Made by a program: the position numbers and the translations under genes
Shown: in pieces, positions 1-46,853 of the stretch
Layout: every line of letters begins with the position of its first letter
Numbering within the stretch: the stretch's first letter is position 1
Source: a virus
Length of the DNA stretch: 46,853 bases
Reading direction: 5' to 3' (one strand)
Virus record (IMG/VR): IMGVR_UViG_3300032954_000028
Location: 1-46,853 of that record
Notes under the pieces: model-generated
What the model was told of the DNA's origin: nothing
The model's database searches: none
What the model saw: only the letters and a program-made list of their open reading frames with translations

Positions 1-83
1 GACTCGCTGCCCGAACGGTGCGCGCCGGCGTAGCCGGCGACGTTCGCGACGATCCTGCCGTGACTGTCCCTGATCTGCGTCAT
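1..83 (-). CDS. partial small phage protein, 3' end outside window
   Basis: A leftward reading frame begins with ATG at 83 and runs off the left edge, so only the first 27 residues are visible (MTQIRDSHGRIVANVAGYAG at the start). A good ribosome site (GAGGAG, then AAGGA) lies just upstream, which supports a real start. The visible part is not enough to recognise a family. It follows another leftward gene (172-414) and is separated from it by a perfect hairpin at 105-130. Confidence 0.55.
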   Translation of the reverse strand, partial: MTQIRDSHGRIVANVAGYAGAHRSGSE

Positions 84-104
84 ATCCTTGCTCCTCACCC
101 GAGG

Positions 105-130
105 TGCCCGCGGGCCCTATCCCGCGGGCA
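105..130 (-). terminator. perfect 10-bp hairpin between two leftward genes
   Basis: TGCCCGCGGG and its exact reverse complement are separated by a 6-nt loop. It lies downstream of the gene ending at 172 and 22 nt upstream of the start at 83. There is no T-run on the leftward strand, so it could be a T-less actinobacterial-type terminator or a 5' UTR structure. A second hairpin holds the same position relative to the gene starting at 414. Confidence 0.5.
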
Positions 131-171
131 TCTTGGGCGAGACACCGGCCGCAGCCGGTGAATCTCGCTCA

Positions 172-414
172 CTAGGCCGGTATCTGCTCCAGCGGCATCG
201 TCCTGGCCCACTCACGGCACTCTTCGATGTCACGATCCATGACGAGCTCGTCAACGACCGCGCCCGGGTAGCTGGCCTTGAGCCACGCGAAAGCGGCCTG
301 CATGTCATCCATCGGCATCGGCGCCACCACGTGCGTGCCGTCGGCCTGGTACGTCTCCGCCCACACCGGGCACATGTCGCCCGGCATCGTGAACAGGTAG
401 AACTGGTCTCGCAT
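172..414 (-). CDS. hypothetical small acidic phage protein (80 aa)
   Basis: The start ATG at 414 follows a strong GGTGAGGAG ribosome site. The product is acidic, has a FYLFTMPGDMCPVWAETY segment near the N-terminus and an EEC..W segment near the C-terminus, and has no membrane helix. I do not recognise the family. It is the first gene downstream of the leftward promoter proposed at 654-683 and is preceded by a hairpin at 433-454. Confidence 0.7.
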   Translation of the reverse strand: MRDQFYLFTMPGDMCPVWAETYQADGTHVVAPMPMDDMQAAFAWLKASYPGAVVDELVMDRDIEECREWARTMPLEQIPA

Positions 415-432
415 GTCGTCTCCTCACCCTGC

Positions 433-454
433 GCACCCGGCCGTTACCGGGTGC
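433..454 (-). promoter_or_regulatory. perfect 8-bp hairpin in the 5' leader
   Basis: GCACCCGG and CCGGGTGC are separated by a 6-nt loop. The hairpin lies 19 nt upstream of the ATG at 414 and so within the leader of a transcript from the promoter at 654-683. Its placement matches the hairpin at 105-130 relative to the next gene. Confidence 0.45.
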
Positions 455-653
455 CCGGGGCGAGGAGCCCTGATCTTGCCTCATGTCCCGCGCCCTGTGA
501 CGTTGTGCGGAGCGACCAGCTGGGCGGTTCACCTTCAGGGCTTAGCTACCCGCTGGACGGCCACCCTCTAGGTGTGGCGCCTTAGATGGAGTTCTCAAGT
601 GACTTTCGGTCCAGGGGCCCCGGCTTCCGCCGTGCTCTCCTGCCGATACCTAG

Positions 654-683
654 ATCATGCCACGTGTACCCAACCCGTGTCAA
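654..683 (-). promoter_or_regulatory. leftward promoter
   Basis: On the minus strand TTGACA (683-678) is followed by an 18-nt spacer and CATGAT (659-654). TTGACA is a full consensus -35 in a very GC-rich setting. The transcript would read leftward into the genes starting at 414 and 83. Confidence 0.55.
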
Positions 684-758
684 GTGGGTCCGGCCAGGGA
701 TTTCACACGTAATGCACTGCCGCACAGAGGCCAGGGATGCAGGCGCGCACGCACGCCT

Positions 759-888
759 GAGAGGCACCAGGACGCCACCACAGGGGCACACCCGGGCACC
801 AGGCAGGGCCAGGACACGAGCACGGCACAGGACACCACACCCCCACCCCGAACCCACGCAAACCAGCACACAACAAGACACCCCAGGA
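759..888. other. 130-nt tract without any T on the + strand
   Basis: From 759 to 888 the + strand has only A, C and G, and the last third is C/A-rich and G-poor. The flanking sequence contains normal amounts of T. It is non-coding and lies between leftward genes. The function is unknown; a packaging, replication or termination role are possibilities. Confidence 0.6.
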
Positions 889-971
889 TGATTCAGGGCA
901 AAAAAGGACAAACCGGATACACCGACAAGCCGTGTCTCGTACCGGCCAGGTTTTTCCCCCGAAACTTTCCT

Positions 972-1030
972 GGTTACGCGTTGTGTGTGCTGGTGACGGT
1001 GCGTGTGCTCCTGGGGAAAAGGGTTACGCG
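972..1030 (+). repeat. direct repeat GGTTACGCG x2
   Basis: GGTTACGCG occurs at 972-980 and again at 1022-1030, 50 nt apart, next to the 3' end of the leftward gene 1024-1509. The short similarity may be an iteron-like pair or coincidence. Confidence 0.3.
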
Positions 1031-1509
1031 CGTGCGCGGGGCTGTAATGCGGTGCGGTCGGGGGGTCTGCGCCAGTGGCGGGGGATGTTGTCGCCTGTGT
1101 CTGTGACGGTGATGCCTGTGGCGGGGTTGTGGTAGATGGGGGGGCATGCGGGGTTGGTGTCGCATTGCCAGCGGCGGATGCCGTAGATGTCTTGCCAGGT
1201 CATGGGTTGCCCGCAGCAGGTGGGGGTTTCGGGTGGGGGGGGTGCCTGGGCTGGGCGGGTTTCGGTGTGGCGGTGCTGGCGGGCGGTGATGGCTTTGCGG
1301 AGTTTGAGGAGGGCTTCGGCGTGGGTGGGGGCGGTGACGGTGATGCCGGTGGGGGTGTGGGTGAGGTGGATGGTGATGCCGTCGATGGGGCCGGCTGCGG
1401 CTGTTGTTTCGAGGGCGGCGATGCGGTCCTCGAGGTCTCCGGCTGGGCGGCCTTCGGCGATGGCGGTGATCATGGCGGCGAGGTCGGGGTCCTGGTCCTG
1501 TGCGGTCAC
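1024..1509 (-). CDS. hypothetical protein with C-terminal zinc-ribbon-like motif (161 aa)
   Basis: The start overlaps the stop of the upstream leftward gene by 4 nt, so the two are translationally coupled. The N-terminal half is helical and acidic (DLEDRIAALE). A central segment (GITIHLTHTPTGITVTAP) looks beta-rich. The C-terminal part has a CCGQPM...WQC....C arrangement that could bind zinc. The family is not recognised. An operator-like repeat (1043-1058) sits inside the last codons. Confidence 0.7.
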   Translation of the reverse strand: MTAQDQDPDLAAMITAIAEGRPAGDLEDRIAALETTAAAGPIDGITIHLTHTPTGITVTAPTHAEALLKLRKAITARQHRHTETRPAQAPPPPETPTCCGQPMTWQDIYGIRRWQCDTNPACPPIYHNPATGITVTDTGDNIPRHWRRPPDRTALQPRARA

Positions 1510-1880
1510 GGGTGTTTCGCTTTCGATCCGGGCGGCAGGACGACGAACTTCCCCTCGACGTCCTGCGGGGCTACATGCGTGAGCATGTGCGCGATGTCGG
1601 CCATCCGGCTCGGCGTGACGTCCGCGCCGGCGCGGAGCGGAACATAGATGGGGGCGGGCTCTGCTGGCTCGCTAACGGGGACTACCGGGGCCGGGGCCTC
1701 ATGGCTGTAGTTGCATTCCCGGACCCACGGCGCGTACGCCCGCTTGCACGTCGGGCAGGTCCAGCCGCATGAGGTGCACCGCTGGGCGTACGGGACGCCG
1801 TGCGGGCACAGGGGCGCCGGGCTGGCCATGCGGGTGTCGCGCCAGTCGCGCGGAGGCTGGTCAGGCAGGATGTGTGCCAC
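1506..1880 (-). CDS. small Cys-rich zinc-ribbon protein (124 aa)
   Basis: Begins at GTG 1880 and has CPHG, CTSCGWTCPTCKRAY and a later Cys, a layout typical of treble-clef or zinc-ribbon folds. The C-terminal half (MADIAHMLTHVAPQDVEGKF) is helical. There is no Shine-Dalgarno site. Instead GATAAT lies exactly 6 nt before the GTG, so the transcript may be leaderless. It is coupled by a 4-nt overlap to the gene at 1024-1509. Function unknown. Confidence 0.72.
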   Translation of the reverse strand: MAHILPDQPPRDWRDTRMASPAPLCPHGVPYAQRCTSCGWTCPTCKRAYAPWVRECNYSHEAPAPVVPVSEPAEPAPIYVPLRAGADVTPSRMADIAHMLTHVAPQDVEGKFVVLPPGSKAKHP

Positions 1881-1886
1881 GTTCTC

Positions 1887-1892
1887 ATTATC
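1887..1892 (-). promoter_or_regulatory. -10 element of leaderless leftward promoter
   Basis: GATAAT on the minus strand, 6 nt before the GTG start at 1880. It has the same geometry as several other isolated genes in the window. No convincing -35 is seen. Confidence 0.45.
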
Positions 1893-1982
1893 CCGTCCCG
1901 CCTGCCCTGGTGCGAGGACCGCCGCGGCGCGGGCCGCCGGGGGGAACCCCCCCTGCCCGCGCGACCTTGTAATGCGGGGCGG

Positions 1983-2011
1983 TTGCGTTGCTGTCCGCGC
2001 TGCATTACAGT
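1983..2011 (+). promoter_or_regulatory. rightward promoter for a leaderless gene
   Basis: TTGCGT (1983-1988), a 17-nt spacer and TACAGT (2006-2011) are followed after 6 nt by ATG 2018, so transcription would begin at or near the start codon. The operator-like repeat 1994-2009 overlaps the -10 and the copy at 1968-1983 abuts the -35, a layout that suits repression. Confidence 0.6.
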
Positions 2012-2017
2012 ACGGGT

Positions 2018-2797
2018 ATGAGCAGCAATCATGCCCGGCCCCGGCCGCCGGAACCCCCGATGGCGGGGCTGATGTACGTCCCGGACCCCGACCCGCAGTG
2101 GAGGGTCGCCCGGGACGGCGCGCGGTGCCGGGATCAGCGTTCCGGCCGCGGAACCTGCGGCGCGCCCGCCGGAGTCGAGTTGCATAACGGCGCGGGCTCG
2201 GTGTGGCCCTGGTACGCCTACTGTGACGTCCATGCCGCCTCCCGAGGCCACTGGGCGGAAGACGGGCAGGTCCTCACGTGGGCGCTGCGGCACGCCGACG
2301 GGAGCGTCCTGGGCCCGGCCGAGGCGAGGAAAGCGCAGGCTGTCCTCGCCGCCCGCATGGAGGGCGGCGAGTGCAAGCCCCACCACTGCGCCCGGTCGCG
2401 GTGCCACCCGTCGCTGAGGCACACGTACTCCCTGCGGCTGCGGGGGGACCTCACCAGCGACGCCGACCTCGCCGCTGATGACAGCGGCGCCGCCAGCACC
2501 GCCGCGTGGATGACCATGATGATGGAGGCGGCGCTGGGATACCTGCGGTGCCCCAGGTGCGACCAGCGTGACGAGGACGCCGCCCCGGTCCCCGTCAGGC
2601 TCGGGGACGTCACCGGCAGCAGGACGTGGGGGGAGCGGGTCGCCGAGGCGGCGCAGGCAGTCGAGGATCAGCACCCGCGCCACGAGCCGGTCCTCATCGG
2701 CGCGGACGTGACCGTGCCCGCCCCTGTCGTGTTCAGGCCCCCGATCCCCGCGACGGTCCCGGACCATTCCGCGAAGAAAGGCAGGAGGGCGTCATGA
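2018..2797 (+). CDS. hypothetical Cys/His-containing protein (259 aa)
   Basis: I chose the ATG at 2018 because it lies 6 nt after a good -10 (TACAGT), and no Shine-Dalgarno site precedes any nearby start. The product has scattered Cys/His pairs (CRDQ..CGAP, YCDVHAA, CKPHHCARSRCHPS, LRCPRCDQ) consistent with zinc binding, and no membrane segment. It heads a rightward operon of four overlapping genes (ATGA, then two GTGA junctions) ending at 3721. I do not recognise the family. Confidence 0.72.
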   Translation: MSSNHARPRPPEPPMAGLMYVPDPDPQWRVARDGARCRDQRSGRGTCGAPAGVELHNGAGSVWPWYAYCDVHAASRGHWAEDGQVLTWALRHADGSVLGPAEARKAQAVLAARMEGGECKPHHCARSRCHPSLRHTYSLRLRGDLTSDADLAADDSGAASTAAWMTMMMEAALGYLRCPRCDQRDEDAAPVPVRLGDVTGSRTWGERVAEAAQAVEDQHPRHEPVLIGADVTVPAPVVFRPPIPATVPDHSAKKGRRAS

Positions 2798-2916
2798 GCG
2801 GCACCGAGGGCGTCAGCGCCGGGCTCGCCGCGCTGGAGGAGGAGTTCGCCGAGGCCATCTTCGACGCCTACGGCATCCCGGAAGACCTGAGGGAACTGTG
2901 GCGGGACCTGCGGTGA
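2794..2916 (+). CDS. small acidic protein (40 aa)
   Basis: ATG at 2794 follows GGAGG and overlaps the upstream stop by 4 nt. The peptide is acidic and helical (LAALEEEFAEAIFDAYGIPE). Its end overlaps the next start. No family is recognised; operon position and ribosome site are the evidence that it is real. Confidence 0.6.
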   Translation: MSGTEGVSAGLAALEEEFAEAIFDAYGIPEDLRELWRDLR

Positions 2917-3128
2917 CCGGCAGCGAAGAGGCAGCCAGGGCCGCGCAGCTAGCCGCCTGCAAGAAGAACCCGAAACGTCTCCGGTACTCCTCCCGGTCGT
3001 ACGCCCGCCAGGACGCCAAGCGGATCCTCAGGGAATCGCGGCGCCGGCTGCGCCCGTACGAGTGCGCGTGCGGCTGGTGGCACCTGACGAGCCAGCCGCC
3101 GCGCGACCAGGGGAAGGCGGCAGCGTGA
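2913..3128 (+). CDS. small basic protein with CxCxxWHLT motif (71 aa)
   Basis: The GTG at 2913 overlaps the previous stop (GTGA); an in-frame GTG at 2898 is possible. The N-terminal half is Lys/Arg-rich. The C-terminus carries YECACGWWHLTS, similar in pattern to short actinophage proteins with a Cys-x-Cys..Trp-His signature, possibly a metal site. Its own stop overlaps the start of the nuclease-like gene. Function unknown. Confidence 0.65.
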   Translation: MTGSEEAARAAQLAACKKNPKRLRYSSRSYARQDAKRILRESRRRLRPYECACGWWHLTSQPPRDQGKAAA

Positions 3129-3721
3129 GCGGCGTCCCCCGCTACGCTGGCCCGGTGAGACACGCCCTCGCCGCCATCGCGACCGCCCTCCTCGTCGCGG
3201 CCTGCGCCCCGCTGGCCACGGCCTCCGCCGTGTCCGCTGCCTCGCCCGCATCTCACGGCCTGAAGAAGGTCCACGACCCCCGCCGCGTCACCGGGACCAT
3301 CACCGGACGGTGCTCCTACCGCGACCGGGGGCAACTCCCCGACCCCCGCTGCACCCCCGGCAGCATCGACCCGGCCGTCACCCAGGCGAACCTCCGGTCC
3401 ACGATCTGCCGTTCCGGGTACACCAGGACCGTCCGCCCCCCGGAGTCGCAGACGGAGCGGTTCAAGTTCGGCGTCGCCTACCCCGCCTACGGCGACCCGC
3501 ATCCCGAGCACACCGAACTGGACCACCTCGTCTCCCTGGAACTCGGCGGGTCCAACGACGCGACGAACCTGTGGCCCGAGACCCCGCCGACACCCAACCC
3601 CAAGGACAAGGTGGAGGACGCCCTGCACGCCGCCGTCTGCTCGGGACGCGTCACCCTCGCCGCAGCACAGGACGCCATCGCCGCCGACTGGACCACGGCG
3701 GAGAAGAAACTCGGCCTGTGA
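3125..3721 (+). CDS. exported or lipid-anchored HNH-type nuclease
   Basis: With the GTG at 3125 (overlapping the upstream TGA) the product has 198 residues; GTG 3155 is an alternative. The N-terminus is a signal peptide with a hydrophobic core and LLVAACAP, which resembles a lipobox. The C-terminal half has LDHLVSLELGGSNDATNLWPE, the DH....N signature of HNH/His-Me-finger nucleases (Asp133-His134 and Asn148 in this numbering), followed by a K..E-rich helix. Phage-borne exported HNH proteins could degrade competing or host DNA outside the membrane, but that role is inference. It closes the four-gene operon starting at 2018. Confidence 0.72.
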   Translation: MSGVPRYAGPVRHALAAIATALLVAACAPLATASAVSAASPASHGLKKVHDPRRVTGTITGRCSYRDRGQLPDPRCTPGSIDPAVTQANLRSTICRSGYTRTVRPPESQTERFKFGVAYPAYGDPHPEHTELDHLVSLELGGSNDATNLWPETPPTPNPKDKVEDALHAAVCSGRVTLAAAQDAIAADWTTAEKKLGL

Positions 3722-3730
3722 CGTGACCGC

Positions 3731-3973
3731 TCATATGACAGCCCCGTCCCGCCGCCACCACGGGTCCGCCCTCCGCGCAATCTCGGCATCCCCCAGTTCA
3801 ATGCACTGGTCGCACAGGTCCAGGTACCGGGCGGGCAGCGTCTTCGGCCAGTACTGCCGCGTCTGGCGGAACTCGTTACACACCTGGCAGCGCGCCGGGA
3901 CCCGCCGCGGCGGGCGGGCGGCACGGCGGACCTCAGCCGACTCCGCAGCATCATGACCATCCACGTATCCCAT
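3731..3973 (-). CDS. small zinc-ribbon protein (80 aa)
   Basis: ATG at 3973 follows GCGGGAG, giving a normal ribosome site. Two Cys pairs (CQVCNEFR...CDQC) separated by about 27 residues suggest a zinc ribbon. The N-terminus is Arg-rich. It is convergent with the nuclease gene ending at 3721 and divergent from the gene at 4038. Function unknown. Confidence 0.7.
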   Translation of the reverse strand: MGYVDGHDAAESAEVRRAARPPRRVPARCQVCNEFRQTRQYWPKTLPARYLDLCDQCIELGDAEIARRADPWWRRDGAVI

Positions 3974-4001
3974 TGTGCTCCCGCCGCGACCGCGTGCCGT
4001 G

Positions 4002-4031
4002 TTGGCGCTCCCGCCCCGCGTGCACCACAAT
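4002..4031 (+). promoter_or_regulatory. rightward promoter for a leaderless gene
   Basis: TTGGCG (4002-4007), an 18-nt spacer and CACAAT (4026-4031) are followed after 6 nt by ATG 4038. The same -10 to start geometry recurs in this window. Confidence 0.45.
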
Positions 4032-4037
4032 CTGCCC

Positions 4038-5156
4038 ATGGCGGCCCGCGAAGACGACACAGGTCACCCCTGCTCCCGCATCCCCCCGGAACTGTGCGAC
4101 GGCTCCCGGATCGTCTGGGACGACGACAGGAACTCAAGACGCGAACCCGCGAAAACAAGCCGGGCGTTCTGCGACCCCTGCCGGTCCCGCGTCATCGCCT
4201 GCCTGGAAGAACTCCCCCCCGCCTACGCGCGGCTCTGCAAGGCGCTCGGAGACGCCCCCCGCACCGGGAAAGCCATCCGCGCGCCGTTCGGCCCCGGCGA
4301 GCCCATCCGCGCCGAGATCGACGCCCTCATGCGGGTCACCGCGGTCATCCTGCACGGCTGGGAGTTCCGCGTCCGCCGGTCCCGGCTCCGCCTCGCCACC
4401 CGCGACACCCCCGACATCCTGCACCCTGAATCCGTGGGCAAGGCAGCGGAGACCATCGGCACCCACATCGACGTGCTCCTCGCCCTGCAGCCCGGGTGGA
4501 TGACCCGCGTCTTCACGTTCCCCCCTGGCAAGCCCGGCGCCGTCCCCGCCCAGGAAGGGACCTGCCGGCGCTGCGGGCGCCGCATCGCCCGCCTGGTCCG
4601 CGGCGGGCCCGGCCGCTGGTACGTCATGGACGCCTCCGGGGCACCCGTCCCCGCCTGCGCCCACGAGCCCCGCGAGATCACCTCCTCCCGGGCGCTGGCC
4701 CTGATGCCCGCCGAGCTCGAAACCGAGATCAGCGACGAGGAAATCGTCACCATCGGCGACGGGTGGGTGAAAGTCACCAAGCACATCGGCGCCGAGCAGG
4801 CCGGGAACGAGATCCTCGACCTGCACTACCGGGCCCGCCGCCGCCTCGGGGAGACCCGTCCGCAGCCCGAGAGCTTCGACGGGATCCCGTGCCGGGCGTG
4901 CGACGAGATGGCCCTGGAACGCGCCGAGCCCCCCTCCGACCCCGACGTCCCCGCCGCCCATTCCAAGTGCGCGCTGTGCAAGGACGAGATGGACCGGGAG
5001 GAGTTCGACCGGTGGGCCGACATGTATGCGTCCTGGGCGCGCGGCGCCGCCATCCAGGTCTGCCGCCGCTGCTCGATCGGCAGGCACGAGGACTGCTGCT
5101 GGCACGCCTGCTCGTGCGACGGGGAACTGCACCCACGCCGGCGTGTTGCGGCCTGA
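4038..5156 (+). CDS. Cys-rich hypothetical protein (372 aa)
   Basis: I prefer the ATG at 4038 to an in-frame TTG/ATG at 3975, which would give a Pro/Arg-rich leader. The protein has several Cys clusters (CDPC, CRRCGRR..CAH, CRACDEM, CALCKDEM, CRRCSIGRHEDCCWHACSCDG) and a helical middle part. The order of several CxxC pairs suggests more than one zinc module and a nucleic-acid or protein-binding role. It is followed by a small MerR-like HTH protein. The family is only loosely familiar from actinobacterial mobile elements and no function is assigned. Confidence 0.7.
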   Translation: MAAREDDTGHPCSRIPPELCDGSRIVWDDDRNSRREPAKTSRAFCDPCRSRVIACLEELPPAYARLCKALGDAPRTGKAIRAPFGPGEPIRAEIDALMRVTAVILHGWEFRVRRSRLRLATRDTPDILHPESVGKAAETIGTHIDVLLALQPGWMTRVFTFPPGKPGAVPAQEGTCRRCGRRIARLVRGGPGRWYVMDASGAPVPACAHEPREITSSRALALMPAELETEISDEEIVTIGDGWVKVTKHIGAEQAGNEILDLHYRARRRLGETRPQPESFDGIPCRACDEMALERAEPPSDPDVPAAHSKCALCKDEMDREEFDRWADMYASWARGAAIQVCRRCSIGRHEDCCWHACSCDGELHPRRRVAA

Positions 5157-5159
5157 TCC

Positions 5160-5190
5160 TTGCCCAAACCACAGGGATACCCTGTAACAT
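5160..5190 (+). promoter_or_regulatory. promoter with 19-nt spacer and internal palindrome
   Basis: TTGCCC (5160-5165) and TAACAT (5185-5190) are 19 nt apart, the unusual spacing of MerR-controlled promoters. The spacer holds a perfect palindrome, ACAGGG-ATA-CCCTGT (5171-5185). The downstream gene encodes a MerR-like HTH, so autoregulation is likely. Confidence 0.6.
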
Positions 5191-5264
5191 CACTTGCCAG
5201 TAGCATCATTACGCCCTGGAGCGCTCACGCGCCCGGGGCATCTCGTTTCCCGGGGGCGGTGGTC

Positions 5265-5513
5265 ATGCGCCCCGGACGCGGAGACGGCCTGCTCACCACC
5301 CCTGAAGCCGCCCGGCTCGTCGGCGTGAAACCCGTGACGGTCCGCCAGTGGCGGGCCCGGGGGTGGCTCGTCCCGCAGGGCCTGGACGAGCGCGGCTACC
5401 CGCTGCACACCCGCGAGGCCGTCCGCGCCGCCGAGAAACGCGTCCGCGAGAACGGCCTGCAGGCCTCCGGCATCGACCCCCGCCAGCTGCGCGGGCGCCC
5501 CCTCGCCGCCTGA
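5265..5513 (+). CDS. MerR-like helix-turn-helix protein (82 aa)
   Basis: The product contains LLTTPEAARLVGVKPVTVRQWRARGWL split over residues about 8-32, a typical MerR/excisionase-type winged HTH, followed by a basic helix (AVRAAEKRVREN). The ATG at 5265 is preceded by a GGGGGCGG stretch; GTG 5259 is an alternative. No effector-binding domain is present, so it is a minimal DNA binder. It could regulate its own promoter (5160-5190). Because it lies two genes before the terminase it could also act as a small-terminase-like protein. Confidence 0.72.
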   Translation: MRPGRGDGLLTTPEAARLVGVKPVTVRQWRARGWLVPQGLDERGYPLHTREAVRAAEKRVRENGLQASGIDPRQLRGRPLAA

Positions 5514-5559
5514 CCTCGCAGCGATACCACCACCACCACCATCACCACGGAGTACAACC

Positions 5560-5895
5560 ATGCCCACCGAACTGACCCCTGCCGACATGGCCGAGCACGA
5601 AGTAACCTTCGCTGCCGGAACAGGCCCGACCTCGACCCGCGTCTTCACCGCCGCCTACGTCGTAGCCGACGACGCCAAGATGCCCGGCATGCTCGTCTTC
5701 AAGGACTACCGGCACCGGGCCGTGGCCATGGTCAACGCCGCGACGGTGCTGACGGTCGAGCGCCTGGAGCGCGGCGGGAACGCGCCTCAGCCCGGCGGCG
5801 TGACCCTGGCGAAGTTGACTGTCCCCGGCGCGGCCGGAGGGCAGTTGACTCAGACGGTACACATCCCGCCGGAAGCCTGGAGTTCCAGCAGGTGA
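5560..5895 (+). CDS. hypothetical protein upstream of terminase (111 aa)
   Basis: ATG at 5560 follows GGAG at a normal distance; the leader contains a short CAC repeat (about 5528-5548). The product has a beta-rich pattern (EVTFAAG, RVFTAAYVVADD, GMLVFKDY, AATVLTVERLE) and no motif I can name. It ends 20 nt before the terminase start, so the two are probably co-transcribed. Confidence 0.65.
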   Translation: MPTELTPADMAEHEVTFAAGTGPTSTRVFTAAYVVADDAKMPGMLVFKDYRHRAVAMVNAATVLTVERLERGGNAPQPGGVTLAKLTVPGAAGGQLTQTVHIPPEAWSSSR

Positions 5896-5915
5896 ACTGA
5901 GGGCGGGGGGCTGTC

Positions 5916-7700
5916 GTGGACGCCGCAGACCTCCCCGAAGGGTTCGACACCTGGCCGGCCGAGGTGCAGTCCCGGTTCCTTGAGGAACTCCGCGCCCTGT
6001 ACTTCCCGCGCCTCCGCTGGTGGCAGAAACCGGAGACAGACGAGGAAGACAGCGGGCCGCGCCCGAAGCAGCTGCCCCCGGATCACCCGCGTCACTGCGA
6101 GCCGGACAACAGGGGTTACCGCTGCGGCTGCTCGCACGGGATACCCAACTGCCCAGAGTGCCCGCCGTGCCGGGGCAATCCCGACTGGGCGATCTGGCTG
6201 AACCTCACCGGACGCGGTACAGGGAAGACGCGGGCCGGGTCGGCGTGGACGATCGAGATGGCCCTGTCCAAGCCGGACATCCACGTCGGCGTCTGCGGCC
6301 CCACCTACGATGACGTCCGCGCCATCTGCCTGGAGGGCCAGTCTGGCATCCTCGCCGAGGCCAAGCGGAGCGGCGTCGAGATAGCCGACTACAACAAGAA
6401 CCGGCAGGAGATCCTCCTGGCCAACGGGTCCAAGATCCGCGGGTTCTCCGCTGAGAAACCGGACTCCATCCGGGGCCAGAACCTCTCCTTCTGCTGGTTC
6501 GATGAGCTCGCCAGCATCCGGTACTTCGAGTTCTACCATGAGGGCCTCATGCCGGCCTTGAGGCTCGGCGAACGGCCCCGGCTGATGATCACCACCACCC
6601 CGAAGCGGATCCGGCTGATCCGCAAGCTCATCGAGGACTCCGGGTACGAGTTCACCGGCAAGGACGGCGGCCCCGGGACCGGCGTTCACCTCACCGAGGC
6701 GACCAGCGCGGAGAACATCCACTTCTCCCGCGCCCAGCGTGAGCGGCTCGAGCGCGAGTACGCCGGCAACCCGGTCATGCTGCAGCAGGAACTCGCCGGG
6801 AAGCTCCTCGCTGACGCGGCCGGGTCGCTGTTCCCGATCGAGAAGTTCAACGAGACCCGGGTTTACCAGGATAAGGACAAGCTCCCCCAGTGGCGCAGGG
6901 TCGTCGTGGCGCTTGACCCGGCCACCACGTCCAAGGATTCCTCCGATGAGTCCGGGATCGTGGTCATGGCCGAAGGGGACGACGGGGACTTCTACTGCCT
7001 GGAGGACTGCTCGGGGAGGTTCGGCCCCGACCAGCAGATGCGCGTCGTCGCCGAGGCGTACTACCGGCACAACGCGGACTGCGTGGTCGCCGAAGTCAAC
7101 ATGACCGGCGACTACATGCGAGCGCTGCTGTCGACGGTGGACCCGAACATCCCGCTGCGGACCGTCCACGGGATGCGGGGCAAGCTCTCCCGCGCCCAGG
7201 GCCCCTCGTCGCTGTTCAATCAGGATCGCATCCACCACGTCGGCGACAACTTCCGGCAGCTCGAGGACCAGCTGTCCGCGATGGCCGAGGGTGATGACCG
7301 GAACCGGATGAAGGACGACCGGGCCGACGCGTGGGTGTGGGCGATGATCCACCTCGCGGGGACCGGTCAGGGGAACTGGGCGCAGGTCTACGGGTTCCGC
7401 GACTGCCACTCGTGCGGTACGCGGGTGAACGAGGACAGGGACCTCGTGTGCCACCACTGCGGCGCGAAGGTCGAGAAAGCCCAGCCCAAGCACGCCGGCG
7501 GGCGGCCCGCGCAGGTCCCGTGGTCTGAGGCGTACCTGCGGACGTGCCCGAACGGGCACAAGTACACGCCCCGGGAGCGGTCGTGCCCGGAATGCGCGCC
7601 GAGCCCGGAGACTGTCATCGCCCGCGCCCTAGCCCCGCCGGGCGGCGGCGGGCGGCTCGGGTACGCGGGACGGGACTGGCTGGCCGGGCGGCGGATCTAG
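5916..7700 (+). CDS. terL: terminase large subunit with extra zinc-binding segments
   Basis: This 594-residue protein is the DNA-packaging ATPase and nuclease. Walker A is GRGTGKT (residues 99-105), Walker B is FCWFDE (192-197) and a coupling segment follows (MITTTPKR, 224-231). The C-terminal RNase H-like nuclease has VALDPATTS (Asp334), VAEVNMTG (Glu393) and DDRADAW (Asp468/Asp471). Two additions are odd: a Cys/His cluster before the ATPase (residues 60-85, with HC, CGC, CPECPPC) and two tandem CxxC ribbons after the nuclease (497-515 and 544-560). The GTG start at 5916 sits after a GGGCGGGGGG stretch. It is the first recognisable gene of the packaging/head operon. Confidence 0.93.
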   Translation: MDAADLPEGFDTWPAEVQSRFLEELRALYFPRLRWWQKPETDEEDSGPRPKQLPPDHPRHCEPDNRGYRCGCSHGIPNCPECPPCRGNPDWAIWLNLTGRGTGKTRAGSAWTIEMALSKPDIHVGVCGPTYDDVRAICLEGQSGILAEAKRSGVEIADYNKNRQEILLANGSKIRGFSAEKPDSIRGQNLSFCWFDELASIRYFEFYHEGLMPALRLGERPRLMITTTPKRIRLIRKLIEDSGYEFTGKDGGPGTGVHLTEATSAENIHFSRAQRERLEREYAGNPVMLQQELAGKLLADAAGSLFPIEKFNETRVYQDKDKLPQWRRVVVALDPATTSKDSSDESGIVVMAEGDDGDFYCLEDCSGRFGPDQQMRVVAEAYYRHNADCVVAEVNMTGDYMRALLSTVDPNIPLRTVHGMRGKLSRAQGPSSLFNQDRIHHVGDNFRQLEDQLSAMAEGDDRNRMKDDRADAWVWAMIHLAGTGQGNWAQVYGFRDCHSCGTRVNEDRDLVCHHCGAKVEKAQPKHAGGRPAQVPWSEAYLRTCPNGHKYTPRERSCPECAPSPETVIARALAPPGGGGRLGYAGRDWLAGRRI

Positions 7701-8035
7701 CCGGGCACAGGCGGCGTGTCAGCTCTGATTTCCCAGCCCAGCACTTCCAGCGGCCCGGGGAACTGTTCGGTCCAGCTCATGCCGGCTGGTATCCGCTGCC
7801 TGGCCAGTTCAACGACGCGCCCCTCGGCGTCCCGGCCGTAGAGCGTGGCCGTGGAGAACCTGAGCGGCGGGGAGTCCGGCAGTTCGATCTGATGCCATTC
7901 CCGGACGTCACATTCGCCGTCCTCGGGGTCGGCGCGGCAGCGGTCCCGGCCGTAGAAGTCGTGCCACGGCCCGCCGGGCTCGCGGGTGACCGTCTTGCCG
8001 CAGCGCCGGCAAGTGCCCTCGTCCAGAACGCGCAT
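7697..8035 (-). CDS. small zinc-ribbon protein (112 aa)
   Basis: Leftward gene with N-terminal CRRCGKTV followed by RCRADPEDGEC, consistent with a four-Cys metal site, then a beta-rich C-terminal part ending WEIRADTPPVPG. No Shine-Dalgarno site precedes ATG 8035. TACCCT on the minus strand (8047-8042) lies 6 nt before the ATG, so a leaderless transcript is likely. It overlaps the terminase stop by 4 nt in convergent orientation. Function unknown. Confidence 0.7.
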   Translation of the reverse strand: MRVLDEGTCRRCGKTVTREPGGPWHDFYGRDRCRADPEDGECDVREWHQIELPDSPPLRFSTATLYGRDAEGRVVELARQRIPAGMSWTEQFPGPLEVLGWEIRADTPPVPG

Positions 8036-8048
8036 GCCCGGAGGGTAC

Positions 8049-8285
8049 TTGAGCCTGACCCGCCAGGAGAAGACCGACGCTCAGCAGGCGTTCGCCGAAG
8101 GGAAAGCCTGCCCCGACTGCGGCGGCCTCCACCAGCGGGCCTGCAACCGCGTGAAGCGGCAGGTGTGGCTCCGCACCGGAGCCGGCGCGGGGGAGCGGAC
8201 CGAAGTCGAGTACTGGCCCGAGTGGAAGCAGCCCGGCGTCATCTGGCCCGAGGACGCATACGACCCGGAGGACGCCAGTGAATGA
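8049..8285 (+). CDS. small protein with CPDCGGLH motif (78 aa)
   Basis: TTG at 8049 is preceded by GGAGGG at 8039-8044, so I take it as the start; ATG 8034 is possible in frame. It contains CPDCGGLHQRAC, a likely metal knuckle, then a beta strand (RQVWLRTGAG) and an acidic tail (EDAYDPEDASE). Its end overlaps the next gene by 8 nt. Divergent from the leftward gene starting at 8035. Confidence 0.62.
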   Translation: MSLTRQEKTDAQQAFAEGKACPDCGGLHQRACNRVKRQVWLRTGAGAGERTEVEYWPEWKQPGVIWPEDAYDPEDASE

Positions 8286-8484
8286 CGGCCCCATGCCCCC
8301 GGACCCGTTCAGCGACGGCATGCCGGACTGGGGGCCGCTCGCGTCGGCCAACTTCGCGTTCTTCGCCGCCCACATGGCCGCCGGGTTCACCGAGGGCCAG
8401 GCCCTGGACCTGACCGGCCGGTATCTCACCTTCCTGGTCAGCGTCATGTTCGCGAACCAGGCACAGCAGCAGCCGGACGGCTGA
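8278..8484 (+). CDS. small hypothetical protein (68 aa)
   Basis: GTG at 8278 overlaps the preceding stop. The peptide has an acidic, Pro/Met-rich N-terminus and an aromatic/Ala-rich helix (SANFAFFAAHMAAGF) followed by a second hydrophobic helix (YLTFLVSVMFANQ). No family recognised. Coupling to the preceding gene is the main evidence. Confidence 0.55.
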   Translation: MNDGPMPPDPFSDGMPDWGPLASANFAFFAAHMAAGFTEGQALDLTGRYLTFLVSVMFANQAQQQPDG

Positions 8485-8548
8485 CCGGCGTCCGTTCAAG
8501 AACCCCGGCGCCGCGCTGAAGCGGCAGGCACGTACCCCCCGGACGGAG

Positions 8549-8782
8549 GTGTGTGACTACTGCGGCAGCGAATACCAGACCACGGCGCTGGCCCGGAATG
8601 TCCGGTTCTGCTCCAAGGCTTGCAGGGCGGCCCATCGCCGCGCTGAGCGCAAGGACGACATTGAACGCACCTGCCACATGCGCGGGGCCGTGTTCACGAG
8701 AAATCGTTATGACGAGATCGTTCACTGTTCACGGTCGTGTGCCGTGAGGTGCACGCACACAGGGGGCTGTCGCTCCCGGTAA
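8549..8782 (+). CDS. small double zinc-knuckle protein (77 aa), start uncertain
   Basis: The frame encodes CDYCGSEYQ....RFCSKACRAAHRR, a common phage FCS/MYM-like zinc finger, and then a second degenerate copy (TCHMRG....VHCSRSC) that lacks one Cys. The first available start, GTG 8549, overlaps a GGAGG sequence and is therefore poorly placed. The frame stays open upstream with plausible coding (KNPGAALKRQARTPRTE), so an unusual start further upstream is possible. Confidence 0.5.
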   Translation: MCDYCGSEYQTTALARNVRFCSKACRAAHRRAERKDDIERTCHMRGAVFTRNRYDEIVHCSRSCAVRCTHTGGCRSR

Positions 8783-8802
8783 GGGGGTGATAACAGCCCG
8801 TG

Positions 8803-8854
8803 ATGATCGTGTTCCATTCCAACGCGCCCTGGAACTCCTCAGGGTATTTACGGC
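8803..8854 (+). pseudogene. out-of-frame N-terminal segment of the GT4 glycosyltransferase
   Basis: ATG 8803 (or GTG 8800, after GGGGGTGA) begins MIVFHSNAPWNSSGY, the usual opening of this phage glycosyltransferase type. The frame then leaves the main gene at a TTT run (8847-8849). Removing one T would give ...SGYYGVQTALVVPRL and fuse it to the frame that continues from 8855. Confidence 0.6.
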
Positions 8855-9943
8855 GTGCAAACCGCGCTGGTCGTACCCCGGCTAGCTTCTCTCGGCCATA
8901 AGGTCGTCATCTCGGCGCCGTACAGTTTCGGCGGCAGCATCCTGGAATGGGAGGGCTTCCGGGTCCTGCCGTCAGTCCGGGACCAGGCCGGCAACGACGT
9001 CATCATCCAGAACCACGAATTCTACGAAGCCGACCTGACGATCACCCTGTGCGACGTGTTCGGGCTGCTGAAAAGCGCGAAGGCGCTCCCGCAGATCAAC
9101 ATCGCGCACTGGTTCCCGGTTGATGCCACGCCGCTCGGCGAAGCCGACGTCACCGTGCTCCGCGAGGGACAGGGAATCCCCATCGCGATGAGCCAGTTCG
9201 GCCGGAATGTGCTCCGGGCCGAGGGCGCCGACCCGCTGTACGTCCCCCACGGCGTCGACACGGCCGTCTTCTCCCCGGGCGATAAAGGCCCGTACCGGGA
9301 GACGGTCCCGGAGATCGGGCCGGACACGTTCGTCATCGGGATCTGCGCGATGAACCGCGACCCGTACCGCAAGGGCCTGCACGAGCAGATGCTGACGTTC
9401 TCCCGGTTCCACGCCCGCCACCCGGATTCCGTCCTGGCGCTCCACACCGCCCCGGTGGCGAACCCGGGGCTGAACATTCCCGGGCTGGCGGCCCGGCTCG
9501 GGATCTCCGGCGCGGTGACGTTCCCCGACCAGTACATGTACGACACGGGCGGGATCGGCCGGGAGCAGCTGGCGACCTGGTACCGGGGCCTGGACATCCT
9601 GAGCATGTGCTCGTACGGCGAAGGTTTCGGCCTGCCGCTCATCGAGGCGCAGGCGTGCGGCATCCCGGTGGTGACGACTGACGGGTCCGCGATGCCGGAA
9701 CTGTGCGGCACCGGATGGCTGGTTTCCGGAACCCCGTTCTGGTCGTCCGGGAACGGCGCATGGTGGGTCCGTCCCGACGTCACCGACATCGGCAGCGCGT
9801 ACGAACTGGCCTGGCAGGCCCGCGAGGACGGCGAGATGCCGAACAGGCAGGCGCGGGAGTTCGGGCTGCTGTTCGACGCGGACCGTGTTTTCACGCAGTT
9901 CTGGAAGCCGTGCCTCGCCGAGATCGAGGAGCGCATCAGGTGA
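8855..9943 (+). CDS. GT4-family glycosyltransferase (N-terminus frameshifted)
   Basis: A GT-B fold retaining glycosyltransferase of family GT4. The C-terminal donor-binding half has SYGEGFGLPLIEAQACGIPV, giving the E-x7-E motif (about Glu256 and Glu264), then VTTDGSAMPEL. The N-terminal half begins abruptly at QTALVVPRLASLGHKV. The missing first 15 or so residues are encoded just upstream in another frame. The likely role is sugar transfer to a virion or host-surface acceptor. It is coupled by a GTGA overlap to a methyltransferase. The GTG at 8855 lacks a ribosome site, so if the frameshift is real the gene may be inactive. Confidence 0.85.
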   Translation: MQTALVVPRLASLGHKVVISAPYSFGGSILEWEGFRVLPSVRDQAGNDVIIQNHEFYEADLTITLCDVFGLLKSAKALPQINIAHWFPVDATPLGEADVTVLREGQGIPIAMSQFGRNVLRAEGADPLYVPHGVDTAVFSPGDKGPYRETVPEIGPDTFVIGICAMNRDPYRKGLHEQMLTFSRFHARHPDSVLALHTAPVANPGLNIPGLAARLGISGAVTFPDQYMYDTGGIGREQLATWYRGLDILSMCSYGEGFGLPLIEAQACGIPVVTTDGSAMPELCGTGWLVSGTPFWSSGNGAWWVRPDVTDIGSAYELAWQAREDGEMPNRQAREFGLLFDADRVFTQFWKPCLAEIEERIR

Positions 9944-10680
9944 GGACCGATGACGAGCTCCGCCGGGAGATCGGGAAGATCACCTGGTTCCACTCCATCG
10001 ACCTGCGGCCCGGCATCACGACACCCGGCCACGCCAACGAGCGTTTCACCCTGTCGCTGCTGAACCTGCCGGCGGACCTGACCGGCAAGACGGTCCTCGA
10101 CATCGGCTGCTGGGACGGGTTCTACTCGTTCGAGTGCGAGCGGCGCGGCGCGAAACGGGTCGTGGCCGCCGACGTGTGGGAGTCGGCGGGCCGGGCCGGG
10201 TTCGACCTGGCGCGGGAGGAACTCGGGTCCGCTGTCGAGCCGGTGCAGGCCAGCGTGTACGACCTGCCTGGCGTGCTGGGCGGGGAGCGGTTCGACCTGG
10301 TGCTGTTCCTCGGCGTGCTGTACCACCTGCGTCACCCGCTGCTGGGGATCGAGAAAGTCGCGGCGTGCACGAAGCCGGGCGGCCTGTGTTTCGTCGACAC
10401 CCTGGTTGACGTGGGGGCGCTGACGGACGGCCGGCCGATGATGGCGTTCTACCCGGGTGATGAGGTCAACCACGACCCGACAACGTGGTGGGCGCCGAAC
10501 ATTTTCGCGTTGCAGGCGATGCTGAAGGCGTCCGGGTTCGCGAACGCGTACAGCGTCGTCCAGTTGTTCGCCGGCGACCGGACCATCGCCCACGCCGTCA
10601 AGGCCACCGACGAGCAGTGCGCGCAGATGGCCGCGGAAGACGACGACAGCCGCCACCTGAGGGGCACCGGATGGCTCTAG
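9940..10680 (+). CDS. class I SAM-dependent methyltransferase, CmoB/DUF1698-like
   Basis: The GTG at 9940 overlaps the GT4 stop; the product has 246 residues. It opens with ITWFHSIDLRPGITTPG, the signature preceding the fold in CmoB-like enzymes, and motif I is VLDIGCWDGFY (residues 52-62). Later VLFLGVLYHLRHPL is the usual post-motif strand and helix. Such phage copies are usually linked to glycosylation genes, so the substrate is more likely a sugar or lipid-like acceptor than tRNA. It overlaps the next gene by 10 nt. Confidence 0.82.
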   Translation: MRTDDELRREIGKITWFHSIDLRPGITTPGHANERFTLSLLNLPADLTGKTVLDIGCWDGFYSFECERRGAKRVVAADVWESAGRAGFDLAREELGSAVEPVQASVYDLPGVLGGERFDLVLFLGVLYHLRHPLLGIEKVAACTKPGGLCFVDTLVDVGALTDGRPMMAFYPGDEVNHDPTTWWAPNIFALQAMLKASGFANAYSVVQLFAGDRTIAHAVKATDEQCAQMAAEDDDSRHLRGTGWL

Positions 10681-11282
10681 CGCTCCGCTACGACGCGGGG
10701 AAACGCGCCGTCACCCTCACCGTCTACGACGGGTACCTCGACCGGCTGTCACGGTGGAGCGACATCCAGGAGTACCTTCCCCTCCTGCATGACGCCGCCC
10801 GGTCCTGCCCGCAGGCCCGGATCCTGGAACTGGGTGCCCGGCGGGGCAACTCCACGCTCGCGTTCCTGGCGGGGGCGAAACAGTCAGGCGGCCACGTCTG
10901 GTCGGCCGACATCGACGACGTGCGGAAGCTCCCGGATGGCATGGGGCCGTGGCGGCACCTGGACCGCTGGACATTCATCCAGGGCGACGACATGGACCCT
11001 GCCATACAGGCCCGGCTCCCCGCCGAAGTGGACATCCTGTTCGTTGACACCTCCCACGAGTACGGGCACACCCTGGCGGAACTGCGGGCGTACATGCCGC
11101 GGGTGGCCCGGGGCGGGGTGGCGCTGTTCCACGACACCCGGATCCTGGGCACCTGGTCGGAGCCGGGTGACACTGTTCCCCCGGTCGCCAGGGCACTGGA
11201 TGACTGGTGCGAGGAGACGGGCCTGTCGTGGGAGAACCTGCCCGGCGAATACGGGCTGGGTGTCGTAAGGGTGCCCCTGTGA
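10671..11282 (+). CDS. class I SAM methyltransferase (Methyltransf_24-like)
   Basis: ATG 10671 follows GAGGGG. The 203-residue product has ARILELGARRGNSTLAFL as motif I, WSADIDDV as the acidic loop after strand 2, VDILFVDTSHEYGHTLAEL as the strand 4 region and GGVALFHDTR as strand 5, all typical of Methyltransf_24/CmcI-like O-methyltransferases. It may act with the GT4 and GT2-like neighbours on a glycan. The end overlaps the next small gene by a GTGA. Confidence 0.8.
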   Translation: MALALRYDAGKRAVTLTVYDGYLDRLSRWSDIQEYLPLLHDAARSCPQARILELGARRGNSTLAFLAGAKQSGGHVWSADIDDVRKLPDGMGPWRHLDRWTFIQGDDMDPAIQARLPAEVDILFVDTSHEYGHTLAELRAYMPRVARGGVALFHDTRILGTWSEPGDTVPPVARALDDWCEETGLSWENLPGEYGLGVVRVPL

Positions 11283-11597
11283 GGCGCTGCAAGCAATGCG
11301 AGGACGAGGGCAGGCAGGGGCCGTCCGGCCCGGTGCATGTGATCGAGGTTATCAGCCGTGACGCAGGCAATGTCCCGGTCAGGTACCGGGAGTACCCCCT
11401 TGAATCCGAGGCTCGCCAGGCTGCTGCGCGACGGCGAACTCGACTGGGACAACCCGCGGCACCGCGAGGCGTACCTGAAAGCATGGGTGAAGGGCGACGT
11501 GAAGCCCTACTCCGTCCAGGTCAGGTCGGTAGAGCAGGCTTCGTCCGGGTCGTGCGAGTCAGGCCTGGTGCAAAGCAGCGGGATTTCCCGGCCGTAG
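11279..11597 (+). CDS. small hypothetical protein, probably frame-disrupted
   Basis: GTG 11279 overlaps the methyltransferase stop and begins RRCKQCEDEG...VIEVISRDAGNVPVRYREYP. After a C5 run (11395-11399) the convincing coding moves to another frame: LNPRLARLLRDGELDWDNPR, ending at 11597. Either one C is extra, giving a single protein of about 105 residues, or there are two genes, the second starting at TTG 11400 after GGGAG. The last 90 nt overlap the leftward gene 11507-11689. Confidence 0.45.
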
Positions 11598-11689
11598 GCG
11601 GAGAAGGTGCCGGTTTCCTTCCCGCAAATTCCCTCTGGCCACGTGAACCCGAATCCCAGCGGGCCGTCAGGCCCGGCGAACACGGTCAT
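11507..11689 (-). CDS. small Cys-containing protein (60 aa)
   Basis: Leftward ATG 11689 opens MTVFAGPDGPLGFGFTWPEG, then ICGKETGTFS, LLCTRPDSHD and ACSTDLTWTE. Three Cys and the aromatic pattern suggest a small beta protein. A -10-like TACGAT lies 6 nt before the ATG (11701-11696), the leaderless geometry seen elsewhere in the window. It is convergent with and overlaps the gene above. Function unknown. Confidence 0.6.
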   Translation of the reverse strand: MTVFAGPDGPLGFGFTWPEGICGKETGTFSAYGREIPLLCTRPDSHDPDEACSTDLTWTE

Positions 11690-11725
11690 CTGCTCATCGT
11701 AACTATCCCCTGAAGGTGGCGCGTC

Positions 11726-12439
11726 TTGAGTCCTGCCGGCGATCTCCTGGTCATCGTCCCGTCGCGGGGCAGGCCCCAGAGCATCGCGAGGCTGCTCGAC
11801 GCGGTGCACGCCACCGCGAAGATGAGCACCCATGTCCACGTGGCGGTCGATGCCGACGACCCGGAACTGGAACGGTACCGGTACGTCATGAGCCAGGCCG
11901 CCGCCGAAGGTGACCGGCTGACGGCAGGCCCCCGCAAAGGGCTGTGCGCCTGGACGAACGAGATCGCGGCAGCCCGCGCGGGAGAGTACCCGTCCCTCGC
12001 TTCCCTTGGTGATGACCACGTGCCTGTGACGCCCGGCTGGGACCGGGCGCTGATCCGCGGCATCGCCGACATGGGCGGGACGGGAATCACCTACCCGTGG
12101 GACGGGACCAGAGAGGACATCCCCGAAGCGGTCGTCCTCAGTTCGGACATCGTGCAGGCGCTCGGCTGGTTCTGCCTTCCGGGACTGTCTCACTGGTATC
12201 CCGATAACGCCTGGGCCGACCTCGGGCGCGGAGCCGGCTGCATCCGGCACCTGCGGGCGATTCTCGTGGATCACCGGCAGGTTGCCACAGGGAAAGCCCC
12301 GGTTGACCAGACCGCCAAGGACAACGGGCGATCCCTCGATGCCGACAGGGACACCTACTACAGGTGGCGTGCCACCCGGATGGCTGATGATATCGCAACG
12401 ATCGTGAGACTCCGCGAGAAGACCCTCCAGCCCGCCTGA
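11726..12439 (+). CDS. GT2-like (GT-A fold) glycosyltransferase
   Basis: TTG 11726 follows GAAGGTGG, a good ribosome site. The 237-residue protein starts with LLVIVPSRGRPQSIARLL, the nucleotide-binding strand and loop of GT-A enzymes, and has SLGDDHVPVTPGWD with the metal-binding DD (Asp96-Asp97). It is paralogous to the proteins at 40806 and 41519: all three share GDD.....WD and a MGGTGI-like segment after it. Probable role: sugar transfer to a virion protein or surface polymer. It is the last gene before a terminator. Confidence 0.8.
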   Translation: MSPAGDLLVIVPSRGRPQSIARLLDAVHATAKMSTHVHVAVDADDPELERYRYVMSQAAAEGDRLTAGPRKGLCAWTNEIAAARAGEYPSLASLGDDHVPVTPGWDRALIRGIADMGGTGITYPWDGTREDIPEAVVLSSDIVQALGWFCLPGLSHWYPDNAWADLGRGAGCIRHLRAILVDHRQVATGKAPVDQTAKDNGRSLDADRDTYYRWRATRMADDIATIVRLREKTLQPA

Positions 12440-12499
12440 TCAGGCAGTCTCCCCGGCCGGTAGCGATACGCAGGCCCGTAAGTTCATTTACCGCAATTA

Positions 12500-12524
12500 C
12501 CCGACTCACGTGTCGGGCGTTTTA
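12500..12524 (+). terminator. intrinsic terminator
   Basis: CCCGAC and GTCGGG with a 6-nt loop are followed by CGTTTTAT. This is a clear Rho-independent terminator ending the first modification cassette before the virion-surface genes. Confidence 0.75.
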
Positions 12525-12549
12525 TCTAACCGGCACGAAAAGGAGTTAT

Positions 12550-13080
12550 GTGGCGATTGGCAGGGTCTACAACGTAGACGTGAACCTGGTAAACGGCGTC
12601 GGAGTCGGCACGGGCGGCGTTCCCGGCACCGAGTACGTCATCCTCGTCGGCGGCACCACCTCGGAATTCAACATTTCCGCGGTGCGTGTCGCCACTGTCA
12701 GCGGTTCCGGCGCGAGCTACCAGTCCAACGGCACCATCACGTGGCGGCTCCGCCGGGTTTCCGGGACCAACAGCGGCCTGTTCGTCGGCACCGCCACGGT
12801 GTCGGCCATCGGCCAGTCCACGACGACGGCGACCTCGACGTGGCTGTACTCCACCGCGAACGGCAGCGGCACCGGCACGTACGCGACGTACTCGGGTGTC
12901 CTCTGGGAGCAGACCACGCCCCAGACGGCCGGGGCCAACTGGGGTGAATGGTTCACCCCTGGTTTCGAATTGAACGCCGGACCTGGCCCGGGGACCCTGG
13001 TCGCGCTGACCTACGAGCTGGGCTCCGCCGGCACGATGAGCGCGGTGGGCCTCATGCCGGGCCTGGTCATCTCCGAGTAG
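12550..13080 (+). CDS. beta-rich virion structural protein (176 aa)
   Basis: GTG 12550 follows AAAAGGAG. The product is rich in Gly, Ser, Thr and Val, lacks Cys, and alternates short strands (RVYNVDVNLVNGV, EYVILVGGTT, FNISAVRVATVSG), as in phage decoration and fibre proteins. The C-terminus (LVALTYELGSAGTMSAVGLMPGL) is also strand-like. First gene of the 12550-22786 block. No specific family is recognised. Confidence 0.65.
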   Translation: MAIGRVYNVDVNLVNGVGVGTGGVPGTEYVILVGGTTSEFNISAVRVATVSGSGASYQSNGTITWRLRRVSGTNSGLFVGTATVSAIGQSTTTATSTWLYSTANGSGTGTYATYSGVLWEQTTPQTAGANWGEWFTPGFELNAGPGPGTLVALTYELGSAGTMSAVGLMPGLVISE

Positions 13081-13084
13081 CCGG

Positions 13085-14563
13085 ATGGTCATGGCCGGCC
13101 CTGGCGGGGGCCCTCCGGGGCGTTCCGCCGGGGCCGGGCGTGCCGCGCCGTCCGCGTCTGCGCCGTCCGGGCCGGCGGTGATCACCGGGCTCGCCACCGA
13201 CGCCACGACCGGCGGCCATTTCACGGACCAGTACGGCAGCCCGCGGCTGTGGGTCGCCACGGAGACGTGGGGCCTGCCGGTCAACGCCGGGAACTGGTCC
13301 AGCCCCGGCTACCAGCATGATTACGACACGTTCTTCGCTGACCGCGCCGGGCAGGGGTTCACCGTCACGATGACCGACCCGGTGTGGGCCGAGCCGCAGG
13401 CCACCGCCTACTCCGGCAACGACTGGGACGGCACCACCCCGCTCGCCGGCGGATCCACCAACCCGTCCTCGGCTGCGCTGAACTCCGCGTTCTGGACGCG
13501 GATCGACTACATGTTCTCCTCGGCCGCAGCGCAGGGCATCACGATCGGGATGGTGCTGTACAACGGCGACGGGGTGGGAAACGGCGGCACCCTCCAGAAC
13601 ACGTGGACGACCACGCAGTGGACCGACTGGGCTACGAAAGTCGGGGCCCGGTACAAGAACACGCAGAACCTGGTCTGGCTGGTCGGCAACGACGCGTTCT
13701 CCCCCGGCTCGGACTCGCAGTGGGACGCGATCCAGGCCGGCCTTGCTGCCGCCGGGGATTCGCACCTGATCGCAGCCTGGTACAACGCCGAGTGCACCAG
13801 CCGGTACGTCACCGACACGAATACGGCTGAGCCGTGGGGCGTGTCCCATTCGGCGTTCAACTTCTGCTACACCTACAACGCCGGCTACTGGATCGCCGAG
13901 TACGCCTACCTCGAAGTCGCGGACGAGGGGGCTTCGTCGCTGCTCCCCGTCGTCTGGGGGGACGGGTTCTTCTACCCCGGGTCTCCCGGCGCCTATTTCG
14001 CCACCTATGACCGGGCGATGCGGCAGGAGTGGTGGTGGTGGCTGGCGTCCGGCGGCCGGGGGATCCTCGGCGAGGCGGAGAACGTGTACCCGTGGACCTC
14101 CTCGTCGGCCGCCGCGGTGACGGGGGACTGGTTTTTCGCGAACAACGCGGCGAACATCGTCGCGGCGTTCACGGGGCTGGCCGGCTGGCACCTGCTGGTC
14201 CCGGACACGTCTAACGCGCTGGTGACCGGCGGGCGGGGCACCCGGGTGTCCGGGTTCGCGTCGGGCGGGTCCGGCGGGCAGTACGAGGAGTCGTTCGTCA
14301 ACTCTTACGTGGCCGCGTCCCGCACCCCGGACAGCGGGTCCGGGTCGCACCTGGCGGTGCTGTACCTGCCGAACCACACGACGATCACGATCGACCAGGC
14401 GAAGATGGCCGCGGGTTATACGGCTACCTGGGTTGATCCCGTGTCCGGTGCCACGTCGGCGGCGACCGCCGGAGGGACACCCCCGTCGGTGACGTACAAC
14501 TCGACCGCCAAGGGCGCCAATTCCGAGGGTGACCCCGACTGGGTGCTCGTCCTCCAGGGGTGA
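13085..14563 (+). CDS. apiosidase-like glycoside hydrolase (DUF4038 plus collagen-binding-like C-terminus)
   Basis: The 492-residue protein has a Gly/Pro/Ala linker (about 1-30), then a TIM-barrel region of the DUF4038/apiosidase-like type: FTDQYGSPRLWVATETWGL, YDTFFADRAGQGFTVTM, LVWLVGNDAFSP and AMRQEWWWWLASGGRGILGE. The C-terminus (VDPVSGATSAAT ... DWVLVLQG) matches the putative collagen-binding domain that normally follows it. It is not secreted by a signal peptide, so in a phage it is best read as a virion-borne depolymerase acting on a plant or bacterial polysaccharide. Start ATG 13085 or 13091. Confidence 0.78.
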   Translation: MVMAGPGGGPPGRSAGAGRAAPSASAPSGPAVITGLATDATTGGHFTDQYGSPRLWVATETWGLPVNAGNWSSPGYQHDYDTFFADRAGQGFTVTMTDPVWAEPQATAYSGNDWDGTTPLAGGSTNPSSAALNSAFWTRIDYMFSSAAAQGITIGMVLYNGDGVGNGGTLQNTWTTTQWTDWATKVGARYKNTQNLVWLVGNDAFSPGSDSQWDAIQAGLAAAGDSHLIAAWYNAECTSRYVTDTNTAEPWGVSHSAFNFCYTYNAGYWIAEYAYLEVADEGASSLLPVVWGDGFFYPGSPGAYFATYDRAMRQEWWWWLASGGRGILGEAENVYPWTSSSAAAVTGDWFFANNAANIVAAFTGLAGWHLLVPDTSNALVTGGRGTRVSGFASGGSGGQYEESFVNSYVAASRTPDSGSGSHLAVLYLPNHTTITIDQAKMAAGYTATWVDPVSGATSAATAGGTPPSVTYNSTAKGANSEGDPDWVLVLQG

Positions 14564-14570
14564 TGGGGTC

Positions 14571-15488
14571 ATGAGCTGGTCTTGGCTCCAGTCCGCCAGC
14601 GCCCAGGGCGGCAGCGGCCTCACCGTCACGTTCACCACCGCTAATGCCAGTTCCGGTACGAAGCTGATCGCGGCTGTCGCGGGTGACAACAGTTCCGCGA
14701 CGACGGTCAGCAGCGTCAAGGACGCTGCCGGGAACGCGATGACGAGTCTCGGCAGCCTGACCTTGGGTGACGGCACCGGCAGCGTGACGCTGCTGGCGAT
14801 GGACACCCCGGCGGCGGATGTCGGCATCAAGCCGACGTTCACGCTCACCATGACGGTCGGCGGGGGCAGCGCCGCCATGGTGGTCCAGGAAGTGTCCGGG
14901 CTGCTGGCGGGGAACACGTCCGCGATGATCGACGGGACCGCGGGGACGGCGACGGGGAGCGCGTCGGGGACCACGACGAACCCGACGTACGCGAGCAGCA
15001 CGTCGAACGAGTACCTGGTCGTGCTGTACGGCGACGCCGGTAACAGCGTCACGTACACGGCACCGTCGTCGCCGTGGACCGGCGACCCGAACGGCATCAA
15101 CACCAGCTTCAACAACGACATCGAGATCGCCTACCGGAACTCCACGGGCGGCTCCGAGACCGGCCAGTACTCGATCAACGGGGGCGTCCAGTGGGGCGTC
15201 CTGATGGTCGCGTTCAAGCTCGCCGGCGGCGCCCCGACGTCGGGGCCGCCGTTTTACCCGGCGGACAAGGCGAAGGGCCAGCCGGGCCGTCAGCCTGGCG
15301 GGGGAGTGTTCGGCGGGTACGGGCCGGGGGATACGTCTTACGGTTCCGGTCATGTCATGTGGAACGCGGGCGGTCTCGTCCGGAACCCGCCTACGAGCGG
15401 ACCGGTACTGCCCGCGCGTCCCCTGCCGAACCGCCCGGCGATCATCCCGGTCAACTCGGGCTGGAGAAACGCGGGTCACAGCAGGTGA
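14571..15488 (+). CDS. beta-sandwich virion protein with Pro/Arg tail (305 aa)
   Basis: ATG 14571 follows a GGGGTGATGGGG stretch. Residues 1 to about 220 are strand-rich (LTVTFTTANASSGTKLIAAV, ATTVSSVKDAAGNAMT) and end in VLMVAFKLAGG. The tail has GPPFYPADKAKGQPGRQPGG, then VMWNAGGLVRNPPTSGP, the same motif that opens the repeat array of the 15764 gene. The N-terminal domain looks paralogous to those of 15764 and 19104. It probably forms part of a surface fibre. Its stop overlaps the next start. Confidence 0.72.
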   Translation: MSWSWLQSASAQGGSGLTVTFTTANASSGTKLIAAVAGDNSSATTVSSVKDAAGNAMTSLGSLTLGDGTGSVTLLAMDTPAADVGIKPTFTLTMTVGGGSAAMVVQEVSGLLAGNTSAMIDGTAGTATGSASGTTTNPTYASSTSNEYLVVLYGDAGNSVTYTAPSSPWTGDPNGINTSFNNDIEIAYRNSTGGSETGQYSINGGVQWGVLMVAFKLAGGAPTSGPPFYPADKAKGQPGRQPGGGVFGGYGPGDTSYGSGHVMWNAGGLVRNPPTSGPVLPARPLPNRPAIIPVNSGWRNAGHSR

Positions 15489-15751
15489 GCGGGGGTGCTG
15501 TCGTGCACGGCGCTTCTTTCCCGCGTCCCCGCGCGAACGTCCCCCAGCCGCTGCGGGGCCGGTGCGGGAGCACGAGCGCTCCCGCCTGCCGCCCTGTGCG
15601 CCGCCGGGTGGTGAGGCCGCCTGCGCGGTGCCAGGTGCACGCCAGGCGCCGCCCCGCAGCCCGGGTCCGCGCCTGCGGTCGCGCTACGGCGGGCTGCCGG
15701 CGCGCGACCGGCCGCGAACCTGACCTGGAGGAAGATTTACCACGGCCTTAG
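15485..15751 (+). CDS. small Arg/Pro-rich protein resembling one repeat unit (88 aa)
   Basis: GTG 15485 overlaps the previous TGA. The peptide has ASFPRPRANVPQPLRGRCGS and then PVRRRVVRPPARCQVH, a degenerate version of the F..A..P.RAR.P..PRGR..S.PG.PVRNP unit in the next gene, with added Cys. GC at third codon positions is high, as in real genes here. It may be a decayed or captured repeat fragment. Confidence 0.45.
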   Translation: MSGGAVVHGASFPRPRANVPQPLRGRCGSTSAPACRPVRRRVVRPPARCQVHARRRPAARVRACGRATAGCRRATGREPDLEEDLPRP

Positions 15752-15766
15752 GGCACGGCCGTAATG
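15727..15766 (+). promoter_or_regulatory. ribosome site split from its ATG by a hairpin
   Basis: GGAGGAAG (15727-15734) is 29 nt from ATG 15764, too far to act directly. Between them ACGGCC (15742-15747) and GGCCGT (15757-15762) form a 6-bp hairpin. If folded, the effective spacing becomes about 8 nt. An in-frame TAG at 15750-15752 rules out an upstream start in this frame. Confidence 0.5.
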
Positions 15767-18700
15767 GCCGCCATCACCCATGCCGCGACCGCGACGTGGA
15801 CCACCACGGCCGGGAACAAGACCAACACGGCCACGCCCGCGCTCGGCGACCTGATCGTCGTCGTCGCCCCCGCCACCGGGGTGGCGACCTCTAACGTCAC
15901 CGACAACAACGCCGACGGGCTCGGCACCTACACCAAGATCGGGTCGAGTTTCACCGGGTTCTCCACGGCCGGCGACCTGTCCATCTGGGTCCGCAATGCC
16001 CGGATCGGGTCCGCGACCAGCACCGTCTTCACCGCCACCCAGACCAGTTCGACCGGCGGCGGCCTCGACGTCTTCCGCGTCAGCGGCATGTACCGGACCG
16101 GCGCGGGCGCCGTCCGCAGCAGCGGCGGCCAGTCCAGCGGCACATCAAGCACCACCCCCGCCCCGGTGCTGAGCAACACCCCGCTGACCGGCAACCCGAT
16201 CATCACCGCGGTCTGCAACGGCACCAGCCCCGCCGGGGTCACCGGCCCGTCCACGTACACCGCCCCGACCAACCTGGGCTATGCCACCCCGACCACGGGG
16301 CTGGACACCGCGTTCATCAACTCCGGTATCACGAACGCGACGATCACCTGGGGATCCACCTCCGCCAGCGCGTTCGCCAGCATCGCGATCGAACTGGACG
16401 CGTCCGTCCCCGCCGGGCCCGTGTTCGAGCAGGCGGACACCCCGATCCAGGCGAGGATCCCGCCGAAACCCCGCCTCGCCGGCCCGTGGATGGGCTGGGA
16501 CCCGCAGCCGGGGAACGCGGACACCTCCTTCGCCACCGGGCAGATCCAGTGGAACGCCGGCGGCCCGGTCCAGAACCCGCCCACGTCCGGGCCGCCGCTG
16601 GGCTGGTCATCCCCCGCCGGAGTCCGGGCCGTCTACGTCCGGGCCGGCGTGGCGATGGCCACGCAGATCCCGCTAGCGCCGGCCGTGCCGCCACCTGCCC
16701 CGGCGCCGTTCTACCCGTTCACCCAGGCCGTCCGGGCGAAGTACCTGCCGCACGCCCCCATCGCCGGCACGATCAGCGACGCCCGCAATGTCTCGCTTCC
16801 AGGGCCGGTCAACGGGGCCGGGTTCGGCAACGGCCTCGGCAGTACCGGCGCCCCGGTCCGCAACCCCGCCCAGGGGCCGTCGTTCCGGCCGTTCACCCAG
16901 CCCGCCCAGGCACGCCTGCCCCAGCCTCTCCTGCGGGGCCGGACCACCTCCTCGCCCGGAGGCCCGGTCCGGAACCCGGCCCGCGGACCCGCTGTCTACC
17001 CGGCCCTGGGGCCGGCCGCGGCGAAACGGCCCCTGCTGCCCCGCGCCGCCAAGGGCACCGTCTCGTGGCGTCCCGGCGGGCCGGTCCGCAACCCGCAGCC
17101 CGGCACCGCGTTCACGCCGGCCGTGCAGCCCGTCCGCGCACGCCTGCCGCTCCTGCCGCTGCTCCGCGGCCGTATCGCTTCCAGCCCGGGCATCCCCGTC
17201 CCGGCACCTGCCGGTCCCGCCCTGTTCCGCCAGGCCACGTCACCCGCGCGGGCGCGCATCACGCCGCCACCCCGGGGACGCGTCACCGGCAGCCCCGGGA
17301 GCCCGGTCCGCAACCCGAACGTCGTAGCCGTCTACGGCTCCGTCCCGGGCCCGGTCCGCGCCGCCCTGCCCGTCGTCCAGCGCGGGCGCACCCGTGTCAT
17401 CCCGCAGGGCGTCCCGGTCAGGCCGGCCCCCGCGGGCCCCCAGTTCTTCCCGGCGGACCGGGCGCTCCGGGCACGCCTCCCGCAGCAGCCGCCGCGCGGA
17501 CGTGTCGCGTCGAACCCCGGGAGTCCGGTCCGCAACCCGCAGCCCGGCCCTGCCTTCCGGCAGGCCGCATCGCCTGCGCGTATCAGGCCGTCCCTCCCGC
17601 CGCGCGGGCGGGCCGCCTCGAACCCGGGCGGCCCGGTCGTCAACCCGGTCTTCGGGACCGGTCCCGTGTTCTTCCCGTTCCGGCAGGCCGTCCGGGCAAA
17701 GGCCGCCACCCCGTTCCCGTACGGCCGCGCGGCGGCCATGGTCGCGCTGCCCGCGCCGCCGCATGTCGCGCCGTTCACCCCGCGCCGCGACCCGGCCCGT
17801 ATCCGGCCGCAACTCCCGCCGAGGGGACGCACGGCGGGCAACCCCGGCGGCCCGGTCCGCAACCCGCAGCCGGTCACCGCCGGGCCGCCGTTCCGGCAGG
17901 CCACCTCCCCCGCCCGGATCCGGCCCGCTCTCCCGCCCCGCGGGCGCACGGCCGGGAACCCGGGCGGCCCTCTGCCGCCTCCGCCGCCGCAGCCCGGAGT
18001 CTCATCCGGGCAGCCCGCAGGCATCCGGGTCATCTACCTGTACGCCGGCCGCGCCCGCAGCACCCCGCCCGGGGTGGTCCGGAACCCGTCACCGCCGACC
18101 GCCGGGCCGGTCATCCCGCCGCGCGGCCAGCCGGCCCGCGCGAAGATCCCGCCGCAGCCCCCGTTCGGGCGTGCCGCCACGATGGTGGCACTGCCGGTAC
18201 CGTCGTCACCGTCTCAAGGCCCCGTTTTCCGGCAGGCCGCCCAGCCGGCCCGCATCCGGCCCTCGCTGCCGCCGCGGGGCAGGGCAGCCGGCAATGCGGG
18301 CGGCCCGGTCCGCAACGCGCCGCCGCCCACGCCGGCGCCGTTCACGCCGGCCGTGCAGGCGGTCCGGGCGAAGATCCCGCCGCAGCCCCCGTTCGGCCGA
18401 GCGGCCACGATGGTCGCCCTGCCCGCCCCGTCTGCCCCCTCCCAGGGGCCGGCGTTCCGCCAGGCCACTGCCCCCGCGCAGGCACGCAGGCCGCTGCCCC
18501 CGCGCGGCCGGATCGCGTCCAGCCCCGGCGGGCCGGTCCGCAACCCGCAGCACGGCACCGCGTTCCCGGCGTGGCCCGCCCCGGCCCAGGCGCGGTTCCC
18601 GCTTCCCCCCAAGGGCAGGGTCGCTTCCAGTCCTGGCGGCCCGCTGCGGAACCCGCCCCCGCTCGGGCCTGCCATCGCCCAGCGCGGCCAGCCCGTCCAG

Positions 18701-19090
18701 GCGCGGCGCCCCCTGCCGCCCAGGGGTCGTACCGGGTCGAACCCGGGCATCCCGGTCCCGCCCCCGTCTCCCGGGCCGGTCTTCACCCCGCGCCGCGACC
18801 CCGCCCGTATCCGGCCGTCGCTGCCCCCCAGGGGCCGGGTCGCGTCCAGCCCCGGCGGGCCCGTCCGCAACCCCCGCCCGGGGCCCGTGTTCCGGCAGGC
18901 CGTCCGGCCCATCCGGGCACCCATCCCGCAGAACGCCCCCCGGGGCCGGGCCGCCTCGAACCCGGGCGGCCCGGTCGAGAACATCCCCCAGGCCACCGCC
19001 CTGTACCGGCTCGGCTCACCGTACTTCCAGTGGGAAACAGGAACCCCTGTCTTCGCGTGGGACACAGGCGTCCCCGAAACCAGCGGCTGA
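15764..19090 (+). CDS. giant repeat-containing virion protein (1108 aa)
   Basis: Residues 1 to about 215 form a strand-rich domain (ALGDLIVVVAPATGVATSNV ... SASAFASIAIELDA) paralogous to those of 14571 and 19104. The rest is about 22 units of roughly 36 residues with the pattern GP.F..A..P.RARLP..PRGR..S.PGGPVRNP.P, rich in Pro, Arg and Gly and almost free of acidic residues and Cys. The last 30 residues differ (YRLGSPYFQWETGTPVFAWD). The start is fixed by an in-frame TAG upstream. The repeats may form an extended polyproline-like, strongly basic stalk or bind nucleic acid or anionic polymer; this is inference. Two other long frames over the same DNA are composition artefacts. Confidence 0.75.
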   Translation: MAAITHAATATWTTTAGNKTNTATPALGDLIVVVAPATGVATSNVTDNNADGLGTYTKIGSSFTGFSTAGDLSIWVRNARIGSATSTVFTATQTSSTGGGLDVFRVSGMYRTGAGAVRSSGGQSSGTSSTTPAPVLSNTPLTGNPIITAVCNGTSPAGVTGPSTYTAPTNLGYATPTTGLDTAFINSGITNATITWGSTSASAFASIAIELDASVPAGPVFEQADTPIQARIPPKPRLAGPWMGWDPQPGNADTSFATGQIQWNAGGPVQNPPTSGPPLGWSSPAGVRAVYVRAGVAMATQIPLAPAVPPPAPAPFYPFTQAVRAKYLPHAPIAGTISDARNVSLPGPVNGAGFGNGLGSTGAPVRNPAQGPSFRPFTQPAQARLPQPLLRGRTTSSPGGPVRNPARGPAVYPALGPAAAKRPLLPRAAKGTVSWRPGGPVRNPQPGTAFTPAVQPVRARLPLLPLLRGRIASSPGIPVPAPAGPALFRQATSPARARITPPPRGRVTGSPGSPVRNPNVVAVYGSVPGPVRAALPVVQRGRTRVIPQGVPVRPAPAGPQFFPADRALRARLPQQPPRGRVASNPGSPVRNPQPGPAFRQAASPARIRPSLPPRGRAASNPGGPVVNPVFGTGPVFFPFRQAVRAKAATPFPYGRAAAMVALPAPPHVAPFTPRRDPARIRPQLPPRGRTAGNPGGPVRNPQPVTAGPPFRQATSPARIRPALPPRGRTAGNPGGPLPPPPPQPGVSSGQPAGIRVIYLYAGRARSTPPGVVRNPSPPTAGPVIPPRGQPARAKIPPQPPFGRAATMVALPVPSSPSQGPVFRQAAQPARIRPSLPPRGRAAGNAGGPVRNAPPPTPAPFTPAVQAVRAKIPPQPPFGRAATMVALPAPSAPSQGPAFRQATAPAQARRPLPPRGRIASSPGGPVRNPQHGTAFPAWPAPAQARFPLPPKGRVASSPGGPLRNPPPLGPAIAQRGQPVQARRPLPPRGRTGSNPGIPVPPPSPGPVFTPRRDPARIRPSLPPRGRVASSPGGPVRNPRPGPVFRQAVRPIRAPIPQNAPRGRAASNPGGPVENIPQATALYRLGSPYFQWETGTPVFAWDTGVPETSG
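16411..18992 (+). repeat. about 22 degenerate coding repeats of ~108 nt
   Basis: Coding repeat array of the 15764 gene. Typical units are 36-39 codons. Some are near-identical in protein: PPQPPFGRAATMVALP occurs twice, and PARIRPSLPPRGR three times. Units 1-3 and 14 are longer or irregular. The degeneracy suggests old duplication with later unit exchange. Confidence 0.8.
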
Positions 19091-19103
19091 GGAGACGCCC
19101 CCG

Positions 19104-19904
19104 GTGAGCAACCCGGTCATTACCCAGACCGCCCCGCAGTGGTCCGCCGCCGGCGCCAGCGTCAAATCCCTGGCCATCCAGCCGCTCAACGCCGGGGACC
19201 TGCTCGTCCTCGCGTACATCGCCAACGGCGGCCCGGCCACGGCGGTCTCCGGGGGCGGCGCCGGGACCTGGCAGTGCGCGTCGTCGTACTACGACACGGC
19301 CGGCTCCGCCTACGCCGGCATCTGGTGGGCGGTCGTGACCAATCCTGTAGGCGCGACCGGAGTCGGCACCCCGACCGTCACCGTCACCGTCACCGACGCC
19401 GGACTGGGCACCAATTCCGGGAAGATCTGGGTCCGGGAATTCATGGCCATCGGGGCGAACTGGCTGATGACGGCGGCCAGCCCCATAGCGGGCTCGTCCG
19501 GGTCCGGGCCGCGGGGCACCGGGACGTTCACCCTCGCCTACCCGTCGCTGACCCCGCCAGCGGCCGGGAACGCGCTGTACGCCGGAGCGGCCTGGTCCTA
19601 CTTCGGGAACATCACCCAGGGAAGCGACACGGGGTTCTTCTGGGCGCACCCGGGAGCGGACGGCCCCGAGATGATCGCCTACAACCCCGCGGTCAACACT
19701 GCCGTGGCCCCCACGGTCACCTCTACGAGCAACTTCTCCTACACCACGATCGCGGCGATGTTCACCGCAGGCGGCGGCACCGTCACCACCCCGGTATATG
19801 CCGGGACGGCCACGCCGCTGGGCGGCGGATCCGGCACGTGGGTCAACCCGGCTGACGCAGCCGGCCCCCCGTCCGGGTCGTTCGCCACCTGGACCTCACC
19901 GTGA
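19104..19904 (+). CDS. beta-sandwich virion protein (266 aa)
   Basis: GTG 19104 follows GAGGAGA. The product begins VITQTAPQWSAAGASVKSLA, then NAGDLLVLAYIAN, the same N-terminal fold pattern as the 14571 and 15764 proteins (GDL.V..), with aromatic strands further on (YAGAAWSYFGN, FFWAHPGADGP). The C-terminus is Gly/Thr/Pro-rich. It overlaps the next gene by a GTGA. Likely a fibre or head-decoration component. Confidence 0.7.
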   Translation: MSNPVITQTAPQWSAAGASVKSLAIQPLNAGDLLVLAYIANGGPATAVSGGGAGTWQCASSYYDTAGSAYAGIWWAVVTNPVGATGVGTPTVTVTVTDAGLGTNSGKIWVREFMAIGANWLMTAASPIAGSSGSGPRGTGTFTLAYPSLTPPAAGNALYAGAAWSYFGNITQGSDTGFFWAHPGADGPEMIAYNPAVNTAVAPTVTSTSNFSYTTIAAMFTAGGGTVTTPVYAGTATPLGGGSGTWVNPADAAGPPSGSFATWTSP

Positions 19905-21211
19905 CTTCCGGCCCCCCGGTCTACCCCCAGCCCGGACCGGCAGCCGCCCGGCTGCTTCCCCGCGCAGGCGGGAGAGCCGGGGCAGGAAACCCGGGCGGGC
20001 CGTCCGGCGGCGGCGGATGGCATTCCTCCGCCGGGATCTACTACCCCCAGCAGACCTCCGCCGCATCGGGGAACCTCGGCCCGTTCCCCGACGTCAACGC
20101 CCCCGCCGTCTACGGCACGGTCCTCGTGTCGAACGACGTGTGGAACCCCATCGCCGGCTGGCAGCAGACCACCTACGCGGCCAGCTTCGAGAACTTCATC
20201 ACCATCTCGGACATCCCCGCCGGGAACGGGCCCGTCGTGTCCTACCCGTCCGCCGGGATCAACCCGATGAACGACCCGGTGAACCACGCCCTCCCCCTGT
20301 ACATCAAGAACCTGACCGGCTGGACCTCGACGTTCAACGAGATCCAGCCGCGCACCACCGGGATCGCCTCCGAAGCCGGCTACGACAACTGGTACAACAA
20401 CTACGCCAACGAGGTCATGTTCCAGGTCGACATGGTGGACCCGTCCGCGCTCCGCGGCGGGTTCCCGACGATCGACCAGGCCACGTTCGGCGGCACCGGA
20501 GGCGTCCCCGCCCACCTGTGGAACCTGACCGTCTCCGGCACCGAGATCATCTGGCAGCTCGCCGACAGCGGCGTCATCAACACCCCCACCAGCGTCAACG
20601 GCGGCATCCAGTCCGGCACCGTGGACGTCCGCGCGATGATCAACTGGCTCGCCGACCGCGGGTACCTGAAGTTCGACCTGTTCACCACGACATCGACCGC
20701 GGCAGGGTTCGGGTGGGAGATCTGCTCCACCAACGGGCAGCCGGCGCTGTACCGGATGAACGGGCTGTCCTTCGATTTCGCTTATTCCCCGATGGCGACG
20801 TCGCCCGGCCTGGAACTGTCCGGGTTCGCCACGCCGGCGCTAGGAGCGCAGGACACGGTGAACTCCGTCACCGTGTCCGTGACGGAATACCAGTCGGACC
20901 TGGGCGCGCAGCCGTGCACGATCCAGCTGTGGGACTTCTCCGGCGCCGGGACGCAGGTCGGCCCGACGAAGATCGGCGCCCGGTCCACGTCCAATGCGAA
21001 TGTCTCCCAGGTCACGTTCTACGGCGGCGTCACCCCCGCGACCCTGCCCGCCCTCCGGGTCCGGGTGTACGGCAACGCCGCCACGACGCTGGCCGAGAAC
21101 GTCGGCGGCGTCGCCCTGACCGTCAACTACACCCTGGGCACCGCACCGCAACCGCCCCTCGCGCCCGCGATAGTCAACCGGGTCGCCGCGGTCCCGGCCC
21201 GCATCGGCTGA
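19901..21211 (+). CDS. putative GH12-like beta-jelly-roll protein with repeat-type N-terminus (436 aa)
   Basis: GTG 19901 overlaps the upstream stop. Residues 1-35 are one more Pro/Arg/Gly unit (VYPQPGPAAARLLPR, GNPGGPSGGGG). Then comes a strand-rich domain with YDNWYNNYANEVMFQVDMVD, a pattern like the NEVMIQ segment of GH12 endoglucanases, and LTVSGTEIIWQLAD. The C-terminal 150 residues form another beta domain (NSVTVSVTEYQSDL, LTVNYTLG). GH12 membership is tentative. A polysaccharide-binding or -cleaving virion protein fits the neighbouring apiosidase-like enzyme. Confidence 0.62.
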   Translation: MTSGPPVYPQPGPAAARLLPRAGGRAGAGNPGGPSGGGGWHSSAGIYYPQQTSAASGNLGPFPDVNAPAVYGTVLVSNDVWNPIAGWQQTTYAASFENFITISDIPAGNGPVVSYPSAGINPMNDPVNHALPLYIKNLTGWTSTFNEIQPRTTGIASEAGYDNWYNNYANEVMFQVDMVDPSALRGGFPTIDQATFGGTGGVPAHLWNLTVSGTEIIWQLADSGVINTPTSVNGGIQSGTVDVRAMINWLADRGYLKFDLFTTTSTAAGFGWEICSTNGQPALYRMNGLSFDFAYSPMATSPGLELSGFATPALGAQDTVNSVTVSVTEYQSDLGAQPCTIQLWDFSGAGTQVGPTKIGARSTSNANVSQVTFYGGVTPATLPALRVRVYGNAATTLAENVGGVALTVNYTLGTAPQPPLAPAIVNRVAAVPARIG

Positions 21212-21224
21212 CAAGGAAGCCTGC

Positions 21225-22433
21225 TTGACTACTTACCGGCTGATGGACGGCGCATCGGGCAGGCCCGGCGTCGGCAGTTCCGGCACCCAGCCGCCCGCAT
21301 CGGTCACCGGCACGTCCGGCGGGTGGCTGCTCGGCACCCAGTTCTCCGTCACCGGCCAGATGGGATGGCTGGAAGGCTACTGGCACTGGGTACCCGGCGA
21401 CGGCGACACCACCGCGCGGAAATTCGCGCTGTGGAACGTCTACGCCTCCTCCACGCAGCAGGTCGTCACCGGAAGCGTGGTCACCTCCGGCACGATGACG
21501 GCCGGCGCGTTCAACTACGTCCCCCTGCCCGCCCCGATCCAACTCGCACCCGGCACCCAGTACGTCGCCGCGTGCGGGTGGACCGTCGCCGCCGGCATCC
21601 CCGTCACCAGCAACCAGTTCGACAACGGCAACCCCTACGGGGGCGGGATCGTCAACGGGATCCTGACCGGCTGGTCGGCCGGGACCGGCACGAACGCTTT
21701 CCCCTACACGTACGCGCTCGGCGGGCAGGGGGTATTCTCCAACGCGCTCGGCGCCGACCCGGCCGCAGCGATGCCGAACAACGGGTCAGGGTCGGACAAC
21801 CTGTGGGTCGACGTCTCAGTGTCCGACACCGCCCCCGGCGGCTACTCCGGGTCGTACCGGCTGTTCCCGAATATGGCCGACATGGGGAACTGGACCCTGG
21901 ACACGGCGAACAACTTCACCCTGGGCATGGAGTTCTCCCTGACCTCGGCGTGCACGATCAACAACGTGTGGTTCTACTCCCCGGCTACGGTCACCCAACT
22001 GCCCACGGCGGTCGGCGTCTACCAGGTGTCCGGGACGAGCCTGGTCGCGTCGAACATGTCGCCGTCCTGGTCGGGGACGGCCGGGTCCGGGTGGATGTCC
22101 GCGGCGCTGTCCGGCACCCTGAACGCCTCCACGAGCTACAAGGTCGCCGTGCTGAACGGGGCGGGCACCCCGGCGATCTGGAACTGCGCGCAGGCGAACT
22201 ACTGGTCAACCGGCTTCGGCGCGGCAGGCCTGACCGCCGGGCCGATCACCGCGCCGTCCAACGCGACCGCCGACCCGCCCGGCCAGGAAACCTACAACCT
22301 CGGCGCCACCCTCACCTATCCGAACACGAACGCCGGCCCGTACTCCTACGGCCTGGACATCGAGGTCACCCCGGTTCCCGCCCCGGTGCCGCCGGCCCAG
22401 CAGTTCCTGTACCAGATGCGCCAGTTCCGCTGA
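21225..22433 (+). CDS. virion protein with two DUF4082-like beta domains (402 aa)
   Basis: TTG 21225 follows AAGGA. Two halves repeat the same plan: a strand-rich opening (WLLGTQFSVTGQMGWLEGYW and FTLGMEFSLTSACTINNVWF), a middle (KFALWNVYAS and TAVGVYQVSG) and an ending with AP/..TQYVAACGWT or STSYKVAVLNG. This tandem resembles DUF4082 carbohydrate-associated modules. The C-terminus (PPAQQFLYQMRQFR) is basic. Probable surface adhesin. Confidence 0.7.
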   Translation: MTTYRLMDGASGRPGVGSSGTQPPASVTGTSGGWLLGTQFSVTGQMGWLEGYWHWVPGDGDTTARKFALWNVYASSTQQVVTGSVVTSGTMTAGAFNYVPLPAPIQLAPGTQYVAACGWTVAAGIPVTSNQFDNGNPYGGGIVNGILTGWSAGTGTNAFPYTYALGGQGVFSNALGADPAAAMPNNGSGSDNLWVDVSVSDTAPGGYSGSYRLFPNMADMGNWTLDTANNFTLGMEFSLTSACTINNVWFYSPATVTQLPTAVGVYQVSGTSLVASNMSPSWSGTAGSGWMSAALSGTLNASTSYKVAVLNGAGTPAIWNCAQANYWSTGFGAAGLTAGPITAPSNATADPPGQETYNLGATLTYPNTNAGPYSYGLDIEVTPVPAPVPPAQQFLYQMRQFR

Positions 22434-22450
22434 CCTGAGCCAGGGGGCAT

Positions 22451-22786
22451 GTGGGCTTCGACACGATCGGCATGTCCCGCCTGTCCACCCAGTACGTGTT
22501 CATCCCCGTCCAGGCCACCAAATCCGGCGTGGCATACAACCCGACCGGCGACCCGGTGGTATTCGCCTTCATGCCGCAGGCCACCCAGGTCCCGCAGGTC
22601 TCCGACTGGGTGGCCGGATCATGGGACACGAACACGACCAGCGTCTTGTACCCGTACTCCGCGAAATGCCTAGTCGGCCCGTCCGGGACGACCAACCCCG
22701 GGATCGGGACGTACTACATGTACATCCGGGTGACCGATAACCCGGAAATCCCGGTACTGCTCGGCGGCATCCTCCAGATCACCTAG
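22451..22786 (+). CDS. small head-associated protein upstream of portal (111 aa)
   Basis: GTG 22451 lies 8 nt after GGGGG. The product is strand-rich (TQYVFIPVQATKSGVAYNP, YYMYIRVTDNPEIPVLLGG) and contains a single Cys. It ends 14 nt before the portal gene. Similar small proteins with an RVTDNPE.PV ending occur next to actinophage head genes. Exact role unknown. Confidence 0.65.
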   Translation: MGFDTIGMSRLSTQYVFIPVQATKSGVAYNPTGDPVVFAFMPQATQVPQVSDWVAGSWDTNTTSVLYPYSAKCLVGPSGTTNPGIGTYYMYIRVTDNPEIPVLLGGILQIT

Positions 22787-22800
22787 GGCGGGGGGTACGG

Positions 22801-25800
22801 ATGAGCCGCACCTCCGGGGTCCTCGCCGCGATGAAAGCAGTACCCGGCGGCGGCCGGCCCACCCCCGCGCCACAGGCGAGCGGCTGGGGGAGCATCAACC
22901 AGGTCGCCGCCAACGCGATGTGGGGCAACCCGCACGCGGCGGCCAGCGGCTACGGCCCGTTCCTCCCGCGCCCCTCCAGGGTGTTCACCGACGGCGCGTT
23001 CGGGCCGATGGACCCGATCCAGCCCGTCCCGGTCGACGTCCCCCCCCTGGGCGGAGAGTTCCCCGACCCCCGCTGGTGGCAGTACCGTGTCGGCTGGAAC
23101 CTCCCCACCCAGCCCGGCACCGAAGGTCTCAAGCTCGCCTCCTTTGACCAGCTGTACACCCTTGCCAACAAGTACTCCGTCGCCCGCAGGTGCATCGAGC
23201 TCCGCAAAGAGGAGATCCGCGGCCTGGAGTGGTCGATCGACCTGACCACCCAGGCAGCGAAGGCGTACCAGGGCGACCACAAGGCGATGAAGGACTTCGG
23301 GGAACGCGCCGCGCTGGCCACGCGGTTCTTCCGCCACCCGGACCCGGATTTCTTCTCGTTCGGGATGTTCCTCGACGCGCTGCTCGAGGAGATCTTCGTC
23401 TACGACGCCTTGTGCCTGATCTTCCGGCCCAAGTACGGCAAGGGCCTGGGGCTGGGGCTGCTGGGATCTGACCTGGATTCCATGCGCTTGGTTTCAGGGC
23501 CCACAGTCCGCCCGCTGCTGGACATGCACGGCGGCAAGCCCCGGCCGCCCGCGCCCGCCTACCAGCAGTTCCTTTTCGGGGTACCCCGCAGCGACTACCA
23601 GACAGTCATCTCCGGTTCCGACATCGACGACTACGGTCTTACCGGCGCGGAGGTTAACGCGTTCCGGGCCGACACGATGCTGTACGCCCCGCTGGTCACC
23701 CGCCGCGAGACCCCCTACGGGTTCCCGCCGGTCGAGCAGGCGCTCCTCCCGATCATCTCCGGGTTGCAGAAGCAGGAGTACCAGCTCAGCTACTACACCG
23801 AGGGCACCGTCCCGGCGGTGTATATCTCGCCGGGCGACCCGAACATGACTCCGACTCAGGTCCGTGAGCTGCAGGATGCTCTCAACGGCATGGCAGGGGA
23901 CCCCGCCTACCACCTGAAGGTAATCGTCCTCCCACCCGGCTCGAAGGTCGAGCCGCAGCGCCCGGTGGACCTCGCGGACACCTTCGACACGCTCGTGCAA
24001 ACCCAGGTCTGCATGGCGTTCGACGTGACCCCGGAGGAACTGGGGCTGCTCCCCAGCGTCGGCAGTCCCGGGGCGGGCGGCGGGACGAACGCCTCAGCGC
24101 TGCGGTTCGGCGCAGCCGGCCGGGACCCGAAGACCCGCAAGTCCACCAAGCCGCTGCTGCTGTTCCTCACCGACATCTTCAACTACGTCCTGCAGGACAT
24201 CTGCGGCCAGCCGGACATGCAGTTCTCCTTCGAGGGCCTGGTCGATGACGAGGACAAGCAGGCCATCACCGAACTGGGCGTCCAGCAGGTGCAGAACGGC
24301 ATCGCGTCGATCGACGAGGTGCGGGAGCGGCTGGACATGCCCCCGTGGGGCCTCCAGGAGACCTCCGAGCCGGTCGTGTTCACCGCGCAGGGGCCGATCC
24401 CGTTCAGCCTCGCCCCGCAGCTCATCGCGAACATGCAGGCGGGCGGCGCGGGCGGCCAGGGCACGAACGGCGGCCAGCGCACCACGTCATCGCGGTCCCG
24501 GACGAACCAGCCGAGCGTGCGCCGCGGGGGCCAGACGAAGCCCAACGGCAGCCACGAGCCCCCCCTAGCCCCGCACCGGGAGGCCGCAACCCCGGGCCAT
24601 TCCGCCGCGGCGGGCGCGATCCAGTCACCCACGCCCCGCACCGGAGGGACCACCTCCCGCTCGTCCGTGGCCGGGTCCCGTAAGAAGGCCATCGAATCCG
24701 AGCTGGGCGCGCTGAAGCGGCACCTGCGGAAGGGCCGGCTGATCTCCACGTGGATCGCCGAGCACATCCCGGAACGGGCCCTGGGGATGATCGCGGAGGA
24801 TGTCGCGAAGGGTGTCCTGCTGGATGTCGCTGTCGAGCGGGCCGGGGATATCTGCCTCAACGGTGATGCTACATTCGGGGTGACCGGGCCGCCCCTGGGC
24901 GTGTCTGGCGACGAGTCCATGACGGCCGGCCCGGTCAGCCTGCACAAGGCCGCCGGGCACTGGCCCGGCTGGGAACGGGACCTCGGTCTCGTCGGACGGT
25001 ACAAGCAGCAGATCTCCCAGGCGTTCCACGACGCGGAGGCGCGCGGTTCGGACTTGCGGAAGAAAGCCGCCACCGGGGCCATGTTCGTGTCCAACGCGAC
25101 GCTGCGGGACCTGATCTCCGATGAGGTCCGCGACGTCTTCTCCGACGCCCTCACGCCCCTGTGGACGCACGCGTGGAACCTCGGGTACGCCTCAGCCAAG
25201 GCCCTCGTCACGGGACAGCCTGCCGACTTCGCCGCCAAGCATGACGGCGAGGCGCTGGCCGGGTTCATCGGCACCGAGGGCGAGCACTGGCTGTCCCAGA
25301 TCGCCCGCACCGGCCTGGGGAACAACAGCGCCCGGTCTGAGCTCATCGCCCGCACCGAGGTAGCCAGGGCGATCAACAGCGCGGCCATCCAGTGCTACCG
25401 GGACCACGGCGTCACCCACAAGCACCTGCTGCTGTCGCCGGGCGCGTGCGACCTGTGCAAGGACGCGGCCGATGACGGGGTTGTCGCCCTCGATGCGCCT
25501 TTCTCCAGCGGCGGCGTCCTGGGCCTCTCGCATCCGGCGTGCAGGTGCTGCCCAGGGCCGGCTGGGGTCATGACCGAGCCGCCGCTCGCGGACCTTGGCA
25601 AGCACCAGTTCTTCGGCGAGCGGGAAGCCTGCATCGAATGCGGCCTCACCAAGGAAGCCCACGGTGCGGCCGATGACGACTCCCGGCTCGTGTGGCTGCT
25701 GCTCCGCGCCCGCGACGAGGACGGCAAGTGGCGGTTCCTCCTCCAGCAGCGCCCGGACGGCACGTGGGGGATGCCGGGCGGGAAACCGCACGTGGGTGAG

Positions 25801-27303
25801 GACGCGTGGGCCGCGGCGCTGCGGGAAACCGCCGAGGAGATCGGCCAGTTCCCCCCGCCGAGGATCGCCGGGACGTTCCATCACGTCGAGGACGACGGCA
25901 AGACCCAGGTGTACCTGTGGCTGTGCGACGTCCCGTACTTCCACCCGACCCTGGACGGGGCCACCCCCGAGGAAACCAAGGGTGTCGCGTGGCTCCGCCG
26001 CAAGGAAATCGCCGGCCTGAACCTGGCCCCCAAGTTCCGGGAGGACTGGGAGAAAGGCATCTGCCTGCGGGAGCACGTCACCAAGGGCCTCCAGCGGACG
26101 GTGAACGAGAACGGGGAAATCCTCGAACTCACCCCGGCCTCACAGCGCCTCCAGGCGACCGGCGCGCGCTGGCCGTACCCGCACAGGGCCGACGGCGCGG
26201 AATGGCCTGACGCCGGCCCTGGAGCCGTCCCGGACGAGCACGGGAGCGCGGGCGGGGAACCCCCGCACTGGAACGACGACATGGCCGAACCCGAGCCGCG
26301 CGACACGCTCGAGCCCAGGGGCGGCGACGACGGGACGATGCCGCGCGGGCGCAAGCCGAATCCTCCCGCCTCCCGGTTCCCGGACCAGGGCGGCGAGGAC
26401 GACGGCGCGTGGCCGTACCCGCAGACGACGCTCACCCCCGGAGCCTCCACCGTCGGTGCTCCCAAGAGCGGCGGGAACGACTCCGGTCACCCGGTAGTCG
26501 GGTCCGTCCCGGCGAAGACCCCGAAGCCGTACCGGCCGCACGCGGTCGCGCCCGAGGTGTTCGACCCGGCTGAGGCGGTCGAGGACTGGAGCCCGGAAGC
26601 GGACTCCGATGTCGTTCACGACGTCGGCAAGGGCGCAGGCGACTACCGGGACGCCAACCCGGTCGACCCGGAGCACATCCTTTCGATAATGCGGGCTAAC
26701 TTCCCGGAATCTGCCCTTTCCTGGGTGAAGCGGGCTGCATGGACGGGCCCTCAGATGGTCCCGTGGGACCGGATTGACCACGACGACGAGGCGAAATGGG
26801 CTGCCGCGCACCAGCCGGCGAAGGTCCGCGAGTTCGTCCGGGATATCAAGGCGGGCAGGAAGACGAACCCGTCGATCCTGTTCCAGCCTCCGGGTGACGG
26901 CAAGGTCATCGTTTCCGACGGGCATCACCGGGCCGTTGCCCGGCACTCCATGGGGCAGGATGTCCTCGCCTACGTCGGCCACATCCAGGCGCGGGACCGC
27001 GAGGCGGCCGAGCAGACGCACTCGTTCCAGTTCCACAGCGGGAGCGACCCGGCAAACAAGGGCGGCAACGCCGAGACGCTGCGCGAGTACTGGACGCACG
27101 AAGCTCACGGCGGCCCGACAGACTTCGCCTACGCCGACGAAATCGCCTGGGGAACCCCCGGTGACTTCATGCGCGCGGTCAATCTGCTGAAAGAGCACGC
27201 GCACATGACCGACGAGCAGGCCAAGGGCTATGCAAACCTTATGCACCACCGGGCGCTCGGCTACTGGCCCGCTCAGCACGCGGAGATGGAGCGGGGCAAG
27301 TAG
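22801..27303 (+). CDS. portal protein fused to MuF-like, Nudix and ParB-like domains (1500 aa)
   Basis: ATG 22801 follows GGGCGGGGGG. Residues about 90-545 are the portal (YSVARRCIELRKEEIRGLEW, ETPYGFPPVEQAL, AFDVTPEELGLLPS). A Ser/Pro/Gly linker leads to a MuF-type minor head region (about 625-915) with LIARTEVARAINSAAIQCYR and the CDLCKDA (883-889)...HPACRCC cysteines. Residues about 955-1090 form a Nudix hydrolase; the box runs 994-1016 with Gly994, Glu1000 and REtaEEiG (1008-1015). A linker follows, then a ParB/Srx-like domain with MVPWDRID and SDGHHRAVARH (Asp1373-Arg1377). Portal-MuF fusions are known in actinophages; the Nudix and ParB-like additions are unusual. Each capsid would carry about twelve copies. 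Confidence 0.88.
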   Translation: MSRTSGVLAAMKAVPGGGRPTPAPQASGWGSINQVAANAMWGNPHAAASGYGPFLPRPSRVFTDGAFGPMDPIQPVPVDVPPLGGEFPDPRWWQYRVGWNLPTQPGTEGLKLASFDQLYTLANKYSVARRCIELRKEEIRGLEWSIDLTTQAAKAYQGDHKAMKDFGERAALATRFFRHPDPDFFSFGMFLDALLEEIFVYDALCLIFRPKYGKGLGLGLLGSDLDSMRLVSGPTVRPLLDMHGGKPRPPAPAYQQFLFGVPRSDYQTVISGSDIDDYGLTGAEVNAFRADTMLYAPLVTRRETPYGFPPVEQALLPIISGLQKQEYQLSYYTEGTVPAVYISPGDPNMTPTQVRELQDALNGMAGDPAYHLKVIVLPPGSKVEPQRPVDLADTFDTLVQTQVCMAFDVTPEELGLLPSVGSPGAGGGTNASALRFGAAGRDPKTRKSTKPLLLFLTDIFNYVLQDICGQPDMQFSFEGLVDDEDKQAITELGVQQVQNGIASIDEVRERLDMPPWGLQETSEPVVFTAQGPIPFSLAPQLIANMQAGGAGGQGTNGGQRTTSSRSRTNQPSVRRGGQTKPNGSHEPPLAPHREAATPGHSAAAGAIQSPTPRTGGTTSRSSVAGSRKKAIESELGALKRHLRKGRLISTWIAEHIPERALGMIAEDVAKGVLLDVAVERAGDICLNGDATFGVTGPPLGVSGDESMTAGPVSLHKAAGHWPGWERDLGLVGRYKQQISQAFHDAEARGSDLRKKAATGAMFVSNATLRDLISDEVRDVFSDALTPLWTHAWNLGYASAKALVTGQPADFAAKHDGEALAGFIGTEGEHWLSQIARTGLGNNSARSELIARTEVARAINSAAIQCYRDHGVTHKHLLLSPGACDLCKDAADDGVVALDAPFSSGGVLGLSHPACRCCPGPAGVMTEPPLADLGKHQFFGEREACIECGLTKEAHGAADDDSRLVWLLLRARDEDGKWRFLLQQRPDGTWGMPGGKPHVGEDAWAAALRETAEEIGQFPPPRIAGTFHHVEDDGKTQVYLWLCDVPYFHPTLDGATPEETKGVAWLRRKEIAGLNLAPKFREDWEKGICLREHVTKGLQRTVNENGEILELTPASQRLQATGARWPYPHRADGAEWPDAGPGAVPDEHGSAGGEPPHWNDDMAEPEPRDTLEPRGGDDGTMPRGRKPNPPASRFPDQGGEDDGAWPYPQTTLTPGASTVGAPKSGGNDSGHPVVGSVPAKTPKPYRPHAVAPEVFDPAEAVEDWSPEADSDVVHDVGKGAGDYRDANPVDPEHILSIMRANFPESALSWVKRAAWTGPQMVPWDRIDHDDEAKWAAAHQPAKVREFVRDIKAGRKTNPSILFQPPGDGKVIVSDGHHRAVARHSMGQDVLAYVGHIQARDREAAEQTHSFQFHSGSDPANKGGNAETLREYWTHEAHGGPTDFAYADEIAWGTPGDFMRAVNLLKEHAHMTDEQAKGYANLMHHRALGYWPAQHAEMERGK

Positions 27304-27540
27304 TTGGCGACGTGGATTTACCTCCTCGTTGACTTCGGGATGATTGCCGCCCTGCTGCTAGCCCCGCTGCTGCACTGGTGGTTCGACCTGCGGTTACCGG
27401 TACGTGATTCCCTCGAACTCCGCTGGCGCTGTCGCCTCCGTCCTGATGTGCAGGTTCCACCTCGGGTGAGCCTTGAACGACAACCGCAGCGACGGGAAGG
27501 CTGCCGACCCGGACAGGAACGCGCCCGGTCCCCCGAGTAG
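27304..27540 (+). CDS. possible small membrane protein (78 aa)
   Basis: TTG 27304 directly follows the portal stop. Residues 1-30 form a hydrophobic helix (WIYLLVDFGMIAALLLAPLLHWW), and the remainder is Arg-rich and antisense to the leftward gene 27394-27741. The helix is convincing but the C-terminal half is probably only shadow coding, so the true gene may be shorter or decayed. Confidence 0.4.
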   Translation: MATWIYLLVDFGMIAALLLAPLLHWWFDLRLPVRDSLELRWRCRLRPDVQVPPRVSLERQPQRREGCRPGQERARSPE

Positions 27541-27741
27541 GGCGGGCCGCATCGTCATCCCCTCGCGGATCTCGAAGTCCTGCGGTTCTTTCGCCTGGTA
27601 CTCGCGGATCCGCCCGTCGGCGTACTCCACCCGCACGAACACGCGGGCCACGGCAGCAGAGCCCTCAGGCTCGTACCGGATGTCTGCTACGGGAGGGGCT
27701 TTGACGATCTCGCCGGATACCGGGACTAGTTCATCGCTCAT
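27394..27741 (-). CDS. hypothetical leftward protein (115 aa)
   Basis: ATG 27741 opens MSDELVPVSGEIVKAPPVAD; strands such as ARVFVRVEYADGRIREYQ and SLRLSFKAHPRWNLHIRTEA follow. No Cys or membrane helix. A CATCAT hexamer lies 6 nt before the ATG, again the leaderless geometry. It is embedded against the main rightward operon. Family not recognised. Confidence 0.68.
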   Translation of the reverse strand: MSDELVPVSGEIVKAPPVADIRYEPEGSAAVARVFVRVEYADGRIREYQAKEPQDFEIREGMTMRPALLGGPGAFLSGSAAFPSLRLSFKAHPRWNLHIRTEATAPAEFEGITYR

Positions 27742-27773
27742 CCGCCCATGATGGCAGCGACGGCAGGTAACGC

Positions 27774-27908
27774 ATGACGGGGGTAATTCCCTGCTCCAAC
27801 TGCGGCGAGCAGTTCAGCCCGGTTTCCACCCGGTGGCTGTGCCCTGCCTGCGGATGGAAAGAGTCCTGCTGCGAAGGCGAGCCGGCGCCTGCCTGCCATG
27901 GCAGTTGA
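27774..27908 (+). CDS. 44-residue zinc-ribbon microprotein
   Basis: ATG 27774 follows AGGTAA. The peptide begins MTGVIPCSNCGEQFSP and continues WLCPACGWKESCC, a classic two-CxxC zinc ribbon, and ends with a CHGS tail. It overlaps the next gene by 11 nt. It is short but has a complete metal-binding pattern. Confidence 0.6.
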   Translation: MTGVIPCSNCGEQFSPVSTRWLCPACGWKESCCEGEPAPACHGS

Positions 27909-28116
27909 CGCCGCCCGCCTCCTGTCCGCTGTCGCGGACGCCCTGAACGCGCTGGAGAACGCCGGGATCACCGTGGACCTCGCGGGCGGGGCGGTGATGA
28001 CCGGGCGGGGTTACGTGATGGCTGTCGGGGATGGGCGGCTGGGTCACAGGTGGCAGGCCCGGACGCGACTCTGGACGCCGCTGTCACCGCCGGACGATGG
28101 CAGCGACGAAGACTAG
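27898..28116 (+). CDS. small hypothetical protein (72 aa)
   Basis: ATG 27898 overlaps the zinc-ribbon microprotein. The N-terminal helix (AARLLSAVADALNALENAGI) is followed by two short strands (VDLAGGAVMTGRGYVMAVG) and an acidic tail (PPDDGSDED). Convergent with the next leftward gene by a 4-nt overlap. Function unknown. Confidence 0.6.
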   Translation: MAVDAARLLSAVADALNALENAGITVDLAGGAVMTGRGYVMAVGDGRLGHRWQARTRLWTPLSPPDDGSDED

Positions 28117-28313
28117 GGCAGATCCGGCTCCTGGTCATCGGCCCAGCGTCCGAACGTCTCGGCCGGATAGACGATGAACGCCACATCGGCGGGTTCCATG
28201 CCAAGCGAGCGGGCGATCCGCTTGACGGGCGACGGGTCGTCGTCCGAGAGCAGATTCCAGACGCGCCAGACGGCCCGCTCAGTGTCGTTGAGGGTGCTCG
28301 TAGCCTTAGCCAT
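28113..28313 (-). CDS. small leftward HTH-like protein (66 aa)
   Basis: ATG 28313 with AAGGA about 12 nt upstream. The sequence TERAVWRVWNLLSDDD, then VKRIARSLGMEPADVAFIVY, has the look of a helix-turn-helix (residues about 31-50). It ends EPDLP. Located between portal and protease genes on the opposite strand. A small DNA-binding role is plausible, not shown. Confidence 0.6.
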   Translation of the reverse strand: MAKATSTLNDTERAVWRVWNLLSDDDPSPVKRIARSLGMEPADVAFIVYPAETFGRWADDQEPDLP

Positions 28314-28348
28314 GGTGCCGTAACCGTCCTTCGCTCGGTTCGGTGCCC

Positions 28349-28382
28349 GAAGCCCCGGAGTGTGCCATCACTGCGGGGCTTC
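28349..28382. terminator. 8-bp hairpin between divergent genes
   Basis: GAAGCCCC and GGGGCTTC are exact complements with an 18-nt loop, in the gap between the leftward gene starting at 28313 and the protease gene at 28448. No T-run follows, so it may be a leader structure of the protease mRNA rather than a terminator. Confidence 0.4.
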
Positions 28383-28447
28383 CTTATGTCGTCAATCTTA
28401 TCGCATCAGGCCACCTGGCCTGCCGTTTTCTCATAGAACGGAGCCGT

Positions 28448-31309
28448 GTGGCCGCGACTCTCACAGGCGCTGGAGACCTGCTTTACGCGTCGTTCCCCAT
28501 CGACAAGGTGGAAACGGACGCCGACGGCGACCTGATCGTCTACGGCAAGGCGTCCGACGGCTCCATCGACAGCGACCAGCAGGTGGTGGCCCCCTCCTGG
28601 ATGTCCCACGCCGCCCAGGCATGGAAGGAGAGCGGAGCCAACCTCCGCGTCCAGCACAACCCCCAGCGGGACCCCGCCGGGATCGGCCTGGACGTCGAAA
28701 CCGACGCCTCCGGAGCCACCTGGGTCAAGGGACTCGTAGTCGAACCCATCGCGAAGAAGCTGGTAGCGAAGGGCGCGCTCCGTGCCTACTCGGTCGGCAT
28801 CGCCCGGCCCACCATCGAGCGTGACCCGACCGGAAAGGCCCGCGGCGGGATCATCACCGGGGGCGAACTGGTCGAGATCTCGCTCGTTGACCGGCCGGCG
28901 AATAAGGCGTGCGGAATCCAGCTGCTGAAGGCCGCCGATGACGGCACTCCCGAGTACGTCGGCAAGGTCTTCGGCTCGGAAGACGCCATCGCTAAGGCCC
29001 TCGGTGCCGACGTAACCAAGGGCGCCGACGACGGCTTCGTGAACGTGGACCTCCCCAGGGGCGCGTCGATCTCCATCTCGCCAGCGGACTTCGCCAAGTT
29101 GCGCACCCTGAAGCAGGAACTCACGGTCAAGACCGCCGCCGCGACGGAGAAGCGGGACGTGAGCACGGCCGAGCGCCGCGACCTCGCCAGCCACGGGAAC
29201 GCATTGCCCGACGGGTCCTACCCAATTGACAACACCGGGGACCTCCAGAACGCCGCTGTCCTGGCGCGTTCGGGTCACGGTGACGCCGCGGCTGCGCGCC
29301 GCCTTATCGCCCGCAGGGCAAGGGAGCTGGGTGTGGCCAATCCGCTCGACGAGAGCGACGAGGCAAACAAGTCCGCGACCGCCGACGAAGCCGTCCTAGA
29401 TGCGGCCATGCAGGCGGTGTTCCCCGACGCCGCCGTCAAGGAAGCCGAGCCGGAGGTCACCAAGGACCCGGAACCCGACGCCAAGGACAAGCCGGTCAAG
29501 AAGGCCAAGAAGAAGCCGAAGAAGCTCCCCCCGTGGCTGAACAAGCCCAAGGACGACGACGGCGACTCGGATGACGACTCGTCCTGCAAGCAGGACCACG
29601 TGCACACCGAGAAGTGCCACACCACCCCCGCTGAGGCCGCTGGCCTGTCCGGCACCCACGACATGACCTGCGCCCCGGTCCCGGAACTGCTGGAGAGCCC
29701 CCCGGTGGCGTCCATGAAGTCCGCTCCCGACCCGGCGTCCGCGTCCGGCGCCCTGGGCCAGAGCATGGACCCGGCCCCGGTCCCCGAACTCCAGGAAACC
29801 CCGCCGCCCATGTCCGCCAAGGACGCCGCAGAAACCGCCATGATGAAGACCTCTCCCGAGGTCGCGGCGATCCTGCGATTCAAGGCCGCGGGCATGGACG
29901 TCGAGCTCGGCCGGCTCCACGACCTGACCTGCCCCGCCTACCACCCGGAGGACGTGGCGAAGTGCCACCCGTTCGCCGACCTGTCCCAGGTCGACGAGGG
30001 GTACTTCCAGCGGGAAGCGGTCAAGGCAGCGTGCGGCCCGGACATGGACCGGGCTAAGTCCCTGAACCTGGCATGGCAGGCCGCCCGGGTCCTGCGGACC
30101 GCCGACCAGGGGCAGGTGAACGACTTCCGGCTGGAGGCGCACAAGGCGTTCCGCGACGCCAACCCCGGCCCCACCTCGGCGCCGACGCCGGGGCAGATGT
30201 CGCCCGGGAAGTTCAACCGCCCGGTGATCACCGACGGGCACGCTGCCCTGTCCCCGGCGTACGGCAGCCCGAACTCCAGCCCGCAGGTCGCCACCAGCGC
30301 GCCGAACGCGCACTCCTTCGACCGTCCGCCGCTCGCCTCCGGCCACCAGTCGCCGTCCCCGTCGCACATGAAGGGCGGACTCGGCGAGTACCCCGCACAG
30401 CAGGGCGTCCCCACCCAGCTCAACTACGCGGTCATGGAGAAGGAACGCGCCCGGCACGCCCTCATGGCGATGCACGAGCACCTGTCCCGCCAATTCCCCG
30501 AGGCCTGCCCGATGTCCCTCGACGCGCCGCCCGTGCAGCCCGAACGGCACCCCGTCCCCGCCGCAGTCGGCAAGAGCATCACCCCGGAACCGGCCGCGGC
30601 GGCACCGGCTCCCGTCGCCGCAACCTTCAAGGCCGAACCCGCCGGCGAGGAAATGTTCGCCGACGCCGACATCTACAAGAGCTTCAAGAAAATGCGCAAG
30701 AAGCTCGGCAAGAAGGTCCTCGCCGGGAAGATGACCGTGGACGAGGCTAGGGCGAAGATGGGCCGCCAGTTCGCCCAGAAGGCCGCCGAACCCGAGACGC
30801 AGGACGTGCAGAAGTCGGCCGCGCCGGACCTCTCGTGGTCCGAGGGTGTCACGCACCAGGGTCCCCCCATCGCGGATCTGGTCAAGTCCGCGGTCAGGGA
30901 AGCCCTCCACGTGGAATCCGTCCCGCTGGAGCCCGCCACGGTCGCGTCCTTCGACCCGTCGCCTGCCATCGAGGCCGCCGTCACCAAGGCCGTCGCCCCC
31001 CTCCTGGAGAAGATCCGGGAGCAGGACGAGACCTACACCGCCAAGCTCGCTGAACAGCAGAAGGTGATCGACGCCATCGCTGACCAGCCAGACCCGTCCA
31101 CGGCCGCATTCTCCGGCCTGGCGTTCAACCCGGTACGAACCAAGGCGGCACGCCCGGCGGGCGTCACCGCACAAGCTGAGATCGCGGAGCGAACCCAGAA
31201 CATGGTCATCCGGAACCTGCAAGAGCTCTACAACTCCAGCTCGGACCCCTATGAGCGGGAGGGCTACTACAAGACCCTCAGCAAGATGAGGGGGTTCACC
31301 GAGCCCTAA
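28448..31309 (+). CDS. prohead protease fused to scaffold-like C-terminus (953 aa)
   Basis: I choose GTG 28448 because CGGAG precedes it and the protein then opens at the protease fold; an in-frame start at 28343 would read through a hairpin. The HK97/S78-type protease spans about residues 1-150: GDLIVYGKASDGSIDSDQQV, RVQHNP (His70), ALRAYSVGIA (Ser115) and GELVEISLVDRPANK. The remaining 800 residues are Lys/Glu/Ala/Pro-rich with helices (YKSFKKMRKKLGKK, VTKAVAPLLEKIREQDET), as expected for a scaffold that directs capsid assembly. One stretch carries HVHTEKCHTT. Located directly before the capsid gene. Confidence 0.85.
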   Translation: MAATLTGAGDLLYASFPIDKVETDADGDLIVYGKASDGSIDSDQQVVAPSWMSHAAQAWKESGANLRVQHNPQRDPAGIGLDVETDASGATWVKGLVVEPIAKKLVAKGALRAYSVGIARPTIERDPTGKARGGIITGGELVEISLVDRPANKACGIQLLKAADDGTPEYVGKVFGSEDAIAKALGADVTKGADDGFVNVDLPRGASISISPADFAKLRTLKQELTVKTAAATEKRDVSTAERRDLASHGNALPDGSYPIDNTGDLQNAAVLARSGHGDAAAARRLIARRARELGVANPLDESDEANKSATADEAVLDAAMQAVFPDAAVKEAEPEVTKDPEPDAKDKPVKKAKKKPKKLPPWLNKPKDDDGDSDDDSSCKQDHVHTEKCHTTPAEAAGLSGTHDMTCAPVPELLESPPVASMKSAPDPASASGALGQSMDPAPVPELQETPPPMSAKDAAETAMMKTSPEVAAILRFKAAGMDVELGRLHDLTCPAYHPEDVAKCHPFADLSQVDEGYFQREAVKAACGPDMDRAKSLNLAWQAARVLRTADQGQVNDFRLEAHKAFRDANPGPTSAPTPGQMSPGKFNRPVITDGHAALSPAYGSPNSSPQVATSAPNAHSFDRPPLASGHQSPSPSHMKGGLGEYPAQQGVPTQLNYAVMEKERARHALMAMHEHLSRQFPEACPMSLDAPPVQPERHPVPAAVGKSITPEPAAAAPAPVAATFKAEPAGEEMFADADIYKSFKKMRKKLGKKVLAGKMTVDEARAKMGRQFAQKAAEPETQDVQKSAAPDLSWSEGVTHQGPPIADLVKSAVREALHVESVPLEPATVASFDPSPAIEAAVTKAVAPLLEKIREQDETYTAKLAEQQKVIDAIADQPDPSTAAFSGLAFNPVRTKAARPAGVTAQAEIAERTQNMVIRNLQELYNSSSDPYEREGYYKTLSKMRGFTEP

Positions 31310-31329
31310 ACCCCCGAAAGGGAGAGTTT

Positions 31330-34300
31330 GTGGCAGTAACACTCGACAACGACGAGGCGCTACCAGCCCCTCAGATGGGCGCCGCCCAGGGTGGCGCCGC
31401 TAACGCCCTCGCAGCCCGCGAAGCCCGCCGCAACACCCGCTACGCCGACATGTTCACCGGCAAGGCCAAGGGCCTCGTCAAGGGCGTCGGCCACGTCATC
31501 AACAACGGCGTCCCCCTCTCCGAAGCCACCCACGGCGCGGAGATCATGACCCGCCAGCACGACACCATCACCAAGACCCGCGCCGCCACCATCGACGGCG
31601 CATGGAACACCGACGACGTAACCGCCGGGATCTCCAACGAGTTCTGGGGCCACCCCCGCGCCGGAGCCATGAAGTTCATGGCCCAGCGCGACAGCATGGT
31701 CCGCAAGAACTTCACCGCCACGAACCTGGGCGGGTCCGGCGCTCCATACGGCCTCGTGCCGTTCGATTTGCTAGCGCCTTAGAACGCTAGGGCCTGCATG
31801 TTGCGAAACATGCAGCAAACCCCGCTGTTCGGCGAAACTCCTTCGCACTATCCAGGGATCTGATTTATCTGGTATAGTGGTCATGTGGAAAACGCCGATG
31901 TCGTCCGGTACGTAGCCGGCCGGCGGTAGAGACTGAACGCGGGGTATCTGGTGGACTGGAGCAACCTCAAGGCGGACTACGAGCGCCTTGGCTCATACTC
32001 AGCCGTCGCCGCCGAATACGGCGTAACGAAGGCAGCCGTCGCACATCAGGCGAAGAAGCAGGGGATCAATCCCAAGCCAGAAGGCCGATCACTCAAGATC
32101 GACTGGAGCGACCTGCCGGACCTGTACGCCAGCGGCATGACCTACGAACAACTGGCAGCGCACTACGGATGCAGCATCCACGCCATCCAGAACGCGATAA
32201 AGCGACTGGACGTGAAGCCGCGGCCGACGGGCCTGCCGGAGGGTTACGAGTGGACGGACGAACGCCGGGCGGCTCACCGCGCGGCCATTGACCGTCCCGA
32301 GTGGCGAGCCAAGATGCGCGAGAACTTGCTGCAGCGCCTCCCTGAAATGCGGGGGCCGTCAGCAAACTCGCCCCTTGAGAAACTGCTTCAGGCAGCACTC
32401 ATAAAGACCGGCATCAGCTTCTCGACGCAACGCGTCCTGCTGGGCCGGTACTGCGTAGACATCCTCATCGACCAAGCCCCGGTCATCATCGAGGCGGACG
32501 GCGCGTTCCACAACCTGCGCAAGAAGCAGGACGCGGAGCGGGACGTCGCGCTCACCGAGGCCGGGTACCGGGTCTTCCGGTTCACGGGCGCACCGATCAA
32601 CCGCGATGCCATGGGCTGCATTGCCGAGGTGGTCGCGGCGGTCGGGCTTACGCCCGACGCCAACCCGGTGGCCGACATCCGCACCGGGATGATGGGACCG
32701 GAGAACCCGAACTGGAACGGCGGCAAGCGCACCGTCACCTGCGCCCACTGCGGCGCAGAGAGCAAGCGTAACGCCTTCCAGACCCAGTGGAAGAGGACGT
32801 TCTGCAACCAGAAGTGCTACGGGGCGTGGTTGCGCGCCCATCCCGAGGAGAGCAGCCGCAGGAAGTGGGCGGACGCCCGTCGCGCGGCTCTCCAGGAAAG
32901 CCAGATAGTGTCACAGTCCGAGCCTGCGTGAGAACGTAGGAGCTACCCGGAAACGAGGTAGCCCGGCTGACGGGGCCGGTAACAAATCTGTCGCGCTTGA
33001 TCTACCCCGTCTACACCCTTTTCCGCAACAAGTTCCCCCGCCCGGCGGGCCAGGGCGCTTCGCGGCAGGTGTACGGCCTCCTGGGCATCTCCGGCTCCCA
33101 GACCGGCGGACAGGGTGTCATCGACATCTCCATCCCGGAACTCGTCTCGTCCGGCCAGACTGGAATCTCCAGCACCTGGCCGCTGAACATCCCCGGCTCG
33201 GGCAAGCAAACCGAGTACAAGCTCAACGTGCCTTCCATGAACTAGGTAGGGCACGCTAAACCGCGAGAATTGCTGGAAAGCCCGCGCCACCCGCACTCAC
33301 CACAGCGTGGCCCGAAAGGGCGAGCGCGACGGTTCGAGAAGAGTGCGGCAGGGGTAATCAGCAGCCGAGGGCCTAAAGGCGACACGCCCAGGGTCAAGGT
33401 TCAGAGACTCGGCACGCGGGATCTGGTGGTAGTAGAATCTTAATGTGGCGAGGATTAAAGGTCAGAAACCTCTGACCACCGCTGAGAAGCAGGAAATCGC
33501 ACAACAGTACGAAGCCGGCGAAGTGCTGGAAGCGCTCATGGCCGAGTATCAGCGCGGCAAGCCGACGATCAAGCAGGTCATCGTGGACGCGGGCGGCACG
33601 ATCCGCCGCCGCGGGTACGCGACCGGCACCGAGTGGTCCCCGGAACGACGGGCGGCCCACAAGGCAGGCTGCAGCACCCCGGAGTTCGCGCAGAAGTCAC
33701 GCGAGGCGCTCTTGAAGCGCCTGCCGACCATGCGCGGGCCAGCGACCAACACGGCCATCGAACAGCGCATGCACGACGCGCTCAAGGCGGCCGGGATCGG
33801 CTTCACCACGCAATCCATCCTGCTAGAGCGTTACCTGGTGGACATCGAGCTTCATCAGGCTCCCATCGTCATAGAGGCAGACGGAGCGCAGCATACGCTG
33901 CGCCTCCAGAAAGCCAAGGACGCACTGCGCGACGCCGAACTCACCACTGCCGGCTACCGGGTCTTCCGGTTCACCGGCAGCGAGATCAACACCGACGCCG
34001 TTGCCTGCGTCCAGCGCGTGATCGACACCTGCGGGCTGGTGCCCGATCAGGATCCGGTCTATGAGATCCGCACCCGGTTCTCAGGCGAACTCCACCCGCT
34101 CTGGAAGGGCGGCAAACAGGAGTACACCTGCGAAAACCCGTCGTGCGGGAAGACGTTCCTTGCTCAGCCGAAGCACCGGACAGGCAAGCACGTCTACTGC
34201 AGCAAGAAGTGCTACGGCAAGGGCAAGGCCGGGGTCAAGCTCGGCCCGATGCCTGCCGAGCAGCGCGCAAAGATCGGCGCCGCCAACCGGCGCAACCACC

Positions 34301-36684
34301 AGACCAAGGTAGAGTCCGACCTGCGCGGAGACGCGCAGAGGGCGGCGGAAACGACCGCCCCCGCCACTCTGTTTTGAGCGGCGAGTAACAACAAGTACCG
34401 CTTCTTCGGACTGTCCGAATCCCTCAGCTGGCTCGCCCAGTTCGAGGGTCAGGGCTTCGAGGACCTGTCAGCGCTGGCCAACCTGGTCCTGCTGCAGGAA
34501 ATGATGCTCGGTTGGTGAATCCTTGCCGAGCCTAAACCGCGAGAATTGCTGGAACAGCCGAGTCACCTGCCAGCGCCACAGCGTGAGCCGAAAGGCTGAG
34601 CGCGATGGCTTGAGAAGCCTGGCAGCCGAGGGCCAATCAGCAGCCGAGCGGGCCTGGTCGCAGCCAGCGGCCGACCCGATGGTTCAGAGACTATGCACGC
34701 GGCACCGCAACCAGCGGCGAAGATAGAGTCCAGCCCGCGCGAGAGCGCAGGGAGCAACTAGAGGAATACCAGCTCATCGCCGGCTCGTCGCAGAACCTTG
34801 CGGTCCCGGCCGCGCCGACCATCACCCAGCGTGTGGCCGGCTCGAACGAGACCGCCATCACGGGCGGCGGCACCCACTTCTCCGTCCTGATCACGGCGCT
34901 GAACTACTTCGGCGAGACCGCGGCAGGGACGGCCACCGCGGACACCCCGCTGACTTCCGGTAACGTCGTGGACCTGACGTGGACCGCGATCCCGGGGGCG
35001 CAGCAGTACAACATCTACGTCTCCACCAACGCGACTGCGGGGACGAACGCGTACCTGCACGTGGGCACGTCGGTCCAGTCCGGCACCACGTACACGGGCA
35101 AGCAGTCCTCGAACGCGGCCGGCGGGGTGAAGTACACCCTCCAGGGTGCCGTGGCCACCAGCACGAACGGCACGGCGCCGACCTCCGACAGCGGGACGGG
35201 CGGGAACAACCGGCTGGAGGGGCTCATCCCCACCCTGTCCGGGCTGTCCTGCACCGGCACGGGCCCCTACTCGCAGGTGGGGTTCGAGTCGCAGAACGTG
35301 TGGAAGGGCGGCTACATCAACCAGAACGTCGGCACCCATTTGTCGACGAATGCCATTTTCACAGCCCTCGACGGCTTGTGGGAGAATAATGGCATGAATA
35401 ATGTCACGCCCGGCGTTTACAGGGCGGACCCGAGCGAAATCGTCGCTGATGGTGGCGACCTTATGCGCTTGGCGAACGACATTCTTTCCCAGGGTGCGGG
35501 ATTGAATTACCTCCTCAACATCTCCCAGGACCAGCTGTCCGGCGTCCGCGCCGGCGCGGCGGTGGCCGAGTTCGTCAACCCGGTCACCAGGTCCACGCTG
35601 AAGCTGACGGTGCACCCCTGGATGTCGCAGGGCACCGCGCTGCTGATGTCGTACCAGCTCCCGCAGACGTGGAGCCACGTGGACAACGCGTGGGAGATGA
35701 CCTGCGTCCAGGATTACGTCAATTTGGCGCCACGGCAGGGTGACCTGCCGATGGGATCCGCACTGCCCGGGGAATGCCGCCAGTCCAGGCAAATCCCGGT
35801 CACCTCAGATGCCCTGAGGTGCGTAGAGACTGTACGTGCGGGCTCTGTGTCACGAACCCCGCTGCGGGGCATTGCGCAGCGAGGGCCAGCAGAGCGAGAG
35901 ACAGTCCGGTCCTGCGGGATGGTAAACCGCAGGAGGACGGCAGAAATGACCGTCCCGCTCGCTGCCTGATGGCGGCGAGAGGTAACAGGATGCAGCGTTG
36001 CCTGGCCAGTGATCGACGCAACCTTCCGCTACTCCATCAGCCTTAACTAGGTGGCGCGGCAGGGTGACCTGCCGTGGAAAACGGACCCCGATCGGGGAAG
36101 CCCGGCTGTTCAAGAGGGTAATCCCGAGCGCTGACGATGCCCGTCGGCGTGTAGAGACTGCATGGGTCTGGATCTCTGTCATGGAAGCAACCCGAGGGCA
36201 TTATCGGGTGGCGGCCGGAGATCGTGGGACAGTCCGATCTGCACCAACCAGCGAAGGTGCAGAACCGCACAGAAATGATGCGGTCGCGCTGGCTGCGGCC
36301 AGCGGGGTAACAGAAATGCTTCCTGCTGGGCACCCTGGTGGCTCACGCCCCGTTCTACTCGGGCATCCTCCAGGGACTCCAGGTCAGCGACGTCACGCCG
36401 TCAGTTAACTGAGGCGGCCCTGCGGAGCGATCCGCAGGTGAATAACGGCACTGTTCGGGGAACCCCGGCTGTCAACAGGGGAATCCCGAGCCACGGCGAT
36501 GCCTGCCGTGGTGTAGAGACCGTATGTGCTGGGTCTGTCATGGACGGACGCTCAAGGCATCATGAGCGGCCGGCCGCAGACCATGAGACGGTCCGGCCTG
36601 CACCAACCAGCGAAGGTGCAGAGGCCAGCGGAAACGACTGGCCCGCCCGCCCCCGTGGCGGGAGGTAACAGCAACGACTCGTGA
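31330..36684 (+). CDS. major capsid protein, seven exons split by six group I introns
   Basis: HK97-type major capsid protein. Proposed exons: 31330-31779, 32991-33233, 34396-34512, 34764-35719, 35993-36037, 36319-36401, 36677-36684. They join in frame to 633 residues. GTG 31330 follows GGGAGA. The joins read LLAP/SRLIYPVYTLF, NVP/YRFFGLSESL, MMLG/EYQLIAGS, QDYV/SVAWPVIDATF, RYSI/FLLGTLVAH and VTPY/S-stop, continuous capsid sequence with no missing or extra residues. Exon 4 holds an Ig/Fn3-like insertion (about residues 283-390). Without splicing each fragment ends at a stop. Exon boundaries are set by P1 pairing, the terminal G of each intron and protein continuity; the exon 3/4 and 4/5 junctions are the least certain. 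Confidence 0.85.
31873..31929 (+). promoter_or_regulatory. possible intron-internal promoter and 14-codon leader
   Basis: TATAGT (31873-31878) lies 6 nt before GTG 31885, which opens a 14-codon frame ending in TAG at 31929. The homing endonuclease starts 22 nt later. This may give separate expression of the endonuclease. Confidence 0.35.
31951..32931 (+). CDS. intron-encoded homing endonuclease, Vsr/EDxHD-like (326 aa)
   Basis: N-terminal segments (AVAAEYGVTKAAVAHQAKKQ and YEQLAAHYGCSIHAIQNAIK) are two HTH units. The nuclease core has VDILIDQAPVIIEADGAFH with Glu181, Asp183 and His187, then RKKQDAERDVALTEAGYRVF, matching DUF559/Vsr-like nucleases and the EDxHD homing family. A C-terminal Cys pair set (CAHCGAE...CNQKCYG) looks like a zinc finger for DNA binding. 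It should cut the intronless capsid gene at the intron 1 site. The P7 3' strand of the intron lies inside its last codons. Confidence 0.83.
   Translation: MDWSNLKADYERLGSYSAVAAEYGVTKAAVAHQAKKQGINPKPEGRSLKIDWSDLPDLYASGMTYEQLAAHYGCSIHAIQNAIKRLDVKPRPTGLPEGYEWTDERRAAHRAAIDRPEWRAKMRENLLQRLPEMRGPSANSPLEKLLQAALIKTGISFSTQRVLLGRYCVDILIDQAPVIIEADGAFHNLRKKQDAERDVALTEAGYRVFRFTGAPINRDAMGCIAEVVAAVGLTPDANPVADIRTGMMGPENPNWNGGKRTVTCAHCGAESKRNAFQTQWKRTFCNQKCYGAWLRAHPEESSRRKWADARRAALQESQIVSQSEPA
33433..33438 (+). promoter_or_regulatory. -10 element of the intron 2 endonuclease gene
   Basis: TAGAAT lies 6 nt before GTG 33445 and fits the window-wide leaderless pattern. No good -35 is visible. Confidence 0.45.
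33445..34377 (+). CDS. intron-encoded homing endonuclease, Vsr/EDxHD-like (310 aa)
   Basis: Paralogue of the 31951 enzyme. It opens with a basic HTH-like helix (TTAEKQEIAQQYEAGEVLEA). The core has VDIELHQAPIVIEADGAQH with Glu144, Asp146 and His150, then LRDAELTTAGYRVFRFTGSE. The C-terminal zinc motif is CENPSCGKTF...YCSKKCYGKG. GTG 33445 has no Shine-Dalgarno site but TAGAAT is 6 nt upstream. The gene sits in a loop of intron 2 and its tail overlaps the conserved S element, so intron folding and gene sequence constrain each other. Confidence 0.83.
   Translation: MARIKGQKPLTTAEKQEIAQQYEAGEVLEALMAEYQRGKPTIKQVIVDAGGTIRRRGYATGTEWSPERRAAHKAGCSTPEFAQKSREALLKRLPTMRGPATNTAIEQRMHDALKAAGIGFTTQSILLERYLVDIELHQAPIVIEADGAQHTLRLQKAKDALRDAELTTAGYRVFRFTGSEINTDAVACVQRVIDTCGLVPDQDPVYEIRTRFSGELHPLWKGGKQEYTCENPSCGKTFLAQPKHRTGKHVYCSKKCYGKGKAGVKLGPMPAEQRAKIGAANRRNHQTKVESDLRGDAQRAAETTAPATLF
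34513..34763 (+). ncRNA. group I intron 3 (no ORF)
   Basis: 251 nt. The 5' exon ends GCTCGGT, pairing over 7 bp with GCCGAGC (P1, U-G). P and Q elements GAATTGCTGGAA and AATCAGCAGCC match intron 2. R is GTTCAGAGACT and S is AGATAGAGTCC (34722-34732). It ends AGCAACTAGAG; the last G is placed at 34763 by the terminal-G rule, though a 3-nt shift would also keep frame. Confidence 0.82.
35720..35992 (+). ncRNA. group I intron 4 (no ORF)
   Basis: 273 nt. A 7-bp hairpin with a GTGA tetraloop (CGGCAGG/CCTGCCG) is P2-like. P7 is GACTGT (35828-35833) with ACAGTC (35901-35906). It ends GTAACAGGATG at 35992. The 5' site after ACGT is chosen by protein continuity (QDYV/SVAWPVID) and similarity to introns 5 and 6; P1 is weak here (CGT with GCG), so this boundary could shift by a few nt. 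Confidence 0.72.
36038..36318 (+). ncRNA. group I intron 5 (no ORF)
   Basis: 281 nt. The 5' exon ends CCAT and pairs with GTGG (U-G). It carries the same CGGCAGG-GTGA-CCTGCCG hairpin as intron 4. P7 is GACTG (36156-36160) with CAGTC (36230-36234). A hairpin at 36239-36262 is identical to one in intron 6. It ends GTAACAGAAATG at 36318. Confidence 0.8.
36239..36621 (+). repeat. identical 24-nt hairpin in introns 5 and 6
   Basis: CTGCACC, a 10-nt loop and GGTGCAG occur at 36239-36262 and again, identical throughout, at 36598-36621. It is probably a P9-type peripheral stem shared by the two related introns. Confidence 0.75.
36402..36676 (+). ncRNA. group I intron 6 (no ORF)
   Basis: 275 nt. The 5' exon ends GCCGT, pairing with GCGGC (U-G). 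The P2-like stem is CTGCGG/CCGCAG. P7 is GACCGT (36518-36523) with ACGGTC (36588-36593), a compensatory change relative to introns 4 and 5. The stem at 36598-36621 repeats that of intron 5. It ends GTAACAGCAACG at 36676, followed by the last 8 coding nt. Confidence 0.82.
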
Positions 36685-36712
36685 CGTTCGCTTCACACAT
36701 GTAGGTCACTAA

Positions 36713-36744
36713 GGAGGCCCGGACGGGCAACTGTCCGGGCCTCC
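36713..36744 (+). terminator. strong hairpin after the capsid gene
   Basis: GGAGGCCCGGAC and GTCCGGGCCTCC form a perfect 12-bp stem with an 8-nt loop, 29 nt after the capsid stop. No T-run follows. It is likely a terminator or an mRNA 3' end stabiliser separating capsid from downstream genes. Confidence 0.65.
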
Positions 36745-36783
36745 TGCCACAACTGAATGCAGTACGCGCCGGAAGGGTGATGT

Positions 36784-37332
36784 GTGGTCGCTTCCCCTAC
36801 TGTCTTCGCCACGAACGGCAAAGAAGGCGCCGGCCTGCCCGCCCGGTTCGTAGGGGCCACCGCTTCGGGTGCCCCCACGTTCGGCGCGTTCGAGATCGGC
36901 GACCTCGTGATCGACCGGACCGGCGTGGCGTGGATCTGCACGACGGCGGGGGTCCCGGGGGCGTGGACGTCGGCTGCGGCGCTGGCGCTGCCCCTGACCG
37001 GCGGCACCCTGTCGGGGCTGCTCACCCTCAACGCGGGGACGGATACGGCGGGGTCGGCCCCGGTGCTGACCACCCTGGGCGCGACCAGCGGGGTAGCCCT
37101 CCAGCTCACCGACACCACCCGGGATTACACGGTGTACCTCCAGGTGACGACGGGCGGGACGGCGACGAGCCTCACGATGGGGCACACGAACGCCGCCAGT
37201 GACGTGACCATCGTGACGTCGGGGTCGGTGTCCGCGGGGGTGCTGTGGTCGTTCCGGCTGCCTGCGGGCTGGTATTTCAAGTGGACGGGCACGACGACGG
37301 CTGTGGGGAACCAGAACGCCGTCGGGTGCTGA
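36784..37332 (+). CDS. virion fibre-like protein (182 aa)
   Basis: GTG 36784 follows GGAAGGGTGAT. The N-terminus (FATNGKEGAGLPARFVG and GDLVIDRTGVAWICTTAG) resembles phage fibre attachment modules. Then PLTGGTLSGLLTLNAGTD is a collar-type repeat, and the C-terminal part (LPAGWYFKWTGTTTAVG) is strand-rich. Likely a head fibre or decoration protein attached near the capsid. Confidence 0.68.
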   Translation: MVASPTVFATNGKEGAGLPARFVGATASGAPTFGAFEIGDLVIDRTGVAWICTTAGVPGAWTSAAALALPLTGGTLSGLLTLNAGTDTAGSAPVLTTLGATSGVALQLTDTTRDYTVYLQVTTGGTATSLTMGHTNAASDVTIVTSGSVSAGVLWSFRLPAGWYFKWTGTTTAVGNQNAVGC

Positions 37333-37397
37333 CAACTGAATAGCGGCGGCTTGGCCGCACTGTCTCACCACTCACAACACTCCAGAAGGAGACTCGT

Positions 37398-37715
37398 GTG
37401 GCCATTGCGGCGACGTACTTCACCGCTGTTACCGCCGCTGCTACCACCAGCACGGCGCTGTACACCACCTCGTCCACGGCATACCAGCGGGATCTCGTCG
37501 TGACCAACGGCGGCGCTTCCACCTGCTTCATCAGCGCTGGCACCGGGGTGACTTCCGCGTCGACCACGGTCAGTTTCGCGGTGCCGACGGGGCAGCAGCT
37601 GTTCCTGCAGGGGCAGGTGCCGAACTCCACGGTCCTGTACGGGTTCGCCGCGGCGTCGCCGGCGGGCGGGCTGAACATCAGCCTCGGGTGGGCTTCGGTC
37701 GTCTCCGTCGTCTGA
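37398..37715 (+). CDS. small beta-rich head protein (105 aa)
   Basis: GTG 37398 follows AGAAGGAGA, a strong site. The product is Ala/Thr/Ser-rich (YFTAVTAAATTSTALYTTSS) with strands (RDLVVTNGGASTCFISAG, GQQLFLQGQVPNST) and one Cys. Similar small proteins follow capsid genes in many actinophages as decoration or head-stabilising proteins. The exact role is inferred from position. Confidence 0.65.
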   Translation: MAIAATYFTAVTAAATTSTALYTTSSTAYQRDLVVTNGGASTCFISAGTGVTSASTTVSFAVPTGQQLFLQGQVPNSTVLYGFAAASPAGGLNISLGWASVVSVV

Positions 37716-37746
37716 CCCTGCCAGCAACGGAGAGAGGAGGGCCGTC

Positions 37747-38289
37747 GTGTCCTTTCTGAACACCATCCCGCTGCCGACTGCGGCGTTCATCGCGCCGACG
37801 GGGACCGGGGTGTACCCGGCGTGCATCCTGAAGAACGAGTCGCCGTCGCAGACGCTGTTCGTCGGCCTGTCGGCGTGCACCCCGAACACGGGTATCCCGC
37901 TGCCGCCGAACGCGAAGATCGAGTTGTCTCCGGCTTCGGGGACGGTTTTCACGTGCTCGAACTGGTCGGCGGGTACCGCGGCGGCCACCGCCTCCGCGTC
38001 GGCTGCGACGGTGGGTACCACGTCGTGGACGGTCGCGTCGGGCGGGATGCCGAACATCCCGGTCGGGACGTACTTCGTGATCGGCACCGGGACGGGCGCG
38101 GAGGTCCTGAAGGTCGCCACGTCCGCCAGCACGACGACGATCACGACCGGGACCGGGGCGCTGTTCGACCATGCGGCGTCTGAGGTGCTGTACTCGGTGG
38201 TGACGACGCCGGGTGTGCTGAAGGTGCAGGGCGGCACGGGCCTGCCCCCGGTGGCGGCGGCGGCGTTCCCGGTCGCGGCCGGCATCTGA
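37747..38289 (+). CDS. beta-rich head or fibre protein (180 aa)
   Basis: GTG 37747 follows AGAGAGGAGG. The sequence alternates Gly/Thr/Ala strands (YPACILKNESPSQTLFVGLS, GTYFVIGTGTGAEVLKVATS, TTITTGTGALFDHAASEVLY) and has no enzyme motif. The last strand pair ends with AAGI. Its stop overlaps the CTG at which the next protein seems to start. Confidence 0.65.
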   Translation: MSFLNTIPLPTAAFIAPTGTGVYPACILKNESPSQTLFVGLSACTPNTGIPLPPNAKIELSPASGTVFTCSNWSAGTAAATASASAATVGTTSWTVASGGMPNIPVGTYFVIGTGTGAEVLKVATSASTTTITTGTGALFDHAASEVLYSVVTTPGVLKVQGGTGLPPVAAAAFPVAAGI

Positions 38290-39383
38290 CCGGGCGGACC
38301 TGCGTCGTCGTCGGCGCGGGTGTCACCGGGGCGGCGGCGGCGTGGCATCTGGTCCGGGCGGGGTGGCGTGCGGTTGTCTTCGAGGCGCTCCCGCACGCCG
38401 GCGGCCAACTCAAAGGGGAGTTCCTGAACGGTGTGCCGTATGAGCCGCACGGCCCGCACATCTTCCACACGGGCAACGGGGAAGCGTTCGGGCTGGTCGA
38501 CGCTAACTGCGACCTGAACTCCTACGAGCACCACGTCATCACCGTCGCCGGCCCGGAACGGCACCACCTGACGTGGCCGCTGCAACGAGGCGAACTCGAG
38601 GCGCTCCCGGAATGGCCGCGCATCAGGGACGAACTGGACGGGTTGCCAGCCAAGCCGTCCCGGGCGAGTTTCGAGGCGTACGCGACCGGGATCATGGGGC
38701 GGACGCTGTACGAGTGGTGCTGCTACGGGTACACCGTCAAGCAGTGGGGATGCGAACCCCGCCTGCTGTCCGCGGGTTTCGCGCCGAAACGGCTGGACCT
38801 GCGGCGCGACGGGGACCGGCGGATGTTCCGCGACCCCTGGCAGGGGTGGTGCGAGGGCGGCTGGCACACCCTCGTGGAGAACCTCCTGAAGGGCGCGGAG
38901 GTGGAGCTCGGGTGCAGGGTCAGCGTGCACAGCCTGCCCCTGGCCGACGCGTACGTGATCACCGCGCCGCTGGATGAGTTCCTCGGGGCGGATCCGCTGC
39001 CGTGGCGGGGTGTCAGGACCGAGTTCACCTACCGTGACCCGGCGGGGGACCCGCTGCCGGCGGCGGTCGTCAACTACCCGGATCCCGATGTCCCGTTCAC
39101 CCGGATGGTCGAGACCCGGCAGATGAGCTTGAAGGTAGCCGCCTGCGGGTCGGTGACCGGCCGGGAGTACCCGGGGGCACCAGCGCGGCACTATCCGGTG
39201 GATGACCTGGCGGGGGAGAACCGGGCCCGGCACCGGGACCTCGCCGCCCAGGTGCGCAAGCAGGTGCCGAACGCGGTGCTGGCCGGGCGGCTGGCCACCT
39301 ACGCGTACATCGACATGGACCAGGCCATCATGCAAGGACTGAACGCGGCGAGGAAGATCACCGGGAAAGCAGGCGCGAATTGA
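38286..39383 (+). CDS. glf: UDP-galactopyranose mutase-like FAD enzyme, CTG start
   Basis: The family needs a Rossmann GxGxxG, which lies at VVVGAGVTGAAAA (Gly10-Gly15) only if translation starts at the CTG 38286 that overlaps the upstream TGA as CTGA. No ATG/GTG/TTG is available before GTG 38433, which would delete the FAD site. Hallmarks of UDP-galactopyranose mutase follow: GPHIFHT (56-62), YTVKQWG (149-155) and MVETRQMS. The 365-residue length fits. It converts UDP-Galp to UDP-Galf, a donor for galactofuranose-containing glycans, in line with the adjacent glycosyltransferases. Confidence 0.82.
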   Translation: MTGRTCVVVGAGVTGAAAAWHLVRAGWRAVVFEALPHAGGQLKGEFLNGVPYEPHGPHIFHTGNGEAFGLVDANCDLNSYEHHVITVAGPERHHLTWPLQRGELEALPEWPRIRDELDGLPAKPSRASFEAYATGIMGRTLYEWCCYGYTVKQWGCEPRLLSAGFAPKRLDLRRDGDRRMFRDPWQGWCEGGWHTLVENLLKGAEVELGCRVSVHSLPLADAYVITAPLDEFLGADPLPWRGVRTEFTYRDPAGDPLPAAVVNYPDPDVPFTRMVETRQMSLKVAACGSVTGREYPGAPARHYPVDDLAGENRARHRDLAAQVRKQVPNAVLAGRLATYAYIDMDQAIMQGLNAARKITGKAGAN

Positions 39384-40258
39384 AGGTGCTGGTCACCGGG
39401 AGTTCCGGCTTCATCGGAGGACACCTCGCCCGCTCGTTCACCCAGGCCGGCCATGACGTCACGGGCATTGATATCCGCGCCCGGTATCCCGAGGATGCCA
39501 GGGATTTCTTCCGCGATGACTGCTGCGCCCATTTCGACCTGGCGGTCCACGCTGCTGCTGTCGTGGGCGGCCGGCGGGTCGTCATCGGCTCCCCCCTTGA
39601 CCACGCGCAGAACCTCGAGATCGACGCCGCGCTGTTCGCCTGGGCGCGCAGGACCCGGCCGGGGCGGGTGGTGTACTTCTCCTCCTCCTGCGCCTACCCG
39701 GTGCGCCTCGCGAAGGCCGGGCGGGATCTCCGCGAGGATGACATCACCTGGCCGCCTGCACCCGGGATGATGCCGGACGAACTGTACGGGTGGACGAAGC
39801 TGACCGGGGAGTTCCTCGCGAACACCGCCCGGCACGACGGGCTGAGCGTCAGCATCGTCCGGCCGTTCAGCGTGTACGGCCCGGGGATGGCGGAAGGGTT
39901 CGCCGTCCGCGGGTTCGCCCGGCAGGCGCAGCAGCGGGCCGACCCGTTCGAGATCTGGGGCGACGCCACCCAGGTCCGCGACTTCATCCACGTCACCGAC
40001 GTGTGCGGCGCGGTCGCGGCTATGGCGGAGCAGGGGATCGACGGGCCGGTGAACCTCGGCACGGGGATCGGCACGTCGCTGCTCGACCTCGCCGGGATGA
40101 TCGCCACCGCCCACGGCTACTCCCCGCAGGTCAAGGTCAACACGGGCCTGCCCGCCGGAGTGCCCCGCCTCGTCGCCGACACCACGCGCCTCCACCGCTT
40201 CTACGTCCCCGCCGTCCGCCTGGACGACTACATCGCCGCTGAGGCGAGCCGGCTGTGA
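39380..40258 (+). CDS. NAD-dependent epimerase/dehydratase (extended SDR)
   Basis: TTG 39380 overlaps the mutase stop. The 292-residue enzyme opens VLVTGSSGFIGGHLARSF with the nucleotide-binding TGSSGFIG. The catalytic Tyr-x3-Lys is YGWTK (Tyr136, Lys140), preceded by YFSSSCAYP, and RPFSVYGPGM follows as in nucleotide-sugar epimerases. The substrate is probably a nucleotide sugar used by the neighbouring transferases. Its stop overlaps the next start. Confidence 0.87.
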   Translation: MKVLVTGSSGFIGGHLARSFTQAGHDVTGIDIRARYPEDARDFFRDDCCAHFDLAVHAAAVVGGRRVVIGSPLDHAQNLEIDAALFAWARRTRPGRVVYFSSSCAYPVRLAKAGRDLREDDITWPPAPGMMPDELYGWTKLTGEFLANTARHDGLSVSIVRPFSVYGPGMAEGFAVRGFARQAQQRADPFEIWGDATQVRDFIHVTDVCGAVAAMAEQGIDGPVNLGTGIGTSLLDLAGMIATAHGYSPQVKVNTGLPAGVPRLVADTTRLHRFYVPAVRLDDYIAAEASRL

Positions 40259-40809
40259 CATCCCCGCAGGACACCGCGGCACGGGCCGTGACCGGCCACG
40301 GGGCACGGCAGGACCCGTGGGAACTCGGCACCGTCCTGCACATCCTCGCCGCCACCCGACCGCAGTTGATCGTGGAGATCGGGTCATGGGCCGGCGGGTC
40401 CCTGTACGCGTGGGCGTCCACCGGGGCGCACGTCATCGGGGTCACCCTTGAGGAAACCCGCCCCGACCTGAACCCGCACGGCGCGGACATGATCTGGGGC
40501 GACAGCACCCAGCCCGCCACCCAGCAGGAACTAGAGGCTGCCCTGGCCGGGCGGGCGCCGGACTTCTTCTTCATCGACGGGGACCACTCCGCCGGCGGCG
40601 CGGAAAACGACTTCCGCCTGGCCATGACAGCACGGGCGCGGATCATCGGGTTCCACGACATCCGCCACCCCGCATTCCCCGGAGTCCGGGACGTGTACGA
40701 GAAGGCGTGCCAGGGCCGGCGGCACATGGAGATCGTGAACCCGCACCCTCCCCTGGCGAGCGGCGGCACGGATGTCATCGGCACCGGGCTGATCTGGGCC
40801 GGCCGGTGA
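40255..40809 (+). CDS. class I SAM methyltransferase / CmcI-like (184 aa)
   Basis: GTG 40255 overlaps the epimerase stop. LIVEIGSWAGGSLYAWAS is motif I, DFFFIDGDHSAGGAENDF the strand 4 region with acidic residues, and ARIIGFHDIRHP the strand 5 end, as in cephalosporin-hydroxylase-like and Methyltransf_24 proteins. A sugar O-methyltransferase role is likely from the context. It is a distant paralogue of the 10671 enzyme. Confidence 0.78.
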   Translation: MTSPQDTAARAVTGHGARQDPWELGTVLHILAATRPQLIVEIGSWAGGSLYAWASTGAHVIGVTLEETRPDLNPHGADMIWGDSTQPATQQELEAALAGRAPDFFFIDGDHSAGGAENDFRLAMTARARIIGFHDIRHPAFPGVRDVYEKACQGRRHMEIVNPHPPLASGGTDVIGTGLIWAGR

Positions 40810-41522
40810 GCGACCTGCTGGTCCTGCTGCCAGTCCGGCACCGCCGGGAGAACGCCATCCAGTGCGCCGCCTCGTTCGCCGCGACCGCCCGTGACGCGGA
40901 ACTGCTGATCATCTCCGACGCCGACGACCCCTCCTACGACGGCATCGACTGGCCGCAAGGCGTCCGCACCCGGGTCATGGACGAGTGGATGCCGTACGTC
41001 CCGAAGATCAACAAAGTCGCGCTCGAGGTGGCGGCCGGGTACAAGGCACTGTTCGCCATCGGGGACGACTGCGTGTTCCAGACCCCTTCATGGGACCGGA
41101 TCATGATGGGCGCGCTGGAAGACATGGGCGGCACGGGCATCGTCTACCCGGAGAACCATCGCCGCCGCGATGTCCCTGAGCAGTGGATGACCTCGACGGA
41201 CATCACGCTGGCGCTCGGCTGGTTCGCCAACCCCGTGCTCAAGCATTACTGGACCGACAACACCTGGGCAGAGATCGGGCGCCGGGCAGGCTGCCTCAAG
41301 TTCTGCCCCGACGCCGTAATCGAACATAGGCATTACTCGGTTCACAAGCCCACCGAGTACGACGCGATCTACCAGCAGTGCGAGCAGTTCGGCCCGCACG
41401 ACGAACGCGCATTCCAGGCATGGCGGGCCAGCCAGATGCACGCCGACGTCACCACCGTGAAGAAACTCCTGGACGCCAAGGGCGCCGGGTACAAGCTGAC
41501 GATGAAAAGGGACCGCGGATGA
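40806..41522 (+). CDS. GT2-like glycosyltransferase (238 aa)
   Basis: GTG 40806 overlaps the methyltransferase stop. It opens DLLVLLPVRHRRENAIQCAA, then LLIISDADDPSYDG and AIGDDCVFQTPSWDRIMMGA with the DD pair (Asp87-Asp88). The segment MGGTGIVYPENHRRRDVPEQ matches the 41519 and 11726 paralogues. A GT-A fold sugar transferase is the best reading. Overlap with the next gene by ATGA shows coupled translation. Confidence 0.8.
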   Translation: MSDLLVLLPVRHRRENAIQCAASFAATARDAELLIISDADDPSYDGIDWPQGVRTRVMDEWMPYVPKINKVALEVAAGYKALFAIGDDCVFQTPSWDRIMMGALEDMGGTGIVYPENHRRRDVPEQWMTSTDITLALGWFANPVLKHYWTDNTWAEIGRRAGCLKFCPDAVIEHRHYSVHKPTEYDAIYQQCEQFGPHDERAFQAWRASQMHADVTTVKKLLDAKGAGYKLTMKRDRG

Positions 41523-42277
41523 CCGACCTGCTCGTGATGGTGCCCACGCGAGGGCGGAGGGCGAACTGCGAGCGGCTGCTCAAGTCATTCCGGGAGACCG
41601 CCAGCCCGGGGACCGACATCGCGTTCATCGTCGATGACGACGACGAAGCCACCTACGAAGGCGTCGAATGGGGCGATGCCCTGCATGGCGTCCTGTCGCC
41701 GCGCGGCACCCTGCGGGAAAAGCTGAACCAGACGGCTGCCGCGATGCAGGACACCTACCCGGCCCTGATGTGGACGGGCGACGATCACGTGTTCAAGACG
41801 GACGGCTGGGACCGGCTCCTGCTCGCCGCACTGGAAGACCTCGGCGGCCACGGCTGGATCTACCCCGACACGGTACGCCGCAGAGACGTCCCCGAAATCT
41901 GGCTCGCCTCATCGGGCCTGGTCAAGGCGCTCGGCTGGTTCTTCCCGCCCCACGTCAACATGTACTACGCCGACAACAGCATCGCCGAGCTCGGGAAACG
42001 TGCCGGGCTGATCCGCATCTGCCCCGAAGCCGTCATCGAGCACCTCCACTACTCCATCACCCCGGACGTGGAGCATGACGCGGTGTACCGGGAGGCCGAG
42101 GACACGTTCGGGGCATCCGACCTCCAGGCGTTCCAGCAGTGGCGGGCGCTGCAGCTGGCTAACGACGTGGCGGTGCTGCGGCGGAAGTTCTCGCCGGACG
42201 TCCGCTGGGTTTTGAGCCGGATTTCAGGTGGCGAAGGCGGCAGGGAAGCCGGGCCGGTGCCTGTATCCGCCGGCTAG
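41519..42277 (+). CDS. GT2-like glycosyltransferase (252 aa)
   Basis: ATG 41519 overlaps the previous stop. DLLVMVPTRGRRANCERLLK is the donor-binding start, DIAFIVDDDDEATYEG the acidic strand, and WTGDDHVFKTDGWDRLLLAA holds the DDH (Asp88-Asp89-His90). C-terminal motifs (VIEHLHYS, DLQAFQQWRALQLANDVAVL) match its neighbour, so the two arose by tandem duplication. The last 54 nt overlap the leftward gene 42224-42631. Confidence 0.82.
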   Translation: MTDLLVMVPTRGRRANCERLLKSFRETASPGTDIAFIVDDDDEATYEGVEWGDALHGVLSPRGTLREKLNQTAAAMQDTYPALMWTGDDHVFKTDGWDRLLLAALEDLGGHGWIYPDTVRRRDVPEIWLASSGLVKALGWFFPPHVNMYYADNSIAELGKRAGLIRICPEAVIEHLHYSITPDVEHDAVYREAEDTFGASDLQAFQQWRALQLANDVAVLRRKFSPDVRWVLSRISGGEGGREAGPVPVSAG

Positions 42278-42631
42278 CAGGCGGACGATCTGCCGGGCAT
42301 CCTCGGCACGCTTCTTTTCCAGGAACGTGAAGTTCGCGCTGTCGCTGATGGTCTCCTCGCAGATGTCCAGGATGGCCAGTTCCGCCTCGCACCGGACAAT
42401 CGTGTCCTGCGGGTCGTTCGCCTCCATCAGCCTTGTCAGCGATGAGTCGCCCATCGCCCACACGCCATCCCAGTTGTCCTGCGGGGCATCCGGGGCGATG
42501 GTCATCAGGACCCCGCTGGACAGTTCCGTCCACACGGCGGCGTTACCCAACTCGATCGCATGCTGCGCTAGGTAAAGCCGCTCCCGGATCCTCTTCCGCA
42601 GCCACGCCACGGGCTCCTCTTCGCTGCTCAT
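42224..42631 (-). CDS. DUF6221-like protein (135 aa)
   Basis: ATG 42631 opens MSSEEEPVAWLRKRIRERLY; a GTG at 42667 would add 12 residues. The middle (NDPQDTIVRCEAELAILDIC) and the C-terminus (VRLLAGGYRHRPGFPAAF) match the layout of the actinobacterial DUF6221 family, which has a helical N-terminus, a DP..VLRE.EAKR region and a final Y..HPGY. Its function is unknown. Encoded leftward within the rightward operon. Confidence 0.68.
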   Translation of the reverse strand: MSSEEEPVAWLRKRIRERLYLAQHAIELGNAAVWTELSSGVLMTIAPDAPQDNWDGVWAMGDSSLTRLMEANDPQDTIVRCEAELAILDICEETISDSANFTFLEKKRAEDARQIVRLLAGGYRHRPGFPAAFAT

Positions 42632-42660
42632 AGGCGGCCATCGTCCCACAAGGAGGACCG

Positions 42661-42933
42661 ATGTCACTGAACATGGGCCAGTGGTCCGTCTCCGGCACGG
42701 TCCCCATCTTCACCATCCCCCCCGGCCCGGTAGCCGTCACCATGTACGTCGCCACCGGGGTCGTCTACACCGGGATGTCCACCGCGGTCTCCACGACCAA
42801 CGGCATGTCGGTGCCCACGTACCCGGTCACGTTCCAGGGGTTCCCCGGATCGGCGGGACAGCAACTCTACGCCACCACCGGCAACACGACGACCACCGTG
42901 GCGATCCATTACGTCGTCTCCTCGGACAAGTGA
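42661..42933 (+). CDS. small beta-rich structural protein (90 aa)
   Basis: ATG 42661 follows AAGGAGG. The product is a compact strand-rich protein (WSVSGTVPIFTIPPGPVAVT, TTTVAIHYVVSSDK) without Cys. It resembles small head/tail decoration proteins. It is followed after 7 nt by a zinc-ribbon protein. Confidence 0.6.
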   Translation: MSLNMGQWSVSGTVPIFTIPPGPVAVTMYVATGVVYTGMSTAVSTTNGMSVPTYPVTFQGFPGSAGQQLYATTGNTTTTVAIHYVVSSDK

Positions 42934-42940
42934 GGTATCA

Positions 42941-43288
42941 GTGCCGCGCGTGCAACTTCCCCCCGGGTGCGCCGGGTTCGCGGACGGCAACTACAAGCTG
43001 ATGGGCGAGCGTGGCGCGGGGTCCTTCGTCAACATCGACGACACCGACCCTGCGGGGCGGATGGCGCTGAAGAAGCTGAAGAACCAGGACTACGCCTCCG
43101 CCGGGCTGGTGGACGCCGGGCCGGAGAAGTTCTTCGTCCGCAGCGGACCCGAAGGCCGCTGGTGCCCGGCCTGCCCGAACAACACCGTCTTTCACTCGTG
43201 GACGAAGAACTGCCCGTCTTGCGGCGGGGAGACGGTCCCCGAGTCCGAGATGAACCGGGACCTGCCGGCCGGGCCTTACGTGCCCTGA
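42941..43288 (+). CDS. zinc-ribbon protein (115 aa)
   Basis: GTG 42941 follows GAGGT. N-terminal half: FADGNYKLMGERGAGSFVNI, then LKKLKNQDYASAGLVDAG. C-terminal half: WCPACPNNTVFHSWTKNC, PSCGGETVPE, a clear four-Cys ribbon. The layout resembles small actinophage proteins encoded between head genes. Convergent overlap of 13 nt with the next leftward gene. Confidence 0.67.
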   Translation: MPRVQLPPGCAGFADGNYKLMGERGAGSFVNIDDTDPAGRMALKKLKNQDYASAGLVDAGPEKFFVRSGPEGRWCPACPNNTVFHSWTKNCPSCGGETVPESEMNRDLPAGPYVP

Positions 43289-43599
43289 TCCCAGTCCTCC
43301 CACGACGAGTCTTTCCAGTCATCCCAGCCTGAGAACACCTGCCCGATCCGGTACAGGCGGTCACGTAGCTTCTTGACCTCGGCCTCGGCCTTCCCTGCAC
43401 GGATGACGGCTTCCTCTAGCCTGGCGGTCAGTTCCGCGTCGGCGCGGGCCTTGCGGGCAGCCTCGACCTCCCGTATGGCCGATCCGGGCAAGCCGCATGA
43501 CGGGCAGCACTTGTCCCCGTCATGCCAGTCCGGATGCAGGATGTCCCAGATCGCCGACAGGTGCGCCTTGCACGCCGGGCACGTGGCCTTATTACTCAC
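43276..43599 (-). CDS. zinc-ribbon plus coiled-coil protein (107 aa)
   Basis: I place the start at GTG 43599 because CATGAT (43611-43606) lies exactly 6 nt before it; GTG 43605 is two codons longer. TCPACKAHL and KCCPSCGLPG form a ribbon. A long helix follows (AIREVEAARKARADAELTAR...KAEAEVKKLRDRLYRIGQVF), likely a coiled coil. The tail is Trp/Asp-rich (WDDWKDSSWEDWDQG). Function unknown. Confidence 0.7.
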   Translation of the reverse strand: MSNKATCPACKAHLSAIWDILHPDWHDGDKCCPSCGLPGSAIREVEAARKARADAELTARLEEAVIRAGKAEAEVKKLRDRLYRIGQVFSGWDDWKDSSWEDWDQGT

Positions 43600-43633
43600 C
43601 CGCACATCATGCCAGCACCAGAAAGGAAACCCT

Positions 43634-44305
43634 GTGACGCTCTATGCCCGCAGTGATGTGGCCAGCATCACTGTGCCTGTTGCTAGCGGAGGTTGCGGCC
43701 ACAGCCACAGCCGACCCGTGATCAACGGCGCCCCCGCCAAGATCTTCAAGCTGGACTGCCCGGACCACTGCGAGCCTTACCTGCGCGGCGAGCGCAAGCA
43801 GAAGATCCTCCGCTACCAGATCGACAAGACCACCGGCCAGGCCGTCCGCCAGGAACGCGTCGCCGACGCCGACCCCATGTGGTCCTCCACCCCGGACACC
43901 ATCCCGCTCACCCCGGACGAGGAACGCACCAACGCCGTCCGCACCGAGCGGGGCCGGATGCAGATCGAGATGCTCCAGGCCCTCGCCGCGATCCGCTCCA
44001 CCGGCATCAACGTCCCCGCCGAAGCCCTGTACCTGCTCGAGCGGGAACTCCCGGCGGGCGTCCTGAACGGCACTGTCCTGTGCGCCAACGGCCACGACAA
44101 CGCCGCGGGCCTGAAATTCTGCGGGGAGTGCGGCGTGTCCATGGCCGCCCGCAGCGCCATCGCACCCCCCGAGCCTGACGAGCCTGCCCCGGTGGACCTG
44201 GGGCGGCTGCACGTCCAGTCGCTCCGGAAGATGGCCCGGGACCGCGGCCTGCCGGACAGGGGCTCCAAGGACGACCTCATTGGCCGCCTCCAGGCCGCTG
44301 CGTGA
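43634..44305 (+). CDS. zinc-ribbon and SAP-domain protein (223 aa)
   Basis: GTG 43634 follows AAAGGAAA. Near the N-terminus CGHSHSRPVINGAPAKIFK, then CPDHCEPY, gives a first Cys/His set. LCANGHDNAAGLKFCGECG is a zinc ribbon. The end (LHVQSLRKMARDRGLPDRGS, KDDLIGRLQAA) is a SAP motif, a DNA-binding helix-extended loop-helix. Its stop overlaps the next start by a GTGA. This type of protein is frequent downstream of actinophage head genes; a DNA-linked assembly role is inference. Confidence 0.75.
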   Translation: MTLYARSDVASITVPVASGGCGHSHSRPVINGAPAKIFKLDCPDHCEPYLRGERKQKILRYQIDKTTGQAVRQERVADADPMWSSTPDTIPLTPDEERTNAVRTERGRMQIEMLQALAAIRSTGINVPAEALYLLERELPAGVLNGTVLCANGHDNAAGLKFCGECGVSMAARSAIAPPEPDEPAPVDLGRLHVQSLRKMARDRGLPDRGSKDDLIGRLQAAA

Positions 44306-44715
44306 AGCCGTCCGTCGGCCGCATCGTCCACTACGTCAGCTACGGCACGCCGGGCGGCGAGTACAAGAGCGAGTGCCGCGCTGCTGTCATCACCGAGGTT
44401 CCCGGGCACCTTCCTCGCTCGATGGAGCCGCTGGACGGCTGCCCGAACGGCTACGAGGGCGTCTGGGTCGTCGGCCTGTGCGCGCTCAACCCGACCGGCA
44501 TGTTCTTCAACCGCAATGTCCGGCAGGATGAGGACGGCCACGAGGGCGGCTCCTGGCATTGGCCCGAGCGCGAGCCGCCGGACGGCGGGAACCTGGCGGG
44601 TCTTGACCCCGAACCACTGAACCTTTCGTCAGCGCAGATAAAGCAACTCGTCAGCGAAATCCAAGCCAAGTTGCTTCAGCAGGCGAAGCGCGGCCGGCGC
44701 ACGGGTCTTGCATAG
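44302..44715 (+). CDS. hypothetical protein (137 aa)
   Basis: GTG 44302 overlaps the previous stop. The N-terminal half is beta-rich (SVGRIVHYVSYGTPGGEYKS, CRAAVITEVP, VWVVGLCALNPTGMFFN) and resembles small actinophage proteins with a GR.V.Y opening. The C-terminal helix is (LSSAQIKQLVSEIQAKLLQQ). Function unknown. Confidence 0.65.
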   Translation: MKPSVGRIVHYVSYGTPGGEYKSECRAAVITEVPGHLPRSMEPLDGCPNGYEGVWVVGLCALNPTGMFFNRNVRQDEDGHEGGSWHWPEREPPDGGNLAGLDPEPLNLSSAQIKQLVSEIQAKLLQQAKRGRRTGLA

Positions 44716-44721
44716 GGGTAT

Positions 44722-44916
44722 GTGAGTCGGGCGGCCGGGCTGTGCCCGCGATGCGGCGGGCCGAAACGAGGCCGCGCCGCCCGCGCATCAGCACCCGCCG
44801 CCCAATGCGCCACCTGCGGCGACGGCGTATGCGAGAAGCACCTGCTCTGGGTTGACGGCGAACCGGTCTGCACCAAATGCGCCAAGGCCGCCGGCGTGAA
44901 GGCACCACCACGATGA
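44722..44916 (+). CDS. small zinc-binding protein (64 aa)
   Basis: GTG 44722 begins SRAAGLCPRCGGPKRGRAAR, then AAQCATCGDGVCEKHLLWVD, PVCTKCAKAAG. Four CxxC/CxxxC elements suggest two zinc sites of the B-box/ribbon type. Six nt separate it from the previous stop. Function unknown. Confidence 0.6.
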   Translation: MSRAAGLCPRCGGPKRGRAARASAPAAQCATCGDGVCEKHLLWVDGEPVCTKCAKAAGVKAPPR

Positions 44917-44922
44917 GGGCGG

Positions 44923-45225
44923 TCAGATGCAGCCGTCCCACGCGCCGCTGAGAATGTCATCCCAGTCCCGGCCGCCCCATCGCCATACCTGCATCGGTTC
45001 GGGCCAGATGGCTGGGTCGTAGTACGTCTTGCTGGTCTTGAAGTAGGTACCGCGCTGATGCCCGATCGGAGATCGGTACATCCCCATGACCTCAGGCACG
45101 GCCCTGGACTCAAACGGCGAGTCGGCCGCATCCATCCACGCCATCCGGCAGGTAGGTATCCCGTCGGCCGCCAGGTAGCGCCGCCACCGCTCCATCTGGG
45201 TTTCTGTCACTACGTCCCTCATCAC
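44923..45225 (-). CDS. hypothetical leftward protein (100 aa)
   Basis: Coupled to the upstream leftward gene by a 4-nt overlap (45222-45225). The product has an N-terminal helix (TETQMERWRRYLAADGIP), then YRSPIGHQRGTYFKTSKTYY and a Trp-rich end (MQVWRWGGRDWDDILSG). No family recognised. Expressed probably from the divergent promoter region 45417-45463. Confidence 0.65.
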   Translation of the reverse strand: MMRDVVTETQMERWRRYLAADGIPTCRMAWMDAADSPFESRAVPEVMGMYRSPIGHQRGTYFKTSKTYYDPAIWPEPMQVWRWGGRDWDDILSGAWDGCI

Positions 45226-45416
45226 TGACTGTCCTTCTGGATCCGGTCGATGGTGGTACGCCCCAGTCCCGTGGACTGGTGGATCTCCTCCTTGGAGATG
45301 CCCGCCGCGAGGGCCTTCCTTACTAGCGGGTCACGGCGGTCCTCAAGGTTGTGCCGGTGCTTGCCCCAGAGCCGCAGGGCGGCGCGCAGGGCGTCGCGTT
45401 CGGTGATCGTGTCCAT
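45222..45416 (-). CDS. small HTH protein (64 aa)
   Basis: ATG 45416 opens MDTITERDALRAALRLWGKH. The C-terminal half KALAAGISKEEIHQSTGLGR, then TTIDRIQK is a sigma/resolvase-like HTH. It could be a small regulator. TATCGT lies 7 nt before the ATG. It is divergent from the LAGLIDADG gene, so the shared 47-nt gap may allow co-regulation. Confidence 0.7.
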   Translation of the reverse strand: MDTITERDALRAALRLWGKHRHNLEDRRDPLVRKALAAGISKEEIHQSTGLGRTTIDRIQKDSQ

Positions 45417-45463
45417 GCACTAGACGATACACCATGCGATGCGCCGTGCGCTATACTTGAGGC
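45417..45463. promoter_or_regulatory. divergent leaderless promoters
   Basis: In the 47-nt gap, TATACT lies 6 nt before ATG 45464 on the + strand, and TATCGT lies 7 nt before ATG 45416 on the minus strand. There is no Shine-Dalgarno site on either side. Confidence 0.5.
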
Positions 45464-46447
45464 ATGGAGAAATCCTGCTCTTACTGCGGCAAGCCCGTAG
45501 GTCCTCACGGTGCCAAGGGATACTGTCCGACGTGCTACATGCGCTACCGCCGGAACGGCGTTCCCGACAAGCGAGCGCCAAAGACTTGCTCCTACTGCGG
45601 CGAGCCTGTCGGACGTAAAGGTGCCAAGGGTTACTGCGGCAAGCACTACGCCCGCTTCGCGAGGCATGGCGATCCGTCGATCTCGCTGATTGACCGGGAG
45701 AATGCCGGCGCCCCGTGCACTGAATGCGGAGAGCCGGCCGTAGCCCGCGGCCTCTGTTCCAAGTGCTGGCAGCGCTGGAACAAGCACGGCGATCCGAGCA
45801 TCGTCCTGCCGGGCGGTCGTGAGGGCAGTCGGAAGTACACCCTGAATCACGCCTACTTCGAGGACATCACCACCCCGGAACAGGCGTACTGGCTGGGATT
45901 CCTCACGGCTGACGGCGGGGTCATCAAGAACGCCAAGACCTACGCTCTACGGCTGGAACTGGCTGAGGTCGACGCCGAGCAGGTCCAGATGTTCGCTGAC
46001 GCGATGGGCTCAAACAAGCCGCTCTGGAACAGGCGCGGATGCGTCGGCGTCTCGCTTGATTCCTGGCGGCTGGTCGAGTCGCTCGGGTACCTCGGCATCG
46101 GCCCGCGCAAGAGCGCGACGGTCGAGCCATGGAACGGCCCCGAGCACCTGATGCCGCACTACTGGCGGGGGCTATTCGACGGCGACGGTTGCATCTGCCG
46201 GTCCTGCGGTCGCTGGCAGATGAGCATCGTCGGCAGCGAAGCCTGTGTTCACGAGTTCGCGACATGGGCGCGAGGCATCACCGGCTCGCGCGCCAAGGCG
46301 ATCCGCATCAAGCATGCTGCGGCCTGCTGGCAGTGGGTTCTCGGGAGTTCGCGGATGGCAGTCCCGCTTGCCCGGGAGCTTTACGCGAACGCGCCTGTCG
46401 CACTGAAACGCAAGCAACTACTGGCCGGGGAGATCCTCGGCGGATAG
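45464..46447 (+). CDS. LAGLIDADG homing endonuclease with three N-terminal zinc fingers (327 aa)
   Basis: Residues 1 to about 115 hold three repeats of CSYCGKPVG....GYC..CYMRYRR type (starting near residues 5, 42 and 84), likely zinc knuckles for DNA recognition. Two LAGLIDADG motifs follow: WLGFLTADGGV (about 143-152) and WRGLFDGDGCI (about 234-244). The second active-site Asp of each is kept, so the enzyme should be active. It is not inside an identified intron and lies directly upstream of a connector gene, so it may be free-standing. TATACT is 6 nt before the ATG. Confidence 0.85.
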   Translation: MEKSCSYCGKPVGPHGAKGYCPTCYMRYRRNGVPDKRAPKTCSYCGEPVGRKGAKGYCGKHYARFARHGDPSISLIDRENAGAPCTECGEPAVARGLCSKCWQRWNKHGDPSIVLPGGREGSRKYTLNHAYFEDITTPEQAYWLGFLTADGGVIKNAKTYALRLELAEVDAEQVQMFADAMGSNKPLWNRRGCVGVSLDSWRLVESLGYLGIGPRKSATVEPWNGPEHLMPHYWRGLFDGDGCICRSCGRWQMSIVGSEACVHEFATWARGITGSRAKAIRIKHAAACWQWVLGSSRMAVPLARELYANAPVALKRKQLLAGEILGG

Positions 46448-46470
46448 AGATGGGGGGTGAGGCCCTCCCC

Positions 46471-46853
46471 ATGTCGACGCCGTTGCCCCTCGGTCTAGCC
46501 CCGTACATCAGTCCGACCACGCTTATTACGGCGCCGACATTAGCGGAGGGCCTCGAAAGTAAACCGGAATTGACTGGGGCACCATTCCGCCAGGCGATGA
46601 CGTCACCCCCGCCGAAAATATGGCCGAACTGTGGAATATGACGGCCAGGGCTACGTCGCGCTGTGATTCGTACACGAACCAGATCCTCCGCGCCACGGTA
46701 GACACCGAGCTGCTGCGCGGCCCCGACTACCGGATGACCGTAGGCCCTGCTTCGGGCGGCTCGTATCCGACGCCGTACTGGGGGAACTCCAGGGCGACGA
46801 ACGCGCGGCTGATCCTGTCCCGCTGGCCCGTCCTGTCGGTGACCGGGGTGCAG
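46471..46853 (+). pseudogene. head-tail connector gene, frame-disrupted and cut by window edge
   Basis: ATG 46471 (after GGTGAGG) opens MSTPLPLGLAPYISPTTLIT, then APT. The convincing continuation is in the -1 frame from 46566: GIDWGTIPPGDDVTPAENMA, ELWNMTARATSRCDSYTNQI, and RWPVLSVTGVQ at the edge, which resembles phage head-tail connector proteins. Between ACA (46537-46539) and GGA (46566) lie 26 nt, including an in-frame TAA for the second frame (46560-46562). One missing nt, a 26-nt insertion, or recoding would each explain this. As it stands a simple reading gives only a 56-residue protein. Confidence 0.6.

Follow-up and report, generated by a model that had tools for sequence, protein, structure and literature searches.

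The window analysed here, a stretch of 46,853 nucleotides at 69% GC from a soil phage, is the entire virus record G000. At its centre of interest is a frame that begins with ATG and stays open through all of its 1500 codons (Table 1), and that was recovered again, with zero internal stops, both in its own record and in a near-identical contig; a near-identity DNA search among phage records found no match to the window. The earlier note had read this frame as a single uninterrupted fusion of a portal, a MuF region with its Cys motif, a near-canonical Nudix box and a ParB/Srx-like DGHHR domain. All of these are present, and the list must be extended by two elements that had been overlooked, a C-terminal phrog_6439 domain and a short zinc-ribbon-like stretch containing CIECG. 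A frameshift, or separate genes mistaken for one, is ruled out for this phage by the open frame and by its repetition in the near-identical contig.

The portal part is recognized by PF04860 (Pfam; residues 278-512, E 7.5e-12), by the portal-MuF family phrog_2662, which spans residues 91-916 (PHROGs; E 3.9e-48), and by the portal model TIGR01537 under its cut-off. Phage_Mu_F (PF04233) matches residues 824-916 below threshold (E 0.031), and the MuF Cys/His motif, CxxC...HPxCRC, is there in the window; alignment shows it mostly kept in relatives and altered in some. The zinc-ribbon-like stretch precedes the Nudix domain, and among aligned close relatives only the near-identical L001 has the same one. 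At the C-terminus the phrog_6439 match covers residues 1415-1498 of the window protein (PHROGs).

Table 1. Features of the fusion gene and of the neighbouring protease gene, in window coordinates; the hyphen within a junction marks the predicted cut.
Feature	Position	Strand	Basis
Portal-MuF-Nudix-ParB/Srx-phrog_6439 fusion, 1500 aa	22801..27303	+	ORF call, Pfam, PHROGs
HK97-type portal domain, residues about 89-520	23065..24360	+	PF04860, phrog_2662, TIGR01537 under cut-off
MuF region, residues about 715-930, CxxC and HPxCRC motif	24943..25590	+	Sub-threshold PF04233, MuF/minor-head PHROGs, alignment
Lys716, predicted junction LHK-AAG ahead of MuF	24946..24948	+	Prediction
Lys934, predicted junction LGK-HQF past MuF	25600..25602	+	Invariant in 12/12 close relatives; prediction
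Zinc-ribbon-like short stretch FFGEREACIECGLTKEAH, MuF/Nudix interval	25606..25659	+	Sequence, alignment, prediction
Nudix hydrolase domain, residues 958-1095	25672..26085	+	PF00293, fold, conservation
Nudix box, residues 994-1016	25780..25848	+	Sequence
Lys1095, predicted junction VTK-GLQ past Nudix	26083..26085	+	Invariant in 10/10; prediction
Pro/Gly/Asp-rich linker, residues 1096-1282	26086..26646	+	Sequence, alignment
Lys1277, predicted junction VGK-GAG ahead of ParB	26629..26631	+	Invariant in 8/8; prediction
ParB/Srx-fold domain, residues 1283-1418	26647..27054	+	Sequence matches, model, fold search
DGHHR motif, residues 1373-1377	26917..26931	+	Alignment of 73 domains
Lys1420, predicted junction ANK-GGN ahead of phrog_6439	27058..27060	+	Prediction
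C-terminal phrog_6439 domain, residues 1421-1500, exchangeable	27061..27300	+	phrog_6439, E 3.8e-15
Head maturation protease, N-terminal S78-like part and long scaffold-like extension, candidate processing enzyme	28448..31309	+	PF04586

The PF04586 match of the protease in the window is weak and sub-threshold (E 0.0064). A relative is annotated 'head maturation protease', and the relative L002 matches phrog_9427; the identities of the protease and of the capsid protein are taken from the annotated relatives in Alicyclobacillus phage MMB025 and from phrog_9427 in L002. The capsid protein gene (window region 31375-35969) is apparently in three pieces, at about 31375-31782, 32997-33245 and 34833-35969. 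The gaps hold two DUF559/HTH endonuclease ORFs (31951-32931 and 33445-34377), and Rfam matches group I introns at 34479-34751 (E 5.9e-8, under the gathering score) and 33267-33413 (E 0.04). On the other side, about 15 kb separate the portal from the terminase gene upstream (5916-7700); the interval (window region 5916-22786) holds glycosyltransferase, apiosidase-like and long Pro-rich repeat ORFs (15764-19090).

Pfam places NUDIX (PF00293) at residues 967-1074 (E 3e-13). The Nudix box reads GKPHVGEDAWAAALRETAEEIGQ and stands exactly where the earlier note had put it; set against the consensus Gx5Ex7REUxEExGU it has the catalytic glutamates, while T and Q occupy two of the aliphatic U positions, so that 'near-canonical' is a fair description. 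Structure prediction, suggested at the time as a check, gave a confident AlphaFold model (mean pLDDT 91.8) which matched Nudix folds in the PDB; the closest structures are a mixed group (RenU, RppH, NrtR with ADP-ribose, MutT, Ap4A hydrolase), and MutT/PRK08999-type models are matched weakly. Judged by sequence and model, the domain is a member of the Nudix hydrolase superfamily. Nor is it a dead one: active-site residues not conserved in homologues had been named as a possible refutation, and the full core box is kept in 52 of the 52 distinct domains of the window's subfamily in related phages, collected by a scan whose patterns did not include the box, with purifying selection besides. Comparison of the window with L002, L003, L005, L006 and L013 gave dN of 0.055-0.085 for the Nudix against 0.08-0.17 for the portal, and in most comparisons with the closest relatives the Nudix had the lowest dN among the tested regions, in all of which median dN/dS was well under 1. 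Proteins of this kind also harbour a second Nudix subfamily. It keeps the whole box in 17 domains and resembles the window's Nudix only around the box; its carriers include Arthrobacter phages Mufasa8 and Sonali, with the Nudix between portal and MuF. The recurrence of two unlike Nudix types with an intact box argues for selection on Nudix activity.

The box is followed at +16 by Pro in ADP-ribose pyrophosphatases and at about +18 by Tyr in ApnA hydrolases. By these general criteria both marks are absent from the window's subfamily, where +16 is mostly Asp and +18 mostly Lys, and the class of substrate is consequently a guess from context. ADP-ribose or NAD-derived signals are, by analogy, most likely the leading class, a reading that comes from the company of ADP-ribosyltransferase, 2H and Nudix in related proteins and from the literature, not from the Nudix sequence.

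The ParB-like domain matches phrog_1033 weakly within the whole protein (E 0.0064) and at E 1.7e-4 when isolated (PHROGs); Pfam at E 0.1 finds no match for the window domain, with the ddrB-ParB and ParBc models likewise unmatched. Its AlphaFold model is confident (mean pLDDT 91.6), and nearly all of its top Foldseek matches in the PDB belong to the ParB/Srx superfamily (PadC, sulfiredoxin, SbnI, SerK, ParB), each at E about 1e-3 or weaker. Among its relatives 67 of 73 match phrog_1033 and 17 of 73 match ParBc_2 weakly (Pfam). DGHHR, including its Arg, is invariant in the 73 aligned domains, an invariance that is partly ascertainment, since one of the two patterns used in the search was DGHHR itself. 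Fold and conserved active-site arginine together indicate, on sequence and model, that the domain is a member of the ParB/Srx superfamily, in agreement with the earlier note. It is called here a DGHHR-type ParB/Srx domain of NTP-binding type, a label that draws on its fold and sequence matches and on a 2025 survey according to which CTP, ATP or GTP can be ligands of the ParB fold, which frequently occurs in fusion with other domains (PMC12704722; its main text contains none of the words portal, MuF and nudix). Its median dN/dS, 0.41, is above that of the other regions.

Two more specific roles for this domain were rejected. Its best PDB sequence match is free serine kinase (E 0.0018), and SerK and SbnI (PDB 5x0e, 5ujd) share with it the ParB/Srx fold and the DGHHR motif; the match is however confined to the ParB/Srx core, and the catalytic Glu30 of SerK (mutated as E30A in 5x0e) aligns, where the HMMER alignment has no gaps, with an Ala invariant in the 73 domains, so that a kinase role is not supported. 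A canonical ParB partition protein is set aside because the fusion protein contains neither a helix-turn-helix nor a C-terminal dimerisation Pfam domain. The ParB profile gave one weak match in the genome_contigs collection, on an archaeal contig, and pointed to no host.

A scan of viral contigs yielded 25 relatives of the fusion, and further scans, directed at the ParB-like and the Nudix domain, added many more; the architectures of all relative ORFs were assigned with home-made profiles. The commonest is portal-MuF-Nudix-ParB, with 26 distinct ORFs plus forms carrying extra modules, and others include portal-ParB-MuF (L056), portal-2H-ParB-MuF (L087), MuF-ParB-Nudix (L064), portal-MuF-2H-Nudix (L013) and a separate protein, ParB-phrog_6439-2H-ADP-ribosyltransferase (L015); effector modules thus sometimes lie in the portal/MuF interval. 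The presence of ADP-ribosyltransferase, 2H and PI3K-like domains in relatives of this sort is confirmed by Pfam, which bears out the earlier suggestion that MuF fusions carry effectors, ADP-ribosyltransferases among them. Among 76 distinct versions of the ParB-like domain, 62 share an ORF with portal/MuF and 9 more occupy an ORF of their own at the same locus: the one-frame fusion holds for the window phage but not for these nine, which suggests that the modules act as independent cargo. The window's ParB domain is 89% identical to that of L002, as against about 52-56% for the domains of L006 and L003, the rest of the fusion protein being about equally diverged from all three; the phrog_6439 domain is common to the window and L006, replaced in L002 and L003, and absent in L004, L007, L011 and L012. 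This mismatch in ParB identity, with the distribution of phrog_6439, indicates that modules are exchanged independently.

Other features were seen in these genomes. In L018-L025, which are distant relatives, the second ORFs encode MuF proteins of great length that hold from one to three ADP-ribosyltransferase domains, together with zinc-peptidase-like HEFGH motifs, Rho_N and kinase-like domains. Intein-like insertions lie within the portal of L012 (about residues 336-693) and L013 (about 325-670); both end in ...AWCGN, that of L012 has a weak LAGLIDADG match and that of L013 matches intein-containing proteins, and similar gaps occur in L060, L083, L085 and L122, at differing portal positions. 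The 1487-aa ORF of L004 has a Cys-rich module, RDCGNCVMFHADSETCDLVSGHIRPRDVCDRWEP, in the linker ahead of ParB, which looks like a small domain that binds metal or an iron-sulfur cluster; strings of this kind also stand ahead of modules in L064 and L076. Between ParB and Nudix in L014 (about 3690-3770), KNFTAANLGDGSVHGLAPYDL resembles the region of the predicted maturation site of the window's capsid protein, KNFTATNLGGSGAPYGLVPFDL, so that the cargo appears to contain a site of capsid type.

Ahead of the modules, whatever their type, there tends to be a Lys followed by a small residue. Scored as K[SAGN] in 25-residue segments (20 before the module start and 5 within, similar segments having been removed first), the motif was present at 36/56 starts of MuF, 7/7 of 2H, 14/23 of Nudix, 26/31 of ParB, 6/8 of phrog_6439 and 4/4 of cterm2, against 29% of control linker segments, an enrichment of only about two- to threefold, for a motif defined after inspection of the junctions and in segments that are phylogenetically related. 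It is not universal, being missing from 9/23 Nudix junctions; the window's own Nudix junction is LGK-HQF, where close relatives have LGK-SA or LGK-A. Lys is commonly found beside small residues in flexible linkers generally. Conservation of linker lysines as a whole is not raised (mean 0.75, against 0.73 for other residues): the border lysines alone stand out. The same K motif is found where the protease domain ends, as in LVKSADDG, and where the mature capsid protein is predicted to begin, (R/N)K-SFTAGNLG. Of the 20 capsid proteins in which this site could be placed, 19 have Lys there and L076 has Arg; the HK97 capsid protein is cleaved at K103/S104 (PMC10275583). From this sharing of a Lys motif by modules, protease border and capsid site we predict release of the modules by the head protease, and infer that the fusion is a polyprotein cut by that enzyme.

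The lysine junctions could instead be mere recombination joints, or generic linker that undergoes no processing, which would be compatible with any delivery route. The modules are clearly exchanged, as the ParB identities to L002, L006 and L003 illustrate; yet the motif recurs at the protease domain border and in the capsid protein, and the residues that follow the lysine differ between modules, and we consider this explanation unlikely, though it has to be kept in mind.

According to sequence and model, then, the portal and MuF of the window carry an intact Nudix, an intact ParB/Srx-fold domain and an exchangeable C-terminal domain. We lean towards the view that this is a modular virion protein of the polyvalent type, which would be packed, cut by the head protease and injected to act on host nucleotide. 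The portal ring, the DNA's way into and out of the head, would carry about twelve copies into the procapsid, their cargo facing inwards. The gene next downstream encodes the putative HK97-type maturation protease, which would cut after the conserved border lysines during capsid maturation; the freed enzymes would remain inside the head and reach the host together with the DNA. In the host cell the Nudix would break a nucleotide-diphosphate-X compound, used by the host against the phage or needed by the host itself, and the ParB/Srx domain would bind or hydrolyse an NTP. The frequent swapping and addition of modules (2H, ADP-ribosyltransferase, the second Nudix type) is in keeping with an arms race against nucleotide-based immunity of the host, and the available text of PMC12373910 presents injected head proteins with anti-defence roles as experimentally established in T4. 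More tentatively, and at rather less than even chances, the portal gene may, in this phage group, encode a polyprotein diced at its Lys-small-residue junctions by the HK97-type head protease in the procapsid, which would yield a portal and separate enzymes (Nudix, DGHHR-type ParB/Srx, 2H, ADP-ribosyltransferase), the latter being co-injected as a ready-made counter-immunity kit with modules shuffled among phages.

Effectors that are never cleaved, the entire fusion remaining in the virion and the Nudix and ParB domains acting on the inner portal face or in the injection pore during DNA entry, would suit the single unbroken frame of most relatives, and the long flexible linkers would permit such tethered action; this is nevertheless improbable, given the conservation of junction lysines that match the capsid and protease borders, and the nine ParB modules in their own ORF beside portal/MuF, for which tethering is not required. 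More doubtful still is a function within the producing cell, in which Nudix and ParB/Srx would regulate packaging or head maturation, for example by sensing NTP near the packaging motor or removing inhibitory nucleotides, or would clean damaged nucleotides: fusion to the portal, beside the DNA entry channel, speaks for it, as do the MutT, RppH and Ap4A hydrolases that are among the closest Nudix folds as well as the ADP-ribose-binding NrtR domain, but the modules, unlike core assembly functions, are exchanged, change their order and give way to 2H, ADP-ribosyltransferase and others despite related portals. Least probable is a cargo that is mainly a toxin load against competitors or host, in the sense of the established MuF toxins with exchangeable C-termini (PMC5576092), rather than counter-defence: relatives do have ADP-ribosyltransferase exoenzyme domains, but Nudix and 2H are nucleotide-processing enzymes and not typical toxins, the one weak ParB-family match in genome_contigs makes no prophage-linked immunity system evident, and no immunity gene was identified in the general domain searches.

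The idea that underlies the preferred reading, a virion protein whose enzymes are packed and injected, is in its basic form already published, and its novelty is smaller than the earlier note supposed (PMC9503650 and PMC5512222, in their available parts). NudE-like Nudix domains fused to MuF, portal and head protease, which may be injected, are described by Iyer (2022; PMC9503650, section 3.5.2), as are 2H domains fused to MuF or portal. The window has the same basic fusion, with the same proposed packaging and injection; those fusions are NudE-like whereas the window's Nudix is weakly MutT/PRK08999-type, and the ParB pairing, the variants of module order and the junction motif are not mentioned in the available sections of that paper. 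The polyvalent proteins with ParB/Srx, 2H and MuF/portal fusions (Iyer 2017, PMC5512222) are alike, as far as the available text goes, in being multi-enzyme polypeptides next to head genes, with MuF/portal fusions to 2H and PBECR and with ParB/Srx hubs, and the window protein too has at least two effector-type domains in one polypeptide in a head-gene context; it differs from them in pairing the DGHHR ParB/Srx domain with Nudix directly in the portal, and in having a head-protease-like junction motif where they have a metallopeptidase autoprocessing domain, none of which was detected in it. MuF polymorphic toxins (Jamet 2017, PMC5576092) likewise use MuF as carrier of exchangeable C-terminal enzymes; in the window, portal and MuF are one protein and no toxin-immunity pair was identified in the general domain searches, and the words 'nudix' and 'ParB' do not occur in the main text of that paper. 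Among isolates, gp3 of Arthrobacter phages Mufasa8 and Sonali (NC_049478, MK411746) unites portal, Nudix and MuF in one gene, annotated as MutT/NUDIX hydrolase in the former (RefSeq) and as 'portal and MuF-like fusion protein' in the latter; their Nudix, between portal and MuF, is of the other subfamily, and no ParB-like domain was found in them. A Nudix and DGHHR-ParB pairing in the portal, effectors in the portal/MuF interval and a shared lysine junction were not found in the available portions of PMC9503650, PMC5512222 and PMC5576092, and within that compass the pairing and the Lys-[Ser/Ala/Gly/Asn] junction before modules look new.

If the junctions are cut, the fusion would provide several injected enzymes in fixed stoichiometry, carried by the portal and cut loose by the capsid protease. 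The exchangeable modules make up a catalogue of candidate counter-defence enzymes, one that includes a DGHHR ParB/Srx family for which Pfam gives only weak matches in some members and none in the window.

Follow-up and report, generated by a model that had tools for sequence, protein, structure and literature searches.

Related Vsr-like homing endonuclease genes in the P8 loops of two unlike group I introns of a phage capsid-like gene

Introduction

Several described systems combine a homing endonuclease gene (HEG) with a phage intron in ways that resemble the locus reported here. I-Bth0305I, an EDxHD homing endonuclease (PDB 3r3p), has a catalytic domain coupled to additional DNA-binding modules, according to the available part of its description (PMC3943268). 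In the T4 td intron, the I-TevI open reading frame contributes with its 3′ end a portion of the ribozyme core that includes P7, and the core-creep hypothesis (Edgell et al. 2011) predicts a core extension of variable length, as given in the accessible text of the same source (PMC3073962). VSR-domain HEGs occur in terminase introns of Bastillevirinae, where the portion of the report at hand also mentions an overlap between a nuclease gene and intron elements (PMC11878797). The major capsid gene of mycobacteriophage LittleE carries a group I-like intron with a HEG, as summarized in the excerpted record (PMC3706429). In an RNA polymerase gene system, the same broad nuclease type is found in unlike intron ribozymes of one host gene, so far as its partial description goes.

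The present locus lies in a window of 46,853 bases, an IMG/VR virus record, and includes a major-capsid-like gene with two HEGs, termed HEG1 and HEG2. The predicted model of HEG1 has the same nuclease fold as I-Bth0305I, and in both systems extra DNA-binding modules stand beside the catalytic domain, as far as the I-Bth0305I source describes them; unlike I-Bth0305I, HEG1 and HEG2 match DUF559, carry HTH-like segments and a zinc finger, and have a capsid gene as host. The HEGs share with I-TevI, as partly described, an open reading frame whose 3′ end supplies ribozyme core; I-TevI is a GIY-YIG enzyme encoded in P6, whereas HEG1 and HEG2 are Vsr-like, sit in P8, and have an overlap that can reach through P9 and P9.1. 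The likeness to the Bastillevirinae genes consists in Vsr-superfamily nucleases within phage group I introns, but the gene and the phages are different, and six introns in one capsid gene are unmentioned in the available portion of that report. The nucleases of the RNA polymerase gene system have CapR-like DNA-binding domains in its partial description, in contrast to the HTH-like segments, zinc finger and capsid host gene seen here. LittleE, in the record at hand, has one intron with a HEG of another family on the opposite strand, whereas the capsid-like gene here has six.

Results

The capsid-like gene (31330-36684, + strand) lies downstream of portal-like and head-protease-like genes, and its assignment as a probable major capsid gene rests on this position together with the conserved family. 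No capsid-named profile matched its exons; exon 4 matches phrog_13692, a family of unknown function, and among cultured phages a distant capsid match was found in one Thermoanaerobacterium phage (two records). A separate open reading frame of 1500 residues (22801-27303) has matches to portal, Mu F-like head morphogenesis (weak) and NUDIX models.

Six putative introns, all of which would be self-splicing, interrupt the capsid-like gene, with boundaries set by comparison with intronless homologues (Table 1). Joining the exons gives one intact protein with the C-terminus ..DVTPYS. The 5′ exon ends in U at six of six introns and the intron ends in G in five of six, the end of intron 3 being uncertain: an end at 34760 keeps the frame exact and has no terminal G, and an end at 34754 provides the G and adds Gln-Leu to the capsid protein. 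Two further details concern the 3′ part of the gene. No stop codon follows closely on the 5′ splice site of intron 4, and the unspliced capsid frame stays open to 35969; intron 6 leaves a final exon so short that it includes little beyond the stop codon.

Table 1. Features of the capsid-like gene, its putative introns and the two HEGs, in window coordinates
Feature	Coordinates	Strand	Description
Exon 1	31330..31779	+	GTG start, ends ..GCGCCT; tblastn to intronless homologues, join LLAP|SRL
Intron 1	31780..32990	+	Lineage A, carries HEG1; 5′ exon ends U, intron ends G
Intron 1 P7 5′ strand (R element)	31931..31935	+	GACTG; pairs with 32914-32918
Intron 1 P8 5′ strand	31945..31951	+	TATCTGG
HEG1	31951..32931	+	326 aa; HTH-like segments, DUF559/Vsr-like nuclease, zinc finger (Pfam and predicted fold)
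Intron 1 P8 3′ strand	32901..32907	+	CCAGATA; within HEG1
Intron 1 P7 3′ strand (S element)	32914..32918	+	CAGTC; within HEG1; stop codon begins 15 nt downstream
Exon 2	32991..33233	+	Intronless homologues
Intron 2	33234..34395	+	Lineage B (P5abc-like extension), carries HEG2
Intron 2 P7 5′ strand (R element)	33406..33410	+	GACTC; pairs with 34312-34316
Intron 2 P8 5′ strand	33420..33426	+	GATCTGG
HEG2	33445..34377	+	310 aa; HTH-like segment, DUF559/Vsr-like nuclease, zinc finger, P9/P9.1-encoded tail
Intron 2 P8 3′ strand	34299..34305	+	CCAGACC; within HEG2
Intron 2 P7 3′ strand (S element)	34312..34316	+	GAGTC; within HEG2; stop codon begins 63 nt downstream
Intron 2 helices P9 (34321-34338) and P9.1 (34340-34360)	34321..34360	+	Both translated as HEG2 tail; covariation
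Exon 3	34396..34512	+	Intronless homologues
Intron 3	34513..34760	+	Lineage B, without ORF, without 3′ domain; 3′ end uncertain
Exon 4	34761..35719	+	Intronless homologues
Intron 4	35720..35992	+	Without ORF, lineage A relative
Exon 5	35993..36037	+	45 nt; intronless homologues
Intron 5	36038..36318	+	Without ORF, lineage A relative
Exon 6	36319..36401	+	83 nt; intronless homologues
Intron 6	36402..36676	+	Without ORF, lineage A relative
Exon 7	36677..36684	+	8 nt including TGA stop; restores ..VTPYS

A search of viral contigs with exon 4 revealed 39 loci, the majority of them intronless. The capsid genes of L064, L065, L055 and L044 have four to six matches each to the intron 3′-half model described below, some at further sites; since L064 has six such matches in the same type of gene, the window is not alone. 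The capsid gene in this phage group is an intron hotspot. Misassembly was also considered. Contig L002 is identical to the window across 12,661 bases, but it perhaps comes from the same sample and is therefore not independent support for the assembly.

The Rfam group I model RF00028 gave no match across the window at its gathering score, which is a detection threshold and no property of the RNA; at a lax threshold, intron 3 reached 40.3 bits (cut-off 50) and intron 2 20.9 bits. Because the gathering score found nothing, we built our own covariance models. The 3′-half model (R1), trained on 34 introns from outside the window, found intron 1 (72.6 bits, E 2.4e-16), intron 2 (85.3 bits, E 1.6e-19) and introns 4, 5 and 6 (78.6, 69.8 and 77.4 bits), and gave merely 11.2 bits (E 0.53) on intron 3. 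The 5′ halves fall into two groups. A lineage A model (R2), made from 14 sequences without any window sequence and with L059 left out, scored 107 bits on intron 1 (E 4.4e-28), 66.2 bits on L059, and 39.3, 31.6 and 40.4 bits on introns 4, 5 and 6, respectively. A lineage B model (R3), made from 16 sequences and likewise free of window sequence, scored 175.2 bits on intron 2 (E 3.8e-48) and 155 bits on intron 3; it found neither intron 1 nor L059, and R2 and R3 gave no cross-hits. Intron 3 is peculiar in that its 5′ half is strong, yet the 3′ domain of the other five window introns is absent. The lineage B 5′ half has a P5abc-like extension with strong covariation, in which 98.2% of 656 cells are paired, and the introns with this extension may be of an IC-like subgroup. 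The ribozymes of introns 1 and 2 are thus of different lineages, and R2 and R3, which separate them, bear out the claim of an earlier note on this DNA that the two nucleases occupy introns of different lineages in the same gene.

HEG1 and HEG2 each sit in the P8 loop of a group I intron. The P7 pairing is exact in introns 1, 2, 4, 5 and 6, and P3 coordinates were placed for introns 1 and 2. Under an automatic rule, P7 was paired at all five positions in 43 of 52 introns with 11 strand combinations and so covaries in relatives; the rule left 9 of the 52 unpaired and matched one of the 43 (L065 5812) to the wrong R element. These 52 are the five window introns plus 47 of 52 3′-half hits, the five hits in L067-L069 being excluded.

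Both genes match Pfam DUF559 (E 9.3e-15 for HEG1 and 2.5e-14 for HEG2), and they share 45% identity within the matched stretch. The IEADGxxH core is present in each, as is a C-terminal stretch rich in Cys. A model of HEG1 was predicted from a 24-HEG alignment with a mean pLDDT of 85. Structural comparison of this model revealed I-Bth0305I (PDB 3r3p) as the best match, with a Z of 11.5 and 2.2 Å over 92 residues, followed by DUF559 3hrl (Z 11.1) and Vsr 1cw0 (Z 10.1). By sequence alone, the similarity of HEG1 and HEG2 to I-Bth0305I is barely detectable (E 0.5). Because these three structures match the predicted model, the label "Vsr-like" is right as to the modelled fold. The residues E143, D170, E181, D183, H187 and D194 are conserved in 9 or 10 of 10 alignment rows and may include the residues of the EDxHD motif. 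Among cultured phages, HEG1 found a single weak nuclease match and HEG2 none, and no relatives turned up when genome contigs (genome_contigs) were scanned with the HEG alignment. The DUF559 matches, the identity and the fold agree with the earlier reading of two open reading frames encoding paralogous Vsr-like nucleases, in both of which the proposed IEADGxxH core and C-terminal zinc finger are seen. Three relatives at another insertion site, SAL|ANL, have IEVTNSPGE (or PGQ) in place of the IEADGxxH core (L044:5854-6678, L065:4571-5458 and L070:2815-3723), and perhaps encode a conserved intron protein that has lost its nuclease activity, for instance one that helps in splicing.

A tree of 25 HEGs over 229 columns, with L062 included, revealed a HEG2 clade (support 99/100) consisting of nine HEGs of lineage-B introns and L059; the latter shares the NVP|YRF site but belongs to an intron of lineage A. 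On this tree, ribozyme lineage changes twice, against a shuffled mean of about 7.6, and none of 500 shuffles was as low. An AU test does not reject a clade of the nine lineage-B HEGs without L059 (p 0.18); L059 may thus fall outside the nine, so that only one lineage switch is firmly needed and the second is merely favoured. The P8 stem differs with the presence of the HEG. All nine HEG-bearing lineage-B introns have a CTGG/CCAG P8, compared to 1 of 11 HEG-less ones (p 1.2e-4, by a Fisher test that counts related introns as independent). The looser CTG/CAG form is present in 13 of 15 HEG-bearing lineage-A introns and in 8 of 10 HEG-less lineage A relatives. On the lineage-B 5′-half tree, which is poorly resolved, HEG presence is unsorted (5 changes, shuffled mean 6.7). 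The sole HEG-less lineage-B intron with a HEG-type P8, GTCTGG/CCAGAC, is that of L066 (2594-2660), and it is perhaps a remnant of a HEG deletion.

From these patterns we infer that HEG and P8 travelled together, and the P8 stems and the midpoint root make a direction from lineage A to lineage B the more likely one. The same distribution could in principle arise if the HEG had stayed in place while the ribozyme halves around it were swapped, the 5′ half being the one replaced. Such an exchange would suit the facts that the lineages differ most in their 5′ halves, that one 3′-half model (R1) finds both, and that HEG2-type genes occupy the same insertion site in both lineages. We consider it unlikely, as P8 accompanies the HEG and, in L059, not only the 5′ half is of lineage A but J8/7 and the P9 loop also look lineage-A-like by eye, which makes the HEG the odd part there. 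The earlier suggestion that the endonuclease gene moved between introns is thereby strengthened, with L059 within the HEG2 clade and P8 accompanying the gene as the evidence.

Insertion site changes seven times on the HEG tree for eight sites, which is the minimum; sites were assigned from reading the exon flanks and labelled for 24 of the 25 tree rows, L064_a being unlabelled. Monophyly of all site-1 HEGs is narrowly rejected in an AU test (p 0.042), which leaves the site count unchanged. One HEG clade per insertion site fits the expectation for HEGs each bound to its own DNA target and is consistent with homing, and it weighs against the view that the open reading frames are homing endonucleases no longer, being decayed genes or splicing helpers. 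Active-site loss does occur in this family, since the SAL|ANL-site genes (L044_b, L065_b and L070) have lost the core while keeping an open frame and a dN/dS of 0.17-0.23, but HEG1 and HEG2 retain E143, D170, E181, D183 and H187 of the family consensus, and for these two we regard the loss of nuclease function as distinctly improbable.

The S element, the 3′ strand of P7, lies within the coding sequence of both nucleases (32914-32918 in HEG1 and 34312-34316 in HEG2), just as the earlier note had stated. Its position varies among relatives. Of the 24 HEGs whose 3′ end is complete, 10 include S in the gene, two (L053 and L054) have S as their stop codon and 12 leave it outside; measured from S, the stop codon falls between -20 and +102 nt. 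Near-duplicates (L056, L067, L068 and L069) and L062, whose 3′ end is lost at the contig edge, were excluded from this count. The possibility that S would turn out to lie outside the gene at the true stop thus did not hold for HEG1 and HEG2 and did hold for half of the relatives. The orthologues of HEG1 that occupy its exon join (L044_a, L045_a and L046_a) terminate ahead of S, and possess a C-terminal HTH-like segment that HEG1 is without. On the HEG tree, the in/out state of S changes seven times, compared to 8.0 ± 1.2 in 300 shuffles, 99 of which were as low.

The overlap has a mechanical cause, in that a gene entering P8 in frame 0 meets no stop in J8/7: 10 HEGs in this frame read through S (12 with the two in which S is the stop codon), whereas 12 of 12 HEGs in the other P8 frames stop before S. 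For P9 and P9.1 of the 10 introns whose HEG reads through S, pairing holds in 150 of 150 cells, and 54 double changes are seen. The RNA helices thus persist as the amino acids that they encode vary, and the overlapping protein tail therefore looks like a passenger. The tail would be dispensable for the nuclease; orthologues without it exist. The overlap is easily gained and lost, and the earlier view of a gene locked to the RNA fold is not supported. A selected overlap, with nuclease tail and ribozyme core mutually dependent and the gene thereby locked to the RNA, is very improbable indeed: S is overlapped by the two genes of the window, W_H2 and L005_b share terminal residues and one reading frame is common to all 10 overlapping genes, but S is outside or is the stop codon in the relatives counted above, the site of HEG1 has orthologues that stop short of it, the overlap state has no phylogenetic signal, and the shared tail coincides with the most constrained RNA.

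Discussion

In our reading, which we hold to be quite probable, HEG1 and HEG2 are Vsr-like (EDxHD-type) HEGs in P8 of two unlike ribozymes, the HEG has spread with its P8 between lineages, and the overlap is core creep and no lock. Each HEG would presumably cleave an intronless capsid gene at the exon join where it is itself inserted, and repair of the cut would copy the intron into that gene. Tree and sequence support a spread of the HEG, together with its P8 stem, between the two ribozyme lineages. A gene that enters P8 in the one suitable frame would meet no stop until P9 or beyond, so that J8/7, P7 and P9 would be translated, and the ribozyme core would be carried as a passenger tail. A core extension of variable length, as core creep predicts, is present among the 24 HEGs. 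The overlap of HEG1 seems to have been gained by losing the C-terminal HTH segment and not by a single stop mutation, in which it differs from the published core-creep step.

The sources cited above, so far as available, already describe individually Vsr-like HEGs in phage introns, HEGs common to dissimilar introns, introns in capsid genes, and core overlap. The present case adds their combination, overlaps that form a graded series, a transfer linked to P8 and a phage capsid gene with six introns. A search of the open-licence literature, in the text that it covers, found no phage gene with six group I introns, which is weak evidence of absence.

Core overlap has been known from scattered cases, and testing core creep needs related genes with and without overlap. 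The HEG family described here offers 24 genes of this sort, every one situated in a P8 loop and some of them orthologues at a single insertion site, and one HEG type spans two ribozyme lineages at one target site. We tentatively propose, as a possibility that we would not yet rate as the probable one, that a HEG bounded by its own P8 is a cassette that may be transferred between unlike group I ribozymes, keeping its DNA target while the ribozyme changes, and that the capsid gene, with up to six introns, is the arena in which core overlap comes and goes repeatedly. If this is true, the family would offer a natural series for testing core creep.
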